Positions 1 to 64,000 of a DNA stretch of 64,000 nucleotides are shown piece after piece. The stretch is from Mya arenaria. Its lineage: Eukaryota; Mollusca; Bivalvia; Myida; Myidae. The stretch lies in the NCBI RefSeq assembly GCF_026914265.1, contig NC_069133.1, positions 4,687,566 through 4,751,565 of the forward strand, given 5' to 3'. The first letter of the stretch is position 1. Each line of letters begins with the position of its first letter. The notes beneath the pieces are model-generated. The model was not told where the DNA came from. It made no database searches and saw nothing but the letters and a program-made list of their open reading frames with translations. The translations under genes and the position numbers were made by a program.

Positions 1-1490
1 CCTACAATTATTGCTAATGTTTTTGCAGCTTTTGCCTCTCGTTCAAACTTCCTTGCATGGCATTTCACAGAAATAGCTTTTGTTTCCCTAATTAACAGTT
101 TACCCCTTGGCAATTTTGGAGAGGACGATTTGGACGCTATATCAGAACTGTTTGGTGTAAGTCCGTTAACAGCTGGGTGTCCATCATCGTTGTGTTTGTT
201 TACAAGTTCCTGTTTGGTTAGATAACTTGACAATTTACCTGGCCTACTTTTCGATTTGCGAATTTGTCTCGCAACTGTCAGGAAAACAGTATTTATGCGG
301 GAAACGCCATTTAATTTCGTCTCATTTTCCCAATTTATTTTCACTAAATGGTTATCTCTGATACAATTAAAATCTGATCGTTCACTTGACTCGATGTGAT
401 TTATTTTATTATTGGGAGAACGCTTAGCAGCAAGTCTTGGAGATCGCGACGTTGCATCGCTATAAATTGTCCTGCAGCTAGCTCCTAAGTCACAATGTTT
501 CGCTGATTTGCGTGATGAGGTGCTGCCCCCTCGATAAACCCGTAGATAAAATTCATCTTCTCCTTACCCATTCGGCTGTGAAATATCAGTGCTAATATGT
601 GTCTTTAGCACGCCTTTGCGAATTAAAGCTGCAGTTCGTACGGCCGTTAAATATATTTTTAGGTAGAAAAAATACCATGACAAGCATAGGTATGAAGAAC
701 GAGCCCAGTGCGGCGTACATTCTGTATCCAGTAGTTGTTGTTAGTTCACAAGTCACTTTTTCTTCTAGACAATTTTTAGATGTGTTGATGAACAGACCGA
801 TATTGGAAAACAATCCATCGACGTTATCATCACCAGTTAGATTGAAGACAAAATCCTGTCGTGGTCCCGGGAGACTGTCTTGCATATTAGCTAGATTTAA
901 GGTTGAACAATTCCGTAATGAAAACGAACTATTCAACTCATTGAGAAGAGACGAGGAAGGGCTGTTAAGCGTGCTATCATTCCAACCGAGCAGAGGCGGC
1001 AAGCATACTACAAATGACAAAACCAAAACAGAGGCGACAAGCCATCTACCACGTGACGGCGACATAATGGATGGGTACCTGATTGGATGAGTCGCGGCGA
1101 TAAAGCGGTCAAAGCTGATTGCACAGAGGCAGTGCACAACCAGACATCGATGGCCAGCCACATGCTACACCAAACCTGGCCCCACAACCACTCGTCGACT
1201 TCCACCGAGATTGAGAACGGCAACACCACAAACCCGAGTAATAAGTCCGCACACGCTAGCGACACAATGAAAATGTTTGTTACCGTCCTTAGTTTCCGGG
1301 CTGTAAAAACGGCGGCTATCACTAGGCTGTTACCCAGCATTACAGCCAGGTCTATAATGCTTAGTAGCACGGTCTTCACCAATTGATTTGCATTTTCATC
1401 ACTGTAGTACACAGTAACAGTTTGGCAAGGTACATCATAACCCTCCATTGCGGCATAATGGTATTCACTGCATACACAGCACAGCGTCAT
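1..1490 (-). pseudogene. Decayed alpha-octopamine-receptor-like GPCR (copy A)
   Basis: This is a close copy of the intact receptor gene at 33364-35172, read from the same start codon (minus strand, 1490) and truncated by the window edge in the region before TM6. The N-terminus, TM1, TM2 and the TM3 aspartate are readable. Near 1131 a 13-bp deletion relative to copy B removes the codons just before the DRF motif and shifts the frame; the lost segment lies between two short GAGGC repeats, suggesting slippage. The original frame then reads again as a separate open stretch covering TM3 end to TM5 (592-1161). One extra A near 669 shifts the frame again after TM5, and the glycine codon of the first loop-3 segment is followed by a TAA in place of the tyrosine codon of copy B (near 566-568). 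Three independent lesions make this a pseudogene. A sequencing error could explain one but hardly all of them. Confidence 0.88.
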
Positions 1491-2278
1491 TCAAACACTT
1501 GTTTATTCGCCCTACATTGCTATCACATATTATATAATTGTTGTCCGAAGAGCAGGCGGTCTTACTCGTTAAACTTGTCGATTCACATTACTATTACTGA
1601 TTGATATAAACTGTTCGTGCTTAAAACAATACATGTATTGTTTTTCGAAGAACTACCTTACTCCTTACTTAAATTACTGTTATAACCAGTTGTATCCCAG
1701 TACGAATCCTGTACTAAACAAGAATGAAGTTTGAAATTGTCCTGGTATTGTTTCTCTTTTTGGTATAGTATATTGACTTATTAAACCATTGAATCATACG
1801 CTCTGGTTTCAATGTGTGCTTTATCCAAGAAGTTGAGGGTAATTATTTTCTGCCACAATTTCGGACACCACCTAACTGATCATTGTAGGGTTTCCCAGAT
1901 AAATGGACCGTAATTTTATCCCGATGCAATCTTGACTGCAATAAAGAAAAAGGAATTCAATTCATTATAATCAAAAAATGTCTTTATCGAATAGCATATA
2001 GATAATGTAAAGTATCAATAAATGGGTTTTCGAAAACGAAATTGTTTATGTAGATTTATAGGACAAGTTAGGAAAGCAAAGTGCTCTAGAACCAGTACAT
2101 GTTTTCCTTCATTCCGCTTTATTAAATGTTTACACAAATAAAATGCATCATTTTATGGAGGTTTTATTCAGATGAAGGTCGAGAAAAATGAAGGTAATCA
2201 CCGAGTGTGGCATACGCATTGCACTATACAATCAAATATGAGATTGGCGTTATGGTGCAATACTATAATGAATAACTA

Positions 2279-2494
2279 ATGCGCCTTCTATTGGAGACGT
2301 TAATACTTTGTTTCGTGGATTTCAAGAAAGAACTTATTACTGAGTTTAATGTTCAGGGTACGGACAGCAATCGTACTTTATACTATATATACTTCATAAC
2401 AACCTTATATGTATTGTGTTTCACATGCATCGCGACTTACGTTTTACACGACGAAAATGAGCAAATCTCCCACAGAGACTTGATAATCGGTTAA
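2279..2494 (+). CDS. Possible small membrane protein, copy A (71 aa)
   Basis: An open frame of 71 codons that is kept at the same length in duplication copy B (35957-36172). The two differ at about nine bases with no indel, giving about five residue changes (for example N to Y and T to M). Residues about 33-55 are hydrophobic (LYYIYFITTLYVLCF and following) and could be one membrane segment. It lies about 0.8 kb from the receptor start codon, on the opposite strand. No family is recognised. Equal conservation could simply reflect the recent duplication, so coding status is doubtful. Confidence 0.2.
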   Translation: MRLLLETLILCFVDFKKELITEFNVQGTDSNRTLYYIYFITTLYVLCFTCIATYVLHDENEQISHRDLIIG

Positions 2495-3509
2495 GAGGTA
2501 TTAATCCTCACATCGCGTCAATAATGTACCTGCTCAAAAGTTATATTTCAGGAATATTTATTCAGTACAGCTAAACTTTATAAATAATACCCTGATCTAT
2601 CAAAATCAAAACATCAACTTTACCAATTGAATATTGAAATAAATGCAAACAAAAATGTATTTTTGGCATTTTTGTTTCTTTGGTAAGTATATGAATATGT
2701 ATATGAAAAACTACCGAAAAAGGTCCAGCAGTCGGACGTTTAAACATTACACGCATATTGTATGTTTTAACACGTATTTAAGAGGAAACCAAATGCTAAC
2801 ACACATGGCCACAACACATACATTACTCACTTGTTAATTGTACTTGTTAAACAGCCTAGTCATATAAAGCTTATTCAGCTTTTGTAAAGACTTCGATAGA
2901 AATGAGGTGTTAAATCATATAAATTTATGCTGTTTCAAACAATTGGACTGCAGATCACTTAAATATTAAAAAGCAGTATTTTCAATGAAAAAAGGGCTAA
3001 GACAATGCTATGAAGGAAACATCTTTTCACCTTTTATTAGTTAAAATTTGTCTGAATGAAGTGTTTCGTTATCTATGCAAGCCTTAACATTAAAACAAAG
3101 TTAATTGGCGCATTCGGTGGCTGCTGAAAGACGATTTATATAAACACAATGGCCGTATTTACATATGTTTATACATTTGGCGTCATTAGGCTGCCCATTT
3201 GTATAATAAATAAATAAGCGTTGTTGTGAAGATGCTTTGATATAACAGTGTTCGATTAATGCGTCATAAATATTCCGCGCGGAAGAGAATTTTTGCGTCA
3301 ATACATACGTTTGCATGTTGTTATTTTTTATGTCATCCGACTGACATTTAATTGATATTAACTGCATTAAAAGCAGAATGCTTCTGTTATCTTTCCATGT
3401 ATGTCATAGTTTGGTGTTCGCCCTTTCTTAAGCCAATCAATCTAATGTGTCTTTAACATCACAAATGTAATGTTATGGTCATGCTAACTAGGTCAAGTCC
3501 CCTAGAGGC

Positions 3510-3790
3510 GAGTTTCAGTGAACTATTAATTTACTGACCGTGCCATGGCGGTAATCCAATCATTTAACGGTAAAGCAATTTTGATATGGTTATTATTTGT
3601 TTGTGGTGTTTGTATTTGTTGTTTAAACTCGTTTTTGGTATGTGTACTGGTGTATGTGTTGTTAATATGTTAATGTTTATAATTCGTTGTCGTTTGGACC
3701 CTTGCTTTGTGCCGCTAAACACGGTGTTTGTCTTAAATTTTCGACTTCTAGGCTTGTCCCTTTATTTTTCATTTTAACTACGCTTCTATC
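3510..3790 (+). repeat. TTACTGACCG-family repeat unit
   Basis: The unit begins near TTTACTGACCGT, runs through a GT-rich middle and ends with a conserved stretch of the form CCCTTGCTTTGTGCCGCTAAAC followed by a CGACTTCT-GGCTTGTCCCT-like segment. Copy B has the same unit at 37214-37470. Related, more divergent units lie at 7080-7290, 7425-7560, 8260-8660 and 45400-45620. This is a dispersed family of about 250-400 bp with no coding capacity. Its class is not clear. Confidence 0.55.
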
Positions 3791-6700
3791 CCGTATTTAA
3801 GCAATCAATTCAAAGTCCGAATTAGTGAAGGCTTTATAATTTTCAAATGTGTAATTGGTTTGCAGACAAAATAATGATGGTATTTTGGATTAGTGAATTA
3901 AAAATGAACGTCTTGTATTTCATGAACAATATAAAGCAATATAAATTGCATTTAAATGTGGTGCCATGAATTTATATGCAAGCTCCTATGTTACAGAGAA
4001 TAATCGATAATGCAAACATTTTTGTTTGTATCTGATAAGTATTCCAGACTGAATACAAATCAAATTTGTTTTCCTACCTTTGATTAACAATGAACACAAT
4101 TGATGCGTATGTTGATACTATTAATAAGAAAAAAATATAGTAAGTATAAAACATTATAGTTTGTCTGTTGTACGGATATAGATTTAGTGTTTTTAAAATA
4201 AATCAAATATTAAATTCTGAATAAATACATACCTTGCCGATATTCTCTTTTTGTATCCAAATTTGTTTAACATTTCTTTCCGACCGCAAGCGAATGCTTC
4301 TTAACAATATATTTCTATTTTCGCTGCTACAATATCCCAAGGTACTTCGCCAGCATATAATTAAAGCTCATTTCTCAAAGGTGTCATTGATTCCACACAA
4401 TTAACTTGCTTCATACGCCGCCCCTGATATTTACAAACACCAAAAATGAAATCCCAACATTCAGTAAATTGTGAGCAAGAGAAAATCATGTCTTATTCAA
4501 TCCGTTTAACGTACATTGGCTTTATCCTACAGCAAGCGGACTGTAGCAGACTGTTTTGGATAATCCTGGTGAAAGATTGACGGGGACTTTCCATGTATGG
4601 CAGCTCCTGCAGGGCTCACATGAAACTTTTTTTTAGATAGTTTGGAGGATAGTTAACGTCGAATAAGTAGATCGTGGATCTATCTTTGGATCCGAGAAAT
4701 TATAGAATAGAATTGCATTTAACGTTATAGTTTTAAGTCACTGAAAGATCATGCATGCAATTTCATTGTTATTTCTGCAACGTTATACCCCTTTGATCTA
4801 CTAAGCTTAATTAGCCTGTAGTTAAAAAAAAACATTTTTGGGACTGGAATTATATGCCAATTCAGTGTCAAATCAAATGTGTGACTCTGTGTTTTTTCTT
4901 CATTGTATTTCATTATTTCATGAAAGTATAGATGAACTTCAAATACGCAACGCCAAGATGAAAACATGCAAATAAATATAGTCAGGGGAGCAACATTGTT
5001 GATTCTACGAACGCCCGATACACACAGACACTTTAAAGTATTAGCTCATGAGAAATATTGTTTCGCTTTGTAGATACATTATATACGCTGTTATCTGCTG
5101 TGAATACCAAATTGATTTAAGACGGGACATGGCCTCAAATAACCTTTCAGAAGTGTTTTTCATTATCACAGTAGGTTCATTATTAAGAAAGTCTTTGTCC
5201 AATGCGGCATTCGCTGGGGCTGCAATTGATTTACGTTCCACTCTGCAGTTGTTTTGCATGACTAGTTAATTGACAATTTGATGGAATGTTCTGAAATTTC
5301 ACACGAAAGGTTGTTTATCTTGATTTAAATTTTATTGAACAACAACGTAGTTATATATTTCATCTAAGACACCATACTAATTGCAACCCGCTGTTTCCGT
5401 TTTGAACAACTTTCTTGTTTAGGGTATTTTTAAGCAAGTAAAGAGGTGAACATGTGCTTTTAATCGAAATTGTTTAATGAAAAGGCTTCACTAAGCAAGC
5501 CAATACAAGATTCCAATCAGTGCGTATAACACGCCAGACGTGATCCATAGCGGAGTTGTTTGGATCCAGTTTCACAACGCAAAACCTCCGCCTTATCATA
5601 CGTAAGATGATTTTTGAGCATGACAAGCATGCGTTGTTATTATGTACGCGTTACCTTCGACCACCACAATCATATGTGGAAGACTGGAATTATAGGAATG
5701 GTGATTTCTTTTATAAATGTATAGACATAATAGAACATATAATATCATTTAATCGAAAAGCGTTCAGTTTCCCTGGCCAATATTGCCACATATGACCACA
5801 CCATCATTGACACAAACCGATCGGGACGTGTAAGGCCTTCGCGGCATGATTCAGGAGTGTTAATGCTGTTTACAAATTCTTCTTGTGGTTATCGTCTATT
5901 TCAAATTTGAGTGAACCATACATGCCATAAAATATTATCAAAGACGAACAAATATCTGGAGAGTATATGTGCATATAACTTCAGATCGCCCGGGAATTCT
6001 GTCTACACAGTATTTTAAAACAAGCTATGACCAGTGATAGTTTTTATTGCACAATGATAAAGACCTTACACAAACGAATGCCATAAACCGTAGATATCGT
6101 AATAGATAAAAGTTGGGATCACCACCTTGGCACGTTCCGTGAAAACTTAAGAAGAAATTACTGATGAGTGGCCCGGTCTTTGAGTGTTTAAGATGAAGAA
6201 AATGAAACATAAATGAAAACAAAGCAATTTTTAAGCAGTTGTTAGTATTAATTGGATATTCCTTTCGTACTAATATCCATGTAACAATATTGAAGGATGA
6301 TTTGTCTGCAATATTCTTGCATACGGTACATATTGCATTAAAGTTCAATGTTACTCGATCGCGTTATTCTTTACATATGATATGTATATTTCAGCTATAC
6401 AGTGCTATCTTTCGGGAAGAGTAAACATATCCCGGTCTTTTCATTGAAAATAGTGACCAGTGCAAATACCATAAGAGATTATAATGACCAATGCAGCACT
6501 GCCAATACCATAACATACTTTATTATATGATCCATCAATATACCGTCCATGATTCGTCCAGACAGCGACGCAAAATGTTTATCTTTTTCACTTGCGTTCT
6601 CTCATAATCCTTATATAAATATAGAATGTCATCCTATTTATAACTTAAGTGTGTTTTTGCGGTTCGGTTATTAGTTTTGTCTTCATACTCTTTTTTGGTT

Positions 6701-7559
6701 TGCAAACGAGAGCCAATTAATTTTAAGTTTTTTCTATTCCTGATTGGTTCCTAATTTGTTTGTAGAAGATTTAGCATAAATATGTATTTTAATTTTATTT
6801 TTGATAATGTTTTCTTTGTTTTTTCCCAGATTTAGTACAATAATGCTTTTCATTATGAAACTCTATGAACACAAGGTTTAAAACCTTATACTTGAAAAGG
6901 CAGACTCTGTGGGATTTTTTTATAGTTTCAAACAATTACTGAATCTTATCTTTGAAAATATTTTGCATTTTGTACTCTAAATTGTATTCCTTTACTGCAG
7001 ATAGAGTCGGGAACCCTTATCATAGAAGTATTTGGGGTTTACTATTAGTTTATTATTATTTGTTCTAGTAAATTTACATTTTACTGACCGTTCAAAGACG
7101 GTACCTAACAATCCTTGATAAACATACCTAGTTTTTTTATATGTATTATGTATGCACTGTGCTGCATGAAGACTGTTGTGCTGTTCTTCCATGTTTCTTG
7201 TTTGTGATTTTATTTTATATGTCTTTGGCGTTTACCCAGTGCCATTAAACCGGGTTTATGTTTAAACTTTTTGCTACTGAGCTTGATTCTTTAGCTTTTC
7301 GCATAAATATTAATGCAAACTTTGATAAGATTTACAATTTACCTTTTTATTTATTCGGGATTTTTTTGTTGGGATTAAAGTAAAGTTGTGCACACAAAGT
7401 TGTTTTAACTCGAGTAAACTTTCGTTTTACTGACCGTTCCAAGTGTACCTAACATCCATGATAAACATCCCAAGTGTTTTTAATATATAATTAGTGTAGT
7501 GTGTTGTGTTGTTTGTGGAGTTGTGTGCTGTTGTTCAATGTTTCTGGTTTGTGTATGTT

Positions 7560-7742
7560 GGCTTTGTTCGTAAAATTAAAATGTTTCCAGCAGTTAGTTG
7601 GGCAGATGGACTTAATGAATTACTTGGATTTTATTTAAACCGTGGATATAAAGGTAATATTTTGAATACTTGCCTTCTTGTTTTTGAAGATGAATACCTG
7701 AAACAAAATATTGGGTTGAATATAGCGCCCTTTCATAACTAA
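7560..7742 (+). pseudogene. Possible transposase-like fragment
   Basis: A short open stretch in the repeat cluster reads FPAVSWADGLNELLGFYLNR followed by GYKGNILN. The FY-NRGY-I pattern is reminiscent of the N-terminal helix region of some integrase-like transposases of marine invertebrates, but the match is short and made from memory. The surrounding repeat units lack this insert, so it may be foreign to them. No catalytic residues are visible. It could equally be chance. Confidence 0.15.
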
Positions 7743-8323
7743 ACTTTCAGTGCTTTGATTTTTATGAAGAATTTGCTAATTCATGTTATCTTTAAAACCG
7801 TTTTTGGCGGACACGTGTTGACTGACTCCGAGTGTTTTGGCTGTGACTTAAATTTCTTCAAATATTTTACGTTTTCAAATCATTTGGAAGGAGAGAATAG
7901 CATATACTATGCTTTTTATTATGAAACTCTATGATCACACAGTCTAAAATCTTTTTAAGGCAGACTGTGTGTGATGTGTTTGGTTTCTAACGATGACTGC
8001 ATCGTATCTTTGAAAAGTATTTGCATTAGGTGCTCTGAATTGTTTCCCTCCGTCTGCAGATAGAGTTGGGATCTCTAATCATTGAAGTACTTGGGGTTTA
8101 CCTTTTCGTTTATTATTAGTATTTGTTTTATTGATAAGTTTCCTCAAGTTAATGCATACTTTGATATGATTTATCTTTTGCGTTTTATCTTTATTAAAAA
8201 TTGTTGGGATAAGAGTGAGGTTTGTGCACATCAACTGGTTTAAACCCCCAGTAAATTTACATTTTACTGATCGGTCCAAGGCGGTACCTAACAATCCTTG
8301 ATAAACATACCAATTATTTATAG

Positions 8324-8326
<3 letters not shown>

Positions 8327-8416
<90 letters not shown>
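8327..8416. repeat. (TA)n microsatellite
   Basis: About 45 uninterrupted TA dinucleotides, sitting inside a TTACTGACCG-family unit. The equivalent unit at 45450 in copy C has only a few TA steps, so the run expanded after duplication. Tyr/Ile-repeat open frames over it are artefacts of the repeat. Confidence 0.98.
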
Positions 8417-8419
<3 letters not shown>

Positions 8420-9057
8420 TTTATGCACTGTGCTGTGTGTAGAGTTGTGTGCTGTTCTATGTTTCTTGTCTGTGAATTTGTGTTCTATGTCTTTGGCGTT
8501 GCCCATTGCCACTAAACTGGGTTTATGTTTAAACATTTTTGCTACTGAGCATGTTTCTGTAGCTTTTTGCATATATATTTGTGTTTTATGTCTTTTTGGC
8601 GTTGACTCTTTACCATTAAACTGGGTTTATCTTTAACCTTTCGACTATTGTATTTGTTTCTGTATACTATTGTCCGCGAGTTGAAACGGGAAATACTTTG
8701 ATGAAAATAGAACAATACGTGAAACAGTGAACGCAAGGATAGAATGTGAGAACAAAGTTTAAGCAAATGTGCTATTCCTCGGTATATATGACCTTTTTGC
8801 CAGTTGATATCAGAGCATATTGAATGGCCCACTAGTCAATAATTGTATGATAAATAAAATGGCCATTGCATCACTGCTGATACCTTATATCATTAAAATG
8901 GTCAGCGCAACACTGATTTAACTATATACTACTATAATCAGTGCATCACTGCTAATGTTATAGATGAATAAATAGCATAGCCATACCCGTGCAGTTTAGT
9001 TTTAATATTTATTGTTATTATTTGGTTAATGCTTTTTATGTTAGCTTATGTAAGCTC

Positions 9058-9204
9058 GATTGTGACGAAATCTGATTGCGTATACGATCACTCACGAGTC
9101 CGTTTCTTGGGCAGAACACAGTAATGTGTGCTTTATAAAAGGTCATGAGCAAGTTCCCCTAGGTTGAGGGGCGGACACCTAAACCACTAGACCACTCTCA
9201 CCCT
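9058..9204 (-). mobile_element. tRNA-derived SINE (copy A)
   Basis: Read on the minus strand, the element starts GGGTGAGAGTGGTCTAGTGG, an A-box-like D-arm region. A degenerate TTAGGTGTCCGCC-type arm, then GGGGAACTTGCTCATGACC and a body with AAACGGACTCG follow. The head looks like a tRNA whose B box is damaged. The same element sits at the equivalent place in duplication copy C (46008-46167), which retains part of the anticodon-to-B-box region missing here. It has no coding capacity. Confidence 0.6.
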
Positions 9205-9459
9205 ATTATTATTTAAAGTCGATTGAAATGGGAAAATAATGATTGTATTTCTAAACAATTCCAAATGCTGTTCATTTATTAATATTCATTGTAAATCATT
9301 TATAATACATGTGAATCACTTGCCAATAGGGGAGTTGAGAATATTACCTTCATTTAACAGGCATTCGATGGAACAAGAACAGTCATCATTATCAGGAAAA
9401 CACTTGAAATACATGGCAAATCTACTTGTGGGTTAGATTAAATTTGGACGTATCAATTT

Positions 9460-11690
9460 AATTATAGTTATGTTCTATATTTGTTTCAGGGCTTGAAATT
9501 AGCTCAGCTTTATTATATTATTGTTATATAGAAAACCTAAATTGGAGACAACTGAAAATAAAGAACATTAAAATTACTCACTTCTTATCTATTTGGATCA
9601 ATAATGTTAAGATTTAAAACATAGATACAACAATAAAACACAACATTTCATTGTCTCACAACTGTTCGACCTTCACCGAATGCAAATATCCGGTACGGTT
9701 CCCTGTATAACTCGTACCTGAAATACAGAAGTCCCTGGAGTTTTCTTTGTATTAGTATAATGTAACATAATTTCTGGAAAAAGCCTAGCCGCAAAATAGA
9801 CAATATCAATTCTTCATGCACGTAATTAATTATATTTTCTTATTAATATGAGTAGTCTGAACATTCAGAACGTCGCACTGAATTAAGTTATTACCAAATA
9901 AAAAAACCTATCAAAAAGCAAATTATATTAAATATTTTCCTCCGAAGTAATGTAACCGTATTTTAATCTAAATGCATGTTATTGATTTTTTATCAGGTAA
10001 TGGTAAATTCACATTATGAAACATTGCTTTAAATTGCATCGAATAGACAAATATACGAGAGGAATTCAGTATTAAATGCAATTGATGACCAACACTTATG
10101 GATATATTATATTATATTACCTTTCCTACTCTGTCTGTCTTTAAAGAGATAAACCTTCGCCAATATAAGGCCTTTCTTTGACCCCCTTCATAACAACCTG
10201 ATTATCACTTTAATTATCTTAGATATATTTTAGTGGATAGTTAATAAACGTATTGTCTTGATAAAACAACCCATTATACTTTGAGTAATTGAGGAACATA
10301 TCGAGGATGCTATTGTAATATTAGTAAATCGTTATTGACTTTTGTAGGCTTTAGACTAGGATGAAAGTAAACACATTTTGGAATAAAACCAATATCGCAT
10401 TTACAAATCGAGACGTTGTTGTTTGTTTACAAACATGGACAATCTGGCACCAAAATTCTCATTATCAAAATTGATTTCAAACGATGGTCTACGTTGCAGA
10501 CTGATAAAAATACAAATAACACTGAAGTTAAAAGTAAAATACTTTTAAGAGAATATATTAAGCCTTATAAAATTCTCTCGTGTGCAATATTCCTAGTAAA
10601 TGTTGATAAAACAAAATAACCTAAAAGTTTAAAGGAGAAAAAAAGAAACTTCCATTACAGGCACATATTCAAGTCGACAGATGCATTAGAGGAGTAGAGA
10701 AATTGTAAAGACAGTAAAGAGTAGAAAGTGAGAATAGCCGTGAAAAGGACAGTGCCATAAGGTATAACTATTTTCATTTGGTATTTGGTATAGTAAGTGC
10801 AAGGATGTTAAATTGTATAATAAATTACACTATTTCTAACCTGCGTTCTTCAATATATCTGAGAAACAAACCTAATAGTAACACCTTATCTAGCATTGAA
10901 ACACCAATCAAATCGCATCGAGTTCGTTTTTTAATCAATACAATCTTTAATAAGACAGACAGAATTAATAAACAATAAAATAAAAACTCGGTGGTTATTT
11001 TAGGGAATTCTCCCAAAATAATGATTGACAAGAGGCAAAACTGTGTTGATCACAATAATCCTTCATATAAGTGCGGCACACTGATATGATAAGAAATGTT
11101 GCTTTATGAATTTAAGAATGTCATGATTTGCTCTGGTTCGATAAACAAAAGTGTACCTATTATTTTGTTATCTCGCCGTGTGATATGGATGTTAATACAA
11201 CGTTTCAATTTTTTTGGGAAATTGCCATATCAACTTTGGCCATTAGCTTTGCGAGCATTGAATATGATTGCCATGAAGTCATACATGAATATGATACATA
11301 TTCAAACATATACTCTACCGAACACATCATACAGCTTATATAATATAGTATGAATAAATATTTCTGCGATTTTCATTTATGTTTTTAAAAAGCAGCTCAA
11401 ATCAGGCACAACCGTGATAATAGACCCGAGTGATTCAAAATGCAAAGATACCTCATTCTATAAAAGTAATGCTTCCATAAAGAGAAGGGTTGGAGTAACT
11501 TTGCCCAAGGGAAGATAGATTGACGTAGTAACTCTAATACACTTGCAGACGAATTATATATCAGGTGCAGTATTCATAAATCATCTAAAGTCATTTCTTA
11601 ACTATGGACCATATTTATATGCAAAACCAGAGAAGTCCAGTAGTTCAACGCTTCAACATTAACCCCTTGCATTGATGCTTTTGTTGTTGT
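9460..11690. other. A-only segment with no recognised feature
   Basis: This 2.2-kb AT-rich stretch has no counterpart in copies B or C. Only short open frames occur and none shows a recognisable domain. I see no structural RNA, terminal inverted repeat or satellite in it. It was either lost from B and C or inserted into A. Confidence 0.6.
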
Positions 11691-12435
11691 TTTTTTTTGT
11701 CGCGTGCTATTTAGTAAATATATCCGAGTGAATAACCGATGTTATCGTGTTGTTTGAGCGTCTTTCAACGATCAAATTGATTTTGAATCTTGTGATTGCC
11801 TCTCCTTTCCCTTTCAAATTAATTTATTGTTATTGGTTGAACTCAATTTGATACGTTGGCGTTACATTCCAAATATCTCTGAAAAACTTTAACATAATGA
11901 AGAGAAACATCTATATATTTATACAGAGTTAACTGAGAAGAATAGAAGGCTAATGTGAACTATGTAATTCTCAAAAGGCACTGAACAAATGGTTGGTGTC
12001 CTACGAAGATTATATGGCATGCCAACGTTCCTTTGATATGAAGGCCTTGTCTTTATTCTAGCTACCATTTTAGTGTCTTTATCATGGGAAGCTTCCAATG
12101 AAATATATATTCCTGCACATACTACAAGCTACTGGTATGTGGTTTACATCATAACAACTTTAAAGATTCCCTTTCTCTTCTGTCGTTATTACTTTGATTT
12201 ATGTGTTTATATATATTACTTGACCACGTTTGATGCATAATTGCCATAGTTAATTCATTTCATTGTGCTTCGACGTTTCTTGAAGCTTGAAAATAGATAT
12301 TGGGATCAATATTGTCTAAATCAAGTAACGACTCTTTTTAAAACCCATTTGAGGATAAAAGGGTGCTATAAAGTGCGCACCGAAACATTTGTTTTGTCTT
12401 AAAGTATTTCAGATTTTTTCTCAATAGACTAAGTG

Positions 12436-12540
12436 CCGAACACATTACAACGCTCTTATAAATCTGTCTGTATGTGGGAAGCGTAAACCATATAAGGATG
12501 TTTTCAGGAGCGCCAGGCTACAACGAAAGACGTGAAATGA
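12436..12540 (+). repeat. Short repeat, inverted partner at 32.23 kb
   Basis: The segment with CATTACAACG, TATGTGGGAAG, GTAAACCAT and GGAGCGCCAGGC reads, in reverse complement, along 32230-32345 in the same order. Identity is roughly 80 percent with small indels. It begins within about 20 bp of where homology between copies A and B stops, so it marks the duplication breakpoint region. Confidence 0.7.
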
Positions 12541-13344
12541 AATTCAGAATAAAACATTGTGGTATTTTCATAAAAAGCAGAAATAGCCATTTCCATCGAT
12601 CGGTAAGCTGCGAACTTTTAAAGAGCCATTATTTCCTCATGCATTGGAATAATCTGACCAAGTAAAGTTTATATATATATAAGACAGCACCATAAAAATG
12701 GCCTGCCTACTCTATTAAGATGTTTTCAAAGCAAAATAAGATTTTTCCACATTATCAGCTTAGCGTTTATATAAAAAATGACATAGAGCCAAACTGAAAT
12801 GCTTCCAGGGACAAATGGCGCAGCAAAGGAATGGCAAAAAACACCAAAACTGAAAAATTAATGACAATTGCTAGTGTTTTCATGTATCAGATGGTTACAT
12901 GATGTAGAAAATGCAGTGATAGCATAATTATGCTAAGTTTAAAAAAAAATGCTTTAAGTATCTGTTTTGAAGGCTAGATTTGCCTTAAAATTAAGATTAC
13001 AGCTCTTAACCAGTGTCTATAAGTTGCTTATTTACAGCTGATTAGTATAAATCTCACTCGTTGGAATCATTTACACACAAACAAGTACTACAAAGTTAAC
13101 TTATATCTACATTCTGAAATATTAGATTCAGAGCTGCAACTCCTGGACCTAGATTGCAGGACCACTACCAAGGGCGAATAGCCGCAGCAAACTGGAGCTT
13201 ATTGGCACATCATATTCTGCAAGCAAGACACAAAATCAATGGTTGACACAGAATAAGACTATCTTTTTCTACTGTAAAAGTATGAAAAATGCCTGTAAAC
13301 ACTCATTTGAGACATACATAACTTTTTATATAGGAATTATGTTT

Positions 13345-13624
13345 CAGTCAATTGTAAACACCCCCCCCCCCCCCCAAGCCCGGGGAATAGCAGGGACTTT
13401 GACTTTCAGTCCAGCCAACCCAGGGTAAAATCCCCGCCCTGCAGGGAAAAAATGATGTTAAAATACCCGCCAAATGCCCCCGCACTGCTATATTTTGCGC
13501 CAAGACAAAACCACCGCATTCAACCTGCCATGCAGGGACACCTGAATGGTAGAAACACAGCCCTTTTCCCCGGCTATCCCCGGTTTACCACTGGACCTTG
13601 AGGGTCCAAGGTTACAATTGACTG
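13345..13624. mobile_element. 280-bp MITE-like element with 13-bp TIRs
   Basis: Perfect 13-bp terminal inverted repeats (CAGTCAATTGTAA and its complement) bound a 280-bp segment that is absent from the otherwise matching inverted partner at 21.6 kb. Just inside lie a run of about 17 C and a second inverted pair, CCGGGGAATAGC against GGCTATCCCCGG. It is much richer in G+C than its surroundings. It encodes nothing. A clear target-site duplication was not found by eye. Confidence 0.65.
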
Positions 13625-13962
13625 GTGCTTTAATGCGATAAATGTGCAGAAAAGTTCATTAATTTCAAAAACATTAAAACGAAAAATATTAAATATAGTC
13701 TTTTGACGATTTGCAATAACTTTTTTAACAGCTCAAAGGTTAATCTTTACTAATTGAGTACCCAGATGCATTTTGAAAGCCTTTAAACCAGACATTCTTA
13801 GAAATCTTTCTTACTTGCAGACAATATTCCTTTCTAAAAAATCCTTGCTAAGAACGGGTATGGAATTCCTCCACTAGACCATGTTTTGATCAGCATTTGC
13901 TCTTGTCCTTGAAAATACCTCTGGCTATATTAAATAAACAATAAATTAGTGTTTTTAATTTA

Positions 13963-14075
13963 TTAAAGCTGCACTCTTACAGATTGAACGTTTTGATCAA
14001 ATTTTATTAAACAATTGTCCCGAGATTCCCTACAGAAAAAAATATGTTTGGTGCCAATCTGGTGTACCCTTTAAG
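13963..14075. mobile_element. Short MITE-like element (TTAAAGCTGCACTCT type)
   Basis: The element starts TTAAAGCTGCACTCTTACAG and ends ...GGTGTACCCTTTAAG, loosely complementary termini typical of a very common family of short non-autonomous elements in bivalve genomes. It interrupts the left copy of the old inverted repeat and is missing from the right copy. Length is about 113 bp, so this may be an internally deleted copy. Confidence 0.5.
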
Positions 14076-14179
14076 GCATTTTGAGTGTATTTAGGTCTTT
14101 TCTTTAATGCATAAAGGGAAAGGGTTCTTATCTCAATCCCCCTGCTCATTTTTTATTACTTTTGCCATCAGAGATGTAA

Positions 14180-16800
14180 ACTTTTTCAATGTATTAACTT
14201 AAAGTAAATGAATATATTCATGAATGATTGACAGTATGAATGAATGAAAAGTAGCTTTGCTCGGTTTAGAGCCCGTATTATTTGCGTACGTGTTTGATTT
14301 ATTTTTACCCGATTATTAATGAAAACACCAAACATATTTATTTTGATTTATCTACCTCGAGACGTTTATACTTTAAGTTTTAATTGATTCATGACCTAAA
14401 TACTAAAAATGAGTAAAACATTACGCAAAAACACACACGACCGTATGGAATGCACTATGAGTCATGTGGTTTTCCTTACTATCGTTGACAAATGGTGTAA
14501 TGAATCAAAGGCAACACATATTTACATGTTTAAACACGTGGCGTTGTCGATAAGTTGTATTAGAAAGTTAGCCGAAATAAAAAGAAGCAATTGGTGTTTT
14601 GCGGTAGAAAATCAGATTTACTGCACGTATAATATCACGATTAGTGAGCTTAAACGTGCATATACAACATTGGTACCATTCGTTTTTAGACGTAACAAGA
14701 AAAATATGAACAACAACGATGAAGAAATAATCTTTAAATCAACAAGTATAATTATATATTTTAGAACATAATTATGCAATGCTGCAGTGTATTGTTTGCA
14801 AAAACAATATTGTTTGAACATTGTTCTTCTTTAATTTTGGACTGTAGTTTTGTTCTTATTTAATTGATTTATCATGAAAGATATTTTTTTCTTTCTTATC
14901 AATTTCGAATCAGTTAAGCTGACAAAGTGTGATTCGGAGGGCAACAAGGCTTGTTTTGCAATTAATTAAAAATTGTATTGTTGTCTCGGGATATTTTTTT
15001 GCATGGTCAATTTTTAAAAAAAAAACACCCAGAAATATGTTAAATAATGTTCTTGTTTGATTTGTCCCCTGACCAGTTTGGCTGAAGGATTAACCTTTCA
15101 ATTTGGCCTGTGCCTCGAAAACATTGCGATGGATTTAGGTGAAAAATGCATGTTTTGTTGTAGGTGTTCATAGCTACTTATCAAAAGTCATATCTGAGGG
15201 GACAAACAGAAATAGTGTTTTTCGTTGTTATCGTTGTCTTTGTTATTGTTATATTTTGAAGTCTTCTTTAGTTAATGGACCAAACATTGTTCTTAGACAA
15301 AGCTTATTTAGAAAACTTACGGAGTAATCCGTGCTAATCCCCAAATAGAAGGCATCTTTTACATTCCTGTTTGTTTTGTAAGCCGATTTTGCAGTCAGTA
15401 TTATGCGAGACGTTTATGCGGCAGGTACAGACCGTTCCTTCAAATTCACTACTATTCAAACCTGTTTAGCATTTACTTAACGTCGCGATGATATTTAAAT
15501 CCTTCCCTGGACAAAATGGCTTTACTAATTGTGTACTGTATCAGTATGGACATTGACTGACGACAAACATCCAAAGGAAAGACTTCTCCACAAAGGTTGT
15601 TCTAACTATATTACAACGAACTAAAGAATCTGTCAAAATGTTCAAACATAAACAATGAAACTCCAGGAATATTTCAGCTATGGCAGACATAAAAGACAGA
15701 ATTTGGAATTTTAATTCAAAACATTGTTTTTGTCTGTCTTTAAAATCACTCGTTAAAGACATTGTGTCTGTTGAAGATTCATTCACACTTACTTGTATTA
15801 GAATGAGGGTTAAGTCAGAAAATGTAAAATGCTTCGTCTGCAAAAATACATCGACCATTCCTTTCAAACAGCCTAACTGGCACAATAGTATCATAAATGT
15901 AAGAGCAGCCGTTTCTCATTTATCAAACAAGATCTATAAATATGTTTTCAAGAAAATCGCTGCAGACATCGCAGCTCACGGCAATATCGTGACTAACATG
16001 CAAAGTGAGGGCATTCGGCTTTCTCATGACCTGTTCGCTGTAGAAGATTCTAAAGACCGGCACCGATCATTGTAACTCAATACAATTTGCCAAAACACGT
16101 GTTGGCTCCTGTTCGCAGACGTTGAGTAGGTTTATTGTTATCATTGACATATAAATGTATAAAACATCAATGAAATGAGTTTGTTTATGCGCCAGCAAAA
16201 TTTTGAAGAAACAATTGTTTACCACCCTTGAAAAAGAGTAATAATGAAACCTGTTGTATTACTTTCAACGACAAAATACCCAAGGGTCAGAGATAATAAG
16301 AGGAGTAATGAAAATAATCATTGGCCAATATAATTTCCGCAGATGTTCATCACCGTCATTAGATCCTGACACATTTCATATACATAAGCCTGTCGAGGAT
16401 GATAATTAAAAAATATGTCCAAGTTTTCTCAATGTTCACAACGTTGTATTTACCTCGTAAAGTATTTATTTAACAAATTAATTTAATTTATATAAAAATA
16501 ATTATTATATAAAAATAATGTTATGATAAACATAAACTCAAGAATAAAGACTCGCGAATGTCATATATCAGGAAAGGAAACAAATTCGAGTTTATTTTTA
16601 GTATTGTTGACAGATTTGATCAAAGGCTATTAACTTAGTCAATCAACAAAAACCTTGTCTTCATTAGTCGCTCCATGTTGATTAATGCTATTAAGTACTT
16701 ATAAATCAACATAACATCTTAGAAGTAGCTCATGCTTTACGTAGATGAAACAAGATACATACAAGTTGATTACATCATTGCGTTGTATAAGCATTTCATT
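14180..16800. other. No supported gene
   Basis: AT-rich unique sequence. Open frames at 14409-14771 (120 codons, plus) and 15680-16075 (131 codons, plus) have no recognisable domain, and the second overlaps an equally long open frame on the other strand. Neither has splice or promoter support, so they are not called as genes. Confidence 0.5.
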
Positions 16801-16801
16801 C

Positions 16802-16841
16802 GGGCTTGAAGACAAACGCGAAGCGTTGTCTGTACAAGCCC
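16802..16841. other. 40-bp hairpin
   Basis: GGGCTTG at the left pairs with CAAGCCC at the right, and the inner AGACAAACG pairs with CGTTGTCT around a CGAAG loop (one bulge). The inner AACGCGAAGCGTT is itself nearly palindromic. It could be the terminal hairpin of a small transposon or a chance fold-back. No tail or duplicated target is obvious. Confidence 0.5.
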
Positions 16842-17764
16842 TCTTACGGTTTGTACGTGTATGCAAGGGACTAATTCTTTTTTGCCGGAGTGATAGGCAT
16901 TAAAAATTTGGGCACCACTGAACCGTGAAAATGAGAACCAGAAAATCTCGTCATACGTTGTTCATATAAAGCGCGTGCATGCCGGTAAGCAAATTGTACA
17001 TGTTTAGGGCGGGGTTCGACCTCCGTTAACCAATGAAAATCAATACGGAAATACCCGAGGTACATGTACAATCCACCTTCGGCACTTCCATAAAAGGAGT
17101 GGATAACAAATATAATGAATACACGTCTAAAGAGTACTTCTTTTGACCGGAAATTATATTTCATAACTCTGCAATAATAATACAAATCGGACAGGGTTTG
17201 TCATAACAATTGTGTTTTTTTTACCCCACATCTTAAAAAATACTGTTTAAACTGGATATCTAAATAATTAAGTTAAATGTATTTATGAGCATATTACGAC
17301 AGCTGATGTAAACAATGATTTGCATATAGGCACACTGCAGGTGCGCGTGACGTCTTCCTTCAATGTGTCTTTTATATAGAAACTTTCATCATGATGCAAT
17401 AACACGGATTTAACGTTGCTTTCACGGTGAGTTGTACTAAGAATTATACTTGTTATTGTGAATTCAATCGTTCATACGTTGCTGTTTGGACACCATAATG
17501 ACATAACGTTGGTTTTTACGGATAATGAACAAGCTAAGTTAATGCAATCGGTATCAAGATATGACCTTCAAGTCATAATTTATGACTCATCACTATACAT
17601 GCCAAACCAACTGTTAACTGTGCGATTGTGTACTTCGTTTATTGTATTGTAAAATTAAAGTAATGAATAAAAATGTTAAAACTTAAGTAGTGAAAACTAA
17701 ATCTAAAAAAACATTCCTTTTCATTAAAAATCATTGTGCATGCTTATGGTAAACCTGAGAAGAA

Positions 17765-17848
17765 AAGTGAGCCTGGTGTGGGGCTCAGACTCATGACCGC
17801 AGGAACAAAAGCACGGCGCTCTTGCCAACTGAGTTAAATGGGCAGCTG
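17765..17848 (-). mobile_element. tRNA-Lys-like head of a SINE
   Basis: Read on the minus strand: GCCCATTTAACTCAGTTGGC gives an A box; the anticodon loop reads CTTTTGT (anticodon TTT, Lys); GGTCATGAGTCTGAGCC gives a degenerate B box; and CCACACCAGGCT forms the 3' acceptor side. The acceptor pairing is poor, so it is not a working tRNA. The position next to a MITE and in repeat-rich DNA suggests a SINE or a tRNA pseudogene. Confidence 0.6.
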
Positions 17849-17884
17849 GTTTCAACTCACACAGACTAGACTCGTCCGCCCATT

Positions 17885-18168
17885 GAAGGGGCTGTCTCAC
17901 AGATGATAAAATAGCGAAAACAAAATGAAAATTGTCGAAAAATATCATAATTTGGCATCAATGTGTACAATGCATTGAAACTTACTTACTGAAGTATCAC
18001 TTAGTTTACAATTTATTTAAGTTCAGGAGATATTTCATATTTTTCCATTAATAAAGATTACCAGGTAGAATTCATTCCTTATGCGTGATTAGCTAGTGGG
18101 TGTCCTGAGATTCGTTACAGACAAAAAAACTTTTTTTGGTGCTTATAAATCTGTGACACAGTCCCTTT
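17885..18168. mobile_element. 284-bp MITE with about 20-bp TIRs
   Basis: The left end GAAGGGGCTGTCTCACAGAT and the complement of the right end AAAGGGACTGTGTCACAGAT match at 17 of 20 positions. The interior is AT-rich and non-coding. This end sequence belongs to a family of short elements that is very abundant in bivalves (from memory of such genomes). It lies directly beside the tRNA-like SINE. Confidence 0.65.
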
Positions 18169-18489
18169 AACCATTTAGGCCGACATGTAGGCACTTCTGC
18201 TCTTTTACTGCTGCCACGATTGTGCGTAACCTGAGTATAATTATGCCCAGTGAGGTGATTAAACACAACACCGCAGCCAGAACTCTATATAGCTACTCAG
18301 AGCTAACTCGGCGGCTGGTCCTAACCCAAACACACTTCAACCTAGTTTAAAAATTAAAAATGTTTATTGAATAAAATTTTTTGTCATGGCAGAGTGGGGC
18401 AGATGACTCGCGAATACTTCAAGCGATAAAGATGTATGAATGAAATTACAGAAAAAACACTTCAGCACAAATAATGAAATCAAATGTTT

Positions 18490-19290
18490 AGTAATTCATA
18501 ATTTGTTTTAGGGGGAGGGTTCGGGAGGGGTTTCCCCTCCCGACAACCATCAAATTTGGCATGTTTGACCTGGTTTCAACAAGCATTATAATGTGAGTAT
18601 TATAGATTATGAACCCATGGGAGGTTTCAGCATAAAAGGCAGTGTTTCTTTTTGGCATAATTACATGATAACACATGATAACACTAGAGCTACAGTGTCT
18701 TACTGGTGATATTTTTTACAAAGGTTTTCAGAAGGATATCTTTAGGCTAGATGAAATGTATTGACATGTCGTGCTTAAACTGGCACATATTTCCGCACAT
18801 AATTTCTAATTTTACTGTAAGTTAACCGCTTTTCAAAATTCTTCAGCTGAAGGCATGTATAAGCATGCAAGACAGTTTTGGACAAACTCTTTCCTACAAA
18901 GTAAAAAATGACAGTTAAGTTATTAATTATGTAAATGGGGTGGATTCGGGAGGGGTTTCCCCTCCCGACAAGCAATGCTAATAAAACATTTTTTCTCCTG
19001 CATATAATCAGAATATGCGGGGTCATCAGTTCAGCACAAAAACAGTGGCGTTTTTTGCAATATTTTTCAGAAGGTTTTAACATGCTTGTAGGTGTGCAAT
19101 TTACTCTTCCTAACAGCTGTTTTGACTTGAGATAGAATATGGTAGAGAAATATTTTCTTCTCAATTTGTTCTTAAAACACAGTCTATATGAATTACTAAA
19201 AGAGCAATATTGTTCATGTAAAATTAACAAGACATTTACAATGCCAGATCTAATATAGTAAAGCACTATAGGCATAGCAAAATTCAAAAC
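18490..19290 (-). repeat. Two diverged units with GC-rich palindromes
   Basis: Two units about 425 bp apart share a perfect palindrome, TCGGGAGGGG, TTT, CCCCTCCCGA, at 18521-18543 and 18946-18968, in the same flanking orientation. Read on the minus strand both give GRGNPSR followed by a hydrophobic stretch, which produces longish open frames (the longest 170 codons at 18775-19287). No known domain appears in either. I treat the open frames as by-products of a dispersed repeat. Confidence 0.45.
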
Positions 19291-19293
19291 ATT

Positions 19294-20388
19294 TTTAGCT
19301 CGACTATTCGAAGAATAGGGCTATACTACTCGCCCAAGCGTCGGCGTCGGCGTCTGGTTAAAGTTTTAGGGCAAGTTGGGATTTTCACTTATAAGTCCAA
19401 TACCCTACATTCAATTGACTTAATACTTCATGCAGTTGTTCAGGGCCATCACATGATGAGGTTAGATAACTCCATATTATTCTTTATTCACAGATTATGG
19501 CCCCTGGTTGACTATGGAACTTAGGTTAAAGTTTTAGGGCAAGTTGGAGTATTTATTAATAACTTCTATATCCTTTGTTCAATTGACTTTATACTTCACA
19601 CAGTTGTTCAGGACCATCGCACAATGAGGTTACATAACTCCATATTATCTTAAATACAAGTTATGGCCCCTGATTGACTTAGGTTAAAGTTTTAGGGCAG
19701 TTTAAAGTTTTAGGGCAAGTTGGGATTTTCACTTATAAGTCCAATACCCTACATTCAATTGACTTAATACTTCACGCAGTTGTTCAGGGCCATCACATAA
19801 TGAGGTTAGATAACTCCATATGATCTTTTATACAAATTATGGCCCCTGATTGACTATGGAACTTAGGTTAAAGTTTTAGGGCAGGTTGGGATATTGTTAA
19901 ATAACTTCTTTACCCTTCATTCAATTGACTTAATACTTCACACAATTGTTCAGGACCATCTACCAATGAGGTTACATAACTCCATATCCTTAATACAAGA
20001 TATGGCTCCTGATTGACTTAGGCTAAAAATAAAATTCAAAATTATTTACGACAATCTTACAACAAGAAACATAACTCCGTTTTTAGCCTAAATAAAAATT
20101 ATGGCCCTTGATTTTTTTTTGATTTTTTTTATTTATTTTTTTTTTAATTTCCTTTGAAAGGCATATTTGTTTATTCTTAACCACATTTTCATGATGGGAA
20201 ATCAAGTTATTTGAATGACTTGCGTCATTGTTTGGGCGGGCTGGTGGGAGGGCAGCATCAAAGTCACCTTATGTATCGAATAATTTTAGTTAGGTTTGAC
20301 ATAAAGAGACCAAACTTATTATTACATCGTTATTGTATTCTAAGTTAAAGCGGCGTAGTCGAGCGCGCTGTCTTACGACGGCTCTTGT
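19294..20388 (+). mobile_element. Non-autonomous repeat with internal tandem units
   Basis: The element opens with AGCTCGACTATTCGAAGAAT and GTCGGCGTCGGCGTC and closes with GTAGTCGAGCGCGCTGTC and CGGCTCTTGT. This opening and ending are widespread in bivalve genomes (from memory). The interior holds about four head-to-tail units of about 165-180 bp, each with GGTTAAAGTTTTAGGGCA, ATTCAATTGACTTAATACTT, GTTCAGGACCATC and AACTCCATAT. A short partial unit at 19690-19720 shows slippage. There is no open frame of note. The right end carries a T-rich stretch at 20105-20150. Confidence 0.7.
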
Positions 20389-20642
20389 ATTGTATATGCT
20401 TTGTGGTGATTTATAGACATTTATAAACAATAAAAACAATCTTTCACTGTTTCAAACATTGATATTTTTTACTGTTTGAAATTAAAGCCAGCTCTCAAAT
20501 AGATATTGAGTCCCATCAGTTTAAACTGGTATGCCAGAAATGTGTTGATTGAGTATGTTGTATAGGCTATAAGGGTGTCAATGACTGTATGTTTGAGTAG
20601 CTGTTGTGCGGTTATTTATTTTCATTTTTTATTATTTCAAAC

Positions 20643-20738
20643 AGACCCGGGAGGAAACGATGATGAACCAGCCAGACAGCCCGCCCACCACACGGCCGAG
20701 CTGTACTTGGTGTATGCCAACATGCTGACATGCTAAAA
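20643..20738 (+). CDS. Possible terminal coding exon
   Basis: A TTTATTATTTCAAACAG acceptor-like site precedes a GC-rich stretch unlike its surroundings. It reads open in one frame as PGGNDDEPARQPAHHTAELY followed by LVYANMLTC and a TAA stop near 20738. The following 2.3 kb is AT-rich with several AATAAA-like sites, as in a long 3' untranslated region. No upstream exon was identified in this window and the protein is not recognised, so this could be chance or a fragment of a pseudogene. Confidence 0.3.
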
Positions 20739-21109
20739 TTTGTTAGCACTTCAAGATCTTATAATGGAAAATTGTATCCAAACTGAAGTATAAAGTGAGT
20801 AAGTTTGGTCATATAAATCCATTGATACTGTTTGTTCCATTCCTAATGAATTTCTTTCATGTTGTTTGTCAATCTATTATGGTGCGGCTTTGATAATTAT
20901 AAATAATATTATTTTCTAATGAAACTGCTGATTTGTATTAGTCTTTGGTCTGTATTGTGCATCTATTCGCAAATTTTGTTTGCTCTTTTAAGCAAACATT
21001 ACATTAATTGCAAATTATATAAGCCATTAATCAAACCTTACTACACATTTGATGCAGCATGATGTTTTCTTCATGCACCAGTCAATTGTTACCACGTTCA
21101 ATTTATACA

Positions 21110-22515
21110 TTTAAAAACTTGCCATTTCTCAAGGCAAAAGAAATAAAAAAGTGAGCCGCTTTCATAAAGATTAGAGCCTTTTCCTTTCATGCATTTAAAA
21201 AAAACAACCTTAATACATTATAAATGTCTTAAACACCCTAATTTATTGCTTATTTCAATAGCCAGCCTGGTTGCTGTAACCACATAGGAATTTTTAAGGA
21301 CAAGAACCAGTGCTGGTCAAAATGTGGTCTCAAGTGGTTTTCCATACCGGTTCTCGGCAAGGATTTCCGAGAAAGGAATACCGTCTTCAAGTAAGAAGAA
21401 ATTCTAAGCATGTCTGGTTTTAATGCTTTCAAAATTCATCTGGTACTCAATAGATGAGGTTAACCTTTAAGTTGTTAATAACTGATTGCAAACTGTCTAA
21501 AAGACTATATATTTCATAAAATTGTCCTGAAAATCCTTGAATTCATGAACTTTTCTGCATATATTTATCACATTTTTGATTCATTAAAGATTGTGTATGC
21601 CTCAAATGAGTGTTTACAGGCCTTTTTCAAACTTCAACAGTAGTGGCAGATAGTTTTATTAGTGTAAAACATTGCTTTTGTGTCTTGCTTGCAGATCATG
21701 ATGTGCCAATAAGCTCCAGTGAGCTGCGGCTTCCCCCCGGTGGTAGTCCTGCAATCTAAATCCAGTAGATGTAGCTCTGAATCCAATATTTCAGAAGAAT
21801 GAAGATGTTAGTCATTTCTGTAGTACTTGTTTATGTGTAAATGATTCCAAAGAGTGAGATTTATAGCAAATCAGGTGTAAATAAGCAACTTATAGACAAT
21901 GGTGAAGTGCTGTACTCTGAATTAATAGTGCCAAATCTACCATTCATAACAGATACTTAAAGTATTTTCTTTTAAAAATGGGCATAATAATGTTATCTCT
22001 GCATTTTCTACATCATGTAGCCACCTCATACATGAAAACACTAGCAGTTGTCATGAATCTTTCAGTTTTGGTGTTTTTTTGCCATTTCCTTTGTTGTGCC
22101 ATTTGTCCCAGAAGCATACAATTTGGCATATAGTGGTGTTTAGACTGTCTATAAACACATAATCACTAAATTTCTTTTGTTAAACTGAACAGTTCTGTTA
22201 CCTTTGTATATAAATGGACCAGAAAAGCAAAATTTTGACAAGTTGAAGCATTTCAGTTTGTCTCTTTGTCTTTTTTTATATAAAACACTAAGCCGATGAA
22301 GTGGAAAAACCTAATTTCGCTTAGAAATAAATCTTAAAAGAGTAGGCAGGCCATTTTTGTGGTCTGTTCTATAGACACTATTGGAAGCTATAAAAAAACT
22401 TTACTTGGTCAAATTATTCCAATGCATAAGGAAATAATGGCTCTTCAAAGGTTTGCGGCTTACCATTTGAGGAAATGGCTGTTTCTGCTTTTTTTATGAA
22501 AATACCACAGGTGCT
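21110..22515 (+). repeat. Old inverted repeat, right copy
   Basis: Inverted partner of 12540-14180, without the two elements inserted there. If the terminal exon at 20643 is real, this lies in its 3' untranslated region, and the left copy would be a duplicated piece of that region. Otherwise both are copies of an unnamed non-coding repeat. Identity by eye is around 75-80 percent, so the duplication is much older than the A/B/C duplications. Confidence 0.75.
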
Positions 22516-23057
22516 AATACTTGTCTCATTCATTTAGTGTTTAATTAATCATCGTAAAACTTTCAGTATGTGTTGCATATAGCCTGCATATAGCCTGAAG
22601 TTGAACTATAGGAGTTTTGAAGTATGTTTCTGAAAAAATGTTGCTTCAATAGGCTCAAGACCACATTTATCTGCCCCCCGTTGACCAAGATCCGGATGTG
22701 AATACAGAAAAAAGAGTGCTTGTGTTCAAGTATCAATATTTTATTAAAGTTGAAAAGAAGAAACAGTTGGCATAGAGCTTAACAAAATTTGACACTGTAT
22801 TGCAAACCCTGATAGTTTTCAGTGTAAAAATCGGAAAAATCATTGCCTGTGGAACTATGAAATTGCTTACATGTATTAAAATGAATCTGGTTACAACCGG
22901 TGTTTGTCTTATTTCTAAACGACATTTCCAAAAAAATGACAGCTAATGTAAACAAACAATAATTACAGAATGAATTGATTAAACTTGAAATTTGTGTTAT
23001 GGTAAAAATCTTACATATGTATATAAATGTAACTGTGTTCGGTATAATAATAAAATG

Positions 23058-23140
23058 AATATTTCATGGCTTCCAGTGTGACAGTACATATTGTCAACAT
23101 TCGGGTAAATACTGTCAAACTGGAAGCCATGCAATATTTA
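23058..23140. other. Long hairpin (pre-miRNA-sized)
   Basis: CATGGCTTCCAGTGTGACAG (from 23065) pairs with the complementary strand at 23110-23131 over 22 bp with a single mismatch. Pairing continues outward through AATATT with one further mismatch, giving a stem near 29 bp around a loop of 23 bases. The size fits a microRNA precursor or a tiny fold-back element. No known microRNA seed is recognised. Confidence 0.6.
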
Positions 23141-23149
23141 TATAATGTC

Positions 23150-26100
23150 ATATTTTGGGATATTACTCAGAACAAAAACATCAAGAAGACTTTATATCAA
23201 AGTAATAGCACTGTTTTTTTTTCATAGATTAGCGATAGACTTGTCTATATAAAACAGCTAGTTGTTCTTGATGGCCCGAGAGGCCAAATATGCCGCCCGC
23301 CATGTATTGTAGAACACGTGTTTCATAAAAGAACTACGATTCCGGCAATAACACTTCAAGCCCGTAGAGGCAGCGCCTTAGTTCATATTATTAGTTATGA
23401 GACTAGCAGAACATTTGGATAGCATGGCTTTAATGTTTAAAAATATAAATCTTCATATACAAGACCGCTATGAACGTGTGTTGCTTTCTAAAGTAAACAA
23501 TACAATGCTTCATACATCACTATAGCTTTAATTTGTCTGGTTACCTGCTGAAAAATTAACGCAATTAGATGAGTCCAGCTATGTGCCACGATTATTGTGA
23601 CGATTCCTAATTAGACGAGAACACCGTCTTTTATGAAACTAAGATTACATAGAAAGAAATTGTTAAAGGACGGGCAACAGCTATAAAAAAAATTGCAAAT
23701 AATTGAACAGAATTTATATATTCTCGTCAGTGAAAAGAATATAAGCAAACACAATGTTGTGTGGAAAACAGTTTAGTTTTCATCATTTCTGTCAATATAA
23801 ATTCGGGTAATGAGATTTCTCTGATTAGGTTATATTAAAGCATGAGTTTCGTCATGTCATTTGTGTTCCATACTTTAAGATATTACCATCAATCAACATG
23901 TCCGACTACTTATGACATATGTTAAGTTGATCGACTAAGATACTATTATTCTGTGTTTATATCTAAAATGGCGTGTACATTGAGTATTCAGTATTTACAC
24001 GTCTTTGTAGGGTATATGTAAACAGCCAGTGCTGCATTTCCTGATTGTGTTCTGTTTGTTTGTTTTTTTCGTTTTTATTTGACTAATTTGAAAGTCGTTA
24101 ATCTTCATTATTTTAAACCAGAAATGCTAATAAACTCTAGTCTAATATTTGCTGTAGGTTATTTCTCAATAACACGCGAAATAAAATAATGACGAGCAAT
24201 TATTTGAATAATAATTACTATTCCAATATCCCGAAACATTGCCATTAAGTACTGAAAGAGGTTACATGCTTAGATATCGAATAAGCTCTTTCTTGCAAAT
24301 TGGCAATTGATAGCCGATCTTATAGTTGGTTATTATCCTTTAAATCCTGGAGTTTACATTTAACGTAAGAAAACATATTAACAAACATTTTACCTCTTTA
24401 TTCTATAATGTATATGAATAACTCGAAAATAACAAAAATGGGTGTATAGTACACTTTCGTTTGTTACCCATGAATCATTCAACCTTATGCATCGTAAAAA
24501 GCAGATATGGCTCATAAAGTCAGGATGAGGTAACACACAGTATTGCGTCAGAATATTATAATTATTGTTATAAATGTATGGTTGATAACAGCAATATGTT
24601 TATACGCAGAAACGTCCAGCGTTTTGACAGAACCAATAATATGTAACATTCTGGAGAACATGGCGATCAAATCAACATTTAATGCAAGATTTTAATAGAA
24701 TAGGTTTGTTTATATGTATTCACAACCATTGAACAAACCGACCTCTCTGAAATTGGTGTAATAATTTGAAATTCAATTGCATTCGAATATCGATTATTTG
24801 TTTACAGATCAAACGTAAATTTGATATTGATATATTATTATATCATATAATAAAATTAATTTTCTGACAAGGCGCGAACATACTGTAATATTCCAATTGG
24901 TCAAATGTTTAAATCCGGATAGAGAAATAAATAAGTAACACAAGACACAGCACTCACTTGTATCTATCTATAATAATATAGGTCGGTGCCTTGTAACGGT
25001 TACACTTTGGATAGTGGTTTGACAATAAACATGTAACGATTACTAAAACACAATCGGAGTCTTTTTCTTATCAAGAAAAGCACAATGATTAAAACAGCAC
25101 AATGATCCCCAGTGCGACAGATATAGCACATAACGTGCAATTTCGAATAATCATCTGTCATATTAAATCGAAGTAATCATCCTTCATGAGATAAAGACAC
25201 TACTGAGACTTGGCCTTGCTGATAATTTAATTATAGCATACGTTTCATGTCTTTATACTGTGGACAAAATCAACCTACCATACACAATGTTTCACAAATA
25301 GAATTAAAATCACTCGTTCGAATACTGAAGATTTAAGAGGTATACAATTCAGGTTTCACACTTTATGTCATTGTTTTGTCTTCGTTTCAAAACTATTTTT
25401 GCAAAGCAATATATCAATACCCTCACGGCAAATGTTAGATTCAGAGACCAATCCCCTCACTTATTCTTCTCCAGTCAGTGTATCAAAATAATTGCTTAAA
25501 GGAATTCTGCTGCCAATGTTAAAAACTTGAAGAATAAAGAATTTATCTAAAATAATACAGTGCTTTGCTTAATAAATCATTATATTTTAATTGCAATAGC
25601 CATGTCTCCTTGTAATAAACTTCCGCCATTGCGTGCAACTCGCTGTGTCCTTATTTAGATGCATTTTTGATAAAAAGAAGCAAACATTATATTTAAGGAA
25701 TGTCGCATAAAAATATAACAATAATAGAGTTAAAATTCAAGAAAAGGCAGTCTACATACATTGGCAGCACACATTTAAAGCGGATATTTAAGGGTTTGTT
25801 ATTCATTTTTTTTTAAGTCTCATATAATAAAAAACTACCTAGTAAGTGCATGTGTTATGTTTGATAAGAACATTTTCTTAACATTGTGTGCCTCTTGGTG
25901 CGTGTCCGTTTGGCCTTGATTGTGAGGACTTTTATACAACATTAACCTTAACTCGTTAGATACTGAGCATTTCCATGAAGTTTTACATGATTGCATTAAT
26001 AATGGAAAAAATCATTAACATAAATGTTTATTGTAGCATCTGCAAAAAACTACATATATTCCGATTTTGAGAAAGTCAAGGCCATCAAATACAACACTCG

Positions 26101-26190
26101 ACATTGAGCCGGCTACAATACAATACAAATTCATAATCTTTGAAGTGATAAACATGTTCAATCAGTGTTAAAGATTATTCTGCATTTGAA
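23150..26190. other. No supported feature
   Basis: Three kilobases of AT-rich sequence with only short open frames. I see no tRNA, inverted termini, tandem array or recognisable protein fragment. A modest GC-richer patch at 23250-23380 has no identifiable content. Confidence 0.5.
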
Positions 26191-26191
26191 A

Positions 26192-26267
26192 AACACACAC
26201 ACACACATACGCGCGCACGCACACGCACACTCATACGCAGACACACACCCACACGCACACACACATG
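26192..26267. repeat. (CA)n-rich imperfect microsatellite
   Basis: Alternating purine-pyrimidine CA/CG repeats with interruptions. Downstream, at 26280-26520, short motifs of the form CC-AA--GAGGACA recur several times (near 26282, 26312, 26428, 26475 and 26503), probably a degenerate tandem array. Confidence 0.85.
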
Positions 26268-26900
26268 TACTTGCAAGCACCGCCAACTGAGGAAACGCAA
26301 CATTTCACATCCAAATGAGGACACCATTTTCCAGGGTGTAATTTTGAAAAATAATTACGTCAATGTGTTAAACGGACTTAAAGCTATCTGGGTAGAGGTT
26401 TAAATACGTAAACATTTTTTAACAAAACACCGCCAACAGGGACATTGACACACCTAAAAAATGCGTACGAAACACCTCCAACAAAGGACATTCTGCCTCC
26501 GACCTCCAATTGAGGACAATTTATTACCATGCAAATATGAAGAAAAAAACAAAGCGGTTGTTCGGGAAACGTCAACCTGTTCGTTGTGTGATTTGACTGT
26601 AAACCCACATTTAAGAAAAAAAATATACTCGGACAACGAAGAACCCAACGGAGGTCACACCGATCTCATTGGTTCATTTGTTTAACATTCTGCATGGCGT
26701 TTTTTAACAGATCCCGTCTGTCATGCTTACATGTTTGCTTCCTTGATCCACATATACCCCTCGATATTCTTTGTTTACGACAAATAACAACGTCTAAATC
26801 CCAGAATCTGTTCAGGATGCACACTACCAAGTATGCATTCTAGGTGGACCTTCGATTTAATCGATTTCATTATTCTGTCAAAGTCGACATTGTTTCTCCG

Positions 26901-27720
26901 TTATGTTTTTTTTTCACTAGTCCATGGGACTCGTTTCGTGGTCGTTGGAGCGCTAGATTGCAGAGTAGGAGTCATGGACGTTGAAACGCAGGCTCGCGGG
27001 CTTGGAGTCATGGTAGTACCGGCGCTTGGTCGCGTGACGAGAGACGTCGTCGCTTGAGCGCTAGGTTGCGGGGTTAGAGTCAGAGACGTTACAGCGCTGG
27101 GTTGTTTGATGAGAGACGTGGTCATTAGAGGGCTAGGTCGCGGGAATGGAGTCATGGTCGTTGAAATGCTGGGTCGTGCATTGAGACACGTGTTCGTTAG
27201 AGCGCTAGGTCGCGGGAATGGAGTCATGGTTGTTGAAACGCTGAGTCGTGTGATGAGAGACGTGGTCGTTAGAGCGCTAGGTCGCGGGAATGGAGTCATG
27301 GTTGTTGAAATGCTGGGTCGTGCATTGAGACACGTCTTCATTAGAGCGCTAGGTCGCGGGAATGGAGTCATGGTTGTTGAAACGCTGAGTCGTGTGATAA
27401 GAGACGTGGTCGTTAGAGCGCTAGGTCGCGGTTAATGGAGTCATGGTCGTTGAAATGCTGGGTCGTGCATTGAGACACGTGTTCGGTAGAGCGCTAGGTC
27501 GCTGGAATTGAGTCATGGTTGTTGAAACGCTGAGTCGTGTGATGAGAGACGTTGTTGTTGGAGCGCTTGGTTGCGAGATTGGAGATATGGTCGTAGAAAC
27601 ATAGGCTCGCGGGGTTTGAGTCATGGTCGTTCCAGCGCCTGGTCGTGTGAAGACAGACTTGGTCGTTGAAGAGCTGTATCACTGGTTTGGGTCGTGGTCT
27701 TTGAAGCGCTTGGTCAGACT
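26901..27720 (-). CDS. Ser/Thr/Pro-rich tandem repeat, possible mucin-like exon
   Basis: On the minus strand a 24-residue (72-bp) unit repeats about ten times. It alternates MTPFPRPSALTTTSLITR with PSVSTT-type segments and can be split into related 12-residue halves. The composition (Thr, Ser, Pro; no long hydrophobic run) is that of an O-glycosylated mucin-like stretch. One frame is open from about 27430 to the stop at 26901, ending TKRVPWTSEKKT. An extra base near 27433 shifts the frame between this part and a like-sounding upstream part (27421-27624), and a TGA lies further upstream in that frame. So the exon is either decaying or this is a GC-rich minisatellite whose open frames are incidental. 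The plus strand is also open over long stretches, as expected for a unit whose length is a multiple of three, which weakens the coding case. No signal peptide or anchor is attached. Confidence 0.35.
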
Positions 27721-27933
27721 ATGCTGTCAATATACAAAATAACACTGGGCGGACACTTATTCTTAGTAAATCAATTAGGTACTTGACTAGATACGGCGTT
27801 GCTTATTTTTATTTAATCAAGTTCTGCCCGTAATCATTAGCTGCATTATGACTTGGAACTGCCATGATGCTATCACTACATGTGTTGTAGTAAATGAACT
27901 TAGTAAGATGAGATAGAAGTGACTGCACTTACC

Positions 27934-28036
27934 AGTAAATTTATATGAACATTTGAAGAAACAGAGTGATCCGTGACAAGAGATCCGGGTGCGAAGAATG
28001 CAACAGCTTGGTTCTTTAAAGCACCGGCACTTTCCT
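27934..28036 (-). CDS. Possible exon upstream of the mucin-like repeat
   Basis: On the minus strand a pyrimidine-rich stretch ending GATAAAAAG could serve as an acceptor. The next about 100 bases read ESAGALKNQAVAFFAPGSLV followed by TDHSVSSNVHINLL and end at a strong donor, CTG then GTAAGTGCAG. It lies about 210 bp upstream of the repeat array on the same strand. The peptide is not recognised. The call rests on splice-site appearance and neighbourhood only. Confidence 0.25.
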
Positions 28037-28239
28037 TTTTATCACCAAAACAAGGCAAGAAACAAGATACAATAATGTTCATTTGTAATACACGTGTATT
28101 AACAAATGAGCTATTTTCCGACACGTATAACATCATAATAAGCAATATCATAAAAAAGTGCACAGCGGGAAAGAAATACAAGTATTAAATTTAATGCCGA
28201 AAATAGAACGACACAAAGGCAATCATAAAATTGATTCCT

Positions 28240-29090
28240 TAATAGTGGGTGATTAGGAATTGATTCACAAAAATAGAAACATTATCACTTCGGGTCAAGG
28301 CATAAGAATATCTAGCATAAATATAGCCGTGATCCATGACAACTTTATAAATATTCTTATATATGGTTGACTTCGCCAGCATTCTACGATTTTGAATAAT
28401 ATATTTCCTTAACTTTTTTCTTAATTTCGAAAATAAATAGGACCATGGGATATTCATTGGAAAAACTTTGTCGCCAAAGACTGTGAAATCTACGGTCATT
28501 TTTCAAACTTGCATATTTTAAAGCATTTGAATACTGTACTTTGATAGCTGTATTGGTAGGGTATTTTTCTTATGCATTTTGTTTTCTTTTTCATAAGCAG
28601 AACTTTAATGAATAAAGATTTTTTTCAATATATCTATAGAGTCGTATATCACCCAATAGGGCAGTGTTTTACCCTATATAATTATTCACACTATTATCAA
28701 ATAAGTTTAGGGTCGGAACGCTCGAACAACATTTAATAATGAATTAAGAAATAATTAAAATCATACAGGATCCCCGAAAGGGCCGTGTTTTCCGTATAAA
28801 AATATCATAGGGCCTTACTTGAGCCGCATTTTACACTAGTTTACAATCGGAACACCCTGACCATCCCCGCCATAAAACGACTGTCGAGGTGTTTCGATTG
28901 ATTACTGTAAAAGGTTGCGTTGCACGAAATTTGTGATGGTTGGCTTATACCATATTTATCGAGTACCGCGATTAATTTTTGTTTATATACGAAGGAGATA
29001 CATGTGTATTTATTGAAAATATTAACACTATTATAATAACTAAAATGGTATAAGTTTTAGGTAGGCAAACAAACTCTGTATCCGGTCACT
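28240..29090. other. No supported feature
   Basis: AT-rich sequence. A minus-strand open frame of 86 codons (28239-28499) has no recognisable domain. No repeat structure or RNA gene is seen. Confidence 0.45.
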
Positions 29091-29092
29091 TT

Positions 29093-29430
29093 CCTTAAAG
29101 TGACACTCTTATTCAAAATCAACTCATACCCATGTATAACAAACATACATTTCATGCGATAAACCTTTAAGTACTTACTAAATAATACATATATGGAAAG
29201 TATAACTTACTGATAGCACGATTGCTATCGTGTATATAATGGCTAAAAACGCAAAAAATATTAAATGATTGGTGAATGCTAAATGATTTTCTGTGATTTA
29301 CAATTGTCGTATCAGGTAGGAATACCGTGTTTTCTGCAATTTTCTTTCAAATTTAACTCGGTATTCTTCTTAAGAACCATTGTTATTAGTTATGGTAAAT
29401 CGTACATGGGTATAAGAGTGCTTTTTTAAA
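29093..29430. mobile_element. MITE-like element (AAAGTGACACTCTTAT type)
   Basis: The left end CTTAAAGTGACACTCTTATT is partly complementary to the right end ATGGGTATAAGAGTGCTTTT, and an inner CATACCCATGT on the left pairs with ACATGGGTAT on the right. This gives a non-coding element of about 340 bp of the kind common in bivalves. The match between ends is imperfect, so the copy is old. Confidence 0.5.
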
Positions 29431-29449
29431 AAAAGGGTAGGTTTGACGG

Positions 29450-31670
29450 CAAATCTTTTTTCAAGTTATTATTTTTATAACCAAAATTTACCCTTTGTGA
29501 CCCAAAACCAAAACCATAGATTCTGTGCTTCAAAACATCAGAAATTCCAGCATTAAAATCTTTGACATTATCTAAAGCCTAAAATACTTCAGTGTCCTAC
29601 TTATGGTAAAACCAAGCATAAATGTATAATGAAACTATGTACAATCCTCAAATGTATATTAGTGTCATGGCAGAGGGTTACTTTATTTAATGGAGCGATA
29701 TATTGGCAAATCATCGTCAGGTTGCATGTAATGTAAATTCATGCATATAATTATGTATGGTTATTAAAATAATGCAAATTAATAACCAGTTCTCTTCATT
29801 AAAATAGCAGGGTTGCAGACCCTTTAATACTAAGAAATATCAGCCTCGACTATAGGCAGAGAAATTACCCATTTTTTACTTTCAAAACTCCATTGCTCGA
29901 GGCCTTACACTTATTCGAAAAATCATGTAATGTTTGTACGAGATTTCCTCAGTTTGTTCAGACGCGTAGGTGCTGGTACAACAGGGGCCGTGGCCGCGGT
30001 CCCAATATTCTAGCTAGTAACTGCAATTGGGCCGCAAAATTTGATACCGATTTTAAAAAAAAATGTATTTCAAATATAGCTACGCGCATATAGATTAATA
30101 CCAGTCTGACACGATTTTGAATATACAGGTCACCATGGCATGATTACTCTAATTGATTAAAACGTATTAAATGTGTGTGATTTATTGATTTGTGACTATT
30201 TGTAACTGTTTGTATTTGGTGCAGAAATAGAAAATACTAGTATTAAATGTGTGCTTACAAACGTGTCCATAACATGTGTATTACTGTTTTATCATATTAG
30301 CAATGTTTCTCTCTAACAACTATTTGAAACGTAAAAAGGTTTAGAGAAAAACATGCAAACAAAACCTGACCTCACTGGAAATCGAGTCTTTCAATGCTTA
30401 CAATTGAAAAAGAATCTCGACCGGAGGGGACACCCGGGCGTTACACGAGCCCAACCCTTCCGTGGACCCAACATCATTTTGAGTCCCTTGCGCCTGATGT
30501 GTTCGTTTCGAAAGATACGCCGCTTGGTATCTTCCTAACTGTAAACTTAATTTCTATTTTTGTTCCTAGATATGATCGTAAAAAGAACACATGGATTAAT
30601 GCATTCATGTTTCTTAGTTCTGGTCCATAAACGAAATTCAATCCACCAGTTTTTAAGCAATGTTGAGGTTTTTGCTACTTGAAATATTTTTTTTTGTCTT
30701 CGGAGAGTAGGCTCTGGCTGCCTTCAATAAAAGGATGGAACTTGGAAAAGGTGTTTAAATGTATTTGTGTAATGCATTTATTATGTTGTTGTTGCTATTC
30801 ATTGAATATATGATTCGACCATACTTTTTGAATTTTTGATGCATGAAAAATGCCTAATTTAGCGACGCCGACGGGTATCAATCCAGCGAATTCGTACGTT
30901 ACTACAGAACAGAAATGTTGTCGGTGTGTTTATAGGTCAAGCAGGTATAATCTTTCTCAGTTTCTTTTCTAAAAAAATAACACCTCTGCATATTGTAACT
31001 CTTATATGGAAGTAAAACAGATAGTCATACTAACTGCGCTTAATTTCAATGGCTATTTCAGCGTGTGATAACGACTACGTTGAAAAAAACTGAATCACCC
31101 ACTGTGTTATATGGGACTAATACTGTAATGTAATGCGAACAACGCATCATCTTGTGGAACTAAACTGACTCCTTTGCACTTTAAGGATGTGACACAGATT
31201 TCTGTTTGCATATACATCAAGGATAATATCAGCAAGTCAGTAAAGTTTTCATAAGTATTTTATTGGTCCGATTGTAATACTGTCATAGTTAAGTGTCAAT
31301 TAACAGAAACTTCAGATGGATGGATATATTGATATAGCTGATCATTACAAGATAGGTATTAAATACGAATATATCAATACTTAGTAATCGGTATAATGTA
31401 GACAAATGGATACAAATACATGTCAAAATAACCTCGGATACATAACATGCTCGGACATGTAAAATAAGTACATAATTATCAATAGCCGGAAAGCAGATAA
31501 TTATTAGCTCCAAAGAGCAGAATTCATACTTCTTTTTATATGATAAAATATATTGAAAGTCTACTTTACACAACAATCACTATTAAAGCTATTAAATTCT
31601 AAACTTGATTGTCAGACTTTCCCCTGTTAGTTAAAATAACTTACAAGGCATATCTTATTTCAACATTGAA
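29450..31670. other. No supported gene
   Basis: The sequence is mostly AT-rich. Two GC-richer islands, about 29970-30030 and 30415-30530, break the pattern. They carry short open stretches (up to 78 codons) without recognisable domains or convincing splice sites. I cannot assign them. Confidence 0.4.
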
Positions 31671-31689
31671 CCTTGATCTTGCCAAGGTC

Positions 31690-31900
31690 AACAAGAGCGC
31701 CATGAAGAGAACACCAGCGCTCGTCTGTTTTTTTCTCATTCGAATATGAGGCATAACTCAATACAAACTAAAGCCAGAGTTATGCCCCTTGCTGTACACA
31801 TGCATATTGTCCCTGGCAACATTTGAGTGTTCTACATCGGATATGATACAATGGAGCTGTCGTAAAAAGGTCATGAGCTGTCACTTTGCATGCTACAATC
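31690..31900 (+). repeat. Dispersed bivalve-type repeat fragment
   Basis: The stretch AACAAGAGCGCCATGAAGAG, ACACCAGCGCTCGTCTG, then GCCAGAGTTATGCCCCTTGC and TTGTCCCTGGCAACATTTGAG is familiar as a repeat present many times in bivalve genomes (from memory). No open frame and no clear ends are visible, so I call it a fragment. Confidence 0.45.
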
Positions 31901-32227
31901 CCCTCTGTTATTTCTGGTCCATGTTTATTACCATGATGTGTTAAGAGCTCAGCGATTTTCTAATATATAATTCTAGATCTGTTTTGATAAACAGGCGCCA
32001 ATTCCGATATGACTGTTTTACATGTACGTCGCCTTAGTATGTTGTTCGCCAGGACGTTATTTTGTTTTACTAGTAAGTTGTAAGCAAGGACGTAATTATG
32101 TTTAACAGACGAATCGTTTTTTATTAAAAATTATTGCATCATCGTATTTTTTTCACATCATCCTGATAGAAGTACAGATATATAAAAGTATAATTAAAGG
32201 CAATGTGTCTTTACGCATTATTTTAAA

Positions 32228-32345
32228 TTTCACTTAAATGTCGTTGTAATGCCTGGCGCTCCTAAAAATATCCTGACTCCATGATACTGCATGGTTTACC
32301 CTTCCCACATACTGACAGTTTAATTAGATCGTTGTAATGTATTCT
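32228..32345 (-). repeat. Short repeat, inverted partner of 12436-12540
   Basis: Contains the same landmarks as 12436-12540 in reverse complement. It is bounded by two direct copies of TCGTTGTAATG (32241-32251 and 32329-32339), which could be a target duplication or the ends of the repeat, since the partner keeps a similar pair. Confidence 0.65.
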
Positions 32346-32349
32346 AAAC

Positions 32350-33360
32350 ATAGCCGGCGGAGGCAGCTCATAAATAAATTTGTTTGTCGTAAGACCAGGT
32401 CATTAATGTTACAGTACGCATAACTAGTGCCCTTTAATCACAAACCAGAATGTAAATAGATGCATCAGTGTCTGGTTTAAACTAATTTGATTTCAATATA
32501 GTTTTTAACCTCAAAATGAACTGTGTTTGAGCACAATGAAGTGGTTTTACTATGGTTATAATACTTAAAAATTAGACAAGTTGTTCATGCAGAAATTAAA
32601 AGAATTACGACAGAAGAGAAAAGGAAGCTTTAAAGCTTATATCAAGTCTCGCTTCTGACGCATATGACTCATTGGTTAACATCATACAGTAGCCTGTAGC
32701 AGTAGCCTGTAGTATGTGCAGAAAATATATCATTGGACGCTTCGAATGATACAGACACTGAAAATGGTTTAATAGAAAAAAAACATGGACGTCATATCCA
32801 AGGAACTTTGGCATGACATTAAACCTACGTTCTACTCAATATGTTCAATTTCCTCAGAAATACTTGAAATGGAACGGCAAAATATCAATGTTTTGAAAAG
32901 TGTGTTGTGTAATACATTAATCCAGTGCAAAGGGTATAAATTTCATTATAAACATCTCATTTTGTTAAGGTCCTTTAGGTTGATTATATTTTAAGAATAT
33001 TGGGGTGCATTTATACGAGCTATTGGACATTAAAATAAAAGCTTGACTGCAGGTCGATTTCTGAATACCAAAAGTGATACTTCCTGTTTAACGTCTTAGG
33101 ATTGTATAACATCAATGTAATTTGAATTAAAAAGTTAACAAATAATTAATTGTCATGCATATAATAGTATATCATACAATACTGCAACCTGATTTTGGTA
33201 TACACGTTGAATTAAATTTGTTTTTAAACTAAATAATTATACCGAATTAGGGGAATAAATGACACAACGTTGTTTCATGTTAGTCAAAGGTCAACCAACA
33301 TTATCGCAATAGAGGCAAAGCAAATAATTCAAGGGAAGTGAAACGATTTTAAGTGACAAC
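32350..33360. other. Receptor downstream region, no feature
   Basis: One kilobase between the short repeat and the receptor stop codon. It would hold the 3' untranslated region of the receptor (minus strand). No RNA gene or transposon end is recognised in it. A short doubled GTAGCCTGTAG motif occurs near 32690-32715. Confidence 0.4.
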
Positions 33361-33363
33361 TAA

Positions 33364-35172
33364 TCATTTATATGCTGACTCGCCGCTGTCCTTATCATGA
33401 TGCGAGGCACCCGATCGATTCCTCGTAATACCGATAACAAAGTCTGCCCTCACTGCACGCGTAAATCTCTTCCGTCGGCGACAAAGAAGTAACCTTTTGA
33501 ATGCACAACGAAAATCCCTGGCAAAGAGCGCATAAATACACGGGTTTAAAGCCGAATTACAATATCCTAGCCAGAAGAATACGGCAAAAACTATTTCAGT
33601 TACGCATTCGTGACAAAACGCCCCCATGAGGTATATTGTAAAGAAAGGACACCAGCAAATTATAAAAGCTCCTACAATTATCGTTAATGTCTTTGCAGCT
33701 TTTGCCTCTCGTTTAAACTTCCTTGCATGGCATTTCACAGAAATAGCTTTTGTATCCCTAATTAACAGTTTACGCCTAGGCATTTTTGGCGAGGACGATT
33801 TGGACGCTATAGGAGAACTGTTTGGTGTCAGTCCGTTAACAGCTGGGTGTCCATCATCGTTGTGTTTGCTTAACAGCTCCTGTTTGGTTAGATAACTTGA
33901 CAATTTACCGGGCCTACTTTTCGATTTGCAAATTTGTCTCGCAACTGTCAGGAAAACAGTATTTATGCAGGAAACGCCATTTAATTTCGTCTCATTTTCC
34001 CAATTTGTTTTTAAAAAATTGTCATCTCTGTAACAATTAAAATCTGATCGTTCACTTGACTCGATGTGATATATTTTATTACTGGGAGATCGCTTAGCGG
34101 CAAGTCTTAGAGATCGCGACGTTGCTTCGCTATAAATTGTCCTACAGCTAGCTCGTAAGTCACAATGTTTCGCTGATTTGCGTGATGAGGTGCTGCCCCC
34201 TCGATGAACCCGTAGATGAATTTCATCTTCTCCGTATCCATTCGGCTGTGAAATATCATTGCTAATCTTTGTCTTTAGAACGCCTTTGCGAATTGAAGCT
34301 GCAGTTCGTACGGCCGTTAGATATATTCTTACGTAGAAAAATACCATGACAAGCATAGGTATGAAGAACGAGCACAGTGCGGCGTAAATTCTGTATCCAG
34401 TAGTTGTTGTTAGTTCACAAGTCACTTTTTCTTCTAGACAATTTTTAGATGTGTTGATGAACAGACTGATATTGGAAAACAATCCATCGACGTTATCATC
34501 ACCAGTAAGATTGAAGACAAAATCCTGTCGTGGTCCCGGGAGACTGTCTTGCATATTAGCTAGATTTAAGGTTGAACAATTCGGTAATGAAAACGAACTA
34601 TTCAACTCATTGAGAAGGGACGAGGAAGGGCTGTTAAGTGCGCTATCAGTCCAACCGAGCAGAGGCGGCAAGCATACTACAAATGACAAAACCCAAACAG
34701 AGGCGACAAGCCATCTACCACGTGACGGCGACATGATGGTTGGGTACCTGATTGGATGAGTCACAGCGATAAAGCGGTCAAAGCTGATTGCACAGAGGCT
34801 GAAGATGGAGGCAGTGCACAACCAGACATCGATGGCCAGCCACATGCTGCACCAAACCTGGCCCCACAACCACACGTCGACTTCCACCGAGATTGAGAAC
34901 GGCAACACCGCAAACCCGAGTAATAGGTCCGCACACGCTAGCGAGACAATGTAAATGTTTGTTACCGTCCTTAGTTTCCGTGTTGTAAACACGGCGGCTA
35001 TCACTAGGCTGTTACCAAGCACTACAGCCAGGTCTATAATGCTTAGTAGCATGGTCTTCACCAATTTATTTGCATTTTCATCATTGCAGTAGACAGTAAT
35101 ATTTTGGCGAGGTACATCATATCCCTCCATTTCGGCATAATGGTATTCACTGCATACACCGCACAGCGTCAT
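33364..35172 (-). CDS. Alpha-type octopamine-receptor-like GPCR
   Basis: A complete, uninterrupted 602-residue class A receptor. TM1 holds N54 (GNS), TM2 ADLLLGF with D82, TM3 the amine-binding D115 (LAIDVWLC) and DRF at 132-134 in place of DRY, TM4 W160, TM5 P272 with S268, TM6 CWCPFF at 506-511, and TM7 NPCIY at 543-547. C108 and C252 can form the usual disulfide. A very long second extracellular loop (about 176-255) has several N-glycosylation sequons, and the third loop is about 210 residues. C564 after helix 8 may be palmitoylated. The PPLLGW, CELT--GY, SFFIPM and FWLGYCNSA-NPCIYALF stretches resemble the insect OAMB / alpha-1-like octopamine receptors, so Gq coupling and calcium signalling at the plasma membrane are the likely role. 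Two oddities are Ala at the 5.42 position (A264), usually Ser in that group, and the single-exon structure. The start M1 gives a short N-terminus with one sequon (NIT) and is shared with copy A. A related aminergic subtype cannot be excluded. Confidence 0.9.
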   Translation of the reverse strand: MTLCGVCSEYHYAEMEGYDVPRQNITVYCNDENANKLVKTMLLSIIDLAVVLGNSLVIAAVFTTRKLRTVTNIYIVSLACADLLLGFAVLPFSISVEVDVWLWGQVWCSMWLAIDVWLCTASIFSLCAISFDRFIAVTHPIRYPTIMSPSRGRWLVASVWVLSFVVCLPPLLGWTDSALNSPSSSLLNELNSSFSLPNCSTLNLANMQDSLPGPRQDFVFNLTGDDNVDGLFSNISLFINTSKNCLEEKVTCELTTTTGYRIYAALCSFFIPMLVMVFFYVRIYLTAVRTAASIRKGVLKTKISNDISQPNGYGEDEIHLRVHRGGSTSSRKSAKHCDLRASCRTIYSEATSRSLRLAAKRSPSNKIYHIESSERSDFNCYRDDNFLKTNWENETKLNGVSCINTVFLTVARQICKSKSRPGKLSSYLTKQELLSKHNDDGHPAVNGLTPNSSPIASKSSSPKMPRRKLLIRDTKAISVKCHARKFKREAKAAKTLTIIVGAFIICWCPFFTIYLMGAFCHECVTEIVFAVFFWLGYCNSALNPCIYALFARDFRCAFKRLLLCRRRKRFTRAVRADFVIGITRNRSGASHHDKDSGESAYK

Positions 35173-35956
35173 TCAAACACTTGTTAATTCGCCCTACATT
35201 GCTATCACATATTATTTAATTGTTGTCCGAAGAGCAGGCGGTCTTACTCGTTGAACTTGTCGATTCACATTACTATTCTGATTAATATAAACTGTTCGTG
35301 CTTAAAACAATTCATGTATTGCTCTTCGAAGAATTACCTTACTCCTTACTTGAATTGCTCGTATAACCAGTTGTTTCCCAGTACGAATCCTGTACTAAAC
35401 AAGAATGAAGTTGGAAATTGTCCTGGTATTGTTTCTCTTTTTGGTATAGTATATTGACTTATTAAACCATTGAATCATACGCTCTAGTTTCAATGTGTGC
35501 TTTATCCAAGAAGTTGAGGGTAATTATTTTCTGCCATATTTTCGGACACCACCTAACTGATCATTGTAGGGTTTCCCTGATAAATGGACCGTAATTTTAT
35601 CCCGATGCAATCTTGACTGCAATAAAGAAAAAGGAATTCAATTCATTATAATCAAAAAATGTTTTTAACGAATAGCATATATATAATGTAAAGTATCAGA
35701 AATGGGTTATCAAAAACGAAATTGTTTATGTAGAATTATAGGAAAAGTTATGAAAGCAAAGTGCTCTAGAACCAGTACATGTTTACCTTCATTCCGCTTG
35801 ATCAAATGTTTACACAAATAAAATGCAATTTATTGAAGTTTTTTTTCAGATGAAGGTCGAGAAAAATGAAGGTAATCACCGAGTATGGCATACGCATTGT
35901 ACTATACAATCAAATATGTGATTGGCGTTATGGTGCAATACTATAATGAATAACTA

Positions 35957-36172
35957 ATGCGCCTTCTATTGGAGACGATAATTCTTTGTTTCGTGGAATT
36001 CAAGAAAGAACTTATTACTGAGTTTTATGTTCAGGGTATGGACAGCAATCGTACTTTATACTATATATACTTCATAACAACCTTATATGTGTTGTGTTTC
36101 ACATGCATCGCGACTTACGTTTTACACGACGAAAATGAACAAGTCTCCCACAGAGACTTGATAATCGGTTAA
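35957..36172 (+). CDS. Possible small membrane protein, copy B (71 aa)
   Basis: Counterpart of 2279-2494, with the same start, stop and length and a central hydrophobic stretch. It lies about 0.8 kb from the receptor start, divergently oriented. No ribosome-level or splice evidence is available. The ratio of residue-changing to silent differences between the copies does not suggest strong constraint, so treat it as a candidate only. Confidence 0.2.
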   Translation: MRLLLETIILCFVEFKKELITEFYVQGMDSNRTLYYIYFITTLYVLCFTCIATYVLHDENEQVSHRDLIIG

Positions 36173-37213
36173 GAGCTTATAATACTCACATCGCGTCAAT
36201 AATGTACCTGCTCAAAAGTTATATTTCAGGAATATTTATTCAGTACAGCTAAACTTTATAAATAAAACCCAGATATATCAAAATCAAAACATCAACTTTA
36301 TCAATTGAATATTGAAATAAATACAAACAAAAATGTATTTTTGGCATAGTTGTTTCTTTGGTAAGTATAAATATGTATATAAAAAACTACCAAAAGAAGT
36401 CCAGTAGTCGGACGTTGAAACATAACACGCATATTGTATGCCTTTTACACGTATTTAAGAGGACACCAAATGCTAACACACATGGCCACAACACCTACAT
36501 TACTCACTTGTTAATTGTACTTGTTAAACAGCCTAGTCATAGTAGCTAATTCAGCTTTTGTAAAGACTTCGATAGAAATGAGGTGTTAAATCATAGAAAT
36601 TTATGCTGTTTCAAACAAATGGACTGCAGATCACTTAAATACAAAGTGTTAAAAAGCAGTATTTTCAATGAAAAAAGGGCTAGGACAATGCTATGAAGGA
36701 AATATCTTTTCACCTTTTATTAGTTAAAATTTGTCTGCATGATGCGTTTCGTTATCTATGCAAGGCTTAACATTAAAACAAAGTTAATTGGCACATTCAG
36801 TGACTGCGGAAAGACGATTTATATAAACATAATGGCCATTTTCACATATGTTAATACATTTGGCGTCATTAGGCTGCCCATTTGTATAATAAATAAACAA
36901 GCGTTGTTGTGAAGATTCTTTGGTATAACAGTGTTCGATTAAACTAATGCGTCATATATTTTCTGCGCGGAAGATATTTTTTGCGTCAGTACATACGTTT
37001 GCATGTTGTTATTTGTTATGTCAAACGACTGACATTTAATTGATATTAAATGCATTAAAAGCAGAATGCTTCTTTTATCTTTCAATGGATGTAATAGTTT
37101 GGTGTTCGCCCTTTCTTAAGCCAATCAATCGAATGTGTCTTTAACATCACAAATGTAATGTTATGATCATGCTAACTAGGTCAAGTCCCCTAGAGGCGAG
37201 TTTCAGTGAACTG

Positions 37214-37470
37214 TTAATTTACTGACCGTTCCAAGGCGGTAATCCAATCATTTAACGGTAAAGCAATTTCGAGATGGGTATTATTTGTTTGTGGTGTTTG
37301 TATTTGTTGTTTAAACTTGTTTTTGGTATGTGTACTTGTATATGTGTTGTTAATATGTTAATGTTTATAGTTCATTGTCGTTTGGACCCTTGCCTTGTGC
37401 CGCTAAACACGGTGGGTGTTGTTTTTTTTTTAATTTCGACTTCTGGGCTAGTCCCTGTATTCATATTAAT
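37214..37470 (+). repeat. TTACTGACCG-family repeat unit (copy B)
   Basis: Same unit as 3510-3790, with the TTTACTGACCGTTCCAAGGC opening better preserved. It differs by a longer T-run near 37425. Confidence 0.55.
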
Positions 37471-40227
37471 TACGCTTCTATCCCGTATTTAAGCAATCAA
37501 TTCAAAGTCCGAATTAGTAAAGGCTTTATAATTTTCAAATGTGTAATTGGTTTGCAGACAAAATAATGATGGTATTTTGGATCAGTGAATTAAAAATGAA
37601 CGTCTTGTGTTTCATGAACAATATAAAGCAATATAAATTGTATTTAAATATGGTGCCATGAATTGATATGCAAGTCCTTACGTTACGGAGAATAACCGAT
37701 AATGCAAACATTTTTGTTTGTATCTGATTAGTATTCCAGACTGAATAGAAATCAAATTTGTTTTCCTACCTTTGATTAACAATGAACACAATTGATGTGT
37801 ATGTTGATACTATTAAAAAGGAAATATAGTAAGTATAAAACATAATAATTTGTCTGTTGTACGGATATAGTTTTAGTGTTTTTAAAATAAATCAAATATT
37901 AAATTCTGAATAAATACATACCTTGCCAATATTCCCTTTTTGTATCCAAATTTTTTAAACATTTCTTTCTAACCGCAAGCGAATGCTTCTTAACAATATA
38001 TTACAATTTTCGCTGCTACAATATCCTAAGGTACTTCCCCGGCATATAATTAAAGCTCATTTATCAAAGGTGTCCTTGATTCCACACAATTAACTTGCTT
38101 CATACGCCGCCCCTGATATTTACAAACACCAATATTGCAATCCCAACATTTAGTAAATTGTGAGAAAATCATGTCTTATTCTATCCGTTTATCGTATATT
38201 GGCTTTATCCCACAGCAAGCGGACTGTAGCTGACTGTTTTGGATACTTTTGGTGAAAGATTGAAGAGTGCTTTCCATGTATGGCAGCTCCTGCAGGGCTT
38301 ACATACAACTTTTTTAGATAGTTTGGAGGATAGTTAACGTCGAATAAGTAGTTCGTGGATTTATCTTTGGATCCGAGAATTTATAGAATAGAATTGCCTT
38401 TAACTTTCTAGTTTCAAGTCACTGAAAGATCATGCATGCAATTTCATTGCTATTTCTGCAACGTAATACCCCTTTAATTCACTAAGCCTAATTAGCCTGT
38501 AGTTCAAAATAAACATTTTTGGGATTGAAATTCCCATTCAGTGTCAAATCAAATTAGTGACTCTGTGTTGTTTCCACATTGTATTTGATTATTTCATGAA
38601 ATGTTCCAAAGGACAGAGCAAAGTATAGATGAACTTCAGATACGCAACGCCAAGATGAAATCATCACATGCAAATAAATATAGTCAGGAAAGCAACACTG
38701 TTGATTCTACGAACGCCCGATACCAACAGACACTTTAAAGTATTATCTCATTATTGTTTCTCTGGGTAGATGCATTATATACGCTGTTATCTGCTGTGAA
38801 TGCCAAATTGATTAAAGACGGGACGACATAGCTTCTGAACAACTGATCCGAAGTGTATTTCATTATCACAGTAGGTTCATTATTAAGGAATTCTTTGTCC
38901 AATGCGGCATTCGCTGGGACTGCAATTGATTTACGTCTCTCTCTGCAGTTGTATTGCATTACTAGTTAATTGACACTATTGATGGAATGTCCTCAAATTT
39001 CACACAAAAGGTGTTTTACCTTGTTTTACATTTTATTGAACAACTACTTAGTTATATACTTCATCTTTTTTGAACAACTTTCAAAGTATATTTTCAAGTA
39101 AGAAAATAGATGAAAATGTGCTTTTAAACAAAATGTTTTATAAAAGTCTTCACTAAGCAAGCCAATACTCGATTCCAATCAGTACTTATGTGTTATAACG
39201 TGATATGTGCCAGACGTGATCCATAGCTGCGTTGTTTGGAGCTAGTTTCACAACGCAAAACCAAAGCCTAATTGTACGAAAGAGGATTGTTAAACCTGAC
39301 TAGAATGCGTTGTTATTTTGTATGCGTTACCTTCTTCTACAACAACTATATGTGAATGACTGGAAGTATAGGTCGGGGATGGTGATTTCTTTAATAAATT
39401 TAAATACATAATAGAACATTTAATTAGCATTTAATCGCTAAGCTTTCAGATTCACTGAACAATAATTCCACCCATGACCACAACACCATCGGCACAAACC
39501 GAACGGAACGTTTATGGCATCCACGGCATGATTCAATAGTGTTCATATTGTTTACAGATGCTTCTAGTGGCTATTGGTTATTTCAAATTAAAGTGAACTG
39601 TTTGGATAATAGTTAATGAAAACTACATGTATATGAAAAAGCTCACTATGCTAATATATTACCAATATATTTAAGGATGTTAACCAAACATGCAATAAAA
39701 GATGATCAAAGACAAACAAATATCTTGAGCGTGTATATGCATATAACTTCAGACCCACATAACTCTGCCTACAATAAATGGTAGCAGTATTTTAAGCCAA
39801 GCTATGGCCAGTGATATATTTACATTGCACAGTGATATAGACCTAACACATACAAACGGATGGCATAAAACGTAAATTTCGTAATCAGTTACGTCTGATC
39901 ACTACATCGGCACGTTCCGTGAAAATGTAAGAAGGAATTACTGGTAGGGGACCCGGTCTTTGTGTGTTGAATATGAACAAAAGAAACAAAAATGAAAACA
40001 ATTCAATCTTTAAGCAGATGCTTGTAATAATCGGATATTCCGTTCGTACTTATTTCCAAGAAAACTTATTGAAGTATGATTTGTATGCACTATTCTTGCA
40101 TACGGTATATATTGAATATAAGTTGAATGTTACTCGGTCGCGTTAATATTTACATACGAAATGTAAATTTAAGCTATACAATGCTATATTTTAAGCAAGA
40201 AATAAATATCATGGTCTGTTCATTGGA

Positions 40228-40870
40228 AATAGGATCCAGTGCATACATAAATGATACTAATGACCAATGCATCATTGACATTACCATACAATCAATCTAA
40301 AGTTTGTTTTATTCCGTATGATTTCCTAGAGTTTGCAACACCTCTTTTTTGTTTGCGAATTGAAACGGGAACCAATCTATTTACATACAATATACAAGCT
40401 GAAATATTCTTTATTTAGAGTCGGTTTAATGATAACGAAACAAAAAAAGCGTTTGAGCGTTTTTTTAGAAAATTTTCGAAATCGAAATTGCTGCTTGCTG
40501 TCAATGTTCAGACGACAAACAATGTAAATACAAATTAGTTTTCCTGACCTTCTGAAAATAAAAAAATAAATAAAAAAAAATAATAAAAAAGACCAGACAG
40601 TGAAGGTAATGAAGGTGTGTGAGGTCATAGTTTTAGCTAATCGGCTATTTCCCGGTATATATTCCTTTTTGCCAGTTAATATCAGAGCATATTTAAGTGC
40701 TCACTAGTCGTTAATTATGGCTCGTGCATCACTTCCAATACCATTAAAAGTAGAAAGGCTCGTGCATCACCGCCAATACCATAAAAAGAAGTATGGCTCA
40801 TGCAGCACTGCCAATACAGTACATTTCAATAATTGACGGTGCATCAAGGCATACCATAAAATATATTATT
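40228..40870 (+). repeat. Minisatellite-like units in copy B
   Basis: A unit of about 35-40 bp with core TGCATCACTGCCAATACCAT recurs at 40250-40290, 40720-40750, 40765-40795, 40800-40830 and near 40845. The same core is found in copy A (6480-6520, 8860-8960) and copy C (44660-44860, 45815-45910). The unit number differs between duplicated copies. Confidence 0.6.
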
Positions 40871-41681
40871 ATATGGCCTATCAATAGACCGTCCATGATT
40901 CGTCCAGACTGCGATTGATGGCGCGAAATGTATAACACATTCACTTTCGTTTTCTCATAATCCTAATATAAATATAGATTATTATTCTATTATAACTTCC
41001 GTTTTGTTGTTTCCGGTTCGGGTCTTTGTTTTGTCTTCATATTCTAATTGGTTTGAGTTAATTTAAAGTTTTTTTTTATTCCACATACCACAAACACAAG
41101 TCACGATTGCGTTTAAATTTCATGCGATTATATATCTATTACATGAAAGGTATATTTAATATATCGTTCGCAAGCCCCGTTTATTATTTAATCATGTTCA
41201 TAATAACATGTCTTTCACATTGATCTTTACAATTATTATCCATTATTTGATCAGTAAATCATGTAAGAAAAGGAGTGTTTTGTTTAAGTATTCAAATCAG
41301 TGCTGTGATTTTTTGATTTTTTTTTTGTCGCGTGCTATTGAGCAAAATATATCCGAGTGAATAACCGACGTCATTTTGTTGTTTGAGCGTCTTTCAGCGA
41401 TTAAGTTGATTTTAAATTTTGAGATTGCCTCTCCTTTCCCTCTCGAATTAATTTATTGTTATTGGTTGAATTCCATTTGATACATTGGCGTTTCATTCCA
41501 AATATCTCTCAGGAACTTTAACATAATGAAGAGCAACAACTTTATAATAATACAGAGTTAACTGAGAAGAATAGAAGGCTAATGTAAACTATGTAATTCT
41601 TAAAAGGCACTTAACTAATGGTTGGTGTCCTACGAAGATTATATGGCATGCCAACGTTCCTTTGATATGAAGGTCATGTCT

Positions 41682-42056
41682 TTATTCTAGGTAACCATGT
41701 TCAGTGACTGTATCATGAGAAGCCTCCAATGATATATTTTTTCTGCACATAATACAGGCTACTGGTTTGTGGTTAACATCAGCATATATTGCGTCAGAAG
41801 CAAGACATGACAACAACTTTAAAGTTTCATTTTCTCTTCTGTCGTTATTCCTTTGATTTAAGCGTTTAAATATATCGCTTGACCACGTTTGATGTATTAT
41901 TGCCATAGTTAATCCATTGCATTGTGTACCGACGTTTCTTGAAGTTTGCAAATATATATTGGGATCAATATTGTCTATATCAAATAATGACTCTTCTGAA
42001 AACCCATTTGAGGATAAAAGGGTGATATAAGGTGCGCACCGAAACATTTGAGACAA
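41682..42056 (-). CDS. 124-codon open frame with a zinc-finger-like end
   Basis: An uninterrupted frame close to the B/C junction. Near its end it reads CIMCRKNISLEASHDTVTEH, a C-x2-C-x11-H-x6-H arrangement that could bind zinc, like the BED- or U1-type fingers of transposases and their host derivatives. The counterpart in copy A (about 12056-12390) has a stop after MFRCALYSTLLSSNGF and a deletion of about 30 bases, so it is broken there. No catalytic domain is attached and the upstream part is not recognised. It could be a remnant of a DNA transposon or host gene exon, or chance. Confidence 0.3.
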   Translation of the reverse strand: MSQMFRCAPYITLLSSNGFSEESLFDIDNIDPNIYLQTSRNVGTQCNGLTMAIIHQTWSSDIFKRLNQRNNDRRENETLKLLSCLASDAIYADVNHKPVACIMCRKNISLEASHDTVTEHGYLE

Positions 42057-44629
42057 AATAGTATTTCAGATTTTTCAGTTTGTCTGTTGTACGGTTATAG
42101 TTTTAGTGTTTTTAAAATAAATCAAATATTAAATTCTGAATAAAAACATACCATGCCGATAGTCCCTTTTCGTATCCAAAACTCATGAACATTCTTTTAC
42201 GACCGCAAGCGAATGCTTCTTAACAATATATTACAATTTTCACTGCCACAATATCCTAAGGTACTTCCCCGGCATATAATTAAAGCTCATTTATCAAACG
42301 TTACTTCGATTCCACACAATTAACTTGGTTCATACGCCGCCCCTCATATTTACAAACACCAATATTGCAAACCCAACATTCATTATTGTGAGAGCTACAG
42401 AAAATCAGGTCTTATTCAATCCGTGTATCGTATATTGGCTTTATCGCACAGCTAGTGAACAGTAGCAGCCTGTTTTGGATAATCCTGGTGAAAGAATGAA
42501 GAGTGCTTCTCATGTAAGACAGCTCCTGCAGGGCTTACATCAAACCTTTCCAGATACTTTGGAGGATATTTAACGTTGTATAAGAAGATTTCGTGGATTT
42601 ATCCATTGATCTGAGAAATTATAGAATAAATTTGTATTTTACTCTCTCTATCCATATAACTTATTAAAACAGCTCATAAACATATTCGAGAACAGAAAAT
42701 CAGGTCGAGATTCCTTACCATTGTATCCCTTCTAGTTTTAAGTCACTGAAAAATCATGCATGCAATTTCATAGTTAATTGTGCAACGTAAAACCCCTTTA
42801 ACCTATCCAGCTTAATTAGCCTGTAGTTCAGAATAGTTATTACTGCCAAAACTATTGCAGTGACCACATTGATGGTATAGGGCAGCCACAGTATAAAAAT
42901 TGTTTCAACAAGAATAAATAAAGGGAATGAAATTATATGCCCATTGAGTGTCAAATTAAATTTGTGACTCTGTGTTATTTTATGTTGGTAATTTATAATT
43001 TAATGAAAGGTTCCACAGAATATATCAACGTATAGATAAACTTCAAATACGCAACGCCAAGATGAAAACATCACATGGAAATAAATATAGTCAGGGGAGC
43101 AACATTGTTGATTCTTCGAAGGCCCGATACACACATACAATTAAATGTATTATCTCATGAGGAATATTTTTTTCGCTCGGTAGATACATTATGTAAGCTG
43201 TTATCTGCTGTGAATGCCAATGTGATTAAAGACGGGACGACATGGCTTCAAAAAGCTGATCAAAAAAGTATTTCATTATCACAGTAGGTTCATTATTAAG
43301 GAATTATTTGTCCAATGTGGCATTCGGTGGGACTGCAATTGATTAACGTCCCTCACTGCAGTTGTATTGCATTACTAGTTAATTGACACTATTGATAAAA
43401 TGTCCTAAAATTGCACACAAAAGTTTTTGTTTACCTTGTACGTTTTTTTGAACAACTACGTAGTTATATATTTCATCTAAGACACCATACTAATTGCAAC
43501 CACATTGTTTCCTTTTTGAACAACTTTCAAAGTATATTTTTAAGTAAGAAAAGAAATGAAAATGTGCTTTTAAACAAAATGTATAATGAAAAGGCTTCAC
43601 TAAGCAAGCCAATACCAGATTCCAATCAGTCTGTATAACACGCCAGACGTGATCCATAGCTGAGGTTTTTGGATTCAGTTTCACAACGCAAAACCTCCGC
43701 CTTTTTAAACGTAAGAGGATTGTTGGGCATGAGAAGCATGCGTTGTTATTCTGTACGTGCTACCTTCTACTTCCACAGCCATTTGGAGAAGTATGGGTCG
43801 GGGAGGGTAATTTCTTTCATTAATGTAAAGACATAATAGAACATATGATTATCATTCAATCGAGAACGAAACACTTTCAGTTCCCCTAGCAAAGATTGCC
43901 ACCTATGACCACAACATCCTCGACACTAACACTTTCCGATCGGAACGTGTTTCGCCTCCGCGGCATGATTCAATAATGTTAATGTTGTTTACTGTTGTTT
44001 TTTCTAATGGCTAATGATTATTTCAAATTGAAGTGAACTGTTTAGTCAATTGTATAATGAAAACTATAAGAAAAAGCTCACTATGGTAATATATTACCAA
44101 CATATTTAGAAATTTTAACCAAACATGCAATAAAAAATGATAAAAGACAAACAAGTATTTGGAGCGGGTTTGCGCATATAACTTCAGACCCACAGGAACT
44201 CTGCCTTCCCAGTATTTTAATCCAAGCTATGGCCAGTGATATATTTTCATTGCCCAGTGATATAGACCTAACACATACAAACGGATGACATAACACGTAA
44301 ATATCGTAATCAATAAACGTTGGGATCACTACAATGGCACTTTCACGTGAAAACGTGAGAAGAAATTACTGGTGAGTGACCCAGTATTTGTGTGTTGAAT
44401 ATGAAGAAAATGAAACACAAATGAAAACAATCCAATCTTTAAGTAGTTGTTTGTATTAATCGGATATTCCTTTCGTACTTATTTCCAAGAATAAATATTG
44501 AAGTATGATTTGTATACAATATTCTTGCATACGGTATATATTGTATATACGTTGAATGTTACTCGGGCGCTATACAGTGCTATCCTTCGGGAAGAGTGAT
44601 TATATCCAGGTCTGTTCATTGGAAATAGG

Positions 44630-44860
44630 GCTTAGTGAATCTTTGGCAAAACCATAAAGGAAAATAATGATCAATGCCTCACTGCCAATACCATAAAAAG
44701 TGTTTTGGGTCATGCAACTCTGTCAATAGAATAACATAACTATGGCTTTTACATCACTTCCACTATAATAAAATGTAGTATGGTTCGTGCAGCACTGCCA
44801 AGTCAATAACTTCCTATAATGGACGCTGCATCACTGCAAACACCATAACATACTTTATAA
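44630..44860 (+). repeat. Minisatellite-like units in copy C
   Basis: Several units with cores such as CACTGCCAATACCATAAAA separated by about 40-50 bp. They correspond to the units at 6480 and 40720. Further units lie at 45815-45910. Confidence 0.55.
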
Positions 44861-46007
44861 TGTGACCTATTATTAGACATTCCATCATTGTTCCAGCCAG
44901 CTATCGACAACCCAAAATGTATATAGCATTCACTTGCCTTTTCGCAAACTTCTGATACGTATGGAATGGTAATCTATTAATAAATTTCATGTGCTGTTCC
45001 GGTTTAGGTTTTAGTTTTATCTTCATATTCTTATTGGTTTGCGAAACAAACCGGAGGCAATAAATCTAAAGTTTGTTTTATTGCGTATTATTTCCTAGGG
45101 TTTGCAACACCACTATTTTGTTCGCGAATTGAAACGAGAACCAATCTATTACATGCAAGATACAACCTAAATATACTTTATTTAGAGCCTGGTTAATGAT
45201 AAGAAAACAACAAACAACTCAATGAGCGATTTTTAAACATTTTCCGAAATTAAAATAGCTGCTTGCTTGCTAATTAGTTTTTTTTTTCTTTATTATTAAG
45301 TTACTTTGATAAGATGTACCATTTACGTTTTTACTTTATCTGGATTGTTGGGTTAAGAGTCGGGTTTTGCACACAACAAATTAAACCCCAGGACATTTAC
45401 ATTTTACTGACCATTCAAAGGCAGCATCTAACAATCCTTGATAAATATTGCTAGTGCTTTTATATATAATATATGTAATGTGTTGTTTGTGGGGTTAAGG
45501 GCTCTTGTTCTTTATTTCTGGTTTGTGATTGTTTGTTTTGTGTTCTATGTCTTTGACTTTGACCCTTTGCCATTAAACGGGTGTTTAAACTTTCGGCTAC
45601 TGGACTTGTTTTTGTAGTTTTTCATCAAAATGTTTTCAGTGAATTGAAACGGGAACCAATCTATTGATATTAGAAAAATAAGAGAAGCAGTGAACGCAAG
45701 GAAAGCGCATGAAAACATAGTTTTAGCAAAGGTGCTATTCCTCGGTATATGACTCTTTGCCAGTATCAAGAGCATATTGCAAAGGTCACTAGTCGATATA
45801 TTTTGTGATTATGGCCAACGCATCACTGCTGATACCAAATATCATTAAAATGGCCAGCGCATCATTGATTAAACCATATACTACTATAATCAGTGCATCA
45901 CTGCTAAAGTTATAGATGACTAAATAGCAAAGCTCATACCCGGGCAGTTTAGTTTTAATAGTTATTGTTATTGTTATTATTTGGTTAATGCTTATTTATT
46001 TAAGATC

Positions 46008-46167
46008 AATTGTGACGAAATCTGATAACGTGTACGATCACTCACGAATCCGTTTCTTGGGCAAAAAACAGTACCGTGTCCTTTTTAAGAGGTCATAAGC
46101 AAGTTCCCCTTTTGCAACCTCTTGGGTAAGGGGTTGACATCTTAACCATTATATCACTCTCACCCTG
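46008..46167 (-). mobile_element. tRNA-derived SINE (copy C)
   Basis: Counterpart of the SINE at 9058-9204 and better preserved. On the minus strand it reads GGGTGAGAGTGATATAATGG, TTAAGATGTC, then CCAAGAGGTTGC and GGGGAACTTGC, followed by a body with AAACGGATTCGTGAG. The damaged B box means it is unlikely to be transcribed. Confidence 0.6.
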
Positions 46168-46399
46168 TGATTATTTAAAGGCGTTTGAAATGGAAAAAAA
46201 AATGATTGTATTTCTAAACGATTCCAAATGCTAATATTCATTGTAAATAATATATGATACATGGGTATCACTTGCCCATAGAGATTTTAAGCATACTACC
46301 AGCTGTTAACCAACATTCGGTGGAATAAAAACCATAATCACTATCAAGAAAACACTTGAAATAAATGGCAAAGCTACTTGAGAATTTATTAAATTTGGA

Positions 46400-48430
46400 C
46401 GTATCTAAGACTAGAGACCAGCCTTGTAATTGCAACCTTTTAACTTCCCGCTGTTAAATGATTAAAACCTTGTCGATGGCAATTCGTGATTTCGCTCGTA
46501 AATTGTCTTATCATTGAGTCAAATTTAACGCCATGTCAATTATTCACGAGTAATGTTCAATGAACTTCAAATGAGTTCCATAAATCTAAAAGATAACTTA
46601 TCGACTGTAATGCCCGATGAAACTGTACATTGATAGCTGAAATTTATGAATGTAAGGTTTGCCAATGACCTTAGTTTTCATTCAAGAACTGTTTATAGCG
46701 TATTTTGTTTTAGTTTAGTATTAATTGGTAATAGAAGTTATCGACAAAAGTCGATAATATAAAAGAATTGTCAATAAATTTAACCTTTTAAGTTATTGGT
46801 AATATGACGTCAAGCTAACCAATCAGAGAGCAATATAGAAATACACAATCATCTCATAACCCCTTGCATGGTATACATTATATCACTTCACATCATATTG
46901 AATGCTAATGACTGATTAAAAAACGTCCTCTGTAGATAATGATACATGATCAAACGATATATATATGCAAATGTCTGATTAAGAAACGATCTTCAACGGA
47001 GGATGCGTTCTCTGTATATAATATGTATATACCAAATCTCCAATCAGAGAGCAATACAGGAATACACAATCATGCCATAATCCCTTGCTTGTAATACATT
47101 TAACCCAAACTTATTCAATACTAGTGACTAGGCGAATGCATATACAAATGATTCGTTTGATTATGTATCATCGGTTAAAGTGGTTTTATATTTTTCAAAA
47201 GCAATAGGACCTCAATATAATTAAATATACTGTGAAGGGCACTTGGTAAGATAAAAACAAGTTATTTTCTTTGCTCTGATGGGTCTGTACCCCTTTCTTC
47301 GACATATTACATTCTTCCAATTCATTCAAATTATTATTATTTACTCCTTTTTTGGTAAGTTATTTGAATAAACTTCCGGTTGGAATAGTTTAATATATTA
47401 TTATTGCTTACTGTTGGACAAATTAATTGTACATACTTCCATTTGGACAATTTATTATATTTTCTCCAGTTTGGGCAAGTTATATGAAATAACTTCCAGT
47501 TTGACTAATTATTTGACCTTCTCATTGTTTGGCAATTTATCAGTATTAAAACATTAGTAAGTTATTTTGGACTTACCCTACGCCCATTTGAACGGGCGGA
47601 TCAGTACGCATGCTTATCTAGGCATACTCCCGAATATATATATACCGGCGAGTGCATACATTTTAAAATCAAAAATACAAACTGAAGTAACTATGCTTTT
47701 TTTATTGCTTGAACTGTGTTAAAATTCACTGGATTTACACAAACATGCCAAAGGCGAAATGAGTTAATACGTCGTATGACTTTTAACGCATTAATACATA
47801 GTTTGTCCTCAACATATGTAGAACATTCCCTAAATGTGTGTGTGTGTGTGAGTGTGTGTATTTTTGTCCAGAGCGTTTTATTGTATGTTTTTTTTATCGT
47901 AGGATCTCTGAATTTCATTTGAGTGAAGATGAACAGCTGGAACCATGCAGGTTACCATGGTAGCCAAGACAACAGTCAAGATAACCGCAGATTCTAACTA
48001 TATGTATAATAACTATAAAACACAAACTTGTTTTACATTTATGTTTGTTTTAAGTTATGTAAAATGTCCAGGTTTCTAACATATAGCCAATTGAGGTCAC
48101 TAAAGGTAAAGGTCAATATCATTTTAATGTCGAAATGTAAATCGTGCAATTTTTGTTATTTACAACTAGTTGTTTTAATCATATACAATCTAATGCAATG
48201 TTCCATATAAAAAGCATAGATATATAACATATAACTATTTACAATCATATGAATCAAAATGAGGGCAGCATAGGATTTACTAGTAAGATAAACTAGCCAA
48301 TTACGTACCACCATCTATTTCCAATTTATGTTGTTACTTCTAACTTTTATATTCATGAGCGCTGACATTTTGCTTATAGCTTTGTGATGTGAATGACGTT
48401 GTTGAGAAATAAACTTAATTTAAAATGGAA
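46400..48430. repeat. Intergenic DNA with local degenerate repeats
   Basis: A segment with CCAATCAGAGAGCAATA and AATACACAATCAT occurs at about 46819-46880 and again at about 47040-47100, a tandem duplication with a period near 220 bp. At 47350-47540 a degenerate unit, roughly AACTTCC-GTTTGGA-AAGTTATTTGA, repeats about four times. A GT-rich microsatellite lies at 47835-47860. No gene is supported. Confidence 0.5.
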
Positions 48431-48800
48431 GAAGAACATGGATTAGAACCATAAACGGACACCAGATGGACATAGCATAAAGGTAATGTTAAATTTCGGC
48501 TCTGATCGAAAAACCATCCGGTCATTGGTGAGAGCATCTTAAGCCATCCTACGACCGCTGGTGGAGTTTCTCAAGCTCCGGCAGCAACTTCGTGAGCGAT
48601 TGCAAAAAAATGCATGTAAAAAAAAATGCCGAAAGTGCTTGCGAATGTACATTTGCGCGTTGAATTTGTTTGTTCATTTTGCTTTTCGTGAAGTGACCTT
48701 GTCAAATTGTGTCGATGATATCGAGATTGGTGCACGGTGTCGGCGTAAACAGCCAAATTTAAGTAACTCAAGCGTTTCCTATGTGTCATGGTCATGTGTA

Positions 48801-48840
48801 TATATAAGAGGCCAGCCTCAGATCATCTACCTCAGTTTGT
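48801..48840 (+). promoter_or_regulatory. TATA plus initiator-like core promoter
   Basis: TATATAAG at 48801-48808 is followed 26 bp later by CTCAGTTTG at 48831, a TCAGT-type initiator at the spacing expected for a TATA promoter. Downstream, AACCAAGATGG (ATG at 48994) is a good start context but opens only 14 codons before a stop, unless spliced. No gene is identified. It could be the promoter of a non-coding transcript or a solo LTR fossil. Confidence 0.3.
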
Positions 48841-49079
48841 CAACCCGAAAGTCGTTAAATATGTAAACAGTAGCTCATGTGCTACCGCTCGGCATCAAAT
48901 GTGTCGTACCGGGAGTGGTGTACTCAGTACGTGTTCAACCCAGCAAAATTGTATCCCGTATATCGTTGCTTTAAAACGAACCATTAACGAACCAAGATGG
49001 AATCGCGCCCTGTATATCTTGTATCTCTCTTTGTTTATTAATTTATTTTTGTCTGGATTTGATTGCGAGTTGTAATCAC

Positions 49080-51000
49080 TTCTATATCAGCCAATAGGCG
49101 GACATTGATAATCTAAAAACAAAGAAACATAAATCTTCCTAAACCAGACCTAAGCAACTCTACAGAGCAGAAGCGTGTGTAACTCCTATTCAATCACTGT
49201 TAATCACAATTCAGTCCCTGTAGAATGACATAAGAATATCCCTTCTGGTCTCAAGTTGTCAATTATCATACGGTCTCAATTATCCAAGTCTGCCCTAAAA
49301 CTTCAGAGTTGCTCCGAGCATTATCTCCCTCATCATAAATGAAGTAAATATTGCCATAAAAGCCGAGTTTGGTACTGAGGTGATGCAGTGTCCTACTATT
49401 ACTGAGCATTTTCAGAAGAGATGGCAATTTAATCACAACGTCAAGAAATTCACGAGATGAACTGACCTAAAAAAGCAAAGTTTGACAGCATGTTATCAGG
49501 TCGATTTGTATGCAACTGACAGGGTGCATAACTATATTGAAAATTGGACATTTGACTTAATTGATACATGTTTGAACATGCATGTGCGGGTGAAAGTTCT
49601 AATCGATTGACTAAAGCACCAAGGATTTAGCCGCTCTGGTCAGTGAACTACTTGGTTGTCCCTGACATTCAACACCAAAATCAACTGCACTTTTTACTGA
49701 CAAAATGTTTGATTTATTTGTTCTGTAACAACTATTTCCAAACATTGCCTCTTAGAATAATGCAACAAATGTTCGTTTGCACACAAAACAACAGATAACT
49801 TAAGTAATCGGCAAAGTCTATGCTTGACACAGTTTCCTTAAAATTACAACCAAGAAGAAAAAAAATGAAAAGTGGATCATCGATTCCACAGCTCTTGTCA
49901 TTTATTAACATGAAAAGGAACTTCTTGACGTATGGATGTGTATTTAGTGGTCATTATCTACAATTTTCGAAACCTTGTCATTCCGATGAAAGCCATTTAC
50001 CTAACGAACCTATGTGTATGTGATTATAGTTTTGTCCATGATACTTTTTGACCACATTTCGACATCGTATAAGAGTGCTGCTAACTTTACTAAGGCAATG
50101 TTGATTACCTTATTAGAGAAGGTTGCTTCCTTTGCCTTGTGGGAGAAGAAGCCAATGGCTAATGAAAGGATATTGTAGATAAAATGACGGAGAGGAGTAA
50201 AAGGGTATATCGCATCTTTGATTTTACATTGACGTACTTGCGTATTTATTGTCTACACTATTATTACGATGCCATATATGTTTATGCCTGAAAGAACAAT
50301 TATTTTTATCAAAAGTTACGAGAAACTGTCATCAAAATAATGAACAACTTGTCGGCTAATAATGAAATTATCTCTTAATATTATATTCATTTCCGTACAT
50401 TAAGTGTGAGGAAACTGTAAACGGACCTTGTAAAACTGCGTGTGCAAAGTTTTTCATCAATCTTTGTAAATCTAGAAAACATTTGTCCCTTTATTTACCT
50501 ACTGTATAATTTCGAAGACATTTATTATCTAAAAAAGAAATAGGCAATAAATTATATTATTTTTACAATTTACATATGCCTTATTACATGACTAACATCA
50601 TTTGATGAATTACATCTTTTTTTACGCTAGTTAATTTCATAAACTGAGGGAAATAGTTAATCATAAATAAGTTAGCTTTGGAGGATGATTCTTCAGTTAC
50701 TGTAATACACGCTATATGAGCACATCTTTCTCGCTTCATGCAAACAGTACATTGCCAATAAGTAAATAATTATCAGCAAGTTAAACACAATCAACAGGTG
50801 AACACTGTCAACACACCCTATCAACGGCCTAATTGATCCCTAATGAAAACATCCATAACGCATTAGAAATGCATTTCTTAGATTTTTTATAATTCATTCC
50901 ATTTTGTTTTTATTATATTTGACACTACTTTGCATTATGATACAAAACTATTTGAATACAACAACCCACCTATGTTAACAGTGTTAAATGACATTTCCAG
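49080..51000. other. No supported feature
   Basis: AT-rich sequence with only short open frames, none recognisable. Confidence 0.45.
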
Positions 51001-51032
51001 CGACTGGTTCACTTGGATGAGGTACGACATTC

Positions 51033-51293
51033 ATGATGGTGCAAAACGAAATAAATAACACGAATATTTCATATCTGTATGTTATGCAGACAACTTGCGG
51101 CTTTCTAAAACAAGGATCTGTCGAGAGGGGTTTAGGTACATCGAATAATCTGATAACAATTCGAAGAATCAATAAGCTCGAAAACTCGAGGAACATTGGT
51201 CCGAAATTAACACAAATCCTATCAGATGGGGAACGATTCTTGGACCAGATTAGTTCTCGGACAGTCGCAAAGTTCGCTTTAATTTGGAAGTAA
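51033..51293 (+). pseudogene. Possible Tc1/mariner transposase fragment
   Basis: A plus-strand open stretch reads KQGSVERGLGTSNN, then a basic stretch, and ends ISSRTVAKFAL. The GSVER-G and SSRTV pattern recalls the DNA-binding head of Tc1-type transposases (GSVERRPGSGRP ... VSSRTVRRRL). Spacing is about right, but the GRPR motif and any catalytic domain are absent. The opposite strand is also open (129 codons), so the evidence is weak. Confidence 0.25.
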
Positions 51294-51389
51294 CTTTTAA
51301 AGCGCCTGTTGAATATCAATCCGGTGTTGGGTACATCTAATTCAAACCGCTTCAAAGCAAATGACTTCACCATTTAGTCCACAACACCA

Positions 51390-51560
51390 TTACTACAACC
51401 ACTTCCCTTACACCGTCTATACCACTAGATCAGCTATACCACTACATCATGTATTCCACTACACTATCCATACAACCGATTCCATAACATCACCTTGAAC
51501 ACTAAAACACCCTTACAACTACACCTCTTCTACGAAAAAGCTAAACCTTTATATCTACAC
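51390..51560. repeat. Low-complexity ACC/ACT-rich stretch
   Basis: Degenerate ACCACTACA-type repeats. No coding or structural content is seen. Confidence 0.6.
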
Positions 51561-53451
51561 TACGTAAACAAAATTATAAAAATGTTAGAATTGCATTCGA
51601 ATACAGCGAGATAGATATTAATCATACCGTCCTAATAAATACACAATGGCGCTCACATCCATTATATGTATTTATGTGTCCCAGTAGGTGCTCAATTTAG
51701 GACATGCGCTAGCTGTTATTGCGTGCAACACGCTCTGAGGCTGCGACTGATTTATGTATCTCGCTGCATATTATATTGATAAAAACATCAATGTTCACGG
51801 TTTGAAAGTCTTGGAAATAGAGCAATCGCTGTTTTTTGATAGTTAAGTAAAGTTTAGTTAATACACAAATATATATCTTGGAAGAAAAGTCAAAAGGGTC
51901 CGTATTAAAACCAAAAGCGTTTTAGATATGTTGTCAGCCGGTTATTAACTATCTAAAATCATAAGCGTCCTAAAATATGTTTTGGCAGGAACATATGTAG
52001 GGGTAAACACTGTCGAGTTGTATTATTAATATCACAGGGATACTCTGCTGATACAGTTTTGTGTAGACGATGCTATATTAAATCCAATGTCAAGGCTTGC
52101 AGTTGAAATACAAAGTTAATGTTGACGCTTTTTGAAATCCTGATGAATCGAGAATACATTCATGACAATCATTTCCAAGTTTCTGGTAGCAAAATGACCA
52201 AAATGATTGGTTGTCAATATAAACACAATTTAAACACATTACAAAAATATAACATGTTTGCAATGTAATGGATCAGTCACATGACTACATGACCATGATG
52301 TGAATACAAGTTGCTTCATACATTGGAGTTAAGGTGTAGTTCTCTTTGCACGTGTATGCAAGGATAACGTGTCGAATCGGTAATTTATTTCAAATAATTA
52401 AACACAACTCATTTATGAACATAAGACAATTTGATTCATCGTATATAAATACTCTTACTGAATATATTTATCTATAACAGCTCATCAGCTTACATTTTTA
52501 TTTGTAATCTGTGTAATCATATACATGTGGTTGTAATTAATTTCATGAACAGTCAAGCATTGGTGATGAGCACAGAGGAACATGTTTGAAAATGGATTAC
52601 TACAATATTGTGCCACGTATATACGGATAATTCACAGAGCACATAGAGTGCAAACAAATGGCAACATATTTAATGAAGAATATATTTTAGTGTTAAAACA
52701 CGAGTACGGTACACAATGGAGGCTGATAGGCCGGATATATCTTATATTTTAAAAAAATATACAACAATATACTAACAGCATAAAAAGTAAGGTTAACACT
52801 GCATTGTCCAAATGTATGTGTGTTCTTCAAAACAAAAACAGCGTTATGTCAATATGACAAAATTATTTTCCAAATAAAGTCTTAAGACATCTGTATGGTT
52901 GGTATTTGGAAACAATAAAATAAGAGCATCATTCGTCCACAAAATATCAATATTATCACAAAAGCTGAAAGAAATGTCAAGAATATATTTTGTTGCTCTT
53001 CTGATGCGGGATCTTAATGACCAGCTGGTACAAAAACCACTTACCGGAGAGTAAACAACTTTCGAGCATGGAACGATAATTTGCAGACAGCAGCGGAACT
53101 TACGTGTCAAGAGGCAATTGAAACACAGTCAGCAATACAGTAGATGTGCCTTAAATACTAAGATCCGGGGAATAAATAACTTAACGCTATAACATTAATA
53201 TTGCTGAAGCATCCGTACAAATCCGCATTCGCCCGTCTCCAACCATCAATATAATACCGTGCTATTTGCTGCAAAGGCATTTAAAGAAATAGGTCCTTAG
53301 CAAAACATTTAAGTTTAGGCCCAAACATTTTGGTCAGATGTGAGCAGAGGCATTATTATATCCCCACAAACACCATAAAGTCAATTAGGGGTCAATATGG
53401 TTATTTTCACAGCATAAAATAAATTTATTTATCATCAGATGATAACACTTA

Positions 53452-53527
53452 ACAACTAAAGAGGTTTCTGCGATGGACTGCTCATTTATTTGGGTCACCC
53501 TGCATGAGTCATATCTCATCCTCATCG
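53452..53527 (+). pseudogene. tRNA-Ser(GCT) relic, left arm 1
   Basis: GCGATGGACTGCTCATTTAT, then GGTCACCC-GCATGAGT and ATCTCATCCTCATCG align with the good tRNA at 53723. The 5' acceptor and A box are gone, so it is not functional. Confidence 0.7.
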
Positions 53528-53722
53528 ACATTGTTTTAATCCAATAACTAAACGCTGACAATAATAAATTTGGGAAACAAATCAAAAAGATTTCAACTTC
53601 CACTGAATCAGTATGTTTAATGAAAGAAACGGACGCAATATCTATGAAAAGTGGATTTTATTCAGGAAATACTCCAGTCGACATATTTTATACTACAGAT
53701 TGGTACTGTTCGTAATTTCAGC

Positions 53723-53804
53723 GACGAGGTGGCCGAGTGGTTAAGGCGATGGACTGCTAATCCATTGGGGTCTCCCCGCGTGAGTTCGAATCTCATCCTC
53801 GTCG
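53723..53804 (+). tRNA. tRNA-Ser (anticodon GCT)
   Basis: An 82-base tRNA with all parts. The acceptor GACGAGG pairs perfectly with CCTCGTC, followed by discriminator G. The A box is TGGCCGAGTGG, and the anticodon stem ATGGA/TCCAT encloses loop CTGCTAA (anticodon GCT, reading AGC/AGT). The long variable arm GGGGTCTCCCC is typical of serine tRNAs, and the T arm is GAGTTCGAATCTC. TTTT lies seven bases after the 3' end as a pol III stop. Its partner on the other arm (61899-61980) is identical. Confidence 0.95.
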
Positions 53805-53907
53805 TAATATTTTATTTCTTTATCGAAAAACTCGATTGAATCAGACGTCAAATGGTGTTGTTTTCTTTATCTAAATTATAATTATGAGGTATTCTATTCG
53901 GAAATTA

Positions 53908-53990
53908 CGAATATGTCGCCGAGTTATTCAGGTGATGACCTGCTTATGCATTTGAGTCTCTCCGCCTGAGATCAAAACTCATTTTCGTCA
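53908..53990 (+). pseudogene. tRNA-Ser relic, left arm 3
   Basis: GTCGCCGAGTTATTCAGGTG, GATGACCTGCTTATGCATT, CTCTCCGCCTGAG and ATCAAAACTCATTTTCGTCA follow the tRNA-Ser order with many changes. The A-box-like start survives, but the T-loop is destroyed and the anticodon stem does not pair. Confidence 0.65.
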
Positions 53991-54340
53991 AATAAATCCA
54001 GTTTGTCGCCTGCATGATTTGCACGTGCTTTATGAAAAGTTTAATTAAAATGGAATGACTACATATTATCTACTTGTTTTTAAAAATCATATGGTTATAA
54101 ACAAAAAGAGAAATAAGGAATTAAGATGTGTTTTGGAACATCCTTTCTGTAAATTGCTTTTACTGCGTATGCGCAAATAGCAACGCCTACTGTTTGGATA
54201 TGCAAAGGCGCTATTCCATTGTCAACGCTGATTTTAATGACGTCACTATATATTGAATTGATTGAAAGTCTTTTTGACAGGCGCAAGGCATAATATTAAA
54301 GTTGATGCAATTTGGGAGGGACTTACACTAAGTCGGTTAG

Positions 54341-54430
54341 ATTAAGTAATTTCTTCGTGGATAAAAAACCACGGTCGCTTTGCTGCGCTCCGCTTCCTCA
54401 GGTTACTTATTCACGAAGAAATTACTTAAT
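54341..54430. other. Fold-back with 19-bp perfect stems (left arm)
   Basis: ATTAAGTAATTTCTTCGTG at 54341-54359 is perfectly complementary to 54412-54430, around a 52-base loop containing GGTCGCTTTGCTGCGCTCCG. The same structure lies on the right arm at 61273-61362. It looks like a small fold-back element or a structured transcript. Confidence 0.75.
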
Positions 54431-54577
54431 AAACTCTAATCTATACATAGCATTTCATCAGAGGTAAATACAACGCAGTATGTATGTTATTTGCAAAGTA
54501 AACCAGAGTAACTCAAATCGACATTATTTGTTTTGCTCAAATGGTTCTGTTTATTATATAAATTATATGAAAATAAC

Positions 54578-54659
54578 GACGAGGTGGACGAGTGGTTAAG
54601 GCGATGGACTGCTAATCAATTGGGGTCTGCCCGCATGAGTTCGAATCTCATCTTCGTCG
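54578..54659 (+). pseudogene. tRNA-Ser(GCT)-like, probably decayed
   Basis: Same length and order as the good copy, with A box TGGACGAGTGG, anticodon loop CTGCTAA and T arm GAGTTCGAATCTC. The acceptor has one G-T pair. The anticodon stem (ATGGA against TCAAT) has a mismatch and the variable arm has lost pairing. It might still be transcribed, but it is likely not charged. Confidence 0.7.
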
Positions 54660-55865
54660 AATCTATTTTTAAATCAAATATCTACATTGAAATGATATAA
54701 TTAAGGATAGCAAGAAAATTGATATCGATGCAATTTAAATGAAATGTGGTATTTATTCAGGAAACACTCCAGTCGACCTTTTTATTTATAACTCAATGAT
54801 GCTGTATCTATTAGATTTATATCAGGTACTCGATATGGGTAATACGACGTGGCGATCGTGTTAATATGACATGAATTTCACAGATAAATATAGCCATATC
54901 TTATGGGTGTTAAAAGTAATGTATTTGTTTATTTTGAACGAAGGACATTAATATTACAAGGTAAAAAATCGTTTTACATATATTTATCTTTATTTAAATC
55001 ATACCAAATTTACTGAGAATGATTTTCTTTATTAAAAAGACGAATATGTTTATGGTAAGATTAACTTAAGCATATTATAGTGTTCAAAATTGTCAATATC
55101 GGTGTTATTTATGTTAGGGGTACAATGTCAAATGCAAATATTGTATCAATGTTCGATGCAGAAATTCGGCAAAAGACACTGAAAGTAGAATTGTTGCTGG
55201 CCAAGTGCATGTAGCACATAATTATATTGCAATGTTTCATTTAATGATGTTCGTGCTTTCACCATAGGCAAGAAGATATATGTCAGTTAAAATGGTGGCT
55301 TTAAAACACCTAAGCCAAGTAAATTACTTCCACCTCAATCAGTTTTTGAAAGACTGTGCTAACAGTTTCAATTTCAGAAAGTTTACATGGATACGATTTG
55401 GAATCATGATAGTGTCATATCTTTTCCAAATATGATGGTAGTGGAACAGGACTTTGGTCCGGAAGGGCACTTTGCGACATTCAGGAAACTTCCAAAATGT
55501 CGTCATAGAAAACAAGTTGAACGCTTGATGACACACAACAACATGGGCTAGAGAAAGAGTCAGCTTACCTCAACTCCTTAATCATTGTCAAGAGGAAACT
55601 GACATAAATATCACAATCTGCTGAACTGTTTTGAATGGTCATTGTTAAATACGTTGATAAACTTGCTTGTGCGACTCGATTACTAAATTGCAATACATAT
55701 TGTATTATGTTCATGTATTATACCAATAAAATGGCTTAATCCTTCCGTCTCTAACATTTACAAAGAGCAATTATCAAATGCTAAAGACTTAAACAGATAA
55801 AAAATATCATGGCAATCTGTTCAATACCACAATTATGTAAATAATACCAAGATTGTATGTAAAAC

Positions 55866-56648
55866 AATATGGGTATTTTCATCATAACTATTTATCAATT
55901 GTTTTTGCTTACTAAATATTTCCTTTCACATTGATTTCATTTCAGCTAAAATATTGCTCTTAAAACATAATAAATTACTAGAAAGAGTTGTCCTGTCTTA
56001 ATGTTAATATAGTCGTTGTTTGCCTAAATACAACCGTATGCCCAGATGCTGTATTACTGTGGGTTTTATTTGGAAGTTTTAATGATATTGTATTATTTTT
56101 TTTTCAAATACACAAGTAACTGAGTTAAAACTTTTATGTTGTTCTTGTCTGAGCATTCAGGTGTATTAATCACTTCCAACTAGGCACAAATACATTTTTC
56201 TAATCTGATAAGAGTGATATCAGTAGCATAATGTGAAAAATAAGGGCTTTTTAGAGTAACACCATGCCTAGAAATACTATCACTAGCAGACCAATCAAGT
56301 AGATAGACGGCTTGATCATTTCTAGGGATTCTTCGCAAATGTGGGCCTCAACTACAGACTGGTAATAATATCTCGTATGCATTAACAAGGATATGTTCTC
56401 GTCTAAAGTAGGCCTTAGATGGTGCCATAAATCTCAATTACAAATTTCATATCAAATGTCAATTTAAGGGGAGGAAATCTAGGCTTTACATATTTAATAG
56501 CTCAATTGGCATGGTTTTCTCGACATTAATTTATTCAGCTCGTTGTTCAATCAAACACTTACAATAAGGCTCTCAATCAGTATTCGTCCAAATGGAACAA
56601 GTGTCATAAGCTGACAGTGAAGGATACTTAACAATACATCCAAGTATT
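55866..56648 (+). repeat. Central direct repeat D1
   Basis: 783 bp, nearly identical (about 98 percent) to D2 at 59041-59821 in the same orientation. It starts AATATGGGTATTTTC and ends CATCCAAGTATT. It fills the space between the inner end of the left palindrome arm and the LINE-derived insert. It does not start TG or end CA and has no coding content, so it is not an LTR. Confidence 0.9.
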
Positions 56649-56868
56649 ATACTGTGGGAGATCTAACTTGAATCCTTAAATTTTGTACGAAAGGTGTTAA
56701 AAGTTTAGAAAAAAATAGTAGATATATCAACGATTTTGAACCCCTACATTGCACTATTAAATATTCAAGGATTGATAACGAAAGGCAATAATAAACGTTT
56801 GCCACCTGAAATTATATCTCTGTTTGAAACAAATGATATTTTATGTTTTATTGAAACAAAATGTCCAT

Positions 56869-57487
56869 TTAAATTACAAAGTAATCAAAAGCTGTAGTAA
56901 AATCAATAAACGTACAGAATAATTGCTTATTTTGATTAATAAAATGAGTTATTAGTCCATGCAAAGCAAAAATATTGTCGGTAGTTCCCATCTTAGCCCT
57001 AAATCCTGCCTGTGCCTCTAGTAATACATGGTAATTTTTGGCCCAGTTTGAAAGCCTACTATTAATTAAATTTGTAAATAATTTTCCAAGGACGCATAAC
57101 AAAGTAATACCTCTAAAATTGTTTGGGTCATTGGTACTCCCTTTTTTGTGTATTGCAACAATAAAGCCTTTAGTCCATTTATCCGGAAAATATCCAAGGA
57201 AAAGTATTTTATTGAACAGTTTTAACAAGAAAGGTGAAAGTTCAGCTTTACCGTTGATAAAAAAAATCATTTAACATTAGATCTGGTCCTGCACTCTTTC
57301 CAGTGTTGAGATTTGTAATACCCTTTTGTAACTCGTTTGATGTAAATGGAATATTCAATTCTACAAACATGCTATTTAATTCAGTCTGCATTACTTCATT
57401 GTTAAAATAAACTACATCGTCGTCAGCTTGAAAAAAACTATCATTGGGATCATTTATTTCCTGAAAGTATTCCGTAAAAGAGTCCAT
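56869..57487 (-). pseudogene. LINE reverse transcriptase, N-terminal part
   Basis: Two overlapping frames. The first (57248-57487) has LNTGKSAGPDLMLNDFF, the pre-RT motif of LINEs. The second (56869-57270) has the core KGSTNDPNNFRGITLLCVLG, then EAQAGFRAKMGTTDNIF and FIDFTTAFD, the last being motif A with the first catalytic aspartate. Motif C (the YxDD box) and all later domains are absent. The two frames are shifted by an indel near 57260. Confidence 0.85.
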
Positions 57488-57535
57488 GCCTATATTTTTT
57501 GGTGTTTGGTGAGTCGTGCCTTTTTTGAATAGCTT

Positions 57536-58022
57536 TCAATAATCTTTTGCATTTTTATGTTTTGCTTTATAAAGTTTATTTGTGTTCTCTTTCATTTTTT
57601 GAAAGTTGAACTTTCGAACGCTTGCCTTATAGTTACTTCTAGCTTCAATCATTAGACGCCTATTTACTTGAGAATTGTTTATTCTGTAATTATTTAGTGC
57701 TTGGAAAAACATATTTTTATCATCAGAACATATATTATTAAACAACAACGTATCTTGCTTATTCTTAGTAAATATGTTAGTGTTCACACTAGATTTTGTT
57801 TTTCTTGAAAATAAAGGTTGGCTAATACTATCAATACCTGTAACAAACTTATTTAAATTACTATCAATATCATTTCCCGAAGACGCCTGTTCAACATTAT
57901 TTTCTAAATTTGCCATTAGTGTTTTAAATGTCACACTATTAAGTGATTGTGTATAATAGCTATTTGTTTTCGCTATCCCATTTAAATGTATACAAATTAT
58001 TTTTATTATTAATATTATTATA

Positions 58023-58076
<54 letters not shown>

Positions 58077-58205
58077 GCCCTTATTCGTATTATTATTATT
58101 GTTATTATTACAAATTATACCAAACTCTATCAAACAATGATCGGATAAAATGTTTGCACAGTGCACTTTAAAATATGTAAACTCTTGCAAAGAACTTTCT
58201 TCCAC
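57536..58205 (-). pseudogene. LINE linker region with Asn run
   Basis: Open stretches of the LINE between endonuclease and reverse transcriptase, with no named domain. An (ATT)n microsatellite (58000-58076 on the plus strand) reads as a long asparagine run here and probably expanded after insertion. Confidence 0.6.
58000..58076. repeat. (ATT)n microsatellite
   Basis: About 20 ATT units plus imperfect flanks inside the LINE fragment. Confidence 0.95.
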
Positions 58206-58916
58206 AATACAGTAATCAAATACACTAGAACATTATTACCTATAAAGGTATAAGACCCAATATTTTTATCTTCACACACCCGGCCATTTGCAATTCTTAG
58301 GCCTGTTTGGATCAAAAAGTCTATTAGTAAACGACCGTTTTGGTTGACTGTACTATCCTGAGAAGTTCTCGGTATAGCCCTATCAATTATATAATCATCT
58401 GGCAAAAAGTGTTGATTTTGCCAAAAAAATATTATCGTTTTCAACATAGTCGGGCATTAAACCTACGCGTGAATTAAGATCTCCCACAATCATAAAAGAG
58501 CAATTTTTACCTTTTATAGTAATCATATTATCTTGTAAAACATCAAAAATATTATTTTCAATATAGATATTTCTACTTGACGTGGTTGGTACTATATAAC
58601 ATACACATAAATATAGGTCACAAGTTTGCTTAATGCAGCTCTTATCAATCCTTATCCATACATGACTATCATTGTGTGACAAAATAAAAATATCATTAGT
58701 AACAAATCTCTCTCTGACATAAACCGATAATCGCCCTGAACTCCTTTTAGCCGTGGTCAATTGATCTAATCTATTTAAAATAAAGCCTTGAAAATTCTCA
58801 ACATCGTTACAAAAATCTTGACAACCCCATGTTTCAGTAAAACATACAATATCATGTGTTTCAAACAGAGATATAATTTCAGGTGGCAAAAGTTTATTAT
58901 TGCCTTTCGTTATCAA
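58130..58916 (-). pseudogene. LINE apurinic-type endonuclease domain
   Basis: The first frame (58395-58916, 173 codons) holds HDIVCFTETWG with the catalytic glutamate, RSSGRLSVYVRE, and VGDLNSRVG with the catalytic Asp/Asn pair, the standard APE order. A frame change near 58400-58440 moves the reading to 58130-58447, which continues with RTSQDSTVNQNGRLLIDFLI, as expected for this domain. The final SDH box is kept beyond it, as LSDHCLIEF in 57960-58205. This domain would nick target DNA in an active LINE. Confidence 0.8.
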
Positions 58917-59040
58917 TCATTGAATATTTAATAGTGCAATGTAGGGGTTCAAAATCGTTGGTATATCTACTATTTTTTTTCTAACCTTTTGACACCTTTC
59001 GTACAAAATTTAAGGATTCAAGTTAGATCTCCCACAGTAT

Positions 59041-59821
59041 AATATGGGTATTTTCATCATAACTATTTATCAATTGTTTTTGCTTACTAAATATTTCCTT
59101 TCACATTGATTTCATTTCAGCTAAAATATTGCTCTTAAAACATAATAAATTACTAGAAAGAGTTGTCCTGTCTTAATGTTAATATAGTCGTTGTTTGCCT
59201 AAATACAACAGTATGCCCAGATGCTGTATTACTGTGGGTTTTATTTGGAAGTTTTAATGATATTGTATTTTTCTTTTCAAATACACAAGTAACTGAGTTA
59301 AAACTTTTATGTTGTTCTTGTCTGAGCATTCAGGTGTATTAATCACTTCCAACTAGGCACAAATACATTTTTCTAAATTGATAAGAGTGATATCAGTAGC
59401 ATAATGTGAACAATACGGGCTTTTTAGAGTAACACCATGCCTAGAAATACTATCACTAGCAGACCAATCAAGTAGATAGACGGGTTGATCATTTCTAAGG
59501 ATTCTTAGGAAATGTGGGCCTCAACTACAGACTGGTAATAATATCTCGTATGCATTAACAAGGATATGTTCTCGTCTAAAGTAGGCCTTAGATGGTGCCA
59601 TAAATCTCAATTACAAATTTCATATCAAATGTCAATTTAAGGGGAGGAAATCTAGGCTTTACATATTTAATAGCTCAATTGGCATGGTTTTCTCGACATT
59701 AATTTATTCAGCTCGTTGTTCAATCAAACACTTACAATAAGGCTCTCAATCAGTATTCGTCCAAATGGAACAAGTGTCATAAGCTGACAGTGAAGGGTAC
59801 TTCACAATACATCCAAGTATT
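59041..59821 (+). repeat. Central direct repeat D2
   Basis: Second copy of the 782-bp segment, between the LINE-derived insert and the right palindrome arm. It differs from D1 by about a dozen changes, including a shorter T-run. Confidence 0.9.
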
Positions 59822-61043
59822 GTTTTACATACAATCTTGGTATTATTTACATAATTGAGGTATTGAACAGATCGCCATGATATTTTTTATCTGTTTAAGA
59901 CTTTAGCATTTGACAATTGCACTTTGTAAATGTTAGAGACGGAAGGATTAAGCCATTTTATTGGTATAATACATGAACATAATACAATATGTAGTGCAAT
60001 TTAGTAATCGAGTCGCACAAGCAAGTTTATCAACGTATTTAACAATGACCATTCAAAACAGTTCAGCAGATTGTGATATTTATGCCAGTTTCCTCTTGAC
60101 AATGATTAAGGAGTTGAGGTAAGCTGACTCTTTCTCTAGCCCATGTTGTTGTGTTTCATCAAGCGTTCAACTTGTTTTCTATGACGACATTTTGGAAGTT
60201 TCCTGAATGTCGCAAAGTGCCCTTCCGGACCAAAGTCGTGTTTTGAATACTGTTTTGTTTAAGTATTCCACTACCATCAGATTTGGAAAAGATATGACAC
60301 TATCATGATTCCAAATCGTATCCATGTAAACTTTCTGAAATTGAAACTGTTAGCACAGTCTTTCAAAAACTGATTGAGGTGGAAGTAATTTACTTGGCTT
60401 AGGTGTTTTAAAGCCACCATTTTAACTGACATATATCTTCTTGCCTATGGTGAAAGCACGAACATCATTAAATGAAACAATATATGTGCTACATGCACTT
60501 GGCCAGCAACAATTCTACTTTCAGTGTCTTTTGCCGAATTTCTGCATCGAACATTGACAATCTTTGCATTTGACATTGTACCCCTAACATAAATCACACC
60601 GATATTTACAATTTTGAACACTATAATATGCTGAAGTTAATCTTACCATAAACATATTTGTCTTTTTAATAAAGAAAATCATTCTCAGTAAATTTGGTAT
60701 GATTTAAATAAAGATAATTATATGTAAAACGATTTTTTACCTTGTAATATTAATGTCCTTTGTTCAAAATAAACAAATACATTACTTTTAACACCCATAA
60801 GATATGGCTATATTTATCTGTGAAATTCATGTCATATTAACACGATCGCCACGTCGTATTACCCATATCGAGTACCTGATATAAATCTAATAGATACAGC
60901 ATCATTGAGTTATAAATAAAAAGGTCGACTGGAGTGTTTCCTGAATACATCCCACATTTCATTTAAATTGCATCGATATCAATTTTCTTGCTATCCTTAA
61001 TTATATCATTTCAATGTAGTTATTTGATTTAAAAACGAAGATT

Positions 61044-61125
61044 CGACGAAGATGAGATTCGAACTCATGCGGGGAGACCCAAATTTATTAGCAGTCCATC
61101 GCCTTAACCACTCGTCCACCTCGTC
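61044..61125 (-). pseudogene. tRNA-Ser(GCT)-like, decayed (right arm)
   Basis: Mirror of 54578-54659. The anticodon loop CTGCTAA is kept but the stem is worse (ATGGA against TAAAT), so it has drifted further than its partner. The variable arm here retains GGGTCTCCCC. Confidence 0.7.
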
Positions 61126-61272
61126 GTTATTTCCATATAATTTATATAATAAACAGAACCATTTGTGCAAAACAAATAATGTCAATTTGAGTTACTCTGG
61201 TTTACTTTGCAAATAACATACATACTGCGTTGTATTTACCTCTGGTGAAATGCTATGTATAGGTTAGAGTTT

Positions 61273-61362
61273 ATTAAGTAATTTCTTCGTGAATAAGTAA
61301 CCTGAGGAAGCGGAGCGCAGCAAAGCGACCGTGGTTTTTTATCCACGAAGAAATTACTTAAT
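61273..61362. other. Fold-back with 19-bp perfect stems (right arm)
   Basis: Mirror of 54341-54430. Both stems stayed perfect in both arms although the arms differ elsewhere. Confidence 0.75.
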
Positions 61363-61712
61363 CTAACCGACTTAGTGTAAGTCCCTCCCAAATTGCATCA
61401 ACTTTAATATTATGCCTTGCGCCTGTCAAAAAGACTTTCAATCAATTCAATATATAGTGACGTCATTTAAATCAGCGTTGACAATGGAATAGCGCCTTTG
61501 CATATGCAAACAGTAGACGTTGCTATTTGCGCATACGCAGTAAAAGCAATTTACAGAAAGGATGTTCCAAAACACATCTTTATTCCTTATTTCTCTTTTT
61601 GTTTATAACCATATGATTTTTAAAAAGAAGTAGATAATAAGGAGTCATTCCATTTTAATTAAACTTTTCATAAAGCACGTGCAAATCATGCAGGCGACAA
61701 ACTGGATCTATT

Positions 61713-61793
61713 TGACGAGAATGAGTTTTGATCTCAGGCGGAGAGTCTCAAATGCATAAACAGTTCATCGCCTGAATAACTCGGCGACATATT
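61713..61793 (-). pseudogene. tRNA-Ser relic, right arm 3
   Basis: Mirror of 53908-53990, with the same loss of T-loop and anticodon stem. Confidence 0.6.
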
Positions 61794-61898
61794 CGTAATT
61801 TCCGAATAGAATACCTCATAATTATAATTTAGATAAAGAAAACAACACCATTTGACGTCTGATTCAATCGAGTTCTTCGATAAAGAAATAAAATATTA

Positions 61899-61980
61899 CG
61901 ACGAGGATGAGATTCGAACTCACGCGGGGAGACCCCAATGGATTAGCAGTCCATCGCCTTAACCACTCGGCCACCTCGTC
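61899..61980 (-). tRNA. tRNA-Ser (anticodon GCT)
   Basis: Mirror of 53723-53804 and identical over all 82 bases, including the perfect acceptor and anticodon stems, long variable arm and intact A and B boxes. On the minus strand a T-rich stretch (TTTTATTTC) follows the 3' end. The two good tRNA genes therefore face each other, about 8.1 kb apart. Confidence 0.95.
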
Positions 61981-62179
61981 GCTGAAATTACGAACAGTAC
62001 CAATCTGTAGTATGTATAAAATATGTCGACTGGAGTGTTTCCTGAATAAAATCCACCTTTCATAGATATTGCGTCCGTTTCTTTCATTAAACATACTGAT
62101 TCAGTGGAAGTTGAAATCTTTTTGATTTGTTTCCCAAATTTATTATTGTCAATGTTTAGTTATTGGATTAAAACAATGT

Positions 62180-62254
62180 CGATGAGGATGAGATATGACT
62201 CATGCAGGGTGACCCAAATAAATGAACAGTCCATCGCAGAAACCTCTTTAGTTG
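62180..62254 (-). pseudogene. tRNA-Ser(GCT) relic, right arm 4
   Basis: Mirror of 53452-53527, with the 5' half of the tRNA lost. Confidence 0.65.
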
Positions 62255-63372
62255 TTAAGTGTTAAGTCTTATCATCTGATTATGATAAATGAATTGACTT
62301 TATGCTGTGAAAAGAACCATATTGACCCCTAATTGACTTTATGGTGTTTGTGGGGATATGATAATGCCTCTGCTCACATCTGACCAAAATGTTTGGGCCT
62401 AAACTTAAATGTTTTCCTAAGGACCTATTTCTTTAAATGCCTTTGCAGAAAATAGCACGGTATTATATTGATGGTTGGAGTCGGGCAAATGCGGATTTGT
62501 ACGGATGTCAATCCCGTTATTTTCACAAGGGTTTTAAACGTAATAGCAAGCTTCAGCAATACCGTTAAGCGTTAAGAAGTTATTTATTCCCCGGATCTTA
62601 GTATTTAAGGCACATCTACTGTATTGCTGACTGTGTTTCAATTGCCTCTTGACACGTAAGTTCCGCTGCTGTCTGCAAATTATCGTTCCATGCTCGAAAG
62701 TTGTTTACTCTCCGGTAAGTGGTTTTTGTACCAGCTGGTCATAAAGATCCCGCATCAGAAGAGCAACAAAATATATCCTTGACATTTCTTTCAGCTTTTG
62801 TGATAATATTGATATTTTGTGGACGAATGATGCTCTTATTTTATTGTTTCAAAACACCAACCATACAGATGTCTTAAGACTTGGAAGATTTGGAAAACAA
62901 TTTTGTCATAACATAACGCTGTTTTTGTTTTGAAGAACACACATACATTAGGACAGTGCAGTGTTAACCTTACTCTTTATGCTGTTAGTATATTGTTGTA
63001 TATTTTTTTAAATGTAAGATATATCCGGCTTATCAGCCTCCATTGTGTACCGTACTCGTGTTTTAACACTAAAATTTATTCTTCATTAAATATGTTGTCA
63101 TTTGTTTGCTCTCTATGTGCTCTGTGAATTATCCGTATATACGTGGCACAATATTGTAGTAATCCATTTTTAAACATGTTGCTCTGTTCTCATCACCAAT
63201 GTTTGACTGGTCATGAAATTAATTACAACCACATGTATATGCTTACACAGATTACAAATAAGAATGTAAGCTAATGAGCTGTTATGGATAAATATATTCA
63301 GTAAGAGTATTTATATACGATGAATCAAATTGTGTTATGTTCATAAATGAGTTGTGTTTAATTATTTGAAAT

Positions 63373-64000
63373 AATAAACATACAATAGCAAATCAACATA
63401 AAGCTGTAATGTATGAAAGGAAACATTCCGTAGTATGCATCTGTCGGTATTCCATACACAGTAAGTTATATATATTTAAAAAAGGGCTGGTTTAAAATAA
63501 AGACAAAACAAAGGAATGTACTGAATCAAGCCCAAGAGCTATTTGTATAACTAATACCCTACTTAAATGCACACGGGCAAAGTCTAATAGACACTAACCG
63601 AGGGATAAACTATTAACAATTGACTAGCTATGCGATATCATATCAATAAATGATCAATTGCGTGTAATGGAGTTCTCGTTCATTTTGACTCACATGCGTG
63701 GGAATTTATGACAAGTTGTATTTATAAAGAAATGTCATACTGTACTTTACAGTCGAATAATTTATTTGAAAAACGCATTATGCTCAAAACAAGCACAATT
63801 TAAGAAACAATATATTGTTATTAGGCTGATTTTGAAACACACGTTGCATGACTATGATAATAATTCAATATTCAACAGTATAGATTAAGGGTGATATTTA
63901 ACGGCTAATTGTCATATTATTCAAACTACAAAGGCAAAGCGAAATAAACGTAAACTTACTAATGTTTTCAAATGCGTCTGCTTTTATTTTGATAGCAAAT
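63373..64000. other. No supported feature
   Basis: AT-rich unique sequence outside the palindrome. No gene, RNA or repeat is recognised. Confidence 0.5.

Follow-up and report, generated by a model that had tools for sequence, protein, structure and literature searches.

Is the structure at positions 55866-59821 of the window analysed here, in which two direct copies of one block enclose an insert with inverted, LINE-containing ends, a new kind of transposable unit built from a LINE head, as a sequence-only reading had entertained, or the outcome of a chromosomal rearrangement? The window is a 64,000-nt stretch of DNA (C12:4687566-4751565; positions above 64000 on its scale belong to L023, the next 10 kb), and the genome searched comprises 1.216 Gb in 18 contigs. 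The locus is a real but ordinary multi-step rearrangement, not a new kind of mobile element, and very probably results from a single inverted duplication of a short chromosomal segment, with the mirror point within a truncated LINE and one internal block turned. This degree of confidence belongs to the three-step outline developed below, and two of the alternatives, end joining and copying of D2 by template switching, fall inside that outline.

The direct duplication that had been reported as 782 bp long is real: D1 (55866-56648) and D2 (59041-59821), both on the plus strand, are 783 and 781 bp long and, over 783 alignment columns, show 769 matches, 12 substitutions and one 2-bp gap. The inverted repeats of about 200 bp at the ends of the insert are confirmed as well (56645-56858 and 58830-59044; 215 columns, 95.8%). 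What the sequence-only reading missed is that D1, the insert and D2 form the centre of a larger inverted repeat, with arms of ~3.5 kb each, A (52385-55869, plus strand) and A' (59818-63374, minus strand), which differ by 81 substitutions over 3465 aligned sites and by 20 gap events, and the inner ends of which coincide with the outer edges of D1 and D2. The order of the locus can be written as A - D - X - h - spacer - h' - X' - D - A', i.e., a palindrome in which only D keeps the same direction in both arms. The inverted unit consists of the arm, D, the 100-bp segment X (56649-56748, plus strand, with its copy X' at 58940-59040, minus strand) and 110 bp of LINE (h, 56749-56858, plus strand, and h', 58830-58939, minus strand). 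Save for the turned D2, all of A, D, X and h are present on both sides of 56874-58829, that is, as inverted copies around a single-copy LINE spacer of 1956 bp.

Each arm carries two tRNA-Ser(GCT) genes (53722-53805 and 54577-54660 on the left, 61043-61126 and 61898-61981 on the right). The outer pair scores 64.6 bits each and the inner pair 46.7 and 36.9 bits; given these lower scores, the inner pair may be decaying. ARAGORN identified no tRNA genes in ten neighbouring or paralogous stretches (L019-L023, L011, L032-L035). The left arm also contains a MITE-like dispersed repeat of ~300 bp (54149-54449), with a pair of 30-bp inverted repeats inside and at least 37 matches outside the neighbourhood at 81-86% (40 of 770 candidates scored).

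As a genome query, 56649-59040 yielded at least 64 matches (40 of 260 candidates scored), and the non-self matches listed fall within positions 220-2292 of the query (56868-58940 in the window) or, in inverse orientation, at 100-210 (~56748-56858), so the outer 100 bp on each side, X and X', are not part of the LINE copies found. These segments are flanking DNA, contiguous with D in a paralogue, P1, located ~100 kb to the left. For 56600-56770, the search (4 of 4 candidates scored) returned four matches, namely the locus itself, two pieces of the right arm and C12:4639718-4639864 in P1, where the D-X match, at 84%, stops no more than 3 bp from the LINE boundary; X' matches C12:4639718-4639819 at 82.5%, and the LINE copies differ at X. 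The segment h, the first 110 bp of a LINE truncated near the start of ORF2, matches the LINE copies L002, L005 and L006 at 94.5-96.4%. Twin priming or any other reverse-transcription origin of the inverted ends is ruled out, given that these ends include the non-LINE flank X.

The full-length LINE copies L027 and L028 begin with the same sequence (L027:2281, L028:2058), lie in different surroundings and terminate with a short ATC/TTC repeat; the LINE spans ~5.1 kb in L028, and in L027 a 387-aa frame precedes the frame equivalent to the LINE of the locus. The start of the locus LINE corresponds to L027:3709 and L028:3508, 1428 and 1450 bp inside the full-length elements. Because of this internal start, it looks, by sequence comparison, like an ordinary 5'-truncated copy, and the proposal that a LINE 5' end occupies both termini of the insert does not hold, neither for the outer 100 bp, which are flank, nor for the LINE part, which starts ~1.43 kb inside the element. 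The LINE abuts a flank that is continuous in the empty site, the latter being a diverged paralogue and not an allele. The X/LINE junction is identical in both arms, which indicates that the LINE was present before the duplication.

At the other end, similarity to the LINE copies ceases just past what we take to be RT motif A, and the LINE 3' half is missing, as had been noted from the sequence alone. The accompanying assignment of the spacer, a piece of the LINE ORF2 (56874-58829, minus strand), to an endonuclease and the first part of the RT fared unevenly. A partial RT is indicated by an RVT_1 match (E 7.7e-7, profile positions 1-80 of 205, 29.5 bits, just below the 29.6 cut-off), whereas the remainder is, to judge from its frame and from the LINE copies, a putative endonuclease region, for which, as for the other frames tried, Pfam returned no match. 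Four frames of L027 gave no Pfam match either, and the LINE clade is hence left without a name. Two further stretches, L025 and L026 (C5:38738001-38748000 and C5:39342501-39352500), located ~600 kb apart, are 99.8% identical over nearly 10 kb, pointing to either a recent segmental duplication or a false assembly duplication.

The order of the flank without the LINE is seen in P1 (C12:4639718-4641979; L011), which matches window 54626-56745 in one piece (2300 columns, 73.7%), indicating that A-D-X is one ancestral stretch, and which extends beyond X with no LINE at that point. A third copy of the A-D-X neighbourhood, P3 (L023:3186-6345, i.e., 67186-70345 on the window scale), is more diverged and is preceded by a piece at 67060-67128 (77%) that resembles Y, the 2.8 kb to the left of X in P1. 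The X-D-like sequence of P3 follows from 67186 (75%), leaving no space for a LINE; the alignment is ragged at the boundary itself, and this LINE-free passage is looser than that of P1.

In P1, D lies between A and X in the direction of D1. A genome search with D produced at least 12 matches (12 of 12 candidates scored), full-length for D1, D2 and P1 (78%) and partial for nine others (69-78%), with P3 outside the listing. Among five other loci with D fragments that were compared (L032-L036), L033, L034 and L035 also contain A fragments, ordered and oriented as in the left arm, and L032 and L036 contain D fragments only. The position of D in P1, the joint arrangement of D and A in these three loci and the D-X order, with which P3 agrees, identify D2 as the turned block; mapped on P1, its orientation is opposite to that of X' and A'. 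The notion of a 782-bp target-site duplication is ruled out by the location of D between A and X in P1: D is a duplicated block of the flank that has been turned around. We also rejected D as a mobile or invertible element, the 12 matches listed being mostly partial and its ends, apart from AATA/TATT and a faint similarity, showing nothing like terminal repeats. Integration of a circle via recombination at D could produce direct copies of D, yet it would leave the X-D-A contiguity in P1 unexplained.

The breakpoints of the D flip, AATA and TATT, represent 4 bp of inverted microhomology; when 200,000 inversions of 300-1500 bp were placed at random in the same region, 2.5% had at least 4 bp. The differences between the arms (81/3465 in A, 12/781 in D, 3/100 in X and 5/110 in h) are compatible with one age (p 0.19), and for this reason D was most likely part of the duplicated stretch, its flip in one of the arms taking place at the time of the duplication or afterwards. 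Polarising by P1 is not decisive for which arm changed, either for D (D1-like at 7 sites, D2-like at 3, neither at 2) or for the inner arm (left-like at 11, right-like at 6, neither at 7). An alternative, which we regard as doubtful, is that D2 was copied from D1 by two inter-arm template switches instead of D being inverted in place. In its favour, D1 and D2 are slightly less different than the remainder (12/781 versus 89/3675), and AATA/TATT is suited to both mechanisms; the gap between the two proportions, however, falls short of significance (p 0.17).

At the mirror junction, the left arm tracks the LINE start to 56858, followed by filler of at most 15 bp (56859-56873, assigned to no strand) and by the inverted LINE body from 56874. 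One LINE copy, L008, aligns 6 bp past 56858, such that the filler is possibly only 9 bp long. No template for it was found in 52385-63374, where exact matches of only 8-9 nt occur, the longest being 9 nt, and no clear inverted microhomology was seen at the junction, which has filler instead. A search with 56790-56940 returned at least 40 matches (40 of 49 candidates scored), a single one of which, the locus itself, spans the mirror junction; the other 39 are one-sided.

We propose the following scenario for the inverted duplication with one turned block. First, a LINE copy whose truncation point lies close to the beginning of ORF2 would have come to adjoin the single-copy A-D-X stretch, an arrival suggested by the paralogues that have no LINE, and its 3' end and any target duplication would have been lost. 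Second, a break would have occurred inside the LINE; the end, cut just after RT motif A, would have been joined via the filler to a point of the LINE ~110 bp inside the truncated start, and outward copying would have taken in X, D and A, yielding an inverted copy of ~4.5 kb and the single-copy LINE spacer of ~2 kb, with the loss of the LINE 3' half. Third, an inversion with breakpoints at AATA and TATT would have turned D around in one of the arms, leaving D1 and D2 in the same direction; the orientation of D is directly observed, and the flip could have happened either during the duplication or afterwards. The anatomy of the locus fits fold-back, from which we infer a pairing step of this kind, although filler without clear inverted microhomology at the mirror junction counts against that step; the second step most likely proceeded by fold-back or template-switched synthesis. 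The suggestion, made from the sequence alone, of a chimeric product of template switching or double-strand-break repair is supported.

Within the outline, fold-back or template-switched synthesis ranks ahead of end joining, in which two chromatids, either sisters or homologues, with breaks at different LINE positions would have been joined end to end with filler and without any intrastrand fold-back. The filler at the mirror junction suits such joining, which would also account for the flip of D in one arm only: if the chromatids were homologues, part of the 2.3% difference between the arms would be allelic variation, and one haplotype might have carried D in inverted orientation beforehand. 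We regard this as a serious but rather unlikely alternative, since two ends ~2 kb apart are required and neither chromatid source is independently supported. A further proposal, to which we likewise assign a low probability, is that one replicative event produced both the duplication and the D flip through three or more template switches (one at the mirror junction, two at AATA/TATT), so that an arm was made in which a single block ran backwards, or that the palindrome arms themselves promote such flips.

Beyond the arms, pieces of 47736-51142 are colinear, in the same direction, with C12:4632262-4636919, and pieces of 63499-66587 with C12:4641988-4644310. Relative to P1, the left arm would be an extra inverted copy and ~2.8 kb, namely Y, would be missing; between the left flank and the left arm, Y is represented by weak repeat-like matches at 51.4-51.6 kb, the rest of it not being found there. 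The identification of the left arm as the extra copy is uncertain because the arms can recombine, turning the centre around, and because the neighbourhood has apparently been rearranged more than once. The latter follows from C12:4644323-4650202, to the right of P1, which matches window 1128-2292 and the upstream flank L022 in reversed order, a sign that this 100-kb neighbourhood has undergone additional inversions or duplications. Elsewhere in the window, 1-5365 and 33671-39066 form a direct duplication of 5.4 kb (92%), one side of which has an open frame of 602 aa (33364-35172) matching 7tm_1, a rhodopsin-type GPCR, and the other only shorter frames of similar sequence at 592-1490. The GPCR and the LINEs together suggest that the DNA comes from an animal. 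There is also a SECIS_1 match at 7923-7987 (41.7 bits, above the gathering score).

An assembly artefact, in which haplotypes or a chimeric read were joined in inverted order, is improbable: the substitutions and gap events that separate the arms show that the two do not stem from a single molecule read twice, colinearity with P1 extends to parts of each outer flank, and the D flip and the filler are, in our judgement, unlike assembler errors. As for a transposable unit of a new kind, with inverted termini of LINE origin and a target duplication of great length, the locus does have inverted ends set between direct repeats, but this origin has next to no probability because the ends are flank common to the LINE-free P1, the LINE start is internal, D belongs to the flank in P1 and in the partial relatives, and searches with the block and its junctions found no second copy of either among the candidates scored (40 of 260, 40 of 49 and 4 of 4).

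With the inverted duplication as the preferred explanation, a candidate new mobile unit is removed, and it becomes apparent that an inverted duplication with its mirror point in a LINE, combined with one block inversion, can mimic a mobile unit. The locus represents a readable, old interstitial inverted duplication with spacer and filler, which can be compared with paralogues on the same chromosome.

Among known systems, a 5'-truncated LINE insertion arises by target-primed reverse transcription, and the fragment at the locus resembles one in starting abruptly ~1.43 kb inside the element, beside unrelated flank; it differs from a typical case in that the 3' half is missing and neither a 3' end nor a target duplication is visible here. 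Twin-priming LINE inversions contain LINE sequence in both orientations, as does the locus, in which, unlike in twin priming, inverted copies of the flank X lie outside both LINE ends and no LINE 3' end is present.

For human fold-back inverted duplications, 21 sequenced junctions have been described with spacers of 766-70,466 bp (median 3,428); 13 of these junctions have 2-8 bp of inverted microhomology, three are in repeats and five have insertions; short inverted homology is found at the spacer/inversion junction in 16 of the 21 and an insertion in the other five (Hermetz et al., 2014; PMC3907307). Unlike these human cases, the locus is interstitial, its arms are only ~4.5 kb long and 2.3% diverged, no inverted microhomology is visible at the mirror junction, and one block is also turned. 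The absence of the LINE 3' half and of most of Y from the locus may reflect the loss of sequence beyond the break that such duplications show, and the filler may be the counterpart of the bases inserted at some of their junctions. What the locus has in common with the fold-back inverted duplications described there is that inverted copies are arranged around a kilobase-sized single-copy spacer which, at 1956 bp, lies within the human range.
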